Assembly: GCA_003707065.3 (NCBI GenBank)
Contig: PPXM03000013.1
Location: 62,001 to 126,000 of the forward strand
Length of the DNA stretch: 64,000 bases
From: Trigonopsis variabilis
Lineage: Eukaryota > Ascomycota > Trigonopsidomycetes > Trigonopsidales > Trigonopsidaceae
Direction: 5' to 3'
The notes beneath the pieces are model-generated. The model saw nothing but the letters and a program-made list of their open reading frames with translations. It did not search any database and was not told where the DNA came from. A program made the position numbers and the translations under genes. Position 1 is the stretch's first letter. The number at the start of each line of letters is the position of its first letter. Positions 1 through 64,000 of this stretch are shown one piece after another.

Positions 1-151
1 TATTCCTCGTGAAGTCATACTCGACCTTCCCACTCATCTCCAGCAATTTTGCGGGTATTCGCTATCGAGGCCTTTCCTCGGCTGGGTGGATCATGATGAT
101 CCTATCCGAGTTCTCTATCCAACAGATAAGAAGGTCGGCGATATGTATTAG
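1..151 (+). CDS. C-terminal end of an unidentified protein (partial)
   Basis: From base 2 a reading frame stays open for 49 codons and ends at TAG 149-151. The translated tail is mixed, non-repetitive sequence ending in KKVGDMY, which looks like real protein rather than chance. The 5' part lies outside the window. I do not recognise the family. It converges on NOT4, whose stop lies only about 50 bp away, so the two genes share a very short terminator region. Confidence 0.5.
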   Translation, partial: IPREVILDLPTHLQQFCGYSLSRPFLGWVDHDDPIRVLYPTDKKVGDMY

Positions 152-203
152 TTTACGAACATGAGTATCTTTTGTATTATCCGAACCGTAATGATATTGT
201 ACA

Positions 204-1630
204 CTACCATTTGTCGCCGGCGGCACTCAAAGCTTGGCCAGCCTGGCCTCCGTTCACGAAATGAGCAAGCAGAGACTGAGTACTCGAGTGAGGAGCATCA
301 TGGCCATTAAAGAGACCGGGAGGAGGAGGCGTAGCCGTGCTGGGAGTGCGTCTAGCACTCTCCAGCTCTGGAGTAGCCCCGATCTTTTGTAAAAGCTGTT
401 GACTAGGATTCAGCTTTGCTCGATTGGGAGTAGGAGACTTCTTCGAAGCTTCTTCTTTAGAAAAGGCAAACAGCGCAGGCATATTTTGAGCTTCCCTCAA
501 CTCATCGGTTGTCAGCAGCTGCTGAGAGAACGAATAACTGAATTGGGGACGGCTGAGAACCTTAATGATATGTGAAAACACAAGATTTGAGTTATCAACT
601 TGAGCTTCACGGACGGTCGCCTTGAGCTTGGCTGTATCTATATCAGACCTTTTAATGTTAGGGGGACTTGGTGTTTGCTGCTGGCGAGAAGATGGCTCTT
701 GCTTAACGGCGGGCTGTCGTTGGGTCTTGGTTGCCCATGACGCCGTTGCGGGTAGGAGATTGACGTCTGGTGACGATACAGCGTCCTTGGGTTTCGCTAT
801 GCTTCCCAGCTGTTTCTGATCTGATGATGCATTCCGGAGTTGATTCTGTTTGGCTGTGTGTTGGATAGTACTGAGATCCTGCCGAGTGTAAGAGTCAGCT
901 TCTTCTCCCGGTTCGTGAAGGAACATGCAATTCGGATTCGGGCATGTTTGCCCGCTCAGATAATAGGAGCAGTATTTCGTAGTTCCGTAAGCAGCTCGCA
1001 AGACCTTGGAGTCGTTTATGGAGCCATCCACAGCAGCAATACATCTCGCAGCATCCTCCTTTCGGTAATAAGTCACATAGACGCCTATTCCTCCAGACCC
1101 TCCGTTGCGCCTGTTGATAACGATCTTTTGAATTTTGCCATATTGTCCGAAAAATTGGTCTCCTCTCAAAGTATTATGAAGTTCTTCGGTGGGGATAGCA
1201 GGATTTAACCCAATGACGTAGACGAGATTCTTTTGAATAACACGCATTCCCGATAAATGCTTTCTCGAGGCTTGATCGATCTCCTTCTTCTCCCGTTCCT
1301 TTTGTTTGCGCTCCTTTTCTTTTTTGGCCTGTTTGGCGTGGTCCTGCTTCCATTCTTCCGGACTAATGATCTTGTACTCGACGTTTTTATCGTCATAGGG
1401 ACGCCTACAGCCGGGACATCGTCCATTTAATTCGGGATTCGACCGAATATTGTTGTAGCAGAACTGACAGACTTGATATCCGCAAGGACAAGGCTTGAAC
1501 CCCTTATCCGAGATATCGAGTTCTTCGACACATAAGGGACTATGTAAGCAAAAACTTCATCATACCCAACTTACCAGACCTCGTCCTGTTCGTCGTCATC
1601 GATAAAACTGTCTTGAGCAAGCTTAGACAT
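204..1630 (-). CDS. NOT4: CCR4-NOT complex E3 ubiquitin ligase subunit Not4
   Basis: Exons 1575-1630 and 204-1539 (minus strand), intron 1540-1574 (35 nt, GTAAGT...CATAG), give 463 residues. The intron must be removed to build the N-terminal C4C4-type RING, which starts CPLC at residues 19-22 and ends near CPGC. A charged Lys/Glu helix follows, then an RRM (LVYVIGLNP, roughly residues 115-200) and a CCCH finger (CSYYLSGQTC...CMFLH). RING-RRM-CCCH in this order is diagnostic of Not4, which ubiquitinates ribosomal and other substrates and works in mRNA decay and translational quality control in the cytoplasm. The C-terminal part is low-complexity, and the protein is shorter than yeast Not4 (587 aa). 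The start ATG at 1628-1630 opens directly before an acidic leader and the RING. The identification is secure; the exact C-terminal structure is not. Confidence 0.93.
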
Positions 1631-2216
1631 GTGGCAAGGTGATTTTGCAACAAACTTGGTGGTTCAGTAGGATGTAGCGCAACAGATCTACGAGAAAAAT
1701 CTAGACAGTGCAAGAGAAAGAAGGATATATCAAAGTCCACGACAGTAACTATACGATATTCTGGTGATGTTATAGCAAGCTGATATCAGTTCTTTCGAGC
1801 TTTAGCTCATGATCCTTGGTTGGTCGATATGTTCAGTGTTGGGCAAGAGCTTTCGTCTCTAATCGATCCAAGATTGATATTAAATGAGCAGCTCTACCAA
1901 ATATTGAGTCAAATGTGCTACAACGTATGGTCTACAGGCTATATAAACATACATATAGCATTTATTATGGATATAACAATCAGTCTGTTGGACTATTCAT
2001 CCCTGTGACTGAGTGCCCCACTGAAGACAATGAATCAAGTATTCAGATCCAACTTAGAATCTATTCAAATTTAAAAAGACCCGTATTCTAGACGCACTAA
2101 GCATAAATGTTGTATCCACAGCCGCCGTAGCTTGGGCTGTTAAACCCTAAACGTTACGGCACTTATTCCTCAACTGTCGTCTACAGTCGAGGACCAATCA
2201 GCAACCTACCATTGTA
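1631..2216. promoter_or_regulatory. Divergent promoter region of NOT4 and the complex I gene
   Basis: 586 bp without a credible ORF, between two divergently transcribed housekeeping genes. It is AT-rich in the middle (about 1880-2000) and contains CCAATC at 2192-2197, close to the start of the complex I gene, a possible CCAAT-box for HAP-type activation of a respiratory gene. No RNA gene was seen. Confidence 0.4.
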
Positions 2217-3079
2217 ATGTTGGCTAGTCGAGCAGTGAGACGACTTCCTTCGCTTGCCTGTAGGTTTTCTACGTCTCTAAGGCGGTGGAATGCCGATGAG
2301 CTTCCTCCCGACATCCGCCAATATCCTCGCAAAGGTTTGTTGTGGTCAATTGCTGGGCGTTAACATGGATAGAAATCGGAGTCCTTCATGATCCGTTGGT
2401 CAACCCTGCCGATAAATACAAGGAAGATGTCGAAGGATTACATCGCTATGGTCAATATATCATGACTGCGTTACCTAAATTCATCCAGAGCTTCTCGGTG
2501 TGGAAGGACGAGCTTACAATCTACATTGCTCCTAGTGCTGTCATTCCTGTCATCACGTTCTTGAAAGACCATACTGCTTGCGAGTTCAAAATGGTCTCCG
2601 ACATCACTGCTGCTGATTTCCCCACTCGCGAGAACAGATTCGAAGTTGTATATAACTTGCTCAGTGTCCGTCATAACACGAGAATCCGCGTCAAGACCTA
2701 TGCCTCCGAGATCTCGCCTGTTCCTAGCATTGCCTTGTTGTACCAGGGTGCTAACTGGTACGAGCGAGAGACCTATGATCTGTTTGGCGTGTTCTTTTCC
2801 AATCATCCCGATCTCCGTCGTATCATGACTGACTATGGATTCGAAGGCCATCCTCTGCGAAAAGATTTCCCCTTGACTGGATACCAAGAAGTTCGCTACG
2901 ACGAGGAGCTCAAGAGGATCGTCTACGAGCCCTTGGAGTTAACTCAGGCTTTCCGAAACTTCTCGGCTGGGTCTACTGCTTGGGAGCCGGTCGGGCCTGG
3001 TCACGATGAGACCCCTGCATCGTTCAAACTGCCTACTCCCAAGCCCGAAGAGAAGGAGGAGCCTCCAAAGAAGAAATAA
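2217..3079 (+). CDS. NADH:ubiquinone oxidoreductase 30-kDa subunit (NDUFS3/NuoC family), mitochondrial
   Basis: Exons 2217-2334 and 2373-3079, intron 2335-2372 (38 nt, GTTTGT...GATAG), give 274 residues. The N-terminus is rich in Arg, Ser and Leu without acidic residues (MLASRAVRRLPSL), a typical mitochondrial targeting peptide. The body carries the family signature ERETYDLFGVFF followed by HPDLRRIMTDYGFEGHPLRK, the conserved block of the NuoC/NDUFS3 subunit in the peripheral arm next to the quinone site. The C-terminal tail is rich in Lys, Glu and Pro. The first exon was found by extending upstream from the conserved part; without the splice the targeting peptide would be lost. It shows that this fungus has respiratory complex I, which rules out Saccharomycetaceae. 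Confidence 0.95.
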
Positions 3080-3201
3080 TGTAGGGTAGGATGATCGTGG
3101 TATACTAGTCATGGATTAAGAGCTATAAAGACTTTCTTGAATTATCAGTACACCCGTATTAATCGCCATCTTCGTCTCATCTTCGTCTCACTATCGTAAT
3201 C

Positions 3202-3930
3202 TCACTCTTCTCGTTCTACGGCATGGATATGGCGCTCTCGCGCGTGATCCTTCCTCATAGGCTTTCCAGAGCCAATGAACCCAACTGGACTTTAGTAAAG
3301 ACGACAAGTTAGCCTACCTCGACCGTCGGGACCTTCTGGGGTCCGAAACATCGAATCCTCTCCGATACGTTTGGCCCGACCGACTTTTGATGTCTTGAAC
3401 CCTTTGGCTGCAAACGCTTGCCATTTAGACTGGGCTCCACTCAAATCATCTTTGCGTGACTTATCATGAGGCTTCTTTGAGACGCCTCCCTTGTCCAGAG
3501 GAGGAATGCTCTTGGGCGTGATAGTTTGCTTTGCTTGAGATTTAGGTTTTGGACGCGAAGGGATCTTTACTTGCTCTGTAGATTCACGGATACAGGATAA
3601 AGGGACTGTATCTGACGTTCCATTCACGAACCTGACCGTGAACATTGGTTGTTCGTCGGATCCAGTGATTCCTGTTACCTTTGCAGGAGCAAACTGTTTA
3701 TCTCCCGAGATCCAGCGAGCCAATACTGAGGATCCAATGGGGAAAAGCTTAGATGGACGGTTAGCGTCGTTAGAGGACTCAGTCTTAGTATCTTCACCGT
3801 CATTCTTCAGCAGACTCAAGAGATCCCGTAGCTCAGCCTGAAGTGTAAGAAGTGTCTCATTATCGGGGTCTTCACTTAGTGCTTCTTCGACGGAAGCGAG
3901 TTGGGCCGTATAGTCCTCGACTTCACTCAT
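3202..3930 (-). CDS. Spf30/SMNDC1-like Tudor-domain splicing factor
   Basis: Exons 3318-3930 and 3202-3284 (minus strand), intron 3285-3317 (33 nt), give 231 residues. A short acidic coiled N-terminus (residues 1-45) is followed by a single Tudor domain at about 64-118 (FPIGSSVLARW, FTVRFVNGTSD), then a basic linker and the family's C-terminal block, here MFRTPEGPDGRV-GFIGSGKPM. That block is only restored by splicing out the intron, which supports the last exon. Human SMNDC1 is 238 aa. Its role is binding symmetric dimethyl-arginine on Sm proteins and helping tri-snRNP join the spliceosome in the nucleus. An upstream in-frame ATG (4021-4023) exists, but the start at 3928-3930 matches the family N-terminus better. 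Confidence 0.88.
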
Positions 3931-5285
3931 AACCCTAGCGGAAAAGTTGAAGAGATATGAACTGGGGCAAAGAGAGTAACGGATGTCTACTCTGACATCA
4001 AGCTCCACAAAGCAACCAGACATGCCGGACTAGAGCCAGAAATGATGGCTATATTTAATGTTCCTGGAATATGAAAACAATCATGACTTATGATCGCAGT
4101 TGCTGGTTTACATTATCTGGCAATCTTGGACCGTAACTAGAATAAGGATCGCTGCTGTCTGTCCCTTTAGCTGAAGCATAATTCCCACTCTATCATGATA
4201 GAGACAGTGTGAATAGTTCTGTCTATTTCTACAATTCATGAGTGTTCTCTTCACAGTATTTTTCGTTCGTTTTAGTCAAAGTGAAACATTCACCATGTGC
4301 GTTTCTGTTCTGATTGTCGTAGACGGAAGGTAAAAAGAAACAGCAAGTCCAATTAATCTGTACAATAGGAAGAGGATGGAAAATTTAAGCGCTCGCATAC
4401 AAGTAATAAGGCCATTTAGTTTGTAAACGCAATTAATGAGAGGATCTCGTGTAAGGAACCTACATCTAATTCTCTGTGGGGGGGGGTCTGCTGCATCGGG
4501 CGTTCCTATCACTTTTCACCAACTGAGACGTTTAAGATGATCCCCATCGTGGTGCTGTGAGAGCGAAGAGCTACACAGAGCTGTCTTGAGTGTTCCAAGA
4601 CGAGGTAAGGATCAAAAAGAGATAGCAGTCTTTTCATACTAGATACATCTTTGTCACTAAGAACTCGCCTTTTGAACCGTAAGAAAGTTCAGAACTATCT
4701 ATACGATGCTACGACCCGATTCAAACTATAATTATACATAGTCTTGTCGAGGTCGCTAGCGAACCATCGATCGAGTGCTGGTAGCGTTAAACTGATACTG
4801 TTTCTACGATAGCGATAACCGCCTGTTGGTCGTAATTCCCAATGTATCGGTCCCCCACAAGGCCTTTTGTTTCAAGAGCCATTGTTTAGCTAGAGAAAAT
4901 TTCTTTGTTTCTTTGTTTTCGCTGACCATGGATCGAGGGTTCATAGTGTTTAAGCTGAAACGCCTTTACGATTGCCATAGCCGCCCATCGGTAGTTATTC
5001 CCAAACGTATGGGGCTCCCAGGATCTTGTTTAATGAACCATTGTTTAGCGAAAAAACAAACTTTCGCTGTTTCGTTTTCTAGCTAAAACAACGTTTCTTT
5101 GTCTAAGTGTCAGTTTATCCATCTATGGATATATAAAGATCAAGACATAGATTATTTGTATCTAGTTAATCCAGATTTGGAGCTTAGTCTATCCTTTGTC
5201 TCTAGTTATTAACTCAACAACATTGCAACGAACAAATACCTTGCTTTATTTTGAGAATCTCATTCTTGATTTTTCGCTATAGAAG
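3931..5285. other. 1.35 kb non-coding stretch upstream of the Gag-like gene
   Basis: No credible ORF is present; the small open frames here lack domain-like sequence. The right half holds an imperfect direct duplication (listed separately), then AT-rich sequence with TATATAAA near 5130-5137 and pyrimidine-rich stretches leading to the ATG at 5286. A run of nine G residues lies near 4480. The right half has the character of a promoter/leader or a long terminal repeat, but no second copy was found within the window. Confidence 0.45.
4795..5080. repeat. Imperfect direct duplication, two units of about 130-160 bp
   Basis: Bases about 4795-4920 and 4951-5080 share a common order of words: TACGAT-GC-ATA-CCGCC, then GT-TTCCCAA-GTAT, then a CCCA/CCCC tract, and CATTGTTTAGC followed by an A-rich then TTTCG/TTTCT-rich tail. 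Copies differ at many positions, so the duplication is not recent. It ends about 200 bp before the Gag-like gene. Confidence 0.7.
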
Positions 5286-7820
5286 ATGAGCTATAATTCT
5301 TCTGAAACTGGGATCGAGGGGTTTCACGGGTCGCCTATCGCCGGCAATGACCCTTTTCAGATTCGACTGCTTGATACTAACTTTGAGGAACAGACGAATG
5401 CGATGCGCATACGTGCTATTGACCGCCGTATCCGCCTTGAGAAAATTGAGTTTCAAATCCAAGCCCTTTTCAAAGAAGCGAACGCTATACCCAATATAAT
5501 ATGGCCTATCTCCTCCACGCCTTTCCCTCACTTTGAGGAACCTTCCGCTCCTGTAAGCAGTGCATGGACGGGTGCTTCTCCTCCTGCGCATAGCGCATCT
5601 AGTTCTGCTTCTTCCTCTGCGTCCACTCCCAAGTCTAGAACGCCCCCTCTTCCTCACTTTGAGAAACCTTCTCCTCCTTTAAGCAGTGCATGGGCGGGTG
5701 CCTCTCTTCCTGCGCATAGCGCATCTAGTTCTGCTTCTTCCTCTGCGTCCATTTCCAAATCTACACTAGTAAGCAGTGCATGGACAGGTGCTTCTCCTCG
5801 TCCGCATAGCGCATCTAGTTCTGCTTCTAGTTCTGCTTCTAGTTCTGCTTCTGTTTCTGCTAAAACGTACCCTCTCTATATCATTGACCATTTCATTGAG
5901 GAACCTTCTGCTCCTGTAAGCAGTGCACCGACTGGCGCTTCTGGTTCTGGTCCTGGTTCTGCTATAACGCAACCTCTCAATCTGAAACCTTCTGCTCCTG
6001 TAAGCAGTGTACCGAACGACGCTTCCGGTTCTGGTTCTGGTTCTGCTATAACGCAGCCTCTCAATCTGAAACCTTCTGCTCCTGTAAGCAGTGCACTGAT
6101 GGGTGCTTCTCCTCGTGCGCATGGCGCATCTGCTTCTGCATCTGCGTCTGGTTCTGGTTCTGGTTCTGGTTCTGCGATAACGCAGCCTCTCAATCTAAAA
6201 CCTTCTGCTCCTGTAAGCAGTGCACCGACCGGCGCTTCCGGTTCTGGTTCTGGTTCTGCTATAACGCAGCCTCTCAATCTGAAACCTTCTGCTCCTCTAA
6301 GCAGTGCACGGACCGGTGCTTTTGGTCGTGCGCTTGGTGCACCTCCTTCTGCTGCTGCTCGTGCTAGAATGCAGGGTCGATATAAGAAACCTTCTGCACC
6401 TGTAAGCAGGGCACGGACCGGCGCTTCTCGTTCTGCTTTTGTTTCTGCTAAAAAGTCCCCTCTCTATAACATTGACGAACTCATTGAGGAACCTTCTGCT
6501 AGTGCTTGTGCTTCTGCTATAACGCACTTTCCCCCTCACCTTGAGAAACCTTCTATTCCGGTAAACAGTGCATGGACCGGCGCTTCTGGTTCTGCTATAA
6601 CGCAGCCTCTCAATCTGAACCCTTCTGCTCCTGTAAGCAGTGCACCGAACGGCGCTTCCGGTTCTGGTTCTGGTTCTGCTATAACGCAGCCTCTCAATCT
6701 GAAACCTTCTGCTCCTGTAAGCAGTGCATTGATGGGTGCTTCTCCTCGTGTGCATGGCGCATCTGATTCTGCATCTGGTTCTGCTATAACGCAGCCTCTC
6801 AATCTGAAACCTTCTGCTCCTGTAAGCAGTGCACTGATGGGTACTTCTCCTCGTGCGCATGGCGCATCTGGTTCTGCATCTGCATCTGCGTCTGGTTCTG
6901 GTTCTGGTTCTGCTATAACGCAGCCTCTCAATCTGAAACCTTATGCTCCTGTAAGCAGTGCACCGACTGACGCTTCTAGTTCTGCTTCTGGTTCTGCTGG
7001 AACGTACCCTGTTTTCAAGGAACCGACTAAGCACACCGCAAGGCCCCGTCCCGGCCCATCGATTCCTGTGGGCATCCTCCCGTCATTCCCGGTATTCGAG
7101 ACCGATTCAAGTCTCACCGCTCAAGAATGGATAAGAGAAGTCGAAGAAAGCAGAATAACCAATCATATAGAAGTTGAGACCTGGGAAACCCTCTGTCCCA
7201 TTTATCTCCGCAATTTCGCCCGTGAAGAATGGGATGACATGCGCAAACATCCCCACCTGTGCAATGAGTATGGGTATCCGCTATGGATCGAGGTTAAGCA
7301 CCGTCTCCTCGGGAGGACCCAGATACTTACCATAAGTATGCGACGTGATGAAGAGCTAAGATCCCTCAAATACAAATATGGTTGCTCTATCATTTCACAC
7401 ATCAAGAGGTTCGAAGCCATTGAGAAACTCATTCCTGAAACTTTAATGCCGGACTCAGAAAAAGTAGATGTCTTTTTGCGTTCCATTATGGACGCCGGAG
7501 ACCCATATATTGATATAATCCAAATGAATCCGCATAGTATAATAGAGGCCTATTACATGGCTGAGTTTTATGAGCGCCGGCTCAATTACGGTCTAGCAAC
7601 TCCCCCACTTGAAAAGGAACAAGATGCTAATCCCGAGACCAAAAAAGTCGAAGAAAAACCGCCAGTTAGCAAGACTCAAATCGGGTCTAAAGCAACAGGT
7701 TTAGCGAGATCCTTTTCCAGATATCTTAAGAAAAAGATCAAACTATTGAGCAGTGCCTCCGGTTTGCAGAAGGGGAAAATGGCTGTGAAGGCAAAAGATA
7801 GCCCAGGAGGAAGATGCTGA
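5286..7820 (+). CDS. Gag-like protein with long Ser/Ala/Pro/Gly repeat region
   Basis: 844 residues in one exon. Residues about 80-580 are low complexity, built on a unit of roughly 27-45 residues containing ITQPLNLKPSAPVSSA plus Gly-Ser or Ser-Ala runs; ITQPLNL occurs eight times. Residues about 595-770 are ordinary globular sequence resembling the helical capsid domain of Ty3/Gypsy Gag: a WIREVEES segment, FAREEWDDM, then W-EVKHRLLG and an RRDEELRSLKYKYG region. A basic C-terminus follows, without a CCHC knuckle. The first 80 residues form another non-repetitive region. The intact length despite so many repeats suggests it is either recently active or kept by the host. Similarity to Gag is by pattern, not alignment, so confidence is moderate. 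Confidence 0.55.
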   Translation: MSYNSSETGIEGFHGSPIAGNDPFQIRLLDTNFEEQTNAMRIRAIDRRIRLEKIEFQIQALFKEANAIPNIIWPISSTPFPHFEEPSAPVSSAWTGASPPAHSASSSASSSASTPKSRTPPLPHFEKPSPPLSSAWAGASLPAHSASSSASSSASISKSTLVSSAWTGASPRPHSASSSASSSASSSASVSAKTYPLYIIDHFIEEPSAPVSSAPTGASGSGPGSAITQPLNLKPSAPVSSVPNDASGSGSGSAITQPLNLKPSAPVSSALMGASPRAHGASASASASGSGSGSGSAITQPLNLKPSAPVSSAPTGASGSGSGSAITQPLNLKPSAPLSSARTGAFGRALGAPPSAAARARMQGRYKKPSAPVSRARTGASRSAFVSAKKSPLYNIDELIEEPSASACASAITHFPPHLEKPSIPVNSAWTGASGSAITQPLNLNPSAPVSSAPNGASGSGSGSAITQPLNLKPSAPVSSALMGASPRVHGASDSASGSAITQPLNLKPSAPVSSALMGTSPRAHGASGSASASASGSGSGSAITQPLNLKPYAPVSSAPTDASSSASGSAGTYPVFKEPTKHTARPRPGPSIPVGILPSFPVFETDSSLTAQEWIREVEESRITNHIEVETWETLCPIYLRNFAREEWDDMRKHPHLCNEYGYPLWIEVKHRLLGRTQILTISMRRDEELRSLKYKYGCSIISHIKRFEAIEKLIPETLMPDSEKVDVFLRSIMDAGDPYIDIIQMNPHSIIEAYYMAEFYERRLNYGLATPPLEKEQDANPETKKVEEKPPVSKTQIGSKATGLARSFSRYLKKKIKLLSSASGLQKGKMAVKAKDSPGGRC
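5520..7000 (+). repeat. Coding tandem/degenerate repeats in the Gag-like gene
   Basis: Units of about 75-130 bp repeat through this stretch, each holding GTAAGCAGTGCA and CCTCTCAATCTGAAACCTTCTGCTCC-type blocks separated by TCTGGT/TCTGCT hexamer runs of variable number. Because the unit lengths preserve frame, the reverse strand also stays open in several places; these antisense frames are by-products. Confidence 0.85.
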
Positions 7821-7905
7821 AGCGTTGCAACTGGCAGTTACTGTAACACGATCACGACCACGACTTTTTTTGACATCTGCCCACAGGCTTTTATCGCATT
7901 GATTT

Positions 7906-8892
7906 ATGCCTATAAATCGATTTAATGGTCGATATGGGTATTTCTTTTTTTGTAAGAGGGCGATAGTGCAGCGGAGTAGTGCACGAGATTACTACTCCAG
8001 TGCTACTCACAGTCCTAGGTTGTCTTCGGAACAGACTGTTTCTCGGCGGAAATGGCGGCGGCGGGAAAGAAGATTTGATAGTGAAGATAGTGAATCGGGA
8101 GAAAAGGAAAGTGATTTTTCAGGGGAGTGGGAGATGAAAGCTTTACCTAGTGATCGTCGAGCTAGTCAGTCAGAGATCATTGAGGAGGTTTCAAAGTTAA
8201 TCAGGGCTTGTCGAGCAGCACATGAAGAACAGAGCAAAGGACAGGGGTCCGGTAATAAGTCTGTTACCCGAGCGAGGCTTTGGCAGCAGAATCTGCAGCG
8301 ACTGAATGAGTACTACCTACGAATGGGAAATCAGTTCAATGGCGATAACAAGTTTTTCTTTATGCCTGGAGCCGAGTTTTTTCAGACGGAGTTCATAAAA
8401 TCAGTTGAAGAACAGGCTATTCTAGCCCGGGAAGTTGGATACAAGGAAAAGCTTCTAAAGCGAGGACAGTCATGGCTCTTGAATGCCCGGAATCGGAGTC
8501 TAGATAGTGTTGTGGATCCTTCAGGGATGAAACCCTTTTCAGCAGAGACGGATTTTTACCGGGAAGAATGGTTTGACGAGGAGAGATTTAAGAAGCGGAT
8601 GGACAGGTACCAACGGTTAGGATGGAAACGGTCATTAATTCATCATTATTTTGATCAATATATCGAGCATGATAGCAAGAAATGGCTTGAAAGCTTCATT
8701 GAGCTACTGGCATCTACGCTGCAGAAACCACATGGGTTTGACTCCATGGAATTCTTCCTGAGGGAGCTGGATTCTATGGTTCATTTCCAATACCTGCTAT
8801 CTTGGAAAGGCCTTCGAAGATTATCAGACATGACTGCGCTCACAGCCCGATGTGGAGCGTCAGCCCGCATTAGAGATGCAAGAAAACGGTAG
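7906..8892 (+). CDS. Unidentified 328-residue protein
   Basis: Single-exon ORF, starting at an ATG at 7906, 85 bp after the Gag-like gene on the same strand. I do not recognise a family. The first 35 residues are basic and aromatic, the next 50 are rich in Arg, Ser and Glu, and residues about 85-300 look helical and globular with many aromatic residues (YYLRMGNQF, FFFMPGAEFF, HHYFDQYIEHDSKKW). No zinc finger, protease, polymerase or integrase motif is visible. It could be a second ORF of the neighbouring element or a lineage-specific host gene; spacing and strand fit either. It ends 76 bp before the convergent aminotransferase gene. Confidence 0.5.
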   Translation: MPINRFNGRYGYFFFCKRAIVQRSSARDYYSSATHSPRLSSEQTVSRRKWRRRERRFDSEDSESGEKESDFSGEWEMKALPSDRRASQSEIIEEVSKLIRACRAAHEEQSKGQGSGNKSVTRARLWQQNLQRLNEYYLRMGNQFNGDNKFFFMPGAEFFQTEFIKSVEEQAILAREVGYKEKLLKRGQSWLLNARNRSLDSVVDPSGMKPFSAETDFYREEWFDEERFKKRMDRYQRLGWKRSLIHHYFDQYIEHDSKKWLESFIELLASTLQKPHGFDSMEFFLRELDSMVHFQYLLSWKGLRRLSDMTALTARCGASARIRDARKR

Positions 8893-8949
8893 GTTACTAA
8901 TTACAAGGACAATGTGTAAGGATTATTACTGGGAAAGTTCATAGATATA

Positions 8950-8986
8950 TTGCTTTAGGATATTTGCTTTAGGATATTTGCTTCAG
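8950..8986. repeat. 14-bp tandem repeat, about 2.5 copies
   Basis: TTGCTTTAGGATAT occurs at 8950-8963 and 8964-8977, followed by a partial third copy. The repeat covers the stop codon (TAA on the minus strand, 8969-8971) of the aminotransferase gene. Confidence 0.85.
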
Positions 8987-10258
8987 TAGTCGGCAGAACT
9001 CCCCGTAGGCGTTCTCCAGTTTCTTATAGTCATCCTCTTCTAACGCCACCGAAAGGGTTATGAAGCCACGTCTACCGATATAGACTCCTTTGGACAACAA
9101 GAAAAGATGCAGAGTATCCAAGATAGCATCTGACAGTTCACCTGGGAAGTAAAAAGCCATAATCGAGCCATACCCTCTGCACTGAAGCTCGGTTCCCGCG
9201 GCCAAGGCGTTGAGATCCTCAATTAGTTTATTCCCTCTTTCTGTAAGAGCTTGTGCCTTTTCTGGAGTGTACACCTTTTCTAGCCCAGCAAGACCAACCG
9301 ACATGGAAAAGATGTTGTTGTTGAAGGTTCCCGAATGAGCGTATCCATTTGGCGAGCGCGGATCAAATAGTGACATTATGTCTGCTCGACCACCAAAAGC
9401 GCCAAACGAGAATCCTCCACCAATGTACTTTCCAAGCGAGACGAGGTCGGGGGTAACACCAAAGACCTTCTGGAGACCACCTCCGTCCCCAAGACGCGAC
9501 GTCATGACCTCATCGAAGATAAGTAAAGATCCGTTGGATTTCGTAAGCTCTCGCAGTTGGCCCAAAAAGTCTTTGGACGCAAGGATTGCTCCTCCTGAGC
9601 CTTGCATGGGCTCAAGCAATACTGCAGCGACATCAGAAGACATAAGCTTCTTTACTGAATTGATGTCGTTATAAGTGGCAATTTCAAACTCAAACGGAGC
9701 ATTGCTTGGAGCATTTCCATGAGCAAACTTGAACACGCCTCCATGATAGCCCCCATGGAAGACTATAATCTTGGAGCGCTTGGTGAACAGTTTAGCTGCC
9801 GTAATGGCCATGAGATTGGCTTCTGTGCCCGAATTAGTAAACCGGATTTGTTCCACGCAAGGAATTCTTTCACTCAGAGCTCTGGCCAGGCCAACTTCAG
9901 CCGTGTTTTGTCCTCCAAAGGAAAGGCCATGGAGGGCAGTCTCTTGGATGGTCTTGATAATTTCGGGATGAGAATGACCATAAATCCCGGCAGAGTACTC
10001 GCCTAGGAAATCCACGTATACATGGCCGTCGATATCAAAAAGGTTCTGATTCTTTCCCTCGGTAATGTAGACCGGAAAAGGATGGTAATATAATACCGTA
10101 CGAGTATTTCCTCCAGGGAGGTATTTCAATGCCTTGGACTCATAAAGCTCTCTGCTCTTTTTGTTTTCAGATATGAATGTTTTGGCCAAAGAGTCGTAAA
10201 CCTCCAGAACTGAAGGCCGTAATTTCAACGTCTCGGGCTGTTGCGTAATTGTAGTCAT
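8969..10258 (-). CDS. Class III PLP-dependent aminotransferase, glutamate-1-semialdehyde aminomutase-like
   Basis: 429 residues in one exon. Fold type I, class III signatures are complete: the cofactor-stacking block TNSGTEANLMA (141-151), FHGGYHGG (167-174), LLIFDEVMTSR (245-255) with the PLP pyridine-binding Asp249, and the Schiff-base lysine Lys277 in SLGKYIGGG. The overall sequence is closest in style to glutamate-1-semialdehyde 2,1-aminomutase and related fungal omega-aminotransferases. Fungi do not use the C5 heme pathway, so tetrapyrrole synthesis is unlikely; transamination of an amino acid or amine is more probable. No targeting peptide is obvious, so a cytosolic location is likely. 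It diverges from NCR1 across a 661-bp intergenic region. Confidence 0.88.
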   Translation of the reverse strand: MTTITQQPETLKLRPSVLEVYDSLAKTFISENKKSRELYESKALKYLPGGNTRTVLYYHPFPVYITEGKNQNLFDIDGHVYVDFLGEYSAGIYGHSHPEIIKTIQETALHGLSFGGQNTAEVGLARALSERIPCVEQIRFTNSGTEANLMAITAAKLFTKRSKIIVFHGGYHGGVFKFAHGNAPSNAPFEFEIATYNDINSVKKLMSSDVAAVLLEPMQGSGGAILASKDFLGQLRELTKSNGSLLIFDEVMTSRLGDGGGLQKVFGVTPDLVSLGKYIGGGFSFGAFGGRADIMSLFDPRSPNGYAHSGTFNNNIFSMSVGLAGLEKVYTPEKAQALTERGNKLIEDLNALAAGTELQCRGYGSIMAFYFPGELSDAILDTLHLFLLSKGVYIGRRGFITLSVALEEDDYKKLENAYGEFCRLLKQIS

Positions 10259-10919
10259 TTCAATTGAGCTTTAAGATTGTTCCAAGGGATATTGCCGAAG
10301 AGATATTCCTCGAGACAGTTGCCAATCAAGGACCAGGCTCCTTATCATTTCGTAGCGAGGATTGCCTATCTAGGAATATATTGTCCTCTTTTATGTCAAC
10401 TGCTGGCGAGCAAAGACAGGCTTTGTTCGAAGCCTTCTACTTGAATCAACGATCGTATTTATACAAAAAACAGAACCAACAATACGTTGCTATTGTCTTT
10501 GCAGTCATGACTGGGTATCCTTGCTGACTAGGACATGTCCGGGGTGGGACATTTGAGCTCTCGATGATTACGAGTAGTTGAGAATATGTATAGCGCCTTA
10601 AAAGAGGCTTGGTGATGCGGAATGAATCGAACAGAACCAGGTTTAAGTCCTCTTAGTTGAACAAGATAGGTACGAACAAGATAGATTTTAGCTACGCAAG
10701 ATAAGAGCCTTAAAGGATATCGACGAGACGTCATTAACTAAACCCGAGCCTATCTTCTAAATAAATTACCCTCTAGATACGTACTTCTTACCAGCAGGGT
10801 CTGTAGTCTGCTGTTACACTGGATGCCTGGTCTGGGGTGGGAACATACACAGGCGCAAGTGATCAGTCATGATGTAACGCCATCGATCGAGAACGCTACG
10901 TCAAACCTCCCAACAGACC
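10259..10919. promoter_or_regulatory. Divergent intergenic region between aminotransferase and NCR1
   Basis: 661 bp without a supported gene; one small plus-strand open frame directly after the aminotransferase start has no domain-like sequence. A short direct repeat GAACAAGATAG occurs twice within about 25 bp near 10660-10685. It should contain the promoters of both flanking genes. Confidence 0.4.
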
Positions 10920-13900
10920 ATGCATTTCAAGTGGGGTGTTGCTCTTCTTGGAGGGATTGGAGGCGCGTTTGCGTTTCCTGGAGACTCACATAAGGAAGGA
11001 ATATGTGCCTTTCGCGGCGAGGTGAGATTCTGGGAGAGTTGCGGTTGCTGATGTCAGTGTGGAAAGAAAAGCCTGTTTGGAAAGCAGCTACCTTGTGTAT
11101 ATAATGAGCCTGCTGAGCCTCCTGATGATGAATTGCGAGAATCTTTGATTGATATTTGTGGCGAAAAATGGGGAGACACAAACGTCTGCTGTACTTTGCC
11201 TCAGGTGAGTCCCAATTGCAGTCAGAGTTGAAGACTAAGTCCAGTTAAAAAGCTTGAAGACGAACCTCGACAAGGCTGCCAACATAATTGCATCATGTCC
11301 AGCATGTCACAAAAATTTTGTTGAGTTTTACTGTCAATTCACTTGTTCGCCCGATCAGTCGACGTTTGTAGACGTCAAGTATACAAACCAGTCCACTGAT
11401 CACAATGAAATTGTGACCGAGGTAGACTACTATGTCAGCGATTTGCTGGGAACGACCTTTTATAACTCTTGCGCCGAGGTCCAGTTTGCTACTGCGAGTA
11501 CTTTGGCTATGGATCTAATAGGAGGAGGGGCGAAAAACTATCATGAATTTTTCAAGTTTATGGGCGATGAAAAGCCTTTGCTAGGATCTCCAATGCAGAT
11601 AAACTTTCCATATGAAGATGTTCCCTCTGAGTTTTCTCCTCTTGATGAAAAATTTTGGAAATGCTCTGATAAAAAGGTGAAATGCTCGTGTACAGATTGC
11701 TCGTCCTCTTGTCCTTCCTTGCCTAAACTTGAGCCGCCCTCGCGTTGTGTCATCCTAGGCCTTCCTTGTCTCTCCGTCATCACCGTATCAGTATACCTGA
11801 TGTGTCTGGCTGCAGCCTTGGGAATTTATCGTATCCTTGTCTTGAAATACCCGTCAAAAGATCCTGCAAGTCACCCTCTACTTGATTCTTCCGATCAATA
11901 TGACTCTTCGGACAGAGGACTTAACTTTCCAAACGAGAATCAAGGGAAATGGAATCAATATATTCAGAAGAAGTTTTCCAAGCTCGGCTTATTTTGTGCG
12001 TGTTATCCTCTTCGCGTGATGGCCACTTGTCTTCTTCTTGTCATCCTTTTTTCTCTCGGGTGGTTAAGATTCTCAGTGGAACAGGATCCCATTAACCTCT
12101 GGGTCAGCCCTTCATCTCAAGCGCTCCACGAGAAACAGTTTTTTGACGAGAACTTTGGCCCGTTCTATCGAACTGAGCAGATGCTCGTTATTAATGACAC
12201 CGGACCCGTGATATCATACGATACTCTTGAGTGGCTCTTTGAAATTGAAGAGCATGTCAATTCCATATCGACCAGTTCTGAAGCTGTAACCCTGGATGAT
12301 ATTTGTTTCAAGCCTACAGACTCTGCTTGCGCCATTCAGTCTGTCACTCAGTACTTCCAAGGAAATATCCAGAACCTGCCCAAAAGCACCTGGCAACGAG
12401 CTTTGCAAAATTGCTTGAAACGGCCAGTGGACTGTTTAGCGCCTTCTGGGCAGCCGATATCTAAGGATCTTGTGATCGGAGGATACAATGCAAGCGACTA
12501 TCTGTCTAGCAAGAGCCTCATTATTACCTGGGTGGTCAACAATGGCATCCAGGGATCTTCAACAGAGAAACAAGCTGCTGAATGGGAAGACGAGCTCATT
12601 GAATATCTTAAAACGGTTCAAATTGAAGCCAAAGAAAGAGGTCTTCGAGTCTCGTTTTCTACTGAGACATCTCTAACCAAGGAACTCAACAAGTCTTCCA
12701 ACACCGATTATAAGGTTGTAATTATCTCCTATTTTGTCATGTTTCTCTACATATCCTTTGGCCTCGGTCGACGACTCACCTCTTTTCCGCGATTCTTGGT
12801 TGAATCTCGTTTCACTCTGGGGTCGTTTGGTATCCTCATTGTTCTCATGTCTGTGTCATGCTCTGTTGGCCTGTTTTCTCTTTTTGGAATCAAGGTCACT
12901 CTGATTATTGCCGAAGTCATCCCATTTCTGGTGTTGGCCATCGGCGTCGACAACATCTTCCTCCTCTGTCATGAACTTGATACCATCAATGAGTCGTTCG
13001 GTGAAGAGCCTATTGAGGTGAGAATATCTCGGGTGGTGGGCAGAATAGGGCCCTCGATCTTGTTTTCTTCGACGTCCGAGCTAATCACGTTTATGTTTGC
13101 AATTATGGTGGCGATGCCGGCCGTGCGAAACTTTGCCATCTATGCTGTTGGCGCCGTTTTATTTAATGCGTGTCTTCAGTTGACTATGTTTGTGTCTGCA
13201 CTTTCGTTGGATGAGAGACGATATGAGGAAGGACGGATGGATTTATTACCTTTTATCAAGATCTCTACTGAGGACAGTTACATTGTGAGCGAAGAAACAG
13301 CTTTGACCAGGCTTATTCGCAAACGTTATGCACCCTGGCTCCTTCGCCCAAATGTCAAAGTCACTGTTCTTTCCTTTTTCTTTGCTTTACTGGCCCTGTC
13401 GTTAACATTGATTCCCAAAATGAATTTAGGATTAGACCAACGGGTTGCGTTGCCAGACGACTCATATCTGGTTCCCTATTTTAATGATTTTTACGATTAT
13501 TTCAATACAGGCCCGCCTGTATACTTTGTGGTCAATGACGCGAATTTCACAGATCGTGCTCTCCAGCAGGAAGTCTGTTCGATGTTCACGACATGTGACA
13601 CATACTCCATGGGAAATATCCTTGAAAAGGAACGTCAAAGACCGCAAGTATCATATTTCGCCAATCCAGTCGCCAACTGGCTCGATGATTTCCTCTTGTG
13701 GCTCAACCCTGCTCTCGATCAATGCTGCTCTGTCTTGCGAACCGATCCTGACAAATTATGTCCGCCTTCCGCAAGTCCTCGCCGGTGCCAGAGCTGTTAT
13801 TCTGCTAGGAACTTGACATGGGACTTTTCAATGGACACTTTCCCTCAAGGGGAAGATTTCATTGACCTATTTAACATCTGGATCCAGGCACCTTCAGACC

Positions 13901-14682
13901 CATGTCCTCTGGGCGGGAAAGCGCCTTATAGCCACGCGATCAGGCTCGCCGACAACGAGACGACCATTCACGCTTCACACTTCCGGACTTTCCACACGCC
14001 TCTCAAGTCGCAAGATGATTATATAAACGCTTATGCCGCAGCTCGGCGGATCTCTGACGAAATCAGGGACAAGACTAACTTGCTTGTTTTCCCGTACTCT
14101 GTCTTCTACGTTTTCTTTGAGCAGTATGAGACGATTGTCAGCTTGGCGGCAACTTTGATCGTGTCTGCGCTGATAGCCACCTTCATAGTTAGCTTTATAT
14201 TCTTGGGATCGTGGCAAGTTTCTGCTGCGATTGTTGTCACTGTTGGAATGATTATTCTAAACATACTGGGTGTCATGACTTTGTGGAATATATCTCTGAA
14301 CGCCATTAGTCTGGTGAACCTTATGATCTGTATTGGCCTCGGTGTCGAGTTCTGCGCTCATATTGCCCGGTCCTTTACAGTGCCCGATCCTGTCCTTTTA
14401 AGCTGGGCGCCCTCTTCAATGGGCATAAGAGACAGAAAAGCATGGGCAGCATTGACTGATGTGGGCAGCTCTGTTGTTAGCGGTATAGCCATGACGAAGT
14501 TGATCGGAGTGTCTGTTTTGGCATTCACGCAATCCAAGATCTTCGATATCTATTATTTCCGCATGTGGCTCGCCCTTGTCATTCTCTCGACTGTCCACTC
14601 TCTCATATTCCTACCCGTTCTGTTGTCTTATGTCGGCGACGAAGGCGAAGATACCTTACCGGAAGATATTGATGAAGATTAA
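10920..14682 (+). CDS. NCR1: Niemann-Pick type C1-related sterol transporter of the vacuole
   Basis: Exons 10920-11021, 11058-11204 and 11245-14682; introns of 36 and 40 nt; 1228 residues. Exon 1 supplies a signal peptide; exon 2 and the start of exon 3 supply the cysteine-rich N-terminal sterol-binding domain (CAFRGECGKK, CPACHKNF, YCQFTCSPDQ). A middle lumenal domain follows TM2, then the sterol-sensing domain from about residue 571 (the TM segment starting DYKVVIISYFVMF, then LVLAIGVDNIF). A second cysteine-rich lumenal domain and a C-terminal Patched-type membrane block (LMICIGLGVEFCAHIARSF) complete it. NPC1 proteins move sterol from the lysosome/vacuole lumen into the membrane. Length fits human NPC1 (1278) and yeast Ncr1 (1170). 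The splice-derived N-terminus makes the start secure. Confidence 0.96.
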
Positions 14683-14830
14683 TGATGATTACGACGAACC
14701 TCTGTTGTCTACATGTGCCGGTAATGGCTTTTATCATGGATATACAGAACTATACATATTGCGAACTCGAACCATCCATTATCGTACAGGAACCAAAGTC
14801 ACAACCAGCACTTTTAAGCACATCAGTAGT

Positions 14831-17150
14831 TTAAATAAATGACTCAAAATAGAGGTGGTTCTCATCAGATAAACTCTGAAAGAAATGATTCATTTCCTGC
14901 ATCGATGTACCCACAACATTGCCAGCCCGCTGACTATTCAGGAAGTACATGTGAGGCTGCCGTGATCCACCCGAGTTGTTATAGCTCCCCTCTGGAGACA
15001 CAAAGGTGGCAGTCGGGACGGCCAGGGAACCACTCTGGGGAGACGTCTCTGATGTTATGGCATGGATTGACATGAGCTTGTTCCGATCTTGAGGAGCGTG
15101 ACGCTCGAGAGCCTTTTGACGAGTGAGAGGAAACGTCCCGACCGAGTTGAGAACGTAATCCACGGAAAATTGAGGAGGAAGACCTTGAAGGCCATCGTGA
15201 GGACGAGAGATGGCAGGCTGGCTCTCGAGAGCGAATTCAGATAGATCGATGGCTTTGCTTTCGAGGACATAAGAGATGCATGAGTTGTAGAATGCTTCAC
15301 AGTCAAAGTAATTTCGAAGGTAGTCGAGGGTGACGAGATTGGAACGGACGAGGGCAGGGAACTCGGCGATGTCAGACTGAGATAGATTGGGTTTCTGAGA
15401 GGGAAAGGCGGCAATAAGAAGTCGAGTAAATTCGTGGATGTGATTGGCTATTGGAGTATCTAGCAATGACTGAGGATCACGGTCGTAGAGTTCTCTCAGC
15501 AACTGAGAAGCCTTCACAGCCCGAGTCCAGCATACGTCTGAGCATTTGCGGAGGAATGAAGGGGGCGCAAGTTCCAAAATCCAGTGGTTTGAGGTATAGG
15601 GATAGATGATTTTGGGAAGTCCCAAACGGTAGAGGTCACAAAACGTTTGATGGATGATAAAATGGAGCTCATAAAACAGAGTCGAGCGACCACAGCTTTT
15701 ATAGATGAACCTATTGGCCGTGGTCAAGGTCATCGATATAGGCAGTGTTTGTTCATATTCGACAAGTTCCTTTTCCAGCGCCGAGAAGTCCGAGTTTGGA
15801 TCCCACGGCAGAGAAGACTCGAGATGTTTTTGGAACCGGAGGATTCGTGCCCTGATAGCCATCATTCGAATGTAGAAAGCTCTCATGTCCAGGTTCGCGC
15901 CTGCCCCTTGGCGGTCATCTTCGCTTACAAACGACAACACTGCCCCGGGCTGTAAGGTCTCTGTGACGCAAGGAAGGTCACGAACAAATTTATCCTCACT
16001 ACAAGGGAGTTGGACCTTGATATGATCAGGCGACGTTAGTCGAAGCTCATCCACTCCGACCTCGATGAAGGCGTCGAGGAGAAAACAAGCCCACATCAAT
16101 CTCCGGCGGCTTTCTTTAGTTCCAGGTGCCAGTGTTTGGTTCTGAGCGTCCTGGCACAAGATATCAAAGTCATATTCAATATTGAGCTGCAACACCTGGA
16201 CCATGCGAAAGATCAGACCCGAGATGAGAAAGGCCTCGGAGTATTCACCCACGCGCAGATAAAATTCGTGAAGGAGGACGCAGCTCATGAGTGAATTGAC
16301 TGAAATATGTCCAAACGCATCCAGCAACATCTGCTGCGCAACTGCAGCCCAGCCCATCCCCGACTGGTAGTACCGCACGGCAGGATTGGTATACTCTGCT
16401 TTGGATTCCGCGGCATAGAACGGGGCCCCCAGGGCGCAAATCACATGAAGAAGAGCGTTGCCTTCGCTCTTATTGTTCAGACCCGACTGCAGGCGATCCA
16501 TAAAGGTGGGAATATGGATAAATCCCAGGCAACGGACGGAATGGACATATCGGAAAAAGCAATCAACAAGCTGCAAAGTCGTCTCTGTGCTTGGTAATTG
16601 ATCACTGAGAAGGAAATCAAGACTATCGTCGCCTCCTTTCCCATTATTGATTCCTGGCACCAAACTCGTCATACTTTTCGACGGAGGGTTGATCTTGTCT
16701 GCACTGTTCGTCCTTGATCGACTTGAACTTGATTCTTCTTCTTCCTCTTCTGCACCTTTGTCCTTTTCTCCTCCGCCTCCTCCAGAGTAGACACACTCGA
16801 GGTTCCTTGCCTGGCATCGATGGCATGGCTGATCTCCCAGGCAGCGACTCTTGGCCCGTCGACAGTTGTCGCAGGATCGCAGACAGCGGCGACGGCGAAA
16901 GCCAGATTTTGTGTATCCGTGATCATTAGTGTGTTGTAGAAAACTCTCGAGCTTGGACCGGCTCAGCCGACCATAGACGTAGATGCACTTCTCCTTGTAT
17001 CGCTGGCAGTTCTTACACCCTCCTGGCGCTTCATCGCATTTAATCTGAACCCAAGTCAGTTATATGCTGCTGGCTCCAGACTCTTGACGAGTCTTGGCTC
17101 CAACTTACCTTTCTTGCCCGACACGGTACACAGCCTGAAAGTGACCGCAT
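14831..17150 (-). CDS. Transcription factor with two tandem Zn2Cys6 clusters
   Basis: Exons 17109-17150 and 14831-17044 (minus strand), intron 17045-17108 (64 nt), give 751 residues. Cluster 1 is split by the intron: C7, C10, C17, C24, C27, C34 (CX2CX6CX6CX2CX6C). Cluster 2 follows 37 residues later: C72, C75, C82, C88, C91, C98 (CX2CX6CX5CX2CX6C), preceded by FRRRR. An acidic/serine linker leads to a fungal-specific regulatory domain (from about residue 165; CFFRYVHSVRCLGFIHIPTF, later MWACFLLDAFIEVG). Most family members have one cluster, so the pair is unusual but both look complete. The gene converges with NCR1 (148 bp) and has a long upstream region before the UNC93-like gene. Its targets are unknown. 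Confidence 0.87.
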
Positions 17151-18372
17151 CTCATACTAGATCCATCTACCCCGGAAAATGCTGCGACGTTGTAGAGATG
17201 GCTAAAGGGCGGATGCCGGTTTGGATATCAGACCAGACGACGGTTTGGCACGGCCAATGTAACGTCAACCTTATCGCGGAGCCGAGTTCCGGCAGCCGAG
17301 AGTCGGCCGCCAGCATGGGTCCCTCTTGCCTTATCTGTGAGTCTTGCCTCCAGACGTGTCCTGACGTAGGGAAAGACCCGGTATCTGTAGGATTCATCGG
17401 TATTGTGGGGTCATTATGCCTTGTTTGTTCGGAAATCTTACTCATCCTGCCGGTTGTCGGCCGTCTCTCGCTTACGATCAAGCCTTGTAGACGTCAAAAG
17501 AATCCACCAGACCGCTTGATTGGAGGTTTATTCGGATTAGCTTATCTAGAAAATGAGCCTGATTGCAGCTATCGTTATCAACAGGCGTTTGTAGTGATAG
17601 GAGCTCGGGTCGCGTGCCAGTGCTGATAAATCCATGCCATCAGGAGATCGCTAATCATGACTCAGATTATCCGGCATGGCAAACAGCAAAATAGGTCACT
17701 CCTTGTCCGTCGGTCTGGTTCGGCTTAGTATGCTAGACAAGCGGGGGAACTTGTTTCGTGTACTACGTTTCTGTTCCCTTGGTCCGTCTTTTTACCGGTG
17801 GGTGGGGGAATGTACTAAGAATGGCATCAAAGACTGTTCAGTCTTCCGTAATCTTACGAAGCTATGCCTGGAAATACTCGGAATGTCTGTCCCGGGTGGT
17901 CTGACAGTAGAATAGAGCATGACAATATTGGACATGTGACCTGTGCACGTCTAAATTTCTCTAAGTCTTTTATGGTTTTGCGTGTGGCATGGGGTTCGTC
18001 TTCACTTGCACTGGTCGCGTGCATGGGTGAACAAGAACTTAGTAGAAATAGTTTGAAGACCAACATAGTAATAGAGTGAATATCTCCTATCTGTGCCAGT
18101 GAAGTCTTAGAGCCTGTACATATCTCATTTTACGCTCTAACGCTGTGGCTATGAGAGGTCGTCTTGCACACTGTAGTGGTCGTCTTCCTCAGTCTGTTTG
18201 TACTTGACGAGTTCTGTATGCCGCAGCTGTATTGATTCATCAAGCCAGCCCTAGACAAAAAAAAGCTAGTTTACGTTTTTACTTGCAGTTTCTAATGGCC
18301 TTCGACCCTACGCATAGACATAGAACAACCTCACGATTAATGACCAAGTACAAACCTTCTCCCAAAAACAAT
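17151..18372. promoter_or_regulatory. 1.2 kb upstream region of the tandem-zinc-cluster regulator
   Basis: No supported gene. A plus-strand open frame (17084-17626) overlaps the regulator's first exon and has no recognisable domain. The part next to the regulator's start is rich in CCG/CGG trinucleotides, including two CCG-N5-CGG sites at 17296-17306 and 17450-17460. The left part is the regulator's promoter; the right end holds the terminator of the UNC93-like gene. Confidence 0.45.
17296..17460. promoter_or_regulatory. Two CCG-N5-CGG candidate zinc-cluster binding sites
   Basis: CCGAGAGTCGG at 17296-17306 and CCGGTTGTCGG at 17450-17460 share the everted CCG-N5-CGG arrangement and also a G at the centre-left and T before CGG. 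They lie about 150 and 300 bp upstream of the tandem-zinc-cluster regulator. Everted CGG half-sites are typical Zn2Cys6 targets; binding by this protein (autoregulation) is an inference. Confidence 0.35.
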
Positions 18373-19949
18373 TCATGGTTCAACCTCCCGCTCGTTAAGA
18401 GACTCAGATTCTCGAGTATTAGCCGACTCGGATTCCTCATGTCCATGGCTCTTCACTTCATAGAGATCGATGGCATCGGCGTTCTGGTTCTTGGTCGTCC
18501 ACACAGTGGGGAAAGCAACGACAAGGCAGCCTATACACAGACCCCAGTTCATGGCAAATTGGACCATGGCAGGCTTGCCTTGGGCGTTGATTCGCCAGGC
18601 CATAGCGCCACCAGTGGCTTGAAGGGTCTTGTAGAGACCAACGAGGACAGCGGATCGGCCAGGGTCGTTTGTCTGGCATCCAATGAGCCAGTAAGAGAAA
18701 CTCTGCCAGAACGAGTCGTAGGCGCCGTAAAACATGTAGAGAAACATGGGGCCGACGTATTTCTTTCCGCCATCGGTAAAGTCAATGTCTTGGATGTGGC
18801 CGGCAGCAATGCGGGCAGTGGACCATTTCTGGAAGGCATAACCACCTCCCCAGATGCCAAAGCCGGTGACAAAAAGAATGGTCCAAGCCACGAGAGCGCG
18901 AGTCTTGCGGTTCTTTCCAGCGAAATCAAGAACGGCACCCATCAAAAGACCACCAAACATTTGGGCGATCCAGTAGAGAGCCGAGTTGAGAGCACGGGTT
19001 CGGATATCGAAGTTCTTGCCGTTGATGCTATTTTGTTGGTAGGAGTAGAAGATGTTGGCATTGTAGAAAAGAGGAATCAAAAGGATAATTCGCCAGTCGG
19101 TGAGCACGGCAAACAAGTATTTGAGGTCCTGGAGAAGCTTGCCAAACATCGGTTTTGTCACAGCAAACTTCTTCTCCAGCTCCTGCTCGACGCGAGCGCC
19201 CTTGAACTTGTCAGAGAGATTGCCGGGAGGACAGATGAAGACAGAAAGGGCCCAGCCAAAGAGCATGATAACAATGTAAGCGACATAGGTGGACGAGGTG
19301 ACGGTTCCACTGTGCGAGTCGTAGTTGATACCAAAACTGGCCAAGGAGCCAATGGTGCCACCCAAGTTGAAGACGATCCAGAAAACGGCAATGGCGCGAC
19401 CTCGAGTGGCCTCGGAAGCATAGGAAACCATGATTGCTCCTTGAGCAATCCACAAGAACGAGGCACCAAGACCCAGCAATGCACCCGATGCAATGACAAA
19501 GGCACCATTCTTTCTTCTATTATAGTTCAACAGCGAGCCACTGTATAATGCATATGTCCAGCCACCAATCAACAGACTAACTCGGGGTCCAAGATACTTG
19601 AAAAGAGGGGCGACGATGAACAAGGCGGAACCAGCAGTACAGGCCAACAAGGCGACTGTAGCATTGGCAGAGTTTGTCGAGTCAACTTGACCGGATCCGC
19701 CCATTCCACTTAGAGCGTTGTACATCTGGATGGTTAGTCACTATCTTGCCATGGAAAAATCCAACTTACCCCCGGGCAGCAGAAACAGATAAAAGACACC
19801 AAGTAGATTTGGAACCAGGGATCAGTATAGATGCGGTACCACCAAGCCTTGGGCTTAGCAGGAGATTCAGAGACGGCGACATGATCAGAGACGCCAACGT
19901 CGATCGAGTCGACCGTATCAGCAGGGACTTTTTCAGGCGTGGACGACAT
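18373..19949 (-). CDS. UNC93-like (DUF895) MFS transporter, copy 1
   Basis: Exons 19770-19949 and 18373-19725 (minus strand), intron 19726-19769 (44 nt), give 510 residues. A 40-residue cytosolic N-terminus leads into TM1. The family motif CCPGMYNALSGMGGSGQ is cut by the intron, whose removal restores it exactly. About ten to twelve hydrophobic segments follow, with SLLIGGWTYALYSGSLL and the GASFLWIAQGAIMVSYASE block typical of fungal UNC93/DUF895 carriers. The substrate is not known for the family. It is divergent from the MurQ-kinase fusion, 271 bp apart, with a GATA motif cluster between them, which makes shared induction and import of that enzyme's sugar a reasonable guess. It resembles copy 2 at 22652-24194 but is clearly diverged from it. 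Confidence 0.88.
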
Positions 19950-19983
19950 GCTAAGACTGAGTGATCCAACCCCAGGAGACGCC

Positions 19984-20040
19984 GAGTATATATAGGAGAG
20001 ACGAGGAGAGCTTATCTTATCAAATTCAGAGAAAAGATAA
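19984..20040. promoter_or_regulatory. TATA-like element and GATA motif cluster between UNC93-like copy 1 and MurQ-kinase
   Basis: TATATATA-type sequence at 19987-19994 lies about 40 bp from the UNC93-like start. CTTATCTTATC (two overlapping GATAAG sites in reverse) is at 20011-20021 and GATAA at 20036-20040. Closely spaced GATA sites are the usual signature of AreA/Gln3-type nitrogen control. Confidence 0.5.
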
Positions 20041-20220
20041 AGTCATATTCAGCGGGGCAAGTAAAACGGCACGCGCTTGACGGATGCCGGTTGGGATGAG
20101 ATTGACATCTGGCCTGGGTCGGCTGGCGGATCTCGGTCCGGGTCGGGGTCCGCCCTCGTCTTTGCTTCATGTCCGTCCAGCCTTAAAAGAGCCGGACCGC
20201 CTTTCATCTATTGGGTAATC

Positions 20221-22340
20221 ATGTTGGATCGCTTGGAGACTGAAGGGGTGAATGCATCTACGGCCAGTCTGTCGTCGCTGTCGACGGTGGAAATATGCAG
20301 GATCATGAACTACGAGGACTCCCAGATCTACAAGGCAGTCGCCAAATGTAACGACCTTATTGCTGCTGCGATTGATGAAGTTGCGCCTAAGATACAGCGA
20401 GGAGGCCGCTTGGTTTACATTGGAGCTGGCACCAGCGGTCGTCTGGGCATCCTCGACGCCTCTGAGATTCCTCCCACCTTCTCCGCTTCCGCAGATCAAT
20501 TCGTGGCCTTCATTGCAGGAGGAGACAAGGCGCTGCGAGTGGCTCAAGAAGGCGTCGAAGATGACTACAATGGCGCCCTTGAGGAGTTTGACAGAATCGG
20601 ATTGGATGCTGACCTCGATACGGTTCTAGGGATCGCCTCTTCAGGCAGAACTCCCTATGTTGTTGGTGGTCTAGAATATGCTGCCAAACTGGGATGCACC
20701 ACCATCGGACTTACCTGCGTCAACAACTCAGAGATGGGCAAGCTCAACCTGTCCTACAACTTGGCTGCCGTGGTGGGCCCCGAGATCCTCACTGGAAGTA
20801 CTAGACTAAAGGCTGGCACGGCCACCAAGATGATTCTCAACATGCTGTCTACCGGTATCATGATCAAGATCGGCAAGACATACAATAACCTCATGGTCGA
20901 TCTCCAGGCATCAAACTATAAACTAAAACTTCGCTCTAAGCGAATTCTGCGGATGATCTGCGGGGATTTGGTCTATCCTATTGATAGCAATGGTGATCTT
21001 GCATCTTCTCCTACGCTTCTCGATACATCTCCAGCATCTGAAGCCATTCTCGATTCTCTCCTGGCAGCCTGCGGTGGTAACCTGAAACTGGCCATCTTGG
21101 TCTCCAAGTACGGACGACCAATAAGTGTGTGCCAGGAAACTCTGGCCGATGCCAATGGTGTCCTGGCCAAGGCCATGACAAGACTTGAGGAAGACTCTGA
21201 ATCAGAGTCGCTCAGTAATCACACCGCTCTTTCTGAAGTGTCTTCCGACGCAGAATCAACCGATAAAGAGGATCTTTATCTCTCGATCGACGGCGGTGGA
21301 ACTAAATGCGCGGTTACGATAGCTTCGTCTTCTGGTATTATTAGTCGCGGTAAATCTGGCCCGTGCAACTTGTGAGTAGTTTGGTTGCGACTGTTTCTGA
21401 CTCTAGGCTATCGGTTGGTTTGCAAAACGTAATACTTCAAGTCAAGCAGGCTCTTCTTGAAGCTACGTCGACTCTTCCTAAGCAGTACCTCCGCGACGAC
21501 GCACTCTTTCCCCAGTTCAAGGCTGCTTGGGTTGGCTTTGCTGGCGTTGATCGGGAATCAGAGCAGGGTGCGCTCCGCAAGGCGCTCCAGGACATGCTCA
21601 AAGAGTCACTCGAGCCCGAGAAATTAAGAGTGACGAGCGATATCCATCTTCTTTCATTTAAAGCATACCTTCACGACGATACTGAAAGCGCTGTGGCCCT
21701 TATTGTCGGCACAGGATCCATTGTTTGCAGCTACAAGCGCAATTCCGAGGGAACGTTCTCCTATCTTGCCCGATCCCATGGCTGGGGTCCTGTCTTGGGC
21801 GACGAAGGCAGCGCTTACGATATCGGTCGCCGTGCTCTTCGTCACACGTTGGACCAAATTGACAGGTACCAAATTGCCCAATCATATGGCAAATCATCCC
21901 AAATGGACAATCTTGCTCTTGCTGTTCTCGATCACTTTGAAACCAGAGATGCCCCTCTCCAGCTTTTATCCAAGGTCTTCCCTGTCAAACAAAGCGATTC
22001 GGATGGAACTTCATATAAGAATGGCATTTCTAGATTGGCTTCTCTTGTCACGTCCCTTGCTTTCTCGCAGTCGGACGCAGATGCATTGAAACTTGTCGAC
22101 GGCTGTGCACGAGACTTGGCGAGCTCTGTCCTTCGTCTTGTCGACAACTCCATTGTTAAGGCTGATTCATCTTCTCTTATCCTCAACGGCGGACTGATGA
22201 AGTTCGAGCCTTATCGAAAACTCATTCTGAGCCAGATTGCCAAAAATAATATTCATTTCAAGTACGTCGATGTCATTGATAGCGTCTCTGATGGTGTTGC
22301 TTCTTACCTGGCATCGCGAAAAAGCAACATTAGACAATAG
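20221..22340 (+). CDS. Fused N-acetylmuramic acid 6-phosphate etherase (MurQ) and BadF-type amino-sugar kinase
   Basis: Exons 20221-21371 and 21407-22340, intron 21372-21406 (35 nt), give 694 residues. Residues 1-310 are MurQ: LETEGVN start, GAGTSGRLG (68-76), DASEIPPTF with Glu82, a second acidic site Glu113, and the GSTRLKAGTATKMILNMLSTG block; the two glutamates fall where E. coli MurQ has Glu83 and Glu114. After an acidic linker (about 320-352), residues 353-694 form an actin-fold kinase of the BadF/BcrA/NAGK family: DGGGTK (357-362), GTGSIVCSY and GDEGSAYDIG. Clostridial MurK, a MurNAc/GlcNAc kinase, belongs to this family. The fusion could phosphorylate MurNAc and cleave it to GlcNAc-6-P and D-lactate. 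The start at 20221 fits the MurQ N-terminus; a longer in-frame start at 20077 is less likely. Confidence 0.9.
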
Positions 22341-22651
22341 GACTTGGCCTACACTGTACAGATACAAAAAATATAATACGGGTTAAAAACATAAAGATAG
22401 ACTGTGGGCTTGATCGTAGTTGTGATCCATGGTTTCCATTCAATATACTTTGGAAAATCATACCAGTATTCAATCTTAGTTTATCGTTAGTATGTGTGAG
22501 CTGCTTTGTTATTGGTCTACTTTGAGCCTAGTGCCATCGTCATCGCGTTCTCAGTAGTTCATGTACGCAAAGATCACCTTCTACTTTCTTACAGATAAAA
22601 GTACAGCATTAGAACCAGTTAACAAATCAAATAAGACAAAACAATCTCAAA
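22341..22651. other. Convergent 3' region between MurQ-kinase and UNC93-like copy 2
   Basis: 311 bp without an ORF, AT-rich around 22355-22390 and 22600-22640. It should hold both transcription terminators and polyadenylation sites. Confidence 0.5.
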
Positions 22652-24194
22652 CTAAACTTCAATGTTCTCGGCATCCTTGTTATCATCAATTATGACCGGT
22701 TCCTTTTCCATGGGTCGATTGCCACGCTTCATGGCTGTCTTGACATCGTCCTCGAGGGAGGTGTTCTTGACGCGGTAGATGACTAGAGGCCCAAGACAAA
22801 GGGCGCCAAAGAGAAGGACGGCGTAATAAGAACCAAACATGCGCAAGTAGCTGATATTGAGGGCGTCGACTCCAAATCCAATAGCAGCACCAGTGGCTCC
22901 CATGACCTTGTAGAAACTTGCATAGGTAGACAGAATGAGAGGGTCATTGGAAAGCGATCCCATCACCCAGAAGGCATAGGCTTGGAACATTCCGTCTTGC
23001 CATCCGTAGAAGAAGTAGAGAGCAATATATTTGGCTGCTTTAGGATTTGTCCAGTCGAGAATAGGATCATAGGTCTCTCCACGGTGACTTTGATGAGCAG
23101 GGAAGTAACCACAAGTGTTGACAGTGACGACCACGACCACGACAATGACCCAACCAGAAATAGCTCTGACACGACGAGTCATCTTTGGGAAATCAAGGTA
23201 AAAGCCAAACAACACCGACCCAACCAGCTGGGAAATACCATAGAGCAGACCGTTGAGGGACCGCGTGCGGACGTTGAAGAAGTAGGCGTTGTAATCATTG
23301 GATTGATAAGGAATATAAAACAGGGCACCCATGCCAAAAGGAAGAAAGAGGATGAAGAAAGGGTCATTTTTCAAGGTGTAGAGAGTATTTTTAACTTCAG
23401 TCAATAAGGAAGCAGGGCGGCCAACCAGGACTTTGGTGCCGTCCGATCGGATGATTCGATCGACAGGAGCGACAAAGATAGCAAGGACAGAAGCAACAAT
23501 CATGAGAATGGTGATGGCGCAGTAAGTGCCATTGCTCACGCTTCCTGCATTCTCATTATGAGCATTCTGGGCAACGGGAATGATACCGCCAATGACGGCG
23601 CCCAAGAAGGACAGAAAGAAGAACATGGAGACATATCTTCCCTTCTCGCGCTCGGTGGGATAGGACATCATGACGGCACCACAGGCGACCCAAAGTAAAG
23701 CAGCACCAACACCGCAGGCAGCTCCTCCAAAGTAAATAAAGCCATCATTCTTGGTGTTATTGTAGCACCAAAACGAGGCGCCGTAAAGAGCATAGCCTAA
23801 AGCACCAACGATAAGCGACACCCGGGCACCAATGATATTGTAGATCGAACCAGCAAGAAGAGCAAAGAAGGCAAAAAGAGCGTACAAGACGGTACCAGAG
23901 TTATCGGACGTCGTGACGTCTACTTGACCGGCACCACCCAAACTGGCCAAAACATTGAACATTCCTGGCTGTTAGACTCGCCATTTAAAACTTCCACTTA
24001 CCCACTGATAAGAAGTTGACGAAACCGACAAGAAAGACTTGGAAAAGAGGCGAAAAGTAGTTGGGGATCTTGATGAACCCAAGTTTATAGGGTGCAGGAA
24101 TAGGATACCGTTTCTCCTCGACGGCAAGGCCTTCCTGGAGGCTCTCAGCAGAGTCTGTGTTCTCTAGCGGGATGATTTTCTCGGGATCTTGCAT
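22652..24194 (-). CDS. UNC93-like (DUF895) MFS transporter, copy 2
   Basis: Exons 24002-24194 and 22652-23964 (minus strand), intron 23965-24001 (37 nt), give 501 residues. The intron interrupts the same place as in copy 1, and splicing yields NFLSVGMFNVLASLGGAGQ, the UNC93-like motif with the usual Cys-Pro replaced by Ser-Val. Multiple hydrophobic segments, GALGYALYGASFWCYNN and the WVACGAVMMSYPTEREKGR block confirm the family. It converges with the MurQ-kinase gene and is divergent from the Gfo/Idh/MocA oxidoreductase. The shared intron position shows common descent with copy 1; extensive sequence difference suggests different substrates. Confidence 0.88.
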
Positions 24195-24601
24195 TTCTCT
24201 AGTCTATCGCGCAGGAAATCCGGGGATGATTTTTGATGCTCAACAAGCCGGCGCTCTCCACAATTTATAAACAGAACCTTATCTAGTTATCAAGATCAGT
24301 CTTATCACATGAACATAGTCATCAAGTCAAGTAGATTGGGATCGCTGTATCTCTCCTATCATCTCGTGAGCGGGCAGTTTCCTCAATCGGTCGGGTGAGG
24401 CTCACTTAACGTGGCCGGGTGTCTGCGACTTTTGACAGGTGCCCACGCCAAACGTGGCAGACCCTGCACGCGAGCAATGAGGGGCGCCCAACCAAAACTG
24501 GAGCCCGCGTAACGATAAGATGGTCGTGGGGTTCTGATAAGAAAGCGTGCCTGATCGCGTCGAATAAAAGTGAATTCTCGGTCCCCAGGCTTGTTCACCA
24601 A
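24195..24601. promoter_or_regulatory. Divergent promoter with GATA motifs (UNC93-like copy 2 / oxidoreductase)
   Basis: Reverse GATAAG/GATAAC sites lie at 24278-24283, 24286-24291 and 24301-24306, and forward GATAAG at about 24514 and 24537. GTGCCCAC at about 24440 recurs in reverse orientation (GTGGGCAC) near 27268 upstream of the RidA gene. An upstream in-frame ATG at 24419 would extend the oxidoreductase by 61 residues, but that segment lacks domain-like sequence. Confidence 0.45.
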
Positions 24602-25813
24602 ATGACTGAAGCTCATCCTCACCAATGGACTGCCGATGATGGCAAGTTCAAGCCTTTTGTGACAAAACACAAGTTCAAGGCCTTGTTGCTCGGAGTCCAG
24701 CATCCTCATATGTGGACGAGGATCACCATGCTCAAATCTTGTTGTCCCTCAGTTGAAATTATCGGTTTTTTCGATGAAGATGTTGTTACGGCCGCCAGAT
24801 TTGGCGAGGTCGAGCCTGCAATTAGCAGGATCATGACCAAGGACGAGATGCTACAAAGCGACTATGATCTGTGCTTTATCCATGCTTTAGACCATGATGT
24901 GCCCCGATACGCCAAAATGTGTCTCAAGCCATCGTTGAAAGGATTGTTTTTGGAGAAACCTGGCGCTGCGTTGCCCAAGGATCTAATCGGTTTATTCGAC
25001 TACATGAAATCAGCCTATCCCAACGTGCAAGTCGAATTCGGATGGGAAATGCATTACAGTCTCACTATGGACTATCTACGGGCCGTTTACAAGTCGGGCT
25101 GCTTGGGAGTGATTACGGCTGCCCATTTTCACGGAGGCACGCCCTCGGGAGCTGCGTATGAGAAATGGCAAAGGCTGGATTCCACTTTGGGAGGATACAT
25201 ATACACCGACGGATCACACACGCTCGAACAAGTAGTCGATTTATTTGGACAACCGCAGAGAGTGTTTGCAAGTGTGCGAGCCCTTCCCGAGTCTCAGGAG
25301 TCATTCAAAACAGTCGTTGTTCATGACGATCTGTTTTCGCCTCCGAAAATGGACCAGGTTGTGATGAAGGTTGGGACTTTGAAGTCGGAAGGTGGAATCG
25401 TGAGAGAGGATATTGGATCAATAGTTATGGAGTACAAGACACTGAACGTCTCGGTTGATTTCACCGCATGGGAGGCCAACCAATGGTGCGAAGATTGGTC
25501 AATTGATATCTATGGAACGAATGGAACTGTCCATGCTCTCTTGGATCCCGCATCGGCGACCCTTTATCTGCGTGAACCTCGAGGTGGGTACCCCAAGGGT
25601 TATTCTAAACTCGAAAATCCTCCCACTACTTCTCAGGCTATTAGCTACTTCTATAGGCAGTTATGCTGCTTCCTTAGTCGTGCAAGTGGAGAGCCGTCTG
25701 AAGAAAACCTTGACGATCTTAAATGCGATTGGAAGAACGAAATTCCGTTGATGAAGACTCTTCAAGCTATTTTCGACTCAAAGAATAGCCGGACTTTTGA
25801 AAATGTACTGTAA
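24602..25813 (+). CDS. Gfo/Idh/MocA-family NAD(P)-dependent oxidoreductase
   Basis: 403 residues, one exon. The N-terminal half looks like a Rossmann fold (FKALLLGVQHPHMW, then VEIIGFFDED as strand 2 with acidic end) and contains the family hallmark EKP in LFLEKPGAA. The second half holds the family's sheet domain with GGGYIYTDGSHTLEQV-like sequence (LGGYIYTDGSHTLEQ), matching the D-x-x-x-H catalytic region. The nucleotide-binding loop is GVQHPHMW instead of the usual GxGxxG, a feature of one subgroup of these enzymes. Substrates in the family are sugars, sugar acids and inositols. Its divergent pairing with UNC93-like copy 2 suggests that it acts on the imported compound. A start at 24602 was preferred over 24419 because the upstream residues look non-coding. 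Confidence 0.78.
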   Translation: MTEAHPHQWTADDGKFKPFVTKHKFKALLLGVQHPHMWTRITMLKSCCPSVEIIGFFDEDVVTAARFGEVEPAISRIMTKDEMLQSDYDLCFIHALDHDVPRYAKMCLKPSLKGLFLEKPGAALPKDLIGLFDYMKSAYPNVQVEFGWEMHYSLTMDYLRAVYKSGCLGVITAAHFHGGTPSGAAYEKWQRLDSTLGGYIYTDGSHTLEQVVDLFGQPQRVFASVRALPESQESFKTVVVHDDLFSPPKMDQVVMKVGTLKSEGGIVREDIGSIVMEYKTLNVSVDFTAWEANQWCEDWSIDIYGTNGTVHALLDPASATLYLREPRGGYPKGYSKLENPPTTSQAISYFYRQLCCFLSRASGEPSEENLDDLKCDWKNEIPLMKTLQAIFDSKNSRTFENVL

Positions 25814-26085
25814 TAACTAAAAGCTGTCTATATATATTGCGCTATCTGCTGTACAATGGTGTTGTCAAGCTACACGTACTCAAAACTCTTCTTGGTCTGT
25901 CGTCTAAAGAAGTCACGTGTTCTAAATGCTAGGATAACTGACAGTCCCAATGCGGCGAATCTCACTCTGGCATCATTCCGACATATCACCTGTACTACAA
26001 ATGGGCTACAAATGAGCGGGGATTGATCTAGGAAAGAAACCTTCAGTAATCACCAGAATGTATATTGCATTACTATTAAAACAGA

Positions 26086-27126
26086 TTATTTGGCATAGAA
26101 AGCAGAGTAGATGGCTTTGCAGCAATCACTGACTAATTCCTTGCCTTTGTCCAGAACGCCGTTCATGGCCATGACGGGATGGGGAACGCCTTTGTAGACC
26201 TTGACAGTGGTCATGACACCGTGCTCGCGAAGCTTATCGGCGTAAGCGAGACCTTCACCTTTCAAAACGTCTAAGCCAGCAAGAGCAAAGAAAGCTGGAG
26301 GGCAGAATTCAAAGGACTCGTCGGGGTACAACATGGGAGATGCTCGAGGATCGGTCCAGGTCTTGGGATCGGGGAGATATTTATAACGATACCACATCAT
26401 CTTCTCAGCAGGCAATGCACACGTGTTGCGCAAAGTGTGCCAGGTAGAATAGGTCTCTGGAGTGGCCGAGTTATCGGTGACAGGAACAACTAAGAGCTGG
26501 AACACCACTTGAGGGCCAGTGAAGGTAGGGTCTTGCTCTTGTCGCTCAATAATCATATGAGTGAGCACGGCGCTGAGATTTCCTCCAGCAGACGAGCCAC
26601 CAACGGCGATTCTTGAGGCGTCGAAACCAAGCTCTTGAGCCATCTTGACTGTCCACAGATATCCCTCCCAGGTGTCATCGACTGCAGCAGGGAAGATGTC
26701 CTCAGGAGCAAGTCGATAGTCCACAAACACAACAGCACATCGTCCATACTCAGCCCAGTGAGTGCAATGGACATTTTCGGTGTTGATATTGCCAAGAACC
26801 CATCCACCACCGTGGAGATAGATCAAAACAGGCCACTTGTCTCCTCCATCAGCAGGCTTGCCGTTAGGAATAAACACCCGCACAGTCACATCAGGACCTT
26901 CGGTCTCGACTCGCTTGATCTTGTAGTCGGTGATACTAGCCATGGGCAGAGGCTCTCCACCTCCAGGGATAATTGGCCCTGGAGTTCGGGAAGCCTCGAC
27001 AGGCTGGTAATGGACCTGCTGCTGGTTGATGATGTACTTGTTGTAGAACTCAAGATATTGAGGATCCACCAAAGGAGCAATCTCCTTGTCAATAGGATAG
27101 GGGGGCTGAGGGGTTTGGACGGTCAT
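26086..27126 (-). CDS. HSL-family alpha/beta hydrolase (esterase)
   Basis: 346 residues, one exon. The hormone-sensitive-lipase-type oxyanion motif HGGG lies at 105-108, with VDYRLAPE at 135-142 and the nucleophile elbow GGSSAGG at 176-182 (Ser179). The C-terminal LAGLDVLKGEG supplies the catalytic Asp and GVPHPVM the His. The elbow has Ser where most members have Asp (GDSAGG). The enzyme probably hydrolyses short acyl esters or lactones; no signal peptide is seen. It is divergent from the RidA gene across 246 bp containing GTGGGCAC and GATA motifs, so the two may be co-regulated. Confidence 0.88.
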   Translation of the reverse strand: MTVQTPQPPYPIDKEIAPLVDPQYLEFYNKYIINQQQVHYQPVEASRTPGPIIPGGGEPLPMASITDYKIKRVETEGPDVTVRVFIPNGKPADGGDKWPVLIYLHGGGWVLGNINTENVHCTHWAEYGRCAVVFVDYRLAPEDIFPAAVDDTWEGYLWTVKMAQELGFDASRIAVGGSSAGGNLSAVLTHMIIERQEQDPTFTGPQVVFQLLVVPVTDNSATPETYSTWHTLRNTCALPAEKMMWYRYKYLPDPKTWTDPRASPMLYPDESFEFCPPAFFALAGLDVLKGEGLAYADKLREHGVMTTVKVYKGVPHPVMAMNGVLDKGKELVSDCCKAIYSAFYAK

Positions 27127-27372
27127 GATTTGGGGTTGGAGAGTAAACCATTCTGCGGACTTTGCGATTATAAATGAACTGGCGTTACCCTAATTGTGAT
27201 TAGCTTCATTTCTAATCGGCGAATTAACTGGTTTGCTATCAGCGCCATGCGAACCCCACATGCTGGGTGGGCACCCTCACCCATCAAGTGCGGGCACGGC
27301 CCCCACGCGACCTGGTTATCCTACCAAGATAAGAGGAGGCTTTTCCTTAGTGTAATTCTATCATTCTATCAG

Positions 27373-27793
27373 ATGCCTAGTCGAATCCCAGTTACCTCCA
27401 AGAACGCCCCTGCTCCTCTGCCGGTTTACTCCCAGGCGATCAAATATGGCGAGACCGTCTACCTGTCTGGACAGACCGCCATTGACCCTGCCACTGGAAA
27501 ATTAGTCGAGGGAGACATCACCGACCGAGCTGTAAGTATTGTGGGGTGCCGTGCACTAACGTCAGCGCCAAATCTTCAAGAACCTCACTGCTGTGTTGGA
27601 TGAGGCTGGCAGCTCCATCAACGAGGTCCTCAAGGTTACCGTCTACTTGACCGACATGAGCAACTTTGCCAAGGTCAATGAGGTCTATGTCAACTATTTT
27701 GGCGACATCAAGCCTGCCAGGACTTGCGTTGCTGCCTATCAACTTCCCTTGGGAACCGACATTGAGATCGAGCTCATCGCCGCTCTTAAATAA
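27373..27793 (+). CDS. RidA/YjgF/Mmf1-family enamine/imine deaminase, copy 1
   Basis: Exons 27373-27531 and 27566-27793, intron 27532-27565 (34 nt), give 128 residues, the usual RidA size. Diagnostic parts: the N-terminal NAPAPLPVYSQAI, VYLSGQTAIDPATGKL, and the C-terminal KPARTCVAA with the active-site arginine and DIEIELIAAL with the conserved glutamate. RidA proteins hydrolyse reactive 2-aminoacrylate and related imines from PLP enzymes and amino-acid oxidases. No targeting peptide is obvious. The gene converges on a C2H2 regulator only 71 bp away. Confidence 0.93.
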
Positions 27794-27864
27794 AAGTGCT
27801 TGTAACGTTAACCAAAACTCGATTATAGTAAAATACAAGCGTAGCCAAATAATCCCCCTTTTGT

Positions 27865-30111
27865 TCACCCTCTCGCCAGCAACCGCCTGAGACAGAAGCG
27901 TGCTTGGTCGAGCATTTCCCATCGTGAATCGGCCAGGGCTTCGTCGACCGTCATGAGCAGACTTGGAAGCAGGCGCTGACTGATTTTAGACTTTAGTTCA
28001 TCTCCTTCCAAGATCTGGGATATAATCTGCATCGTAGTCGAAACAAACTCCTCGGTCAAGAGCCAGCAATCCACATCCACTGAAGCACTAGGCCTCTCTG
28101 AATCATCACACACAACTTTGAAGTAGGCCCAGATGACTAAGGTGCACACAAATAGACACCAAGGACGCAGAGCTACCTTGTCGAGTCTCGCTGCATAGCG
28201 AGTCATGCGCTGAGAGTAATATTCATCCACATAAAACTGACTTCCCTGAAATAATGTGTCTTGGATTAAAAGCAGCGCATATCTCACAGCAATAAGGGCA
28301 TCCTGACTGGAAGCCCAACATCTGACCGACTGGCGGGCACGAAGATAGTCTCTTTTACCCAGAGGACGACCATCAAGGGAAGGGAAATCGGCAAAGACCA
28401 GAATATCAACCAGACATGACCTGTTAAGATGTAGAATGACATATAGAATTTTATGAAGAGATTTGCAAACCTCTATAGAGAGGCTCTGCTGGCTAAACAG
28501 ACTGTAAGACCACGTTTTTATTGCCTTAATCAGACTCTTTCGCCAGCCATCAGTAGCGCGAGATTCTGATGAAGAGCCCTGGATAAGACCAAAGCTAGCC
28601 GCTTCGAGGTTTTGGATCTGCCACGATATACTGTATAAACCATGGAGAAGGATCAATCTTGAAAAATGACTCGTGCTAGCGGGAAGGGGACGTTGGAAGA
28701 GCAAAGACTTTAGAGCATTGAGGAAAAGGGGTTCTCCTTTCGGCCTTTCGATAGCTCCATAAGCTTGCCACCATTCGTGAGACGAGGAAATTTCGAAAAC
28801 TTGTTCTGAACAAGGAAGCTCGAGCTGGATCTCATTTGCAGACATGCTGGGGCGATGCCCGAAAAGTACGGTATGCTGAGCGTCCATCACAAAAACAAAG
28901 TAAACCAAGCGTTTGATGGACTCGAATTCTATCCATTGTTTCCATGCTTGTTTGATATTGGTTGTATCGGACTCGGTATCCGACATTGGCTCCACCACAT
29001 ATACTTGGCCTCGACGGAGAAGAGACACAAGAGCCCCGTGGAAAGTGGTTGCCAGTTCATGATGGTATCTGGTTGACAGCATTTTTTCAAACGCCTGAAC
29101 CAGGGCCAAGCTCTGGAGAATCCAAAGAGGCGGAGGTATTAATTCTTTATAGCCCAAGATGAGCCACCGAAGTCTGCTGTGAAGTTCTACAGAGACCGAA
29201 TAAAATTTAGAGTCTCCAAAAGCAGAGCCAAGGGTGACAAGGGAAACCATGAGCAGGGGGTGGATTTCATGCGGTTTTTTCTGGAACGAGGCCTTGTGAA
29301 GGATAGGGAAATGATAGTGGTAGTTTTCAAAGTAGCGGTAAAAGTGAACTCGCAACACGGCAGGGTCAAAGAAGCCAGATATAAACATTTTTTCGTAGTA
29401 GGGGGAAGGAAGAATACAGGCGTCGACAGGGCTGCAGCTCTGCGATCCCGACGAGAATCCAAATAAGTATTTAACCAGCCTCGTCGAAGTCGTTCGCCAG
29501 ATCGCGTCTTCGGTCATCTCGTCCTCTTGGTTTGATTCTATCGATGGAGGAGCCTCTTCTATTGGCTTCTCTGACGGAGGGATAGACGCATGCCGGCTGT
29601 CGGCTTCAATATTTTCGTTCAGAGCCTGCAAGAACTCCATATCCTCTCCAGTATTCAAATCAAATAGCCAACTGATGTCTTCATTGGCAAAAGACAGGCC
29701 GTCGATCGCGGACTCTCCAAACACAGAAACGTAACGTCCGTCCGAGGTCCGACTGGATTGCGAAAGCCCAGAATCATCTTGTAAATTCATCATAATATTG
29801 TTTCCAAATCTATTTGACACCGGATCAGCCGTCTGAGTCATCCCATGCTCCGCTTCCTTGCCATCTGCATTCTGCCCGTCTTGAGCGTTATTGAGCTGCG
29901 CTATCGAATTAGCTTCAATATTTACAAGACTCTGCTGCTCCTGCTCGGGTGCTTTGACCTCAGTCGAGTATTGAGTTTTATCTGACTCGGGCATGTTTCC
30001 CGATCGACGAAACCACATCCCTTTAGCATGCCGGTCGATATGTCGTTGGTACAGGTCCTTGCGAAAGAAGCGCTTTTTACACTGCCCACAGATAAGAGCC
30101 TTGTCAGGCAT
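27865..30111 (-). CDS. C2H2 zinc-finger transcription factor with fungal-specific regulatory domain
   Basis: 748 residues, one exon. One C2H2 finger is at the very N-terminus: C8, C11, H24, H28 (CX2CX12HX3H). The middle (about 230-600) is the fungal-specific regulatory domain: FDPAVLRVHFYRYFENYHYHFPILHKASF, of which the motif FPILHKASF is typical, then VSLVTLGSAF and later KRLVYFVFVMDAQHT. Related proteins normally have two fingers. The chosen ATG lies a few bases downstream of ACTAAC...CAAG (30114-30129), which resembles a branch point and acceptor, so a further 5' exon with another finger is possible but I could not find one. It lies between RidA and the SMP-30 gene and may regulate them. 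Confidence 0.83.
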   Translation of the reverse strand: MPDKALICGQCKKRFFRKDLYQRHIDRHAKGMWFRRSGNMPESDKTQYSTEVKAPEQEQQSLVNIEANSIAQLNNAQDGQNADGKEAEHGMTQTADPVSNRFGNNIMMNLQDDSGLSQSSRTSDGRYVSVFGESAIDGLSFANEDISWLFDLNTGEDMEFLQALNENIEADSRHASIPPSEKPIEEAPPSIESNQEDEMTEDAIWRTTSTRLVKYLFGFSSGSQSCSPVDACILPSPYYEKMFISGFFDPAVLRVHFYRYFENYHYHFPILHKASFQKKPHEIHPLLMVSLVTLGSAFGDSKFYSVSVELHSRLRWLILGYKELIPPPLWILQSLALVQAFEKMLSTRYHHELATTFHGALVSLLRRGQVYVVEPMSDTESDTTNIKQAWKQWIEFESIKRLVYFVFVMDAQHTVLFGHRPSMSANEIQLELPCSEQVFEISSSHEWWQAYGAIERPKGEPLFLNALKSLLFQRPLPASTSHFSRLILLHGLYSISWQIQNLEAASFGLIQGSSSESRATDGWRKSLIKAIKTWSYSLFSQQSLSIEVCKSLHKILYVILHLNRSCLVDILVFADFPSLDGRPLGKRDYLRARQSVRCWASSQDALIAVRYALLLIQDTLFQGSQFYVDEYYSQRMTRYAARLDKVALRPWCLFVCTLVIWAYFKVVCDDSERPSASVDVDCWLLTEEFVSTTMQIISQILEGDELKSKISQRLLPSLLMTVDEALADSRWEMLDQARFCLRRLLARG

Positions 30112-30494
30112 ATCTTGCCAGTTAGTACCTTAAACATCGGCTGCGCTCACGATTTCGAACATGTCTAGCAAGGTGTTCCCTTCGCTGAAACGATTTGTTG
30201 CATCCAGGCTCCTTGCAAACATGTGATTTCTTGCTCTCTGTGTCGTTATCGCCCATTAAAGCTCATATATGGATCTCTCCATATGGGGGTCGTCGAGCGT
30301 TACGATGGTGGGAGAAAGCAAGATAAGCTGAGCAGACTCGTCCTTAACTTGCCAGGAGGAATTTAAAAGCGTACAGAAGCAGACAGCTGCGATTTATAGG
30401 CTGGATGGAGAATGATAAATGCAATCGGACGAGCGGGGTCTGGGGCTACAACACACAGTTTGAGCAAGATATAGATATAAGGAAAGCAAGCCTA
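30112..30494. promoter_or_regulatory. Upstream region of the C2H2 regulator / 3' region of SMP-30 gene
   Basis: 383 bp without a supported ORF. GATAAG occurs near 30323 (AAGATAAGC). The left edge has an acceptor-like sequence on the minus strand (ACTAAC then CAAG). Confidence 0.4.
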
Positions 30495-31557
30495 TTAACC
30501 ACAGTATTCGTTCTTTACCAGACCCTTGGCAGACGTTTGGATCTTAAAAATATGTCCGCCTTGATCATTTGGGTTGCGACAATCTCTCTTGTCGTAACTT
30601 GAAACTACGTAGAGAATGTCATTATTGGGTCCTCCCCAAGTAGTACAAGCTGGGGAGCGACAAGGCATCGAGATCAGTTTGATCAGTTGACCCCGAGGAT
30701 TTAGGACCTTGACGGCTGTACCATTGAACATGGCGATCCAAAGATTACCTTCAGTACTAGAGAATGTTAGTTTTGGCATCTTATCCGGCTGCTGCTTACT
30801 CTGCCACCATTCCATCGGGCTCGTCTACCGTTCCTCTAGCATCGAAGAAGATTTGCTTATTTGAGAGGTTTCCTGACTCAAGGTCAAAATCATATGAATA
30901 GATAAGTTGTCCAGCAGAATCATTCAGGTACATCTTTTTGTTATCAGGGCTCCACGCGAGACCGTTTCCACAAATAAGGCCGTCTTCCATTTCAACGCAT
31001 GACTTGTCTCGTGGATCATATCTCCACAGGCGCCCGAGAGGCTTAAGATCAGGAGGAGCATTCCCGGCTCCCATGGCTAGCTTCTTCACGTCTATTTCAG
31101 CAGCCCAGAGACGGCCAGCAGCATCAACAGCACCATCATTGAACCGGCGGATATGTCGATCAGAAGTAGGGATAATCTCCTTGACCACGTCTAGTTTCCC
31201 GGTCGCTTCATCCATGTAAGCGACGCCTTGGTAGTAGAGACAGATGTACGATCCTTGAATGCCTTTACGGAAAAACATCACAGTGACTGAATCATCAAGG
31301 TCAATCACTCGAAGACCAGGTCTGCTCTTGTTGATGTGGTCCACCGAGGCGATCGACGCATCGGTAGAAGGATCAACGGCATCTCCATTTTCATCCAATT
31401 GAAGGATATGAAGCTGAGGAGGATTCTTGGGTGAGGCCAAACAGTCGACGTAGTGTAGGGTTCGGTCAGACGCTCGATAGATTGGCCCTTCGCCTAAAAC
31501 ACAAGGGCGAGGGAGATAGTAGAACGTCTCGTCGCACTGTTCCTTCGAAAAAGTCAT
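30495..31557 (-). CDS. SMP-30/gluconolactonase/LRE-family hydrolase
   Basis: Exons 30800-31557 and 30495-30756 (minus strand), intron 30757-30799 (43 nt), give 339 residues. Metal-site motifs of the six-bladed propeller are in order: VLGEGPIY (Glu), RHIRRFNDGAVD (Asn), GNGLAWSPD (Asn) and EPDGM (Asp). The last motif is followed, across the intron, by the classic D-TEGNLWIA sequence, confirming the splice. Family members are divalent-metal lactonases acting on sugar lactones, so this enzyme may open a lactone made by a sugar dehydrogenase. Upstream lie several GATA motifs. The start used is the ATG at 31557; five upstream codons have no ATG. Confidence 0.9.
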
Positions 31558-32291
31558 TGAGGTCAAAGACACGGTAGCTTGCTTATTAGTGGTCCCACCC
31601 AGTGCCCGTTATCATTTGCTTATCCTATGTTATCAGTGGATTGACGATTTTTGATCGGTATCAGCCGGGGTCTCCCGCCCACCTTGAAGACGGGCTTGCC
31701 ATCCCACTTTGGCCAGGACCCTGGTAACGTTATCAGTTCGGCCAGCGCCGTGCCAACGTCAGCTAACTCTTCAATCTCATGATAAACCTTTTTTGCAAAT
31801 GATAAACAAGACAAAACACACAAGCTTTTTAGCGTTGCTATATTTAGAACAGGCTATTCTACGAGTCGTAAAACTGAAAATAGTCTCAGTGGTGCACCTC
31901 AGGCCAAGAGCCACGGCTGATTAAGAAGTGTTGCATAAGTGCACCAACATCGAAACGTACATTCTGTGGTGTATGGAACACGTATGGAACATGTAACAGG
32001 TACAGGGTGGAGCCAATACTCTGGATACACGAGCGGTGGACCTTGCTCCTATGGCACTAAATCTAGCTTCAGTCCATTAATCAGTCTGGATCTAAACATG
32101 AACCAGCCATCTGGTACAAATGCTATCGGCTATGGAACAACCCGTCTATTCAGGGATGCGTCTGCTCAAATGAAGACATCAAAGCACGTAATTCGGTTAC
32201 GTTTAGTATTACTGTGTTATCTTCCTCATACATGAACGCGCACCATAATCCAAAACACCAAAATATCTCCAGCGGTCAATAGTTAGTTTAA
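31558..32291. other. Upstream region of SMP-30 gene and 3' region of sugar porter
   Basis: 734 bp without a supported gene. Between 31575 and 31645 there are repeated TTATC words (reverse GATAA), including TTATCATTTGCTTATCC around 31609-31625 and GTTATCAG near 31630. The remainder shows no repeats, RNA gene or domain-coding frame that I can support. Confidence 0.4.
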
Positions 32292-33896
32292 TTATGTTCT
32301 AGGAACTTCAGCATCAGCGTCGTGTACTGAATCGGCCCCAGCAGTGGAAACATTAGAGGCTTCCGGGACAATCTCGTGATGAGAAGATTCAAATTGTTTC
32401 TTTTCAAGCATATCGAGATGTTGAGTGAGCTCAGCCCGAGCGGTAGAGACAAAGTTACTTGTTCTCCAGGCCGGCGTTCCAGACATCCAGATCTCATCAA
32501 TCTCCTCAAGAGTCTTATCCCTTGTTTCGGGGAACAGCAGGAACACTTCAATCGCAGCAACAAACGAGAAAACTCCAAAGAGAATGTACGTCCTCCACTG
32601 AATGTTCTTGAAAGCCGGAGGCACAAAGAGAGCCAAGGCGAAATTGAAAATCCAATTGGCCGATGCGCAAGCACCGTTAGCAATAGCACGTTGGTCCAAG
32701 GGGAAGATTTCCGAAACGTAGATCCAGATACCAGGGCCCCATGTGGGAGCAAAGGTAGCGACAAACAGGTACGAACATGCAATGATACCCTTTGAACCAG
32801 GGCCTTTTTCGACCAGCCACGTGAGGTTTGTGTTTCCATCGATATTAGTGACTGCGTGGCCATGGGTCGCCATCAGACCTGCCACCGCGAATAACCAAAT
32901 GCACATGAGGATAGCGCCCCAGAAGAGCAAAGGCCGGCGGCCCCACTTGTCGATAAAGAGCAAGGCCGGAACAGTCATGGCAACGTTGATGACATATTGG
33001 ATCGAGGAAGAAACAAGGGTGATGTTTCCACTCATGCCCGACATTTCGAAAATATAGACAATATAGTACATCATGACATTCATTCCGCACATCTGCTGCC
33101 AGACTTGAGCGCTCAAGCCGACAAAAGTTCTCCGGAAGTTCTTGCGATTGAACAAGTCCCAGAAGTGCAGTTCTTTTCCTCGCAGCTCCATTAAAACGGT
33201 CTCGCGAATCTCCTCCATTTCGACTAGCACATCAGGGTTGTGTCTGTCGCCCTTGGCATTGACATTGGCGACAATCTCCAGACACTCGTCCCATCGCTGA
33301 TTCTTGGCGAGCCATCTTGGTGATTCCGGTAACGGGATCAACAGGACGAATAATAAGACACCAGGAACCATCATCAGGCCCCAAGCCAAGCGGAACCCAG
33401 AAGGGCCTTTGATGTAAGAGCAGCCATACGAAATATAAAACATAATCAAAATACCCCAGGTGACGGCCCACTGGAAAAACCCAACCAGCCGTCCCCGAAT
33501 GGCTTTGGGAGACATTTCGGCAACATACACCGGGACCTGCGAGGAACAGAAACCAATGCAGATGCCAGCAATGAAACGACCGCAAATCAGCTGTGCCACG
33601 TTTTGGGCAGAGCACTGAATGGCGCTGCCAATGATCCACAGAGTGGACGAATACTGGATCGTGTATTTTCGGCCAATGTAATCAGAAACATACCCAGAAA
33701 CAAGAGACGCGCAGAACGACCCTCCTGCCATGGCGGCAGTGATACCGCCCTGGGTGATTGTATTGGGGTCGTTGAAGTAGTCTCGGTACGCATCGGTGCC
33801 AATAAAGGCCGAGACCGACGAAATATCAAACCCGAACAACATGGCGCCCATGGTGGCAGCCAACGTTGTCACGTACGGATTGTAAACCTTCCTCAT
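32292..33896 (-). CDS. MFS sugar porter (hexose/monosaccharide transporter)
   Basis: 534 residues, one exon, twelve predicted membrane segments. Sugar-porter signatures are complete: GFDISSVSAFIGT in TM1, SDYIGRKYTIQ in the first loop, ICGRFIAGICIGFCS, VYVAEMSPKAIRGRLVG, PESPRWLAKNQRW, the QMCGMNVMMYYIVY segment of TM7, DKWGRRPLLF and PETRDKTLEEIDEIW at the end of TM12. The sequence resembles the fungal proton-coupled or facilitative hexose carriers; the sugar cannot be deduced. It sits next to the SMP-30 lactonase-like gene, both on the minus strand. The N-terminus is short, as in the Stl1/Rco3-like group. Confidence 0.92.
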   Translation of the reverse strand: MRKVYNPYVTTLAATMGAMLFGFDISSVSAFIGTDAYRDYFNDPNTITQGGITAAMAGGSFCASLVSGYVSDYIGRKYTIQYSSTLWIIGSAIQCSAQNVAQLICGRFIAGICIGFCSSQVPVYVAEMSPKAIRGRLVGFFQWAVTWGILIMFYISYGCSYIKGPSGFRLAWGLMMVPGVLLFVLLIPLPESPRWLAKNQRWDECLEIVANVNAKGDRHNPDVLVEMEEIRETVLMELRGKELHFWDLFNRKNFRRTFVGLSAQVWQQMCGMNVMMYYIVYIFEMSGMSGNITLVSSSIQYVINVAMTVPALLFIDKWGRRPLLFWGAILMCIWLFAVAGLMATHGHAVTNIDGNTNLTWLVEKGPGSKGIIACSYLFVATFAPTWGPGIWIYVSEIFPLDQRAIANGACASANWIFNFALALFVPPAFKNIQWRTYILFGVFSFVAAIEVFLLFPETRDKTLEEIDEIWMSGTPAWRTSNFVSTARAELTQHLDMLEKKQFESSHHEIVPEASNVSTAGADSVHDADAEVPRT

Positions 33897-36097
33897 CTTC
33901 TAGCAGTGACAATAAACTTTATCCAGCTGTGCAAAGGCAAAAGATGATCAGTGCCCAGGAGGACGAGGGCCCACGTCTTTTAAAGGGTTACCCCTCCTTA
34001 CAGGGAATCATTTCAAGGTCCGACTTAATCATCTGATACGTCCCCACGGCACCTATTTGATGATGACAGTAGTGAGCCGGCCAAGAGAGGATTTCCCAAT
34101 CTGCATCCGCAAGCCCCTCCCCCACCTCGGTCCATTCCAGGCATGTTCAAGACAAAAGAAAAAAAACCGCATTCTCGAGCGTTCTAAAATAATCGAATAA
34201 ACCTGCTAGACAGCTACGAGTCTTTCGTTTAGCCGGCGGGTTTTACCTTTTTCGGCAAAGTGCGGTGGGGTCGCCTCAGATCTCCCAAGCCATCCACGGT
34301 TATGGAACAGTAGCTTCCGTCAGGGCACAGAACAATTCATGTTCCGAGATCTTGCCCCACCAAAGAAGGAGAGTATTATATCAACCAAAAAGCACCCACC
34401 TTCCCAAACCATGCTTGACGTCACCGACGCTACCGATGCAACGTTTCATTTTCTTCGTATTATGGCACTGAACAAGACCTGGTATCTCGAGTGGGTGATT
34501 AGATTTAAAATCAACGTTTCACAATGCTTTCTCTTTAGTAATTATTGTCTTTTCTGCGGCCAAGCTGATGTGGTGATCATGTCAGTGCAAGATTTCCTCA
34601 GACAAATATTTCCCTGTAACAGCTGATCCATATCTCCCCGGAGGAGAGTTTATGCGGCAAACCTGGATGCAGCCCCAGGGACGGCCTGTAAAGATGTCAC
34701 AAGACTTGATGGTGCGCTCGCAGCTACTCGGTGCGGGGATCGCCATAATCAGAGATCTTCATTCAATCTCCGTTCTGGCGATTCCCAGGATTATTAGAGA
34801 CGCACACGTTTGGATCGGGCCGTGTATCAAGGGGTCAAAAGCTTAAATTCATTCGTCCGTATAGTTGCCTCTCCATTTTCGGGTGGCCAAGATACAACTA
34901 AGTTGCGGCAATTAATCCGAGATACACGCCGAGAAAGAGTGCCGATTCTGGGCTGGGGCACGCATCTTCGTATTGTATGGGACAATTGGTGTCGCTGGCA
35001 CTACCTACTCTGAAGATGCCAGGCCAAATGTCGCGAGACGTTGGGATTGAAATGGACAATCTTCTGTGATAAAAGAAGTTTAATAATGTAAACAACGGCG
35101 CTCTTTGCAAAAGTGACGGAGCAGTCGTAGACATTGCCACCAGCAGAAGTGGGATTGCCGAGAGCCCTGACCTGAAGAGCTACACGCTCGTAGATAGAAG
35201 ATTCTATTGCACCTGATTCGTTGCTGCTTACAGCAATTCGTTCTCTTGGCTCTCCCATCTTGGATCTCAAATATGGCATCCTTCATTCTAGCACCGTCTA
35301 GACTTGCTCGTTAACTCCTTGGAACTATATCAAAGGGTATTTTCCGACTTGCCATTCGCGAGATCGGTTATGTATCACCGTATTGCGTTCTGGGTATATT
35401 CAGGACAAGGGCAAGACTGCAAAAAGAAGAGGTGATATGTTCATCAAGAGGTCTGTGAAACGATCATTGAGTTGATCACTGAGATGCTCCAGTTAATCTC
35501 ATGGCTGCTACTGCTGGTAAGCTCCCTCGTGTGAGTTTCCATATCTCTAGATGCCTTTTCCGTAAAGATCCTTTCATCGAGGTGTTTCACCGCCAGTAGA
35601 CTGTATCCTACTAATCCTCGCCTCTGTTGTCTATAGCGACCCACAAGACAAAGAAGACAAAAATCCTGCGGCATAGGGTAAACTGTATTCAGGAGAGCGG
35701 GAGCTTCTGGTCTGGTTCAAGGATCGACCTCTACAGTGTCGATCACCGAACTCAAATGTGATTATACTCTTTCACATAACACCATTTGCATATAAATGAT
35801 CGGTCTGATTAATTGATTCTCTCTGCAGGCTTGCTAGAGGTACATCTTGGAGAAGTTGACTCGCTAGATCCTTTCTACAGGCAGCAATAACAGCAACATC
35901 AGTCGCCCATATGGGAAAAGTTATAAATGACTCAACTTTGCTAATTGTGTGCCATAGATAATATCTACATCATGCGATTATTCCTGCTTTGACATGTATC
36001 GGAGTCCGCGGAATTCTGTCCCTTGATATCGGAGACAGCTGTTATCTATCAGACTGGCGGTGCGTGCACCTTGAGAGAAATTGAGATCAGAGAACTT
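33897..36097. other. 2.2 kb stretch without a supported gene
   Basis: This is the longest gene-free stretch in the window, between the divergently transcribed sugar porter and the first DAL81/TamA-like regulator. Several short frames exist (for example minus 35001-35279 and minus 35444-35674) but none shows a domain, a good start context or splice-linked extension. No tRNA-like B box, tandem array or terminal inverted repeat was recognised. It may carry long upstream control sequences, an undetected non-coding RNA, or decayed sequence. Confidence 0.45.
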
Positions 36098-38329
36098 ATG
36101 AGTGGGGACGGCAAAGCACAAAAGCCCCGGACGAGGCCATATTTCAGGAGAAATCGAAAAGACAGGCCTTGCGATGGGTGTCGAAGACGAAAGACAAGAT
36201 GTGTTAGATCACCAGATACTCGGATCTGTCTGATGTGCAAGACTCACGACGAAGAGTGCACGACGAATCTTGCTCCTCCAGCCAGGAAAAACCCAAAGCG
36301 GCCGTCGTTTGTGACCGCGGAAGACCGGGGCTGCAATTCGACGTCCCAGAATAAGGAGGATTCGAACAGTGAAACCTCCGACAAACCGACCCACAGTGAA
36401 CTCCCTTTGCCCTTAAGGGGGGACGATAGTACGCCGAGCCCGGAAAATGGTATGTTCTTTGACATTATAGTCTGACCGCTCAGTCGGCACTTGGGGCAAC
36501 GAAGTCGAATATAACGAGAAATATAGCGACTTGTTTCTGGCCATGAATGATACATATTATTCTCAATTGCTGGATCATGGCCGATTCGATATCAATTACA
36601 GCTTTCTCAGCGAACGTGCGAGCGCTTCCGGTGGACGGGTGTCTCTGAATCCAGACTGTTATCTACGTTTTGTGGCACCAGATATCACCTTCTCCATGAC
36701 CCGGGATATACAAATAACCGAAGATCAAAAATACCTTCGTCGGATAGCTGAACTTATAGGGCCCTTCTCTGACAAGCTGTTTAATCTCTACTTTGACATT
36801 GTCCATCCTTCTTACCCCATTATTCACAAGGTACTTGCTTCATTTTGTCTTTTACTAAGTGAACAGGCTTCTTTCTTTTCCAAATTTCGACAGGGTGTTC
36901 TTAATCCGGCACTTCTGGCTGCCATCTACTGCTTAGCGTTGAATTGGTGGGATTATGATAGCTCGCTTGCTCGGCACGAGCGTCCGTCAACAGAGGCCTT
37001 GACTGAACTTACATTTGAGGCTGTCAAAGATATGCTGAAACGGCCCAGGCTCTCTTCGATCCAAGCAGGCCTATTGCTTCTTCAGCGAAATCAAGAGGTG
37101 TTTCCCTCCAACAATTCACTGGAGAATCGGATCTTTCTGTCAGACCTCATCATGGCTGCCCAAAAACTTGGCTTGTTCCTAGATTGCAGGTAAGTGTTCT
37201 GGCTTACTGACGCAGCTAATGTCAGCACTTGGAATATCCCTTCTTGGGAAGTACCTCCGCGCAGAAGAGTTGCGTGGGCTCTCTATATTCAAGATAGATG
37301 GTAACTATCCTCTCTTCCGTGGGCTAACTCTCAAGGACATCTTCCCTGCAAGGAATGCCGTGCATTATCCAAGACAAAGACTGGCTCGTACCTATGCTTG
37401 ACCAGGATGATTTTGGATCAGACGTGACCTCTTATAAAGGTTTGAGCGGTGCAAATCTATTCATCGAAATGGCAAAGCTCACCGTTATCCTTTCTCGGCT
37501 GCTCGATGCCATGGATTCGCTCTCTCGTCTGCATAAAGATACAATTAAGCCATCCTCTTTGGAAGAGCTGCTGTCTCCCCTCCAGCAACAGGTGAGATAC
37601 TGGTATTCCGAGTGGCAGCTCTTCAATGATTATAATACCATGGACGATCAATCTCTGTGGACGCCTGGATATCTTCAGATTTCTTATTTTACCATAGAGG
37701 CCAAGATCCAGAGATTGGCCTTGCAGGTTTTGATCGACTCGAGATGCACCTCATTAATCGACCAATCCCGGCGTTCCTGCCAGTTCATTGCAAACACCTT
37801 TGTCACATTCATTAAGGGTCTTAGCCTGAATTCACTCGAGGCCTTTTGGATGTCTCATTCCAAGGAATGTCTTCGTGACCTAGGGCTGTTTATCCTTTAT
37901 CTGCTCTTTACGTCCTCCTCTAAAGAAGAAGCCCTGATCTACCACAAGTTGCAGAAAGCCTATATCTGGCAGCTCCGCCTATCCAGCCGTACTTCTTCTT
38001 TATTCAAGAGCACTTTAATTAACATCGAGTCATCTCTTGATGATATCCAAACGTTAATTGAGAAGAAAATAGCGGAGGCAGATTCATCGGCCGAGATCAA
38101 CCCTGCTGTTCCGTTCACCTCCTCATCCATGGCGTCTCAAGTGGGCGTGAGCCCTGTCCCATCGCTCTTTCTTGAAATAAGTCCTACCAACCAAACCAAG
38201 GACGCAGATAGGTCTGTTTTAGCTGGGCAGGCCATGTCATTTACAAACTTTTTGGAATCGCTCCAAGACCTCCCCAATCCAGCTTTGGAAGAGAATCTGG
38301 AGGCCCAATTTCAGACGCTATCATCCTAG
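36098..38329 (+). CDS. Zn2Cys6 transcription factor, DAL81/TamA-like, copy 1
   Basis: Five exons: 36098-36449, 36484-36830, 36867-37189, 37226-37300, 37336-38329; introns 34, 36, 36 and 35 nt; 696 residues. The zinc cluster is C25, C28, C35, C44, C47, C54 (CDGCRRRKTRC...CLMCKTHDEEC), preceded by basic residues. The regulatory domain includes IVHPSYPIIHK, ALLAAIYCLALNWW, LSSIQAGLLLLQ and RRRVAWALYIQDRW. Each splice was chosen because it restores alignment with the regulator at 52540-54468. DAL81/TamA proteins are co-activators of urea, allantoin, GABA and leucine-use genes, and placement beside the hydantoin cluster fits this. The second intron is 36 nt with no stop, so it could be retained in frame, adding 12 residues. 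The family label is by pattern. Confidence 0.85.
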
Positions 38330-38773
38330 CGCAGATTTTTTCATTCCATCAGGGCATGGCGTCTCCAAGCTGCTATTCTAGACTGGATTTCCCTTCTTTC
38401 AAAATAGAAACAATAGAAATGAAAGGATAGAGTCGGGTTCTGGGAGCAGAATGCTACAAGCACTAAGAGAAACAGCTGATCTCAGAATATCGTGTTTGGC
38501 TATATGGATCCCAGGCTCGACCATATAAGTGTAATATAAGCATTGAAAGTGATACAGTAACCTATAGTCTACTCATACTGTACATCTGAATCTGAGAAAC
38601 GATATATATTGGCTTGTAGTTTGTACGACAAGGTTCAGTTGTAGTATTATTTCTTTTGAAGATAAACATATATATATTTGTATGCTTTTAATAGACTAAG
38701 TGGAGGATTATTTCCATAGTCGTAACAGCCAAAGAAAAAGACATGAGATGCTTCAACTTATAGCAAAATAAAC
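38330..38773. other. Convergent 3' region between the regulator and hydantoinase genes
   Basis: 444 bp, AT-rich, no ORF worth reporting. TATATATATT-type sequence near 38668-38680 and several TATA-rich words fit polyadenylation signals. Confidence 0.45.
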
Positions 38774-40376
38774 TTACTCTAAGTAGCCATTCTGTTGTTC
38801 TTCAGGCCTCCAGTCATTCAAAAAGACGTTTCTAGGCTGTTTTAAAAGATTTCCAACTCTTCTAACAAACTTTCCTGTGCCTTTCTGCGCGATTAGCCCA
38901 CCATGATCCCGATCCCACACGATTTCTCCGCGAAGGATCGTAAAGCGAGGCCAATTCTTGACTACCACACCTTCAAAGGGGGTATAGTCAATGTTATGAT
39001 GAAGCATACCGTTTGTTATCTCGATTTCCCGATTATCGTCATCAGGATACCATATGACCAGGTCCGCGTCATACCCAGGAGCAATGCATCCTTTCTTATC
39101 GAGCCCATATAGTAACGCTGGATTAGAGCAAGAAACTTCGACAAACTTCTGGATACTTATTTTCTTGTCAGAGACTCCCCTGTATCCTAAGGGCATTCTT
39201 GTTTCGACTCCAGGCAGGCCATTGGGGATATCGTAAAAATGCGCAACATTATCTATAAGACCTTTCTTTTTACCCTGCTTGTGATCAAATTTTGATGGGC
39301 AATGGTCAGATGAAAAAGTGGTAAAGGTTCCGTTGGCAATGCCGTCCCACAACGCATCGATATCATCCTTTGTTTCTCGGAGAGGAGGTGAACATATATA
39401 TTTGGCGCCTTCAAAGTTTGGTTTCTTCATCTGATCCGACAAAAGATAGAGGTATTGTGGACATGTCTCTGCGGTGATGGGTAGAAGTCTGGTCTGAGCC
39501 GAACGGATATGATCTCGAGTTTGCCGATTTGATACGTGGACAATGAGAATAGGAGTGTCCATGAGTTCTGACAAGCAGATTGCCCGATAGGATGCTTCGG
39601 TCTCGGCTATTGCTGGCCGTGAAACAGAATGATAAAAAGGATCTGTTTTGTTTTGTTTTTTCAACTCGTTTATCAGACTGCAGTTAGATAACATAAAGCT
39701 TTCATCTCTCACAATTTGATCATGTCCCAGTTCTCAGCATGGATCATGGTCGTCATACCGAGTTTCCTTGTTTGAACCATTAGTCTCATTATATTCTCAT
39801 CACTCAATTGGCGACCTTCATATGTCATGTATGCTTTCACGCTGGAGACCCCATCTTTGAAAACAAGAGCCAACTCCTTATTCACAACAGTGGCAGTTGG
39901 GTTTGTCACAATCAGATGGAACCCATAGTCACAGTACGTTTGTCCAGTAGCCTTTTCATGAGATTCCGCGACCCACACACGATCTTACCTTCTTGTGATA
40001 ATCTGCTACTACCTTGGTGACGCTTTGATCGCTGGGACTCTGAGCAGCAAAACTTATGATCGTCGTCGTTCCTCCACATATTGCTGACCGAGTGCCAGAC
40101 TCAAACGAGTCTCCCGTCAGGGCAGTGCTATGTCCTTGATCGATATGGCAGTGGGAATCAACTCCGCCCGGAGTAACATAAGCTCCTTGTGCGTCAATGA
40201 CTTTTTTGGCGCTTCTAGCCAATCCACAGCCAATGCAAGTGATTATTCCGTCCACAATCGCGATATCAGAATTAGGTGGATAAAGAATTTGGCCAGCATT
40301 AACCTTAATATCAATAATCGAACACGTCCAACTAACAAACCACCACGCCGTTGGTAATTACGGTATCAAAGCTCAT
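38774..40376 (-). CDS. D-hydantoinase / dihydropyrimidinase
   Basis: Four exons on the minus strand: 40341-40376, 39989-40303, 39713-39951, 38774-39677; introns 37, 37 and 35 nt; 497 residues. The binuclear metal site is complete: H63 and H65 (DSHCHID), the lysine to be carboxylated K156 (SSVKAYMTY), H188 (MIHAENWD), H244 (LIVHVSN) and D321 (SSDHCP). CDYGFH is the family motif after exon 3 begins. These cytosolic amidohydrolases open hydantoin or dihydropyrimidine rings. The next metabolic gene encodes an N-carbamoyl-D-amino-acid hydrolase rather than a beta-ureidopropionase, which favours a hydantoinase role over uracil breakdown. An inverted repeat of GATA sites lies about 200 bp upstream. 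Confidence 0.92.
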
Positions 40377-40714
40377 TCTCTTCGACGAATTCAGCGAGAA
40401 GCAACTTTCTGCGTCGTCTGCCGGTATAAAAGGAGTTGGTCTTTTCGGACCTTATCGCCGAACACGGCATCCTCTGCTCGATCTCTTTTGATCTGGCCTT
40501 CCTTTCCCCGAAGACCTCTCAAAGCTCGAACTTTTCCCTCGGTTACTCGGTTACACGGCTAGTGGATCGCTCGTTATCTTATCGCATGTAACGCTGCGAT
40601 AAGGAGTATCATCGAGTGTCTGAGTCTGTGCCTACATTGAATGACACGAGATTAAGAAATTTGCTTTTATTTTACAGCCACACGGACTGACTATTTACAT
40701 GCTAGAATTTCGAT
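40377..40714. promoter_or_regulatory. Promoter of the hydantoinase gene with GATA sites
   Basis: 338 bp between the hydantoinase start and the 3' end of the second RidA gene. GATA-type words are at 40451-40456, 40573-40578 and within the inverted repeat 40578-40603 (listed separately). No gene is present. Confidence 0.5.
40578..40603. promoter_or_regulatory. Perfect 9-bp inverted repeat of GATA sites
   Basis: CTTATCGCA at 40578-40586 and its exact reverse complement TGCGATAAG at 40595-40603, with an 8-bp spacer. Each arm holds one GATAAG core, and a GTTATC overlaps the left arm. Its position about 200 bp upstream of the hydantoinase ATG suits a binding site for a pair of GATA factors. Confidence 0.6.
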
Positions 40715-41136
40715 TTATTGTAGTGCGCTGCATTCTATTTCAATCAGAGCACCACGGGGGAGGCCTGAAACAGCCACACAAGTTCTTGCAGGCTTCATGT
40801 CGGGAAAGTAAGTGGCATAGATCTTGTTGATTGCCGCAAAGTCATCCATGGTTCTTAAAAAGACATTCACTTTGACTATTTTTTCCAAGCTTGTATTAGC
40901 AGCTTTCAAAATGAGCTTGATATTTTCAAGGCTTTGAACCTAAATGGTAAGCAGTTTCACTAAACTTTTTGTACCGTCTGCTCTTCTACCGTGTCTGGCA
41001 GCTTGCCGGTGTCTGGACATGTTCCTGTCTGACCCGACAAAAAGACCATTCCCGAGCATGAGATCGCTTGCGAAATGACAGGGTTTGGCGATGGCGCGGC
41101 CGAGGTGAAGATAACTTTGGGCACTTCTTCTGACAT
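40715..41136 (-). CDS. RidA/YjgF-family enamine/imine deaminase, copy 2
   Basis: Exons 40975-41136 and 40715-40939 (minus strand), intron 40940-40974 (35 nt, GTACAA...TTTAG), give 128 residues. The protein has the RidA frame: AAPSPNPVISQAIS, VFLSGQTGTCPDTGKL, then KPARTCVAVSGLP with the key arginine and ALIEIECSAL with the glutamate. The intron lies at the same place as in copy 1 at 27373-27793 (right after the SGQT...GKL region), yet the sequences differ strongly. It sits between hydantoinase and N-carbamoyl-D-amino-acid hydrolase and is divergent from the latter, across 210 bp. A job in removing imines formed when D-amino acids are oxidised would fit; this is inferred. Confidence 0.92.
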
Positions 41137-41346
41137 ACTTTTCTGAAAAACGTACAGTAGAACCCTAGCTTTTTGTACTCATCAGTATTCTGGATCTCGC
41201 TTTGTTAACCGCCGGCAAGGCCCTGACCATCATTATTGCCGAGTGCGTAACGGCTAATTCCCGCTTACGCTAAGAGAGTGTTATATATTTTGAAGAGAAC
41301 AGACGATGAACAAGATAATCACGTTCCACTCTTACTGAAGTTCTCA
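41137..41346. promoter_or_regulatory. Divergent promoter of RidA copy 2 and carbamoylase
   Basis: 210 bp shared by the two genes. AACCGCCGGCAAG at about 41207-41219 is a CCGCCGG element, similar in make-up to GC-rich elements recognised by Uga3/Dal81-type regulators in yeast; a TTGCCGAG lies some 20 bp further on. Confidence 0.4.
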
Positions 41347-42351
41347 ATGGCAAGGAAAATCAAGGTTGCTGCCGCCCAAGTGGGACGCGTCGATGCTGAC
41401 ACTCCTCGAGAAGAGGTGGTCAAAAGAATGAACGCACTTCTCGATCAGGCAGCTGAGAAAGGCATTGTCTTGGTGGTCTTTCCTGAATTGACTTTCACAA
41501 CCTTCTTTGCAAGATACACCATGGAGCCTGGCTCCAAAGAAGCCGATAAATGGTTTGAACAAGGAGACATTCGGGAAAGCAAAGAGTTGAAGCCCTTCTT
41601 CGATCACGCCAAGGAGCTTAAGATCGCCGTCTATGTGGGTTATGGCGAGCTTACTGAGGAAGGCGAGCACTATAACAGTGCGATCACAGTCGGTCGCGAT
41701 GGTAGCATCATAGCAAAGTACCGAAAGACACATATTCCAGGGGATAAAGCACCCATGAAACAGTTGAATACCCAACATATGGAAAAGAGGTACTTTCTCC
41801 CAGGAAATCTGGGCATGAATGCTTTCAGACTACCCGGCACAGGAGTTGAGACCAACGAGGAACATGGAGACCCTATCTGCGGAATGCTCATCTGCAATGA
41901 TCGGCGATGGCCCGAGTCTTGGCGCGTCTACGGCCTTCAAGGAGCTGAGATGATTCTCTGTGGGTTCAACACACCTTCCAATGGCCCCAGAAACCATGGC
42001 TTCGGCTTCGATATGCCTTTAGATGAGTGCGACCAACTGTGCCGCTACCACAATGAGCTCTGCATGACATACAACTCGTACGCTAATTGCTGCTTTGGGA
42101 TTGCTGCCGCACGATGCGGCCCTGATGATGGAATCTATGACATGATTCCAGAATCCATGATTGTCGATCCGGCCGGCAGAATCGTGGCTCGCGCACAAAC
42201 GGGCGGTGATGAATTGGTCGACGCTGAAATTGATCTCGACATGTGCAATCTGCCCCGTAAGCGAATCTTTGATTTCGATCGTCACCGTCGCCCAGAAGCA
42301 TATGGATTAATCACTTCAAGAAAAGCAATTGTTGAGCCTCCATTTCTATAA
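41347..42351 (+). CDS. N-carbamoyl-D-amino-acid amidohydrolase (D-carbamoylase), nitrilase superfamily
   Basis: 334 residues, one exon. The catalytic triad is Glu47 (FPELTFTTFF), Lys127 (KYRKTHIPG) and Cys183 (LICNDRRWPESW). The motif ICNDRRWPE-WRV-GL-GAE, followed by GFNTP and the late IFDFDRHRRPEAYGLI, closely matches bacterial D-carbamoylases such as the Agrobacterium enzyme, rather than eukaryotic beta-ureidopropionase. The reaction would release a D-amino acid, CO2 and ammonia from an N-carbamoyl-D-amino acid, the product of the neighbouring hydantoinase. It is some 30 residues longer than the bacterial enzyme. The start at 41347 (MARKIKVAAAQ) matches the family; 23 upstream in-frame codons look like leader. 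Horizontal origin from bacteria is possible. Confidence 0.92.
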   Translation: MARKIKVAAAQVGRVDADTPREEVVKRMNALLDQAAEKGIVLVVFPELTFTTFFARYTMEPGSKEADKWFEQGDIRESKELKPFFDHAKELKIAVYVGYGELTEEGEHYNSAITVGRDGSIIAKYRKTHIPGDKAPMKQLNTQHMEKRYFLPGNLGMNAFRLPGTGVETNEEHGDPICGMLICNDRRWPESWRVYGLQGAEMILCGFNTPSNGPRNHGFGFDMPLDECDQLCRYHNELCMTYNSYANCCFGIAAARCGPDDGIYDMIPESMIVDPAGRIVARAQTGGDELVDAEIDLDMCNLPRKRIFDFDRHRRPEAYGLITSRKAIVEPPFL

Positions 42352-42782
42352 ACTTGTTTGCTAATAATAAAAAAATGCCAACTACAAGATCATGCCGCAA
42401 CTACTTTTCGTAAAATGACTTTTCTTTAGATCACCCCATCATTTTCCCCAGCTTGTCATCATTCTTGCTAGCAAGCTCGAGGTTATCGGTATCGCCTGAC
42501 AGCGTGAGAGTGCGGCGCATGGGCGTAGACTTGTGTTTCTGGTGTTACAACTTAGCCGATAAAGATAGCCGGACAACTAGGTCGCCAGTCAAGGCGAAAG
42601 ATGATGCAGACAGTGCACTGTCACCTTTTTTGATAAGAAAATCATCGGAAAAACCACGTTGATCGATCGGATAAGCTTGCGCGGTACCATACCCGTCGAT
42701 ATAACCGATGAGATAAGGGAGAAGAACATGTCCAGAGCCTTATATAGAATCCAAGCGCGATCTCTATTTGAATCAAATCACA
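42352..42782. promoter_or_regulatory. Promoter of the NCS1 permease with GATA sites
   Basis: 431 bp without a gene. GATA-type words: GTTATC 42482-42487, GATAAA 42558-42563, GATAAG 42670-42675 and 42712-42717. TATATAG near 42741 is a possible TATA box about 40 bp before the start. Confidence 0.5.
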
Positions 42783-44621
42783 ATGGTTGAAGGGTCCTTT
42801 CTGAAAAGACTCGATTATCGATTACAGACAAGACATTGGAAAGAAAACCATGGCGAAGACAAACACCAGAACATGAGAAATGAAGATCTCGGTAAGGAAA
42901 CGAATATGCATAAACTAACAGTCAAGATCCTACGCCGTGAGTTAGCCATGATGAGGTTGTGGAGCTGACAGAATTAGACCTAGTATGAGGACGTGGAGCT
43001 GGATCCAATATTTCCTTGTCTTTTGGGCAGTTTCTTTCAATCCTAATCAATATAATACTGGTGCAAGTTTAGTCAATCAGGGTCTGGTATGGTGATTTTT
43101 GCTTCACAAGACTAACGGGATCAGCTCTGGTGGCAGGCTACCGTGGCTATCTGCATTTCGTGCTGTATCTGTTCTTTTGCTCTAGTTTTTATCTCCCGTG
43201 GTCCTTCAACATACCACATTGGGTTTCCTGTCTTTATCAGAACATGTGCTGGCCATTATGGTGCATATTTTTTCATTCTCCTACGCCTTATGGTTGCCTC
43301 CATCTTCTTCGCCGTTCAAAGCTACTATGCAGGTCAATTAACTGATGTGATGATGAGATGTATCTTTGGGTATAAGTGGCAGAACATCCCCAACCATATT
43401 CCTGAAGTCCAGCATTTCACGACGAGAAACATGGTCGCCTATTTGATCTACTGGGTTGTCCAGCTTCCCTTCATGTTCATTCATCCGGAAAAAGCCCGCT
43501 GGCTCTTCACAGTAAAGTCTATTATTGTCCCTCCTGTCATCTTTGCGACGTTTGGGTTTGTCATTGCTAAAAATGGAGGCTCCATTGGCCATCCAGACTC
43601 CCTTACTACCAAAGCTTTAACTCCATCTCAGACTGGCTGGGCTTTCATGGCAGCCATGAACTCTGTGGCTGGTACGACTGTTCCTGAGATCATGAGTAAC
43701 GCTGATCTCGCTCGATATGCGAGGAAAGTTTGGTATACAACGTGGCCACAATGGTTTGGTTTAGCCTCGGCGAGAGCTCTGGTCATCTTTCTCGGTATAG
43801 CATCTGCGAGTGCTGCCAAAGGAGTCTACGGTACAGCATACTGGAACATGTGGGATCTTTATGGTGCCATTTTGGATCATAACTGGAATGCCGGGGCTCG
43901 CTGTGCTGTTGCATTAGCCTGTTTTTTCCAGCTGTTTGCAGTTATAGCGACTAACTTGAATGCAAACTGTCTTCCCGTGGGAGCTGACTTGACAGGGCTT
44001 TTCCCCAAATATTTCAATATTGTCCGTGGTCAGTTCCTCTGTGCAATGCTCGCTTGGCCTTTAGTTCCTTGGAGAATCGTTGGCACGGCTCAGAATCTTC
44101 TGATCTTCCTTGGCTCGTCTACCTGTTTCCTTGGGTCTCTGATTGGTATCTGCATCACAGACTACTTTTTTATTCGCAAGGGAAATATACATATTCCTTC
44201 TCTCTATCTCCCGCAAGAGTCAAGCCCTTATTATTACTATAAAGGTTTCAATATTCGCACCTACATCTCCTGGGTTGCTGGGACTGTCATCACTATTCAT
44301 GGCCTGTCTGGATCTTACAGCATCACTGCTCCTCAAGTCTCTAAACACTTTTATTCGCTCGGCTTCCTCCTTTCTTACACGACAGGCTCAGTTTTCTATT
44401 TTGTTATAAACAAGTTCTTTCCACCTAAGATCTACCCCAAGGGTCACGAGGACTCTCCCAAAACTTTTGAATATCTCGGGGCCACGGATGGCTATTTTGA
44501 GGATGAAAATGTAATTGAAGGAGTGGTTTTTGTTGATGAGGCTAACGACAAGTCTGAGTCAGATGATAGGCTGAGAGATACAAAGGGTGACTTGCCTTCT
44601 TTTGGGAGTAGCTTGACTTAG
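42783..44621 (+). CDS. NCS1-family permease (allantoin/uracil/hydantoin type)
   Basis: Exons 42783-42891, 42927-42936 (10 nt), 42978-43086 and 43125-44621; introns 35, 41 and 38 nt; 574 residues. The 10-nt exon is needed to build NEDLDPTPPSMRTWSW, the conserved motif before TM1 of NCS1 carriers; the third exon gives AVSFNPNQYNTGASL (TM1) and the fourth begins LWWQATVAI. About twelve hydrophobic segments follow, including AGTTVPEIMSNADLARYA with the cation-site region. NCS1 members carry allantoin, uracil, cytosine or, in Mhp1, benzyl-hydantoin. Same-strand position downstream of D-carbamoylase suggests hydantoin or allantoin uptake. Intron acceptors skip an AG lying directly after the branch point. 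The stop codon lies inside a tandem 33-bp duplication. Confidence 0.88.
42927..42936 (+). other. 10-nt micro-exon of the NCS1 permease gene
   Basis: This exon (ATCCTACGCC) joins phase 1 to phase 2 and encodes the Asp-Pro-Thr-Pro part of the pre-TM1 motif. Omitting it, or using the first AG after the branch point in either flanking intron, shifts the frame into a stop. Confidence 0.7.
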
Positions 44622-44656
44622 TCCTTGCCTTCTTTTGGGAGTTGCTTGACTTAGTC
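44591..44656. repeat. Tandem duplication of 33 bp across the NCS1 permease stop codon
   Basis: Copies at 44591-44623 and 44624-44656 differ at one base (A/T), followed by six bases of a third copy. The first copy contains the functional stop TAG (44619-44621), so the duplication lengthens the 3' UTR and not the protein. The near identity suggests a recent event. Confidence 0.92.
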
Positions 44657-45608
44657 CTTGCCGTTATCAATGTCTGTGTTCTTTTGGTTGCATTATCGTA
44701 GGCTATATTACAACTAATCATTCGGGGGTCCAAGGCATCAAACCAAGTCTAAAACAGTTACATCTACTGTTGCCTAAGTTGAGACACTTGGAAATATTCG
44801 TATTCTAAAAACCTGCATAGTCCAATTGCGGAACTTAAAAGATACCCGTGTATCTTAATGGCATTCGCGAATGACGATCGTACGTTATTGTATATAGCCC
44901 TGAATAGCTCAGATATCCAACTACACAGCAAAAGGAGTAATGTTTTCTACTCTGTTGAGAAGTTTTTTTCAACTAAACCTATATCTCATTTAAGAGTTTG
45001 AATTTTCTATTTTCTTTCGACGATCACTCACACTGGAGAGCTATCAAAAACCGTAACAGAGAAAAAGGATATCTAGCTTTCAATTGACGTCTTTTACAGC
45101 TACTAAACAAAGATATGCTGTGGTTAGAGGATGGAACTACACTTTAATCCCATGGCGTGGAATCTCTATCAAAGTTCTAATAATCTTTGATCCTTTCACA
45201 CGACCAGCAAGTCAACTCATTACGTGACGAGGCCTCCTCTTCTGAAAGTGAAAGAGAACGACACTTTCATCTAGGGCAATGTAAGACCAATTCTTCTTTT
45301 CTTGAACGGAAAAGAAACTTTGATGCTAAACGACGTTATCCGTTATCAAGGCGGGTAAGAAGCTCGCGGAGAGAACCTAAGAAAATGCCGTACGGATTTA
45401 TACCGAGCCCATCTGTATTATCGTGGCGGCATGTCTTTCATTTGCAATCGCCGATAAGGCTTGGGCGTAGCCGGGAAGGAACTGATAAGAACGGTAGCGC
45501 TCGGCTATCCGCTAACGAACCGCTTAAAGTGTTCCCAAAGGTGCAACGGCTAGGACACAAAGTGATTTAAAGATGAGGGAGCCTTGTCCGTAAGCTCCAA
45601 TTCTTGCA
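44622..45608. promoter_or_regulatory. Intergenic region with GATA cluster upstream of the PuuE-like gene
   Basis: 987 bp. Reverse GATAAC words at 45335-45340 and 45342-45347 and forward GATAAG at 45453-45458 and 45484-45489 lie 120-275 bp upstream of the PuuE-like start. A plus-strand open frame (45187-45570) runs through this region but is Arg/Ser-rich without a domain; I regard it as chance. Confidence 0.5.
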
Positions 45609-46682
45609 ATGGTGGTAGCTGAAGCGAAATACGACGTTCCTCGCGACTTGATTGGGTACGGTGAAGCTGGTCTTTCTGTGCCTTGGCCTAATGGTGCGAG
45701 AATAGCAATAACAATTTGCATCAACTATGAGTGAGTACAATGCTGAATAAGATTGACGGTCAGGGAAGGCGCAGAACGTACGATTAGCAATGGCGATGCC
45801 GGATCAGAAATCAGCAATTGGGAGCGAAGTAAGTATGGCTCTTGGATTCCTTACTAATATCTCAAGCCGGTGAGGCCCAGAAAATTGGTTCTCGTAACCC
45901 AGTAGCCGAATCTCATTACGATTATGGTGCGCGGGCTGGATTCTGGCGACTTTTCCGAATGTTCAGGTCGCGAGGACTACCCTTTACTCTCCTAGCTATT
46001 GGACAGGCAATTGAAAAGAACCCTTCTGTTATCGATGCCTGCGTAAGAGAAGGATGCGAGATTGCTGGACATGGATATCGATGGGTCGATTTCTATGACT
46101 GGGAGCCAGAAAGAGAAAAAAAGAACATCAACATGACTATCGATGCGATCAAAAAGTTATCAGGCTCTTACCCGAAAGGATGGTTTGTGGGTCGAGCTAG
46201 TCCCAACTCGATTGGTCTTGTTCAAGAAGTCTTTAAGGAGAGAGGACTCCCGCTCAAGTGGGAGAGCGACACCTTTGCGGACGACGTCCCATACTGGTTG
46301 ACTATGCCAGGAAAGGACGACGAGCCAGAAGGTATGAGGTGTACTGTTGACCATTCTAATTACAGGATTGTTGATGGTTCCATACGCGTATGATTCCAAC
46401 GACATGAAATTTTCCATGAATCCAGGCTTCCAAGCAGCAGATGGATGGTGTGACTACTTGAAGAGAACGTTTGATACTCTGTATGAGGAAGGAGGAAAAA
46501 TGATGTCGTTAGGCCTGCACTGTCGATTGGTGGGCCGACCAGGAAGAGCCAAAGCGTTGCAAGATTTTCTTGATTACATCTTGGCAAAAGAGGACGTCTG
46601 GGTCTGCAATCGCTCAGAGATTGCCGACTTTTTCGCCAAAACGTATCCATATAACCCCCCTAAGCTTCAAACCAAGCTATAG
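45609..46682 (+). CDS. PuuE-type allantoinase-like hydrolase (polysaccharide deacetylase fold)
   Basis: Four exons: 45609-45730, 45764-45828, 45867-46331, 46366-46682; introns 33, 38 and 34 nt; 322 residues, close to bacterial PuuE (about 308). The N-terminus PRDLIGYG...WPNGARIAI and INYEEGAERTISNGDAGSE, then ESHYDYGARAGFWRL, AIEKNPSVIDA and EIAGHGYRWVDFYDW match PuuE proteins, which hydrolyse allantoin independently of metal, unlike the classic DAL1 amidohydrolase. Late parts include YAYDSNDMKF and LHCRLVGRPGRAKALQDFL. It could equally act on a related cyclic ureide such as a hydantoin. It converges on TAD3, 217 bp away. Confidence 0.88.
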
Positions 46683-46899
46683 GATACAGGATCTGGCCGT
46701 ACTGGGTAATTACTGTGCAGGTTGTCACATTAACTTGCACCGGGTTGGTCTTTTGTGCCGTCAGCCAAAGAAAGATTCTTAAGGTTTGTTGTAGTTGTAC
46801 GCGTATCTGTCTTCTCACTCCGATATTAATCCTGCAATTATATACACATGCAATCCCCTTCTAACCGCAATAAACTCCGCGAAACAATCTATACTTTTA

Positions 46900-48025
46900 T
46901 TATGCATCTATGCCTTCATCCAGAGCGGAAGTCATTTCCTGCCCAGTCAATCTCCAAGCCTGAAAGCGCCAATTTAACTGCTTATGAGAATGAATGCAAA
47001 AACCAGCGCCAGAAGTAGGTTCAATGCCTCCTGTCTTTGGCATCTGCTTGGCATAGACAAGCTTGCTGACCCGCGAGTGAACGAGAGCCATGCTGCACAT
47101 CGTACAGGGCTCATGGGTGGTATATACATGGAGATTATGACAAAGGTATGTTTGTCCTGGGGCGGGCGAACCGTCCCGGACTTGACGTTTGTGTCCCTGC
47201 CGCCTTTCTCTCTCTTGTCGAGCCACTTCCTCTATTGCCTTCATCACGCTGTGATTAAGTGGATTCCCGTCAGTTTTGCGATGATCCGCTATTTTGCAGA
47301 GAACCTTATCTTCGTTGGGGTCCACGATAAGAGTCAGAATAGGGGGATTTTCGGAGTCTTGGAATTCGTGGGATAACACATCTTGCATGTACCGTGCCAT
47401 TGTCGTAGCTTCTTCCTTCGAAAGATCTATTGGTCGTAATTGTGGATTATCTCGCCAGATACAGGGCCAGAGCATTTCTGACCATTGTTGGTTTTGTTCT
47501 CGAGTCAGAGCAGGAAACCTTGGACAGCTCTTTCGATAAATTGGGAGGCCACTCATAACTTCGTCCAGAATCGCTCGCATTTCAGCCTCAGACTCAATAC
47601 ACTCCATCGAACAGATTTCCACGTTTAGCATGAGCTCATCCGAAGACGGAGGAGGAGTCGCATCATTATCACCAGGCTTGTTTGATCCGACTTTAAAAAC
47701 ACGACGAAGATGGCCCAAGTTAACTGGATCCGGAGGTACTCGCTCTTTCAGATGTCTGCAAGTCAGCCCCAAATTCTTTGTGAAAGCAATACCTTAGTAG
47801 CTTAGCTGAATCGCATGCCCGTAAAACCGTGACCCATATATCAACTGGAAATTAGCTTTTTGTCAACATGAAAGTAATACCAAGAACAAGATCGCACTCG
47901 GTTGGAACCCGACGAATCTCTATGAACTCGGCTGTCTGCCCATTCTTATGAGCACCGTTTGACGGAGTCTCCTTTGATGCCACAGAGCCATTTGGTGAGG
48001 CCCCATTCCGGTCCTCTGCCGTCAT
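46900..48025 (-). CDS. TAD3: tRNA-specific adenosine-34 deaminase non-catalytic subunit
   Basis: Exons 47881-48025, 47793-47844 and 46900-47755 (minus strand); introns 36 and 37 nt; 350 residues, as in human ADAT3 (351). The cytidine/deoxycytidylate deaminase fold is in the C-terminal half: NHSVMKAIEEVARQE carries the zinc-binding His but Val replaces the catalytic Glu, the hallmark of Tad3, and TTHEPCTMCSMALVHSRVSK carries the two zinc Cys. The N-terminal half reads ...LRACDSAKLLRHLKERVPPDP across two introns. Tad3 pairs with Tad2 to convert A34 to inosine in tRNA anticodons. This housekeeping gene lies inside the nitrogen-use island without an evident functional link. Confidence 0.94.
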
Positions 48026-48245
48026 TAACGCGGTCACCAAGATTCAACAATTTTTTTCCACTGCTGGGTGATTTGAAACCGTTACAACGAACGTTACAAT
48101 GACTTGTCCCATCGCACCACACAGTGCAATCAATCATTGCGAGAATGGACGTATTAATACACTGAAGCTGAGTTGTGTATAATATTAAGCTTACAAGGCT
48201 TACGTCCTGATTAAAGATAGAACCTAACTTGCTGTGGTATTAGAG

Positions 48246-49523
48246 CTATGTAGTGTGATGGCCATTGGTATATCCGTTTGTAGACTCCGAAGGAAACGCA
48301 CACGTTCCTGAGACCATCTTTTGGGCGGGAGTCGCCGACGGAGACACATCGAAATCAAAGATATCCATGGGAACTCCTATGGTGGTACATGAATTGGGGA
48401 TGTCGACGATTCCAGCCACATGGCCTTGGATGGGAGCTGAACTCAGCAGTAAATAAATTTGATAGTCATTATATCCAAATCGGCGGAAATATTCAATGGT
48501 TCGGAGAACAGTTTGACGATAAGCTTCGGTAGTATCAAGGAATAATTGTTCCCCTTCACTGTTGACTGAGAACCCTTCAAAAGTAAGATACCGGTTTGGT
48601 CCATAGTGAGGTTCCATGGGCCCAGGAATATACATGGGGGACTTCATATCCATAGCAGACATGCCGCCCTTTAGAAGGGAACATTTGAGGGTGATTACGC
48701 CGGCCATCTCGATGCCCCCACAGAAAGAGATTTCACCGTCACCCTGGGAAAAATGGAGATCCCCGACTGAGAGCTTGGCCCCAGGGACATAGACAGGAAG
48801 ATAGACCTTGGATCCTCTTGAGAGGTTTTTTATATCGCAGTTTCCGCCATTTTCAGGCCGTCCAGGAATCGTGCGGGCTCCTTCTGCAGCGACACGAGCA
48901 GCAGAGGTCTGGTCAGCTAGCGTACCAGCAAAAGCGTGGTTCTTATTCGGTAGCTGGGCAACAATCTTGTCTGTTTTATTACAGGCGACTAACTCGCCCT
49001 CGCGGCGGTTCCATTCTGCCAGGATCTCATGACTGGGGGCAGTTCCGACGATACCAGGGTGGATGAGACCAGCAAATCGAACCCCAGGAATGTGTCGCGA
49101 AGAACAATGAATGCCCTCGAAATCAAAAACGGCTTTAGCAGCAAGAGGATAAAGCTCATCTAGGAAACCACCGCCATTTTCCTTCGCAAAGACCCCGCAA
49201 TAACCCCAAGGCTGGCGCTCGAGCGGTTGCACGTCCTGGATCTCGACAACGAGCACATCGCCAGGTTCAGCACCTTTGACGTTGACGGGACCAGACAGAT
49301 AATGAATATGAGTAAGATCGACATATTTGATGTCGTCTGCGCAATCGTCATTTTTGATCTGACCTCCTGTCCAGTCGAGACATTCCATCTTGAACACTTC
49401 CCCTTCTTCTACATCAACCGCAGCAGGAATATCAGGGTGCCAGCGATTATGCAGTCCTGGCTGCTCCCAGGCGGGCTTGTCGAGAGAAACTTTAACGGCA
49501 GTGCGAATGGGTTTGATAGCCAT
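48246..49523 (-). CDS. Formamidase/acetamidase (FmdA family)
   Basis: 425 residues, one exon. The full FmdA/AmdA architecture is present: PAWEQPGLHNRWHPDIP at the N-terminus, VNVKGAEPGDVLVVEI, WGYCGVFAKENGGGFL, RFAGLIHPGIVGTAPS and NGGNCDIKNL, then GDLHFSQGDGEISFCGG and a C-terminal half with PNRYLTFEGFSV. These are cytosolic metal- or Cys-dependent amidases that release ammonia and formate from formamide; fungal formamidases of this type are nitrogen-regulated. The gene is divergent from DUR3 across 516 bp holding GATA motifs and two GC-rich palindromes, so both are probably induced together. An acidic Ser/Thr tail ends the protein. Confidence 0.94.
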   Translation of the reverse strand: MAIKPIRTAVKVSLDKPAWEQPGLHNRWHPDIPAAVDVEEGEVFKMECLDWTGGQIKNDDCADDIKYVDLTHIHYLSGPVNVKGAEPGDVLVVEIQDVQPLERQPWGYCGVFAKENGGGFLDELYPLAAKAVFDFEGIHCSSRHIPGVRFAGLIHPGIVGTAPSHEILAEWNRREGELVACNKTDKIVAQLPNKNHAFAGTLADQTSAARVAAEGARTIPGRPENGGNCDIKNLSRGSKVYLPVYVPGAKLSVGDLHFSQGDGEISFCGGIEMAGVITLKCSLLKGGMSAMDMKSPMYIPGPMEPHYGPNRYLTFEGFSVNSEGEQLFLDTTEAYRQTVLRTIEYFRRFGYNDYQIYLLLSSAPIQGHVAGIVDIPNSCTTIGVPMDIFDFDVSPSATPAQKMVSGTCAFPSESTNGYTNGHHTT

Positions 49524-50039
49524 GGTGGAAGCAGAGCACTAGCGACTCCTCAATATATATATGGAGGGTGACCACTGCTTTCCCTAATTCGATCACACCT
49601 CACTTGCTACTTTAATCTTTTCTATCTTGTATCATTCTCTTAATCAGTGGCTCTACTTGTTTCGAGAGCGGCGGGGCATCGCCGCGGCGAACAGTACCCG
49701 AGCGCCATCGCAATCAGATCTAATCTTCGCTGACACCAGCCATCTAATCTAAGTTTGTCTCTGAACTTATCTCAGGCACAAGAGATAAGGCTTCTTTATC
49801 GGCATGACCTATCAATTGACGTGAAAAGTTACACGGGCGTTACTGACATTAGTCAATAACGGGATTCTTGTCGCCGCGGCGCGGCATGCCGTCTACCGGC
49901 CGCCATCGATCTTTAATCGATGAGTCCTAAAACTTTGGCAAAAGGTGCACATATCGGACGATAGATAATGGAAAAGATAGACGTTTAATTATATATAGTG
50001 TTACCGTGTTTGCTTGCTCAACTAACATTCTTGAATACC
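49524..50039. promoter_or_regulatory. Divergent promoter of formamidase and DUR3
   Basis: 516 bp without a gene. It holds GATA words at 49766-49771, 49784-49789 and 49795-49800, a TATATATA element close to the formamidase start (49553-49561), and two copies of a GC-rich palindrome (next entry). Confidence 0.6.
49680..49881. promoter_or_regulatory. Two copies of the perfect palindrome CGCCGCGGCG
   Basis: CGCCGCGGCG occurs at 49680-49689 and 49872-49881, both preceded by T, 192 bp apart, one near each gene start. Each holds CCGCGG, a zero-spacer everted CGG pair recognised by several Zn2Cys6 proteins. Each copy is also near a GGCAT word. A specific regulator of formamidase and DUR3, perhaps the Zn2Cys6 protein encoded just beyond DUR3, may bind here. 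Confidence 0.5.
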
Positions 50040-52061
50040 ATGGTCGAAGCTATTCTTAATCAAGGATACGGATATGGTATAATTCTCGGGCTGGGGTTTG
50101 CGTTTGCCCTGCTGATGATCACTGTTACCTATGTTTTAAAACGATATGTGGGCGAGATCCAAGACTCTGAGCATTTTTCTACTGCTTCACGATCCGTAAA
50201 GACTGGGCTAGTAGCTTCAGCTGTCACGTCGTCCTGGACATGGCCAGGTACTTTACTTACATCTTCCGGCATGGCCTACTCATATGGCGCCATGGGAGCC
50301 TATGCCTATGCTAGTGCCTTTACTATTCAGATTACTTTCTTTGCGATCATTGCTCTGCAGATCAAGCGGGTTGCGCCCGGTGCTCATACCGTCGTTGAGA
50401 TTATTAGGGCCCGCTATGGCGCCGTCGGCCATCTTGTCTTCCTTTTCTATGCTCTGGGAGCCAATATCATCATTTCTGCTATGCTTCTGCTTGGAGGTTC
50501 TCAAGCCATCTCAAGTGTCACTGGGGTCCATGTTGTTGCCTGTGGATTTCTGCTCCCTCTTGGTGTCATTCTTTATACTTTAACTGGTGGACTCAAGGCT
50601 ACTTTCCTCACTGACTGGATCCACACTGTCATCGTGTACATTGTCATTTTGGTTACCATGTTTGTCTGTTACACGTCTTCAAAACACATTGGCAGCATCG
50701 ATCGAATGTATGATTTGTTGACTGAGGTCGGAAAGACTCATCCTTCTGCAGGTTATCAAGGAAGCTACTTGACATTCGGCAACACTGATGGTATCTACAA
50801 TTTGTGGAATATAGTTATCGGTGGCTTTGTCACTGTGTTTTCCGACCCAAGTTATGGACAGAAAGCCATTGCTGCACAGCCTGTTGCTGCCATGAAAGGC
50901 TATTTCCTCGGTGGTGTCTGTTGGATGGTTATCCCATGGGCAATGGGCAGTGCTGCTGCATTATCATGTCTTGCTATGACCAACAATCCCATTTCTGTGT
51001 CTTATCCCAACCTTTTAAGTTCTAAAGATGTCGCAGAAGGCCTACCGTTGCTTTACGGCATGTACAACCTCATGGGCGCTAAAGGTGCCAACTGCGGTGT
51101 CTTGATTTTGTTCATGGCTGCTACTAGTGCCACTAGTGCCGAGCTTATTGCCTTTTCTTCTGTTATGACCTACGATGTTTATCGGACTTACTTCCGACCG
51201 AATGCTTCTGGAAAGGAACTCGTCAAGGTTACTCATCTCTTTGTAATGTTCTTTGGTGTTTGCATGGGAGCAGTTGCTGTCCTTTTCAACTATATTGGCA
51301 TCACGATTTCATGGATTCTTAATTTCCTTGGAGTTGTTCTTGGGCCCTCTGTGTTTGCAATTACTCTTGCTCTTTTCTGGGGCAAGTTCAGTAAGAAGGC
51401 TTTGATTATTGGATCACCTCTTGGATCGGTGTCTGGTATTCTTTGCTGGGTGGGTTCCGCATACGTCTTTTCCGATCACGTCGTCAACAAAAATACTCTG
51501 AATGTGCCAAAGGCCGACTTGATTGGCAATCTCGTTTCCTTGTTTTCATCTCTCATTTACTTTGTTATCTTTTCTTTTATCTGGCCCGATACTTACAACT
51601 TTGATGAGCTCGACGGTAATTTCATCGTCGGAGATGACGCTACTAGAAAGGAGGCTGAGGAAATGGAAGTTGATCCCAACGAACGCGAAAAGCTAAAGAA
51701 AGCTCTAAAGCTTACCCAAATTGTTGCCTGGTTTATCTTCTTTGCCATTATCATTCTGTTGCCTTTGCCCATGTACGGCACCAACTATATTTTCTCAAAG
51801 CCGTTCTTCCGCGGCTGGATAATTGTCCTATTCATCTGGCTTATAATTGCTGCTATATTTATTACGTTCTATCCACTTTGGGAAGGTCGAGACACTTTGA
51901 TCTATCTCGCGAAACTGGCCCTTGGAAAGACAAAAGAGAGAAAAGCTCCTGTCATGCTGTGTGATTCCACTGATCCCGAGAGGCGCTCCGACTATTCACT
52001 AGAAAGAGAGAAGAGCGGTGTGGTTTCTGGAGAAAAGTCTCTAGCTGATGATACATCATAG
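50040..52061 (+). CDS. DUR3: Urea/polyamine active transporter of the SSS family
   Basis: 673 residues, one exon, about fifteen membrane segments. Sodium:solute-symporter family features specific to Dur3 are present: SEHFSTASRSVKTGLVAS, VTSSWTWPGTLLTSS, GAMGAYAYASAF, SDPSYGQKAIAAQP and AATSATSAELIAFSSV, then TYDVYRTYF. Dur3 imports urea (and polyamines in yeast) at the plasma membrane at low external concentrations. It lies in the ureide/amide island between formamidase and a DAL81/TamA-like regulator. The start at 50040 (MVEAILNQGYGYGI) matches the family; an upstream in-frame ATG at 49998 adds 14 hydrophobic residues and is less likely. The C-terminal tail is hydrophilic and Ser/Glu-rich. 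Confidence 0.95.
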   Translation: MVEAILNQGYGYGIILGLGFAFALLMITVTYVLKRYVGEIQDSEHFSTASRSVKTGLVASAVTSSWTWPGTLLTSSGMAYSYGAMGAYAYASAFTIQITFFAIIALQIKRVAPGAHTVVEIIRARYGAVGHLVFLFYALGANIIISAMLLLGGSQAISSVTGVHVVACGFLLPLGVILYTLTGGLKATFLTDWIHTVIVYIVILVTMFVCYTSSKHIGSIDRMYDLLTEVGKTHPSAGYQGSYLTFGNTDGIYNLWNIVIGGFVTVFSDPSYGQKAIAAQPVAAMKGYFLGGVCWMVIPWAMGSAAALSCLAMTNNPISVSYPNLLSSKDVAEGLPLLYGMYNLMGAKGANCGVLILFMAATSATSAELIAFSSVMTYDVYRTYFRPNASGKELVKVTHLFVMFFGVCMGAVAVLFNYIGITISWILNFLGVVLGPSVFAITLALFWGKFSKKALIIGSPLGSVSGILCWVGSAYVFSDHVVNKNTLNVPKADLIGNLVSLFSSLIYFVIFSFIWPDTYNFDELDGNFIVGDDATRKEAEEMEVDPNEREKLKKALKLTQIVAWFIFFAIIILLPLPMYGTNYIFSKPFFRGWIIVLFIWLIIAAIFITFYPLWEGRDTLIYLAKLALGKTKERKAPVMLCDSTDPERRSDYSLEREKSGVVSGEKSLADDTS

Positions 52062-52539
52062 AATTATAGACTCTTTATACTGCTTTTTTGGTTTATTGTT
52101 GTGTACTTACCACTCTTTAGATGTACCAATAGAATAATCTTACGAATGTACCACTATAACTGTCGGTAGCTGTTCTCCCTCCAAGAGTAGGATCTCCAAC
52201 GTCTAAAATTCATCAAGAAATGCCTTAGCGCGTGAGCTGACAGAGATCTGACTCGATTGAGAAAGCTAATCCCCTTTCTACAAACGCCACGGCCAAAAAT
52301 AGACACGAGTAGCACCGTCATAGTTCGCCGCACCATTAGAGCTGATAAGACGATCACTGAAGGCCGAAAACAGAAGGCAGATCGTTAAAGTTTTTTCCTC
52401 GCACCCAGTTCTTCGGAGTCGTAATCCATTTGTGCCTGATCCGGGGACCGACGGTAATAAAATTTTCGCCCAAGAAAAGAAAATGGATGGTGCGCTTGCT
52501 TGTTTATAAAGGCAAGCAAGAAAATAAATCTGAGAAAAG
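52062..52539. promoter_or_regulatory. Intergenic region between DUR3 and the second DAL81/TamA-like regulator
   Basis: 478 bp with no supported ORF. GATAAG near 52343 and CGGGGACCGACGG around 52441-52453 are the only notable motifs. Confidence 0.4.
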
Positions 52540-54468
52540 ATGAGTGGTCTACGACCGTTTAAAGACAGGCCGTGTGATGATTGTCGAAGACGAAAGTCGA
52601 AATGCGTGTTTCTAGAAGATGAGCCGAATTGTATGGCCTGTAAGAGCCGCGGTCAGGAGTGCACGTTTCTTGAAGATACAGGGCGGACGCGGAAGAAACG
52701 TCGCACCGGTTCGACGGGAGGAACGGTTAATTACTCGGGAGGCGAGACTGGAACATCTAATGGGCAAGGGCAAGGAGCAAGGGGGGATTCAAAAGAGCCT
52801 CAGGCTGATCAGACCGTTGGAGACTACGCGGGTCTGGTTGGTCCCTCGCTTCTCAAGAAAACGTTGGGGTTGCAGAATAGTCGATGCTCTTTCCTGATAG
52901 GCCATTCTAGCTTCTTGGACTACTCTCTCATCTCTCGTGCTCACTTCAATTCTCGGGAAGAAGCCGAATCGGAACTCCCTCCTGGACTGAGACTCCGACG
53001 AGCCACGGATGACACGATTTTTCTAATGAGAGAAGATTCATCAATCGAATCTACTGATGCGATTCGAAGAGATGTCGAAGCAATTGAAGAGATCGTGACG
53101 CCTTATGGAAACGACCTCGTTGACCTCTATTTTAGAATTGTCCACCCGTCTTATCCCATTCTACATCAGAAAGTGGTCCGAGAAAAATATGCTCGATCCT
53201 ACCAAGAGTTCTCACCTCCTCTTTTGGCGGCAATATATTCCTTAGCTCTCAATTGGTGGTCATACGCCCCCCATCTCCGCCAAGATCGAAAGCCAAATTC
53301 AGAAGAGCTTGATAAGCTGGCACTGAAGTCCTTCTATAACATCTCTCGTCACCCAAAATTATCTTCGGTCCAAGCAGGTCTCTTGATTCTGCAAAAGCAA
53401 TCCGCCCATGACGATATCGCCGTTCCACTACTGGCCCAGACTGTTGCTATAGCCCAACAACTTGGGCTTCATTTGGATTGCCGAGAATGGAAGATTCCTC
53501 GGTGGGAACGAAAGCTACGTCGTCGTCTTGCTTGGGCATTGTGGATACAAGATAAATGGCAATCTCTTGGAACCACTCTCCCTCCACATATAAGGCGAGA
53601 CGACTGGTTGGTGACATATTTGACCGAAGAGGACTTCCCTGATAAGTCTCCCGATGTTGAGATGGAAGGCTCGAGTGATGTGGACAGTGGAAAAATCATT
53701 TTTCAGTACATGATATACCTGAGTGATGTTGTTGACGATATTATGAGTAATCTTTACTCTCCTTCTGCTCTAAAGAAGGTCGTCGATACCATGCAGATTC
53801 TAGAGATTGCCAAACCGCTGCAAGCAAAGCTCCGATATTGGCAAAGCTCGTTGCCTGAATGTTGCAGGATGTCTAATCTCAAGAGTCGAAAGTTCTCCTC
53901 GAACGCATACTTATTTTTGGCTTATTTAGCTGCCGAGATAACCTTGCATGGGCGCATTATCCACTCTCTAAATAACGCCCAAGTTTCTCGTGATTTGGTA
54001 ATAGTCTGCAGAAATGCTGCCCGGGAGCGGTTAGTAGCAGCCATTGAGTTCGTGCGAGACCTCCGTCCCGAACATTTCCAAGCCTTTTGGCACTCGTCTG
54101 CTAGTTCTAATTTTGCTCTTATTGGTAGTTTTGCCGCCCTTCTCTTGGTCACTGCGACTGATAATGGCGAGTCAGAGGCATTGTTATCGGATTACAAAAA
54201 CTATAGATGGATGCTGCGCGTGTCATCTGTCGCTTCACAGCAAATGGCTGATGCTCTCAAAAGTGTGGAACTTATAGTAGGCTATTTACCATTTGTTCAA
54301 GATGGTGTTCTCGTTACTAGGACTTTGCGACCAGACAGTGATAGTGAATACTCTGAAGAGGAACAAGAAGGCGCTGTTGATGATGTCGAAGAGAGTTTTC
54401 TTGCTCGACTCGGGGAAAATGAATTGGAAGAGATGGCACTTCCGTTTTTCACAGAGAACTTGTCATAA
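52540..54468 (+). CDS. Zn2Cys6 transcription factor, DAL81/TamA-like, copy 2
   Basis: 642 residues, one exon. The zinc cluster CDDCRRRKSKC...CMACKSRGQEC has the CX2CX6CX8CX2CX6C spacing, followed by TFLEDTGRTRKKRR, which resembles the CTF-E-P-RKR tail of DAL81/TamA. The regulatory domain has VHPSYPILHQK, PPLLAAIYSLALNWW, KLSSVQAGLLILQ, RRRLAWALWIQDKW and DDWLVTYLTEEDF. These match the copy at 36098-38329 segment by segment, but this gene has no introns while that one has four. An acidic C-terminus may be an activation region. Same strand as DUR3 and 478 bp downstream, so it may control DUR3, formamidase and the Dal5-like gene. Confidence 0.88.
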   Translation: MSGLRPFKDRPCDDCRRRKSKCVFLEDEPNCMACKSRGQECTFLEDTGRTRKKRRTGSTGGTVNYSGGETGTSNGQGQGARGDSKEPQADQTVGDYAGLVGPSLLKKTLGLQNSRCSFLIGHSSFLDYSLISRAHFNSREEAESELPPGLRLRRATDDTIFLMREDSSIESTDAIRRDVEAIEEIVTPYGNDLVDLYFRIVHPSYPILHQKVVREKYARSYQEFSPPLLAAIYSLALNWWSYAPHLRQDRKPNSEELDKLALKSFYNISRHPKLSSVQAGLLILQKQSAHDDIAVPLLAQTVAIAQQLGLHLDCREWKIPRWERKLRRRLAWALWIQDKWQSLGTTLPPHIRRDDWLVTYLTEEDFPDKSPDVEMEGSSDVDSGKIIFQYMIYLSDVVDDIMSNLYSPSALKKVVDTMQILEIAKPLQAKLRYWQSSLPECCRMSNLKSRKFSSNAYLFLAYLAAEITLHGRIIHSLNNAQVSRDLVIVCRNAARERLVAAIEFVRDLRPEHFQAFWHSSASSNFALIGSFAALLLVTATDNGESEALLSDYKNYRWMLRVSSVASQQMADALKSVELIVGYLPFVQDGVLVTRTLRPDSDSEYSEEEQEGAVDDVEESFLARLGENELEEMALPFFTENLS

Positions 54469-54783
54469 GCTATACTCTTCCTGTGACTTATATTCTGCAA
54501 AAGTGATAATTGCATTTTTATATTACTACAAAAGCATGGTATTGAGTTGGGCATCTATGTTTCATGAGCTTAAACTTTTTAGAGAACTTGAACCCTAATA
54601 TTAGAATGTATACTTAGACAATTATGAAAGGCTGCCTATTTTGTACTTCTATTGAAAAGTGTTACGTTATGCTCAATTTTTGAAACAATTGGTCCAATGA
54701 TCAAATCATCTATTCTATCTTTGTTCGATCGTCCAGTCTACTCGGCTAAATACTCAAAAGATTTAGTACCAACATAACAAAGT
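54469..54783. other. Convergent 3' region between the regulator and the Dal5-like gene
   Basis: 315 bp, AT-rich, without a supported ORF; suitable for the two terminators. Confidence 0.45.
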
Positions 54784-56367
54784 TCAAAGAGGATATATAA
54801 AGGCCTTGTTTTCCCAATCAGTAAGGTCAAGCATAGCAATATTGACTTTCTCTTTCGTTTCCAAGCCTTCATCGTCAACCGTGGTCACAATTCCGACGTT
54901 ATAGTCTGGATTCAAGGCGAGAAATTCACGCCTCTGTTTGTTTCTTCGAGCGAGTATAAAGCGGATAGTCAACAGAATGACGATATTTAAGAAGAAAGAG
55001 ACGACTATCTGTACAATCCATGAAGGGTAATATCTGGGACTGTCCTTTGGATTCCATAGTTGAGGTGAAATGATGTTGGCAACGCCATAGCCGATCATGA
55101 ACAAAACATTTCGATAGAGCTTCTTGGTATATCCCGAGCAAGAAGATGTGGTCCACCCTAGAGCGACGATATAGGTGACACCTTTGAAGCACCCTGCTAG
55201 AATCATCATGGCGAGAAAAGCATAGGTATGACCCCAGGGAATGGAAACCATTGCGATTGAAGCGGCGAGCGTTGGAACCAGGAAAGCCGCCCCAATGTAG
55301 CCATTTTGGTTGGGGACATACTTAATGAGGAAAGAAGCAAGGATGAAAACAACGATGTCAAAGCCTCCACCCGCTGCTGAGACCAGAGTAGATCCAAGGC
55401 TATCGACACCGATGTCCACATAGAGCTGGTTCTGCTGGTAGGTCAAGCTATTTGAAAGCATAAGAGTAAAGGCTTGAAAGAGAAAAAGCCAAGAGATTGG
55501 ATCTTTGAGGCATTCAATTAGTTGGGCCTTTTTGAAGGTTTTCTGTTCAATAGAGCTCGAGGTAGACTCCTGAACGCGCTTGATGGTGAAGACCCTTTCG
55601 CGGATGCTCAGATAGCGGGCGTTGGCAGGGTTATCGGGGAAGAAAATGAAAACAAAGGCGAACAAGACTAGACTAATGCCTGCATTGATTGCCATGAATA
55701 TTCTCCAAGGATAAATGGTTGTGTGGGTATACAAGAGACCATAGGCGATAAAACTGGAGACCACAGGAGCGGCCGCAGAGGAAGCCCAGAAAATCGGCTG
55801 GGCAGTCTCTCTTTCCTCGGCGGTCAAGAACATACCAAGAGTCATTTCCAATGCCGGAACGACCACTGCTTCCACCATACCCAGAACGAGACGAACAATC
55901 ATCAGTCCAGCGTAATTGCGACAGGCAGCATGGCATCCTATCACGATAGCCCAGCAGAAGACTGTGAGAGCAATATATTTACCGAGAGGAAGCTTCTGCA
56001 TAAGCCAATGACCGGGCCATTGGGCGGCCAAGTAGCCGGCATAGAAGATCGAGTTGAGGTTGTTGAAGTCAGATTTATTCATAGTTGTATCTTTATATAA
56101 ACCCAGGACTGCAGTGTATCCAATGGTAGCCTTATCCATGAATAGCACTATATTGATAAACATCACAAGCACCAGAATGATGGTGAAGTTCTTTCTTCGA
56201 AACTTCTTCTCTTCTTCCTCATTCAGCGGTTCGACATCTCCATATTGTTCCATAAATTTGAATAGCTCATCGGCATCACGAACATTGACGACTTTGTCAA
56301 CTTCTTCGACCGAGTCGGCGCTGTCGTAGGAAGACTGGACGATGATTTCTTCTTTCGACGAACTCAT
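54784..56367 (-). CDS. Dal5-type MFS permease (allantoate/anion:cation symporter family)
   Basis: 527 residues, one exon, about twelve membrane segments. Family features: a 70-residue cytosolic acidic N-terminus, EEEEKKFRRKNFTIILV before TM1, MDKATIGYTAVLGL, FYAGYLAAQWPGHWLMQKLPLGKY, RLVLGMVEAVVVPALEMTLGMFLT, FFPDNPANAR, and late LGWTTSSCSGYTKK with GYGVANIISPQLW. Yeast Dal5 imports allantoate, ureidosuccinate and dipeptides; relatives carry other organic anions such as pantothenate or cinnamate-type acids. Position near DUR3 and formamidase suggests allantoate or carbamoyl-amino-acid uptake. Confidence 0.88.
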   Translation of the reverse strand: MSSSKEEIIVQSSYDSADSVEEVDKVVNVRDADELFKFMEQYGDVEPLNEEEEKKFRRKNFTIILVLVMFINIVLFMDKATIGYTAVLGLYKDTTMNKSDFNNLNSIFYAGYLAAQWPGHWLMQKLPLGKYIALTVFCWAIVIGCHAACRNYAGLMIVRLVLGMVEAVVVPALEMTLGMFLTAEERETAQPIFWASSAAAPVVSSFIAYGLLYTHTTIYPWRIFMAINAGISLVLFAFVFIFFPDNPANARYLSIRERVFTIKRVQESTSSSIEQKTFKKAQLIECLKDPISWLFLFQAFTLMLSNSLTYQQNQLYVDIGVDSLGSTLVSAAGGGFDIVVFILASFLIKYVPNQNGYIGAAFLVPTLAASIAMVSIPWGHTYAFLAMMILAGCFKGVTYIVALGWTTSSCSGYTKKLYRNVLFMIGYGVANIISPQLWNPKDSPRYYPSWIVQIVVSFFLNIVILLTIRFILARRNKQRREFLALNPDYNVGIVTTVDDEGLETKEKVNIAMLDLTDWENKAFIYPL

Positions 56368-56919
56368 CGGTACTTGCTCAGGATAGGCTCTTTGCTCAAT
56401 CCAGGCGGAACTGTCTATTTAAGCTCATCTTGTTGAATACTCTTATCATTTTAAAGTCTTGGACTACTATTGTTAACGTGCTTGCTTTTTCTTTTTGCAC
56501 AATTTCGCGGAGACTTGGTCGCTCGCCTTAGCGCGATGGACAGCGTCGGCCTCTTGCCTAATCAGGTAGGAAAACCAAGACTCGATTGAATAAATTCGAC
56601 GGCTCAATGGCGGCCGTTTACTTGTTTTGGCTCCTGGCCCGCTCCTTCTTCTTGGCAATTACTCTTCTTGGAATAGTCCCCGGCATGTGGGCACCATCAG
56701 AGGCCTTAATTAAGGAACAGAGACCTCCTCTTGGACTGACAATGCAGAGCTCAGCTTGAAGATCTCGATCTAGATTGCGATTGTTTGCTTTTCCCGCCAC
56801 TCATCGGAGTGGCAGACTAGGTTTCCCGAGACATTTGATGCCCAGAGTGCCATTGTCGGTCTGAATCTTACGGAATGGAATCAACCTGACGGCTTAATTC
56901 AAAATTTGCACAACACTAA
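56368..56919. promoter_or_regulatory. Upstream region of the Dal5-like gene
   Basis: 552 bp with no supported gene; two small minus-strand frames (56473-56658 and 56618-56800) are Arg/Lys-rich and lack domains. A reverse GATAAG-type TCTTATCAT lies near 56440, about 75 bp from the permease start. Confidence 0.4.
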
Positions 56920-57708
56920 TTATCTAAACCCTACAAAACGTCCACCATTTACGTCCAATATTTGACCAGTTACCCAGCGAGATTTTTCGGACGCCAAGAA
57001 CGCTACAACGTCCGCGATGTCTTGAACGTCTCCCAGGCGAGTCGCAGCAGATGGGAAGGGTGGCAGTGTTGAAGGATCTTTGCCAGCCGTCGCATTAAAG
57101 AGGTCGGTGATCACTGGGCCGGGATTAACAGCATTGACTGTGATACCATAAGCTCGCCCAAACTCAGACGCCCATACTGGAGTCAAGGCATTGATGGCAC
57201 CTTTAGTTGCACTGTAGACTGTAGAATTTATTTGGCCATTATTGGCCGCTCCTGAAGATAAATTGATTATTCGTCCCGACGAGCTTTTCTTTAGGGCTGG
57301 AAGGATCGCTTGAGTGAAAAAGACAAGACCTCGCACATTGATTCCAAACTGCAAGTCAAACGTCGTTTCTGTGACATCCTCCAGCGGACTAAAGATCGAC
57401 GTTCCTGCATTGTTGACGAGAATATCGATAACAGGAGTCTGGAAGAACTCCGTCACAATACTTAGCACCTTATCCCCTGAATCGGTCTGACTAACATCCG
57501 CCAAGACGGCTATTGCACGCCTTGTGTGGCCATCGCTGGATGTAAAACTATTGATCTCGGCCACCACAGCGTCAGCTTTGCCTTTTGAAGAAGCGTTAAC
57601 GTAGGTGAACGCGACACGAGCACCATTTCGCCCTAGCTCTAGAGCAATGCCTTTTCCGATTCCTCGGGTGCCTCCGGTAATAAGCGCAATCTTTCCTTCA
57701 AGAGACAT
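56920..57708 (-). CDS. Short-chain dehydrogenase/reductase (FabG-like)
   Basis: 262 residues, one exon. Classical SDR motifs are present: TGGTRGIG (10-17) for NAD(P), LADVSQTDS, the structural NNAG (VNNAGTSIF), the catalytic Ser in INLSSGAA, Tyr-x-x-x-Lys in YSATKG, and the PG motif (NPGPVITDLF). The C-terminal VTGQILDVNGG is typical for 3-oxoacyl-ACP reductase-like and polyol/alcohol dehydrogenases. TRG and the absence of an Asp at the end of strand 2 (AFTYVNASSKGK) favour NADPH. The substrate is unknown. It is divergent from a Zn2Cys6 regulator, which may control it. Confidence 0.92.
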   Translation of the reverse strand: MSLEGKIALITGGTRGIGKGIALELGRNGARVAFTYVNASSKGKADAVVAEINSFTSSDGHTRRAIAVLADVSQTDSGDKVLSIVTEFFQTPVIDILVNNAGTSIFSPLEDVTETTFDLQFGINVRGLVFFTQAILPALKKSSSGRIINLSSGAANNGQINSTVYSATKGAINALTPVWASEFGRAYGITVNAVNPGPVITDLFNATAGKDPSTLPPFPSAATRLGDVQDIADVVAFLASEKSRWVTGQILDVNGGRFVGFR

Positions 57709-58196
57709 CTGTCGTTTTTATCTTTTTAAAAGGTACGTGGGTGCTTTTGTTTCCTTCGCGCACTTGTAGTGTTCAAGAGCAATTCTTGATCGAGGAGAAT
57801 TTTGTTTAAATGCCATTCACCTCATAGTATCATCCAGCTTCTCAATGTCGACTGCTTTCGCCGTGGGGAAGCTCTTCTCCTATCTCGGACTCGGCCGATA
57901 CACTATCCCCGCCGTATATGGCCCTTGTGTTCCCTTTTCAGGCACAAGCCCGCCTGCTGGGGCTCTTGCACAAATGACGAATATTTCTTGAGCGCTGACT
58001 TATCGGACTATCTGAGAGCCAAGACTTTCATTGATTGTACTGGTAATATCACGCCTTCGACACAACTCGTGAGATTGCGACAGATGATAGTGAACCGTCT
58101 TCCTTTCTCACCCTACAACAGACTCATCGCCCAAACAAGACCAACTAGCGCCCTGAATTAAATGGGACTGTTCGAGCAGTACTGAGGCCGACTGTC
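57709..58196. promoter_or_regulatory. Divergent promoter region between SDR and a Zn2Cys6 regulator
   Basis: 488 bp with a short open frame (57802-58161) that lacks any domain and probably is chance. CGGACTCGGCCG at about 57886-57897 is a GC-rich candidate site for a zinc-cluster protein. Confidence 0.4.
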
Positions 58197-60416
58197 ATGT
58201 CAAACAGAGAATGTGGGCCTCCAGGAAGCCAAATATTGGAGCTCCCATATCTCAGAGAACGCCGGGTAGCGTCATGTGTCACTTGCCGCCAGAGGAAAAG
58301 AAAATGTGATCGACAGGAGCCTACTTGTGGACCTTGTAGACGCTTCGGAAGGAAGTGTCTTTATAACAGGCAACCGAGGGATGCTTTCCCGTCTGCCCAA
58401 GAGGGAGCTTTGTTGTTGATGGAGATCGCAAAGTCTCCTCGCCTAATCAATGCTGCGAATAAAGAGACGCCGTTGAGCACGTTCAGTCCCAGAGAAGAAA
58501 GCCGTCACAGCTGTGAGACGAATAGGGCCAGTGTTGCTGATTCATCTGTCGGTGAAAAGCAAAACGAGACAAAGAAGCGCTCTATTGGTGCGGAATGTAA
58601 TGATATTGATTCAGCTCCTTCAATCCCCTCGATCATTTGGCCTTTCTATATGGAAGATAGCGAGACTTCTGAACAAAACGGAAAGAGTTCAGAGTGTGAG
58701 CTGACTTTACGATCAGGCCCAATTTATACCAATATTATGGCAGCCTCATTGAGTCAGAACTGGGCCAGTCCAGATCCTAATCGAAATACACTGATGCAAT
58801 ATCTTCCAGAGAGTAGTAAGATGAACTCCCTTGTTAATAGGTACATTATTTCTATACACCCTATTGACCCAGTGCTCGACTGGTCCATATTCATGCCCAA
58901 GTATGAAGCTTTCTTACATGATCACCAAGAGGCGGATCTTGCTTTTCTCACATTGCTACTCGCTGTTCTTTATGCAGCATCAGTTTCTGCTTACGAAGAG
59001 GCAAACTTTTCTGGTCTGCGAGCTGACAGGCTTGACCTACTGGTTGGTGACATGCGTCGATTCATGAGCGGAGCCGAGCTAGGTCTTGCAATGTACCAAT
59101 TTCCTCGCAAGGCGACCATTATTGGTTTACAAGTCTCCGTCATCCTACATTCGGTCAGTCGCAATGATTGCCGAATTGACGATAGTGGCAGTGTAGCAAT
59201 GCTTCTACGGTTGGCTCAGTTACTGGAACTGCACAGGGATCCGGTAAAATATCATGGGCTAACAGACACCAAAGAAATACAGCTTCGGCGTATCTTATGG
59301 TGGAGCGTTGTCTATCTTGACGGTGTCACTTCACTATCCAATGGTCTTCCTCCTCTCGTCTCAATAAATCATTTCGACACTATGTTCCCAGTTGAATATC
59401 ACAAGTCAAGAGACCAAGGAAGTGGACTTGTTTTCGACCACACGATTGCGTTTGCCAACGCAAGGTTCAAGTGGATTCTTGCATCAAATAGAATTCTTCA
59501 TACCTTATACGGGCTCCATCAGCCGAGAGATGATGAGCTACATGAACTCGAGGCGGCACTGGCGGACTTTTCCTTTGATTGTCAAACAGCAATCAAGAAA
59601 ATCAACAATCCAGATCATTTTTCAGGCGACATGGAGCTTTTCATCAATTTTGCCTCCTCAAATATATCCACCTTTCCCGACAGATGCTGCCTATTAATGC
59701 ACAGGAAGCTGATAGAATCCACTGGCGCTGGCGAAAATCACTCAAATAAAGAACTTTCACATAGATCAACGCAGAAGATAGCGACGTCATCTTCGCTTGC
59801 TGGAGCCCCGCAGACAAAGAGAATAAACTGCAGATCAATCAAAGCAGCCATGCACTTTCTTCAGGAGATGATAAGATACGGCGAACAACCGAGAAATATA
59901 ATATATGTCTGGGAAATTCGGAAATACCAACCTCTTCATGCATTATTCACATTGCTTCACAGTCTGATCATAACGGCTCAGGATATTTACGTTCATCCCC
60001 AAGTCCAGCTGTCTGACTTTGCTCGGTTTACATCTGACGAGCGGGTATCACTTGTGGAGAAAGCAGCAACAAAGCTGCGATACCTGGGTTATAATACTTC
60101 CGAACTGTGTAAAGAACGATGGAATCTCGTTGACGAGTATAAAACTAATGCTTGGAAGAAACTTCTTCTCGAATTCGATCCTGATGCAAGCGAGTTCACA
60201 ACTCGGTTCTGCGTCTCAACTGATAAATCGTGGTCTTCGACAGGCGACTCTGACGATTCACCAGAGTCATATTTTTCAGAGGGTGCCTATCCCCCGGGAT
60301 TATCTCCAGAAGTCATTTCTCAGATGAGAGATGACATCCGACTCTTTGAAGAGCAATTGTTTGAGCAGATGGCTTTGAAAGTCTGGGATCAGCAGGCTGG
60401 TCATCTATTAATGTAG
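58197..60416 (+). CDS. Zn2Cys6 transcription factor with fungal-specific regulatory domain
   Basis: 739 residues, one exon. The zinc cluster CVTCRQRKRKCDRQEPTCGPCRRFGRKC lies within the first 55 residues (its core CRQRKRKC is the basic DNA-contact helix), spacing CX2CX6CX6CX2CX6C. The regulatory domain spans about 220-520: LVNRYIISIHPIDPVLD, FLTLLLAVLYAAS, LRLAQLLELHRDP and RRILWWSVVYLDG. A long C-terminal part follows with an acidic Ser-rich segment near the end. The sequence is unlike the two DAL81/TamA-like proteins. It sits between the SDR (divergent) and the aldo-keto reductase (convergent), so it may control these two oxidoreductases. No specific target is recognisable. Confidence 0.9.
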   Translation: MSNRECGPPGSQILELPYLRERRVASCVTCRQRKRKCDRQEPTCGPCRRFGRKCLYNRQPRDAFPSAQEGALLLMEIAKSPRLINAANKETPLSTFSPREESRHSCETNRASVADSSVGEKQNETKKRSIGAECNDIDSAPSIPSIIWPFYMEDSETSEQNGKSSECELTLRSGPIYTNIMAASLSQNWASPDPNRNTLMQYLPESSKMNSLVNRYIISIHPIDPVLDWSIFMPKYEAFLHDHQEADLAFLTLLLAVLYAASVSAYEEANFSGLRADRLDLLVGDMRRFMSGAELGLAMYQFPRKATIIGLQVSVILHSVSRNDCRIDDSGSVAMLLRLAQLLELHRDPVKYHGLTDTKEIQLRRILWWSVVYLDGVTSLSNGLPPLVSINHFDTMFPVEYHKSRDQGSGLVFDHTIAFANARFKWILASNRILHTLYGLHQPRDDELHELEAALADFSFDCQTAIKKINNPDHFSGDMELFINFASSNISTFPDRCCLLMHRKLIESTGAGENHSNKELSHRSTQKIATSSSLAGAPQTKRINCRSIKAAMHFLQEMIRYGEQPRNIIYVWEIRKYQPLHALFTLLHSLIITAQDIYVHPQVQLSDFARFTSDERVSLVEKAATKLRYLGYNTSELCKERWNLVDEYKTNAWKKLLLEFDPDASEFTTRFCVSTDKSWSSTGDSDDSPESYFSEGAYPPGLSPEVISQMRDDIRLFEEQLFEQMALKVWDQQAGHLLM

Positions 60417-61057
60417 CATATTATCCAGGTTGAAAGGAGCTAGATTTTTTTATGATAGTGCTTTGTCGACTTCTGTAAAGTCTTGTGTAGGATATGTTGG
60501 CTGCGTTGGCTGCGTTGGCCGCAACTGAGACTGCCTGTCAGTTGCAGATCCTGCTCAGTGCATCTTTATCTCTAGTCTAGAAAAGATAAAATAATAAATT
60601 TATCCAGAAATTTCAACACTTTTAACAAATTCGGTACTTGGTGCACAGTAGACATGAACTATTTTGGCAGAGCAGAAGATAGGTCGCTTGAGCTAACGTC
60701 ACATGACTGTAACACGAGGCTTCATATGCTCCATTAAGACAAGATAAGAGTAGATCATTATTCGATACTTCTTGGTCCTCTGAAGTGGTGGCACGTTGAT
60801 GCTGCCGAATTGAAAGGATCGAACAGCGAGGTAAATAAAGCGCAGAAGAACCGCTCAATGGCTTCGAAGACAGTGATCAATCTATGCGGAATTTGAGGGA
60901 TAGAGATGGATATTGATGGTCCCCTTACTACAGTAATTGCGGAAACAAGATAGTATCTATATGCTACTTTTCTATATCTAATGCGAGTAGTCCTTCAGTA
61001 TACCAATAGCAATGGTTTTTAGGAGATCTTTTGGGCTCGCGATGACGGTTCGGAATA
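60417..61057. other. Convergent 3' region between regulator and aldo-keto reductase
   Basis: 641 bp. It contains TTGGCTGCG repeated nearly three times at about 60498-60523 and AT-rich sequence near 60585-60620 with GATAAA words. A minus-strand frame at 60622-60858 has no domain. No RNA gene was recognised. Confidence 0.45.
60498..60523. repeat. 9-bp short tandem repeat (TTGGCTGCG, about three copies)
   Basis: Two exact units and one with a single change (TTGGCCGC) lie directly after one another downstream of the Zn2Cys6 regulator stop codon. Confidence 0.7.
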
Positions 61058-61924
61058 TTAGCCAAATATATTTTGCCAATGAGATCGAACTTCCTTTTTA
61101 CTTCCCGCCTCAGAGATTGCAGCGACTTCCTCAGGTTGCAGTTTGAATTGAAAGACATCAAACTGCTGCTTTAGCCTGTCTTGGTTTCTTGAAGTTGTCA
61201 CGGGGAGAACTCCACGATCTAGCACCCAACGAAGAAGAATCTGGGCTGAAGTTTTGCCATACTTCAATCCAAGTTTCTCCACAACAGGATCAACCGGTCC
61301 TCCGGGTGTCTTAGTCAGAGGTGACAGATTATTATAGGACTCTATAAGTATATTATGATGATTAGCGTACTCGATTATACCGGGAGTCTGATTTTGAAGA
61401 TAGGGATGAAACTCAATCTGGTTGACAGAAGGATATACTCCTGAACTTGTGAACAGACGGTCTATATCTTGAGGAGAAAAGTTGGACACTCCAATGTCTC
61501 GAGTCAGACCTTCATTTTGCAGCTCTATCAGGCCTTTCCAAGCATCCTCGAGAGATACTCCATGACTTGCGACTGAAATTTCTGGAGAATGAAGAAGATA
61601 AAGGTCCACATAATTGGTCTGAAGTTTTTTTAACGACTCTAGAAGCGCTACTCTCACATTTCCCGCACCTTTTAGAGTTTTCGTTGTGATGAATAACTCC
61701 GATCGAGGAATGTTGGACTTGGCAAGTGCTTCTCCGACTTCTTGTTCCGTGTTATACATTTCAGCAGTATCTATATGTCGAAAGCCGATCTTTAGTGCCA
61801 AACTAACCCCATCAACAATCTTCTGATCCACTTTGTCTTCGCCTTTAGAGCGAGCAATTGCTGTTCCTGTGCCATATGCAATTGACGGAATACTTCGCTT
61901 CGTGCTCAGAATAAAGCTGGTCAT
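61058..61924 (-). CDS. Aldo-keto reductase
   Basis: 288 residues, one exon. The AKR barrel is complete with the catalytic tetrad: Asp in HIDTAEMY with its Tyr, Lys in ITTKTLKG, and His in LYLLHSPE. DIGVSNFSP and NQIEFHPYLQN are the conserved family blocks after strand 5, and the C-terminal cofactor segment reads LPVTTSRNQDRLKQQ. The size and style match small fungal NADPH-dependent reductases of carbonyl compounds or sugars, similar to yeast YDL124w/YJR096w. The start MTSFILSTKRSIPSIAYGTG fits the family beginning. It is divergent from the Fen2-like permease, 897 bp apart. Confidence 0.92.
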   Translation of the reverse strand: MTSFILSTKRSIPSIAYGTGTAIARSKGEDKVDQKIVDGVSLALKIGFRHIDTAEMYNTEQEVGEALAKSNIPRSELFITTKTLKGAGNVRVALLESLKKLQTNYVDLYLLHSPEISVASHGVSLEDAWKGLIELQNEGLTRDIGVSNFSPQDIDRLFTSSGVYPSVNQIEFHPYLQNQTPGIIEYANHHNILIESYNNLSPLTKTPGGPVDPVVEKLGLKYGKTSAQILLRWVLDRGVLPVTTSRNQDRLKQQFDVFQFKLQPEEVAAISEAGSKKEVRSHWQNIFG

Positions 61925-62821
61925 GTTTAATTGGAAGACTGGTCGACGGCTGATTTATCTGGTATCGCTCTTATCTATATTCGATACGCAGCAGGTTCGT
62001 TTCGTTGCAACCAATCCTTCAAAATGAGCAAATCTCTCGGAAACCAACCGGGACCGGAAAAGGTTGCCTGAGGATCTATCCTGAATTTTCATGAATCAAG
62101 AATACCACCATTTTGGAATAACGACTAATGCAGATAATGTGCGGCCATAAGATCCGAATACAGCCCTTCCACGTTCGCGGAGATTACGGAAATTTATAAT
62201 TTCTCTTGATCAAAGCTTCAAATTTTCAATTCCTATTAAGCGAATATCGCCGATATCTTGGCACTGGTTTCTTAGCATGGAAACAAGCTTTCTTGTCGGA
62301 TATAGGTCTTTCTTAGTTGATCCGAAGGAACGAGACACAGATCTGACAGGACAAATTTACGTCTATTTCCTTAAATGAACATCTATTTGACCCTTAATAG
62401 CCAAAACTTCCCCAGAAAGGCCATAGAATGTTAGCAGAGAAAGCATTGTCAGACAATGCTGCCAATGATTTCCTATAAATGACCAAATGTGACTATTCTA
62501 CACAAGTACTCTCAGGCTCGATCATATATATGAACATTCTGGGGCATTAAATATATCGATATTCAAAGTTTAACGTGATCATCCTGTCAAAATGGCTGAC
62601 TTTTCCCGTCTGGGAGAATAGGGGCCAATATTACTTGTCTTTGAGATAAGTGGAATGTTGCCTTTGAATTTCGGCAAGACGTGATGCTGCAAAATTCACT
62701 AGTTTCTAACGGTTTCGGGACGCTCCACTCCTGCGATTACTCTAATGTGGTTACGGTGAGATCTATATAAGATTTCCAATTTCTCCAAATTTCTACTTCT
62801 GGAAAAGACACCGGCCGCAGT
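61925..62821. promoter_or_regulatory. Divergent intergenic region between AKR and the Fen2-like permease
   Basis: 897 bp without a supported ORF. TCTTATCTATAT near 61969-61980 combines a reverse GATA motif and a TATA-like word close to the reductase start. Otherwise it is AT-rich (TATATATGAAC near 62526) without repeats or RNA features that I can support. Confidence 0.4.
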
Positions 62822-64000
62822 ATGACTAAAGAACAGTTGAATACCACGGTCATCGAAAAATCGACGGCTCCAATAGGTCTTCGTTCTCCTCCGCCTCGGA
62901 AGTGGTGGTGGATATTCAATGAAAACGAACATCGAAATCTACTAGAAAACTCGCCTCGTCGAGGGTTGCGAAACTATTTTCGCTGGTTTAACGAGAATGA
63001 CACTCCTGAAGAACGTCGACTAATCATCAAGCTTGACATTCTAGTTGCCTTCTATAGCTTAGTCTGTTATTGGGTCAAAATGCTCGATGCGAGTAATATA
63101 AGTCAGTCTATTCACGTTTCAGGATATCTAACGGCCAGATAACGCATATGTGAGTGGTATGCAAGAAGATTTAAAACTTGGAGGAAATGATCTTGTTCAT
63201 TTCAATACCATGTATTTCCTCGGCTGTATTATTTTCCAGCTGCCTTGTACTTATATCTTTCCGCGAGTGAGAATGAATTATGTCTTGCCCACAATGGATA
63301 TAGGTTGGGGATTTTTTACTCTTGCTCAATATAGAGCCAAGAGTTATGGTGAGATGATGGCTTATAGATTCATGGTTGGAGTCTTTGAGGCCGGTTCCTT
63401 TCCTGCTATACAATACGTTCTCGGTTCTTGGTATAAGAGAGATGAGCTTGCGAGACGTGGCAGTATATTCTATATTGGCTACTACTTAGGTTCTATGACT
63501 TCTGGGTTACTGCAGGCTTCTGTCTACTCCTCTCTCAATGGTCATCTTGGTATTGCTGGCTGGCGATGGATGTATATCATCAACACCATCATCTCATTGC
63601 CCGTGGGAGTTCTAGGATATCTTATCTGGCCCGGTACTCCAGATAAGTGCAATTCCCTGTTTCTGTCCAAAGAGGAAAAGGAGTTGGCTATCAAAAGAAT
63701 CAGGGAAGATGGAAAAGCCAAACCCAAATTTGAAGCCAAAGTCATTCTAAAAACAATGCTAACGAAATGGCATTTTTGGATCCTCGTTCCTTGGGCCATC
63801 TTTCTCAATAACTCTCAATCTCCTCAACAGCCCGGTTATCTATTGTGGTTAAAGAGTCTCAAGCGGTTTTCAACTGCAAGACTGAACAATCTATCTGCCT
63901 TGTCCCCGGGTCTGGGAATTGTTTACATGGTCATTGTCTCGACATTTGCTGACTTGACTGGACTACGGTGGTTCACATTCACCGTTGTTGAAATACTTAA
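62822..64000 (+). CDS. Fen2/Dal5-group MFS permease (pantothenate/biotin-type carrier), 3' end beyond window
   Basis: Exon 62822-63101, intron 63102-63138 (37 nt, donor GTCAGT, acceptor GGCCAG), then an open frame from 63139 to the window end. Splicing yields KMLDASNINNAYVSGMQEDL, which restores the N-x-NNAYVSGM motif of Fen2-type carriers; reading through the intron would meet a stop. A cytosolic N-terminus of about 75 residues (PRKWWWIF, EERRLIIKLD) precedes TM1. Later segments include MYFLGCIIFQLPCTYIFPR, RFMVGVFEAGSFPAIQYVLGSWYKRDE and GWRWMYIINTIIS, then PGTPDKC. At least seven membrane segments are inside the window; the rest is cut off. The donor GTCAGT is weaker than the usual GTAAGT. 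Confidence 0.87.

Follow-up and report, generated by a model that had tools for sequence, protein, structure and literature searches.

The window analysed here is a stretch of 64,000 nucleotides from a contig of Trigonopsis variabilis. At positions 38774–44621 it carries, side by side, genes for a hydantoinase/dihydropyrimidinase (HYD), a RidA protein, a D-carbamoylase (N-carbamoyl-D-amino acid hydrolase) family member (CAB) and an NCS1 carrier, the set described in an earlier note on this DNA (Table 1). The start of HYD (40376) lies 971 bp from that of CAB (41347) with RidA between them, and the two hydrolase genes are therefore placed side by side as in hyu sets. HYD is encoded by exons 40376–40341, 40303–39989, 39951–39713 and 39677–38774, separated by introns of 37, 37 and 35 nt. 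For RidA we chose exons 41136–40975 and 40939–40715 with a 35-nt intron, which is one of six splice choices, and the NCS1 gene comprises exons 42783–42891, 42927–42936, about 42978–43086 and 43125–44621, giving a protein of 572, 574 or 576 residues depending on one splice choice. CAB is intronless.

Table 1. Genes and promoter elements at and around the T. variabilis locus (positions within the window).
Feature	Position	Strand	Details
Fungal transcription-factor gene pieces, candidate local regulator	36023–38329	plus	convergent to HYD
HYD, hydantoinase/dihydropyrimidinase	38774–40376	minus	497 aa, three introns, complete set of six metal ligands
Three GATAAG/CTTATC sites upstream of HYD	40451–40603		sites at 40451, 40578, 40598
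RidA	40715–41136	minus	128 aa, 1 intron
Shared divergent RidA/CAB promoter region	41137–41346		no GATAAG (counted over 41137–41349)
CAB, D-carbamoylase family	41347–42351	plus	334 aa, intronless
Three GATAAG sites upstream of NCS1	42632–42717		sites at 42632, 42670, 42712
NCS1 carrier, most like fungal allantoin/uracil permeases	42783–44621	plus	four exons
Two GATAAG sites upstream of PuuE-like gene	45453–45489		sites at 45453, 45484
PuuE-like gene (polysaccharide-deacetylase family), possible further member	45609–46682	plus	322 aa, 3 introns
Formamidase (FmdA), possible outer member	48246–49523	minus	425 aa; NF045496 557.3 bits, cut-off 500
SSF carrier, possible outer member	49998–52061	plus	

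The four promoter regions in Table 1 hold eight GATAAG/CTTATC sites where 1.8 were expected at the rate of the whole window, coding and intergenic DNA together (Poisson P = 6e-4). The GATA sites previously placed in the promoters of the set were found for HYD and NCS1 (three each), whereas the region shared by RidA and CAB has none.

HYD matches the family model TIGR02033 with 445.5 bits (cut-off 393.25) and scores below the cut-off of the narrower model PRK13404 (562.4 against 647 bits). Its binuclear metal site with the lysine bridge is intact, with H63, H65, K156, H188, H244 and D321 at the places named in the earlier note. The best match among solved structures is Pyd2 of Lachancea kluyveri (407 bits); HYD is 43.7% identical to the compared pieces of this enzyme versus 37–42% to 12 bacterial enzymes. 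Quick trees with SH-aLRT support only were built for HYD and CAB from part of the matches listed. In the former, HYD grouped with Pyd2 and other fungal sequences, a placement that carries a warning of long branches (Pyd2 and the outgroup). That HYD resembles Pyd2 more than any of these bacterial enzymes speaks against the proposal that it serves a hydantoin pathway; its neighbour, however, is a D-carbamoylase, and either hydantoin or dihydrouracil may be its natural substrate. A search of the genome for Amidohydro_1 gave six matches in four genes, namely HYD, a guanine deaminase-like gene (375.2 bits, cut-off 375.4), nagA and an allantoinase-like gene in two pieces on contig C5. HYD was ruled out as the allantoinase of this genome because allantoinase AllB is the top match for both pieces of the latter gene (234 and 149 bits).

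CAB belongs to PF00795 (nitrilase fold) and contains both the signature ICNDRRWPE and the E47/K127/C183 triad, in agreement with the earlier reading. It scores 209–231 bits against solved D-carbamoylases and 56 bits against the next solved relative, compared with 26–29 bits against eukaryotic beta-ureidopropionases and 48 bits against one archaeal nitrilase of that name. Published D-carbamoylase numbering was carried over to CAB through a solved relative, with the catalytic cysteine as anchor. The residues E47, K127, G132, H144, C172, N173, R176 and P199, as numbered in the section of PMC11503299 used here, are all retained; in the numbering of CAB itself, the triad and substrate-contact residues are E47, K127, C183, N184, R186, R187, H144 and P210. 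The phylogenetic comparison that had been proposed places CAB, by sequence, with D-carbamoylases and not with beta-ureidopropionases, and in the tree all fungal sequences sampled fall into a single clade that lies among those of proteobacteria. Judged by sequence and site residues, CAB is a D-carbamoylase. One predicted substrate is N-carbamoyl-D-alanine, named as a substrate of a bacterial D-carbamoylase in the same section (PMC11503299). The genome encodes a second D-carbamoylase (CAB2) at another locus with an SSF carrier beside it.

RidA scores 136.6 bits against the subfamily model TIGR00004 (cut-off 106.25), and its Arg106 stands at the place of the catalytic Arg105, an equivalence judged by eye. 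Excerpts of PMC4433059 describe the hydrolysis by Salmonella RidA of imines released by amino-acid oxidases, chemistry that supports the suggested role of this protein against imines from D-amino-acid oxidation. The D-amino acid oxidase (DAO) of this genome, 356 residues long, fits 8 of 8 TvDAO positions taken from part of PMC6770189 at one offset, compared with at most 4 in 2000 shuffles, and ends in PNL, the native TvDAO signal according to a portion of PMC2873405. D-amino acids thus have an outlet in this organism. DAO is encoded on contig C1, outside the cluster; no DAO-family match was found on the contig of the window among the 14 of 33 candidates scored. According to a footnote to Table 2 of PMC2873405, native T. 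variabilis DAO was induced with N-carbamoyl-D-alanine, a predicted substrate of CAB. The claimed production of D-amino acids is favoured by the family of CAB and by DAO as outlet, whereas the nearness of HYD to Pyd2 and a Pyd3/L-carbamoylase-like enzyme encoded in this genome tell against it. No peroxisomal (PTS1) endings were seen by eye on HYD, RidA or CAB.

The last exon of the NCS1 gene contains PF02133 (216 bits). The carrier shows weak similarity to Mhp1 of Microbacterium liquefaciens (45 bits), a member of the same family whose site we take to comprise the ring-stacking Trp117 and Trp220, Gln121 and Asn314/Asn318. The Gln121 and Asn314/Asn318 positions are retained, whereas Trp117 is replaced by Phe137; at the Trp220 position, pairwise alignment pairs a tryptophan with Trp248 of the window carrier, and multiple alignment puts a methionine of Mhp1 there. 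The window carrier belongs with its 14 nearest matches listed, all fungal, in having phenylalanine or tyrosine and no tryptophan at the Mhp1 117 position. Both the low score and the Phe at this position rule it out as an Mhp1 orthologue and weaken the idea that it imports hydantoins.

The cluster may extend past 44621. Upstream of the set, the transcription-factor pieces (PF04082, 29.9 bits in ORF 36531–37193; ORF 37355–38329 has no Pfam match) are candidate members from their position. Downstream, the PuuE-like protein scores 330.2 bits against TIGR03212, under the cut-off of 424.6, and 265 bits against the PuuE structure 3cl6. Twenty-nine of the 80 bacterial CAB loci, mostly of Bradyrhizobium, contain relatives of it; because identity is only 23–28%, these were rejected as the same subfamily. 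Among the sequences compared, the SSF carrier most resembles the one adjoining CAB2. Frames resembling MurNAc-6-phosphate etherase and a kinase were also observed some 16 kb away.

Among the matches listed, 12 species are common to the HYD and CAB lists, and the two genes share a contig in nine of these and lie on separate contigs in three. Ten contigs are common to the best 120 matches of each, with three pairs bearing consecutive locus tags; this fungal linkage was deduced from equal contig sizes and locus tags rather than from DNA. Among 118 of the best 120 NCS1 matches listed, none shared a contig with CAB and only that of Zasmidium shared one with HYD, about 477 locus tags apart. The suggested search for gene order in relatives therefore bore out the pairing of HYD with CAB but not that of NCS1 with either. 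In bacteria, a HYD relative was present in 29 of 80 CAB loci (11 of these lying no more than 7 kb away with an identity of 35% or higher) and a racemase relative in 36, whereas no relative of RidA or NCS1 was found at E values of 0.01 or lower in any of the 80, of which 66 span at least 12 kb. Transporters in the two bacterial loci scanned (L056 and L112) are of ABC type.

The cluster is a fungal variant of the bacterial hyu pathways, with which it shares two neighbouring hydrolase families, D-hydantoinase and D-carbamoylase. It differs from them by introns in HYD, RidA and NCS1, by the presence of RidA and a fungal NCS1 carrier, and by an unlinked racemase-family gene, the sole PF01177 match of the genome being on contig C3. 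Hydantoin racemase is not part of every bacterial hyu set. We found no description of a fungal hydantoinase-carbamoylase cluster in the titles and beginnings of abstracts listed, which cover few subscription journals and, within that range, do not contradict the claim that the cluster is unreported.

We read the observed genes, families and intact sites, the DAO match and the recurrent contig sharing of HYD and CAB as, on balance probably, a nitrogen-scavenging cluster that turns cyclic ureides into D-amino acids for DAO; from this we infer substrates, direction of flow, carrier roles and co-regulation. Ureides would enter the cell through the NCS1 carrier and perhaps also through the SSF carrier. 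HYD would open a cyclic ureide (a 5-substituted hydantoin, perhaps dihydropyrimidines) to an N-carbamoyl amino acid, and CAB would strip the carbamoyl group from the D form, yielding a D-amino acid, ammonia and CO2. DAO would then oxidise the D-amino acid and RidA would hydrolyse the imine released.

The main competing explanation, which we regard as somewhat unlikely, is that HYD is the yeast Pyd2 for dihydrouracil and dihydrothymine, paired with a Pyd3-like M20 enzyme on contig C2, and that CAB is loosely coupled and acts on other N-carbamoyl compounds. This M20 enzyme scores 343 bits against L. kluyveri beta-alanine synthase (358 against a bacterial-type deacylase), in line with the Pyd2 affinity of HYD in structure matches and, subject to its long branches, in the tree; but it lies on a different contig from HYD, and the neighbour of HYD is of the nitrilase family PF00795, whereas Pyd3 is an M20 enzyme (PF01546). 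The DHO_dh family has a single match in the genome and, by that test, dihydropyrimidine dehydrogenase is therefore absent, which counts against this explanation. The Lipomycetaceae, which have the nearest HYDs among the matches listed, are absent from the best 120 of 6919 carbamoylase matches, as this explanation would have it, yet CAB-sharing contigs fall in at least three HYD subclades.

That GATA-controlled, nitrogen-responsive genes adjoin here by accident, with no common pathway, appears quite improbable given the contig sharing of HYD and CAB across species and their proximity in bacteria, even though GATAAG enrichment is expected of any nitrogen-regulated gene, the NCS1 linkage was not found elsewhere among the matches compared and RidA has 12 matches at about nine loci in this genome. 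Least probable is a role in allantoin and purine nitrogen, with NCS1 carrying allantoin and the PuuE-like protein as allantoinase: its NCS1 relatives listed are often named allantoin permeases, the PuuE-like protein scores 330 bits against the PuuE model and the genome contains uricase, but the AllB match of the contig C5 gene, the missed PuuE cut-off and four further NCS1 genes elsewhere in the genome oppose it, and we know of no place for a D-carbamoylase in this pathway.

If the locus is indeed a ureide-scavenging cluster, it may be what provides TvDAO, a widely used industrial enzyme, with substrate in nature. A broader and more speculative possibility, unlikely in our estimate, is a widespread fungal pathway for carbamoylated or cyclised D-amino acids whose D-carbamoylase was gained once from proteobacteria; in T. 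variabilis, CAB and CAB2 would each be accompanied at their own locus by one of two related SSF carriers that import N-carbamoyl-D-amino acids, and the pathway would supply DAO and, with the etherase-like and kinase-like frames, allow feeding on remains of bacterial cell walls. The locus would also offer the hydantoinase process an enzyme pair of fungal origin, and it points to a gene pair that recurs in fungi. The two D-carbamoylases, one of them beside a hydantoinase, provide a simple, testable reason for the induction of DAO by N-carbamoyl-D-alanine, namely that ureides from which D-amino acids are released can sustain this yeast.

Gene models reconstructed in the window with short introns, mostly of 33–38 nt, bear out the gene set described in the earlier note. 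It comprises a hydantoinase/dihydropyrimidinase (HYD), a RidA protein of the imine-hydrolase family, a D-carbamoylase (CAB) and an NCS1 carrier, all rebuilt from the window DNA. RidA and CAB are divergent, with about 210 bases between them. The T. variabilis genome analysed comprised 11.35 Mb in 15 contigs, and the window covers bases 62001-126000 of contig C13. An ammonium transporter gene lies just left of the window on the same contig, C13 (L055:6217-7740; TIGR00836, 360.9 bits, cut-off 343.3).

Features of the hydantoinase–carbamoylase cluster, its neighbours and the second D-carbamoylase locus (window coordinates unless a locus is named)
Feature	Position	Strand	Remarks
Transcription-factor gene			left of HYD
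HYD	40376 to 38774	minus	four exons, 497 aa
RidA	41136-40715	minus	one among several possible splice choices
CAB	41347-42351	plus	
NCS1	42783 to 44621		one splice site ambiguous, two residues either way
PuuE (allantoinase)-like gene	45609-46682		right of NCS1
Deaminase-like gene	46900-47772		right of NCS1
Formamidase	48246-49523		right of NCS1
SSF carrier	49998-52061		right of NCS1
Second D-carbamoylase locus	L044:429-8277 (contig C10)		order: amidase, SSF carrier, CAB2, gamma-glutamyltransferase

CAB is likely a D-carbamoylase. Against solved structures it scored 209–231 bits to D-carbamoylases and 56 to the next enzyme; eukaryotic beta-ureidopropionases reached 26–29 bits, and an archaeal nitrilase with the same name reached 48. 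When CAB was aligned with the 120 homologues listed, the Glu-Lys-Cys triad and residues N173, R175 and R176 were conserved in 119–120 of them. His144 of CAB is replaced by glutamine in 104 of the 120 and by aspartate in CAB2, the paralogue of CAB; Pro199 recurs in 25. The family site is thus intact, whereas some contacts differ among fungi. In a tree built from 68 rows (CAB, CAB2, 48 listed homologues, 17 bacterial copies out of 80 and a single solved enzyme), the 50 rows that are fungal, or presumed to be so, formed one clade (SH-aLRT 100). CAB and CAB2 paired (87) within a group containing Ogataea, Brettanomyces, Candida boidinii and three further rows (99). Rooted on the solved enzyme, the tree nested the fungal clade in proteobacterial D-carbamoylases, which fits a single old transfer from bacteria, the direction of which rests on the chosen root.

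HYD passes the TIGR02033 model (445.5 bits) and carries, at the positions given in the earlier note, all six metal ligands in the rebuilt 497-residue model. Its best solved relative was the L. kluyveri dihydropyrimidinase Pyd2 (407 bits), followed by a bacterial D-hydantoinase (353). HYD shares 43.7% identity with the pieces of Pyd2, 39.4% with the solved D-hydantoinase and 37–42% with 11 bacterial copies located near bacterial CAB genes. In a tree of 70 rows, including 56 of 120 listed matches, every fungal row including Pyd2 was separate from the bacterial rows (99), with Pyd2 and the outgroup flagged by the program as long branches, and HYD adjoined Lipomycetaceae and one further row (99). 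Because of this placement, HYD looks like an enzyme inherited within fungi, unlike CAB. The alternative that HYD serves dihydropyrimidines draws its main support from an M20 enzyme whose scores were 343 bits against the beta-alanine synthase of L. kluyveri and 358 against a deacylase of solved structure. A DHO_dh search of the genome, which gave just one match, did not find dihydropyrimidine dehydrogenase. Hydantoin is only somewhat more probable than not as the natural ring of HYD.

Linkage in other fungi was judged by contigs of identical size and by locus tags in two listings of 120 matches each, one for CAB and one for HYD. Ten contigs were common to both, compared with a mean of 0.14 and a maximum of 3 under random jitter of one list; the HYD–CAB pairing exceeds chance. 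Locus tags were consecutive in Trypethelium, Bathelium and Saxophila and four apart in Xylographa, and one pair occupied a contig of 3852 bases. Several common contigs are megabases long (6.1 Mb in Fulvia), so adjacency there does not follow. Among 12 species named in both listings, HYD and CAB shared a contig in nine (counted by eye) and were on different contigs in Meristemomyces frigidus, Aureobasidium pullulans and A. subglaciale. Rows with CAB linkage were spread over at least three subclades of the HYD tree. Of 80 CAB loci in bacteria, 29 had a relative of HYD close by (in 11 cases with an identity of at least 35%), 36 had one of a racemase and 29 had one of PuuE/deacetylase; at E up to 0.01, no relative of RidA or NCS1 turned up near any of the 80.

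Among the matches listed, the 14 closest to NCS1 (P0241–P0254) were 52–55% identical and, where named, fungal and often annotated as “allantoin permease”. The bacterial hydantoin carrier Mhp1 scored 45 bits. At the position of Trp117 in Mhp1, the window protein has phenylalanine and all 14 nearest relatives have phenylalanine or tyrosine, whereas three of four NCS1 paralogues in the same genome have tryptophan. That NCS1 carries hydantoin is a guess, with somewhat less than an even chance. The genome also encodes uricase and, elsewhere, an allantoinase, two pieces of which best match TIGR03178 (234 and 149 bits). Among ten SSF genes, from twelve places matched in the genome, the carriers near CAB and CAB2 (L044:2466-4481) were mutually nearest (55.5%; next 50–51%). 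This makes it a fair guess, from sequence comparison, that they import N-carbamoyl amino acids. About 16 kb from HYD, two UNC-93-type carriers flank a MurNAc-6-phosphate etherase-like gene (20077-22340, plus strand; TIGR00274, 315.7 bits, cut-off 302) that continues into a BadF/kinase-like frame (PF01869, 50 bits; NagK model cut-off missed); together these genes may form a yeast cluster for sugars of bacterial cell walls.

According to PMC4433059, Salmonella RidA hydrolyses imines from amino acid oxidases and is also linked to carbamoyl-phosphate metabolism; either role would suit the position of RidA in the cluster. A passage of PMC5619798 describes RidA as inactive on the D-arginine-derived imine; the imine role therefore cannot be generalised. 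The window holds a second RidA gene (27373-27781, plus strand), the two pieces of which are 46–48% identical to the RidA of the cluster. On contig C8 (about 5.1–6.9 kb; L030:1432-3279), a RidA domain and a flavin amine oxidase (PF01593) are fused in one 616-residue frame, which joins an imine-maker directly to an imine-remover.

A 1996 study reportedly dealt with induction of T. variabilis by N-carbamoyl-D-alanine. The genome contains several matches to the D-amino acid oxidase (DAO) family, including L011 (144 bits to a solved enzyme), and a racemase-family gene on contig C3. The frame L010 on contig C1 (total length 356) fits, at a single offset, all eight T. variabilis DAO positions discussed in a passage of PMC6770189 (E32, F33, F54, M104, C108, M156, M209 and C298), compared with at most four in 2000 shuffles. 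It terminates in PNL, the native terminal signal of this enzyme according to an excerpt of PMC2873405, and upstream DNA inspected by eye places a short intron inside its first ten codons. Together these features support assigning the genome to T. variabilis or a very close relative. According to the Table 2 footnote of PMC2873405, N-carbamoyl-D-alanine served to induce native T. variabilis, and a section of PMC11503299 describes a bacterial D-carbamoylase as most active on N-carbamoyl-D-alanine and N-carbamoyl-D-tryptophan. CAB or CAB2, which are 54.7% identical, are predicted to convert this inducer to D-alanine, a DAO substrate, which would link the inducer to DAO. For the cluster as a whole, a D-amino-acid pathway is a slightly better than even prospect.
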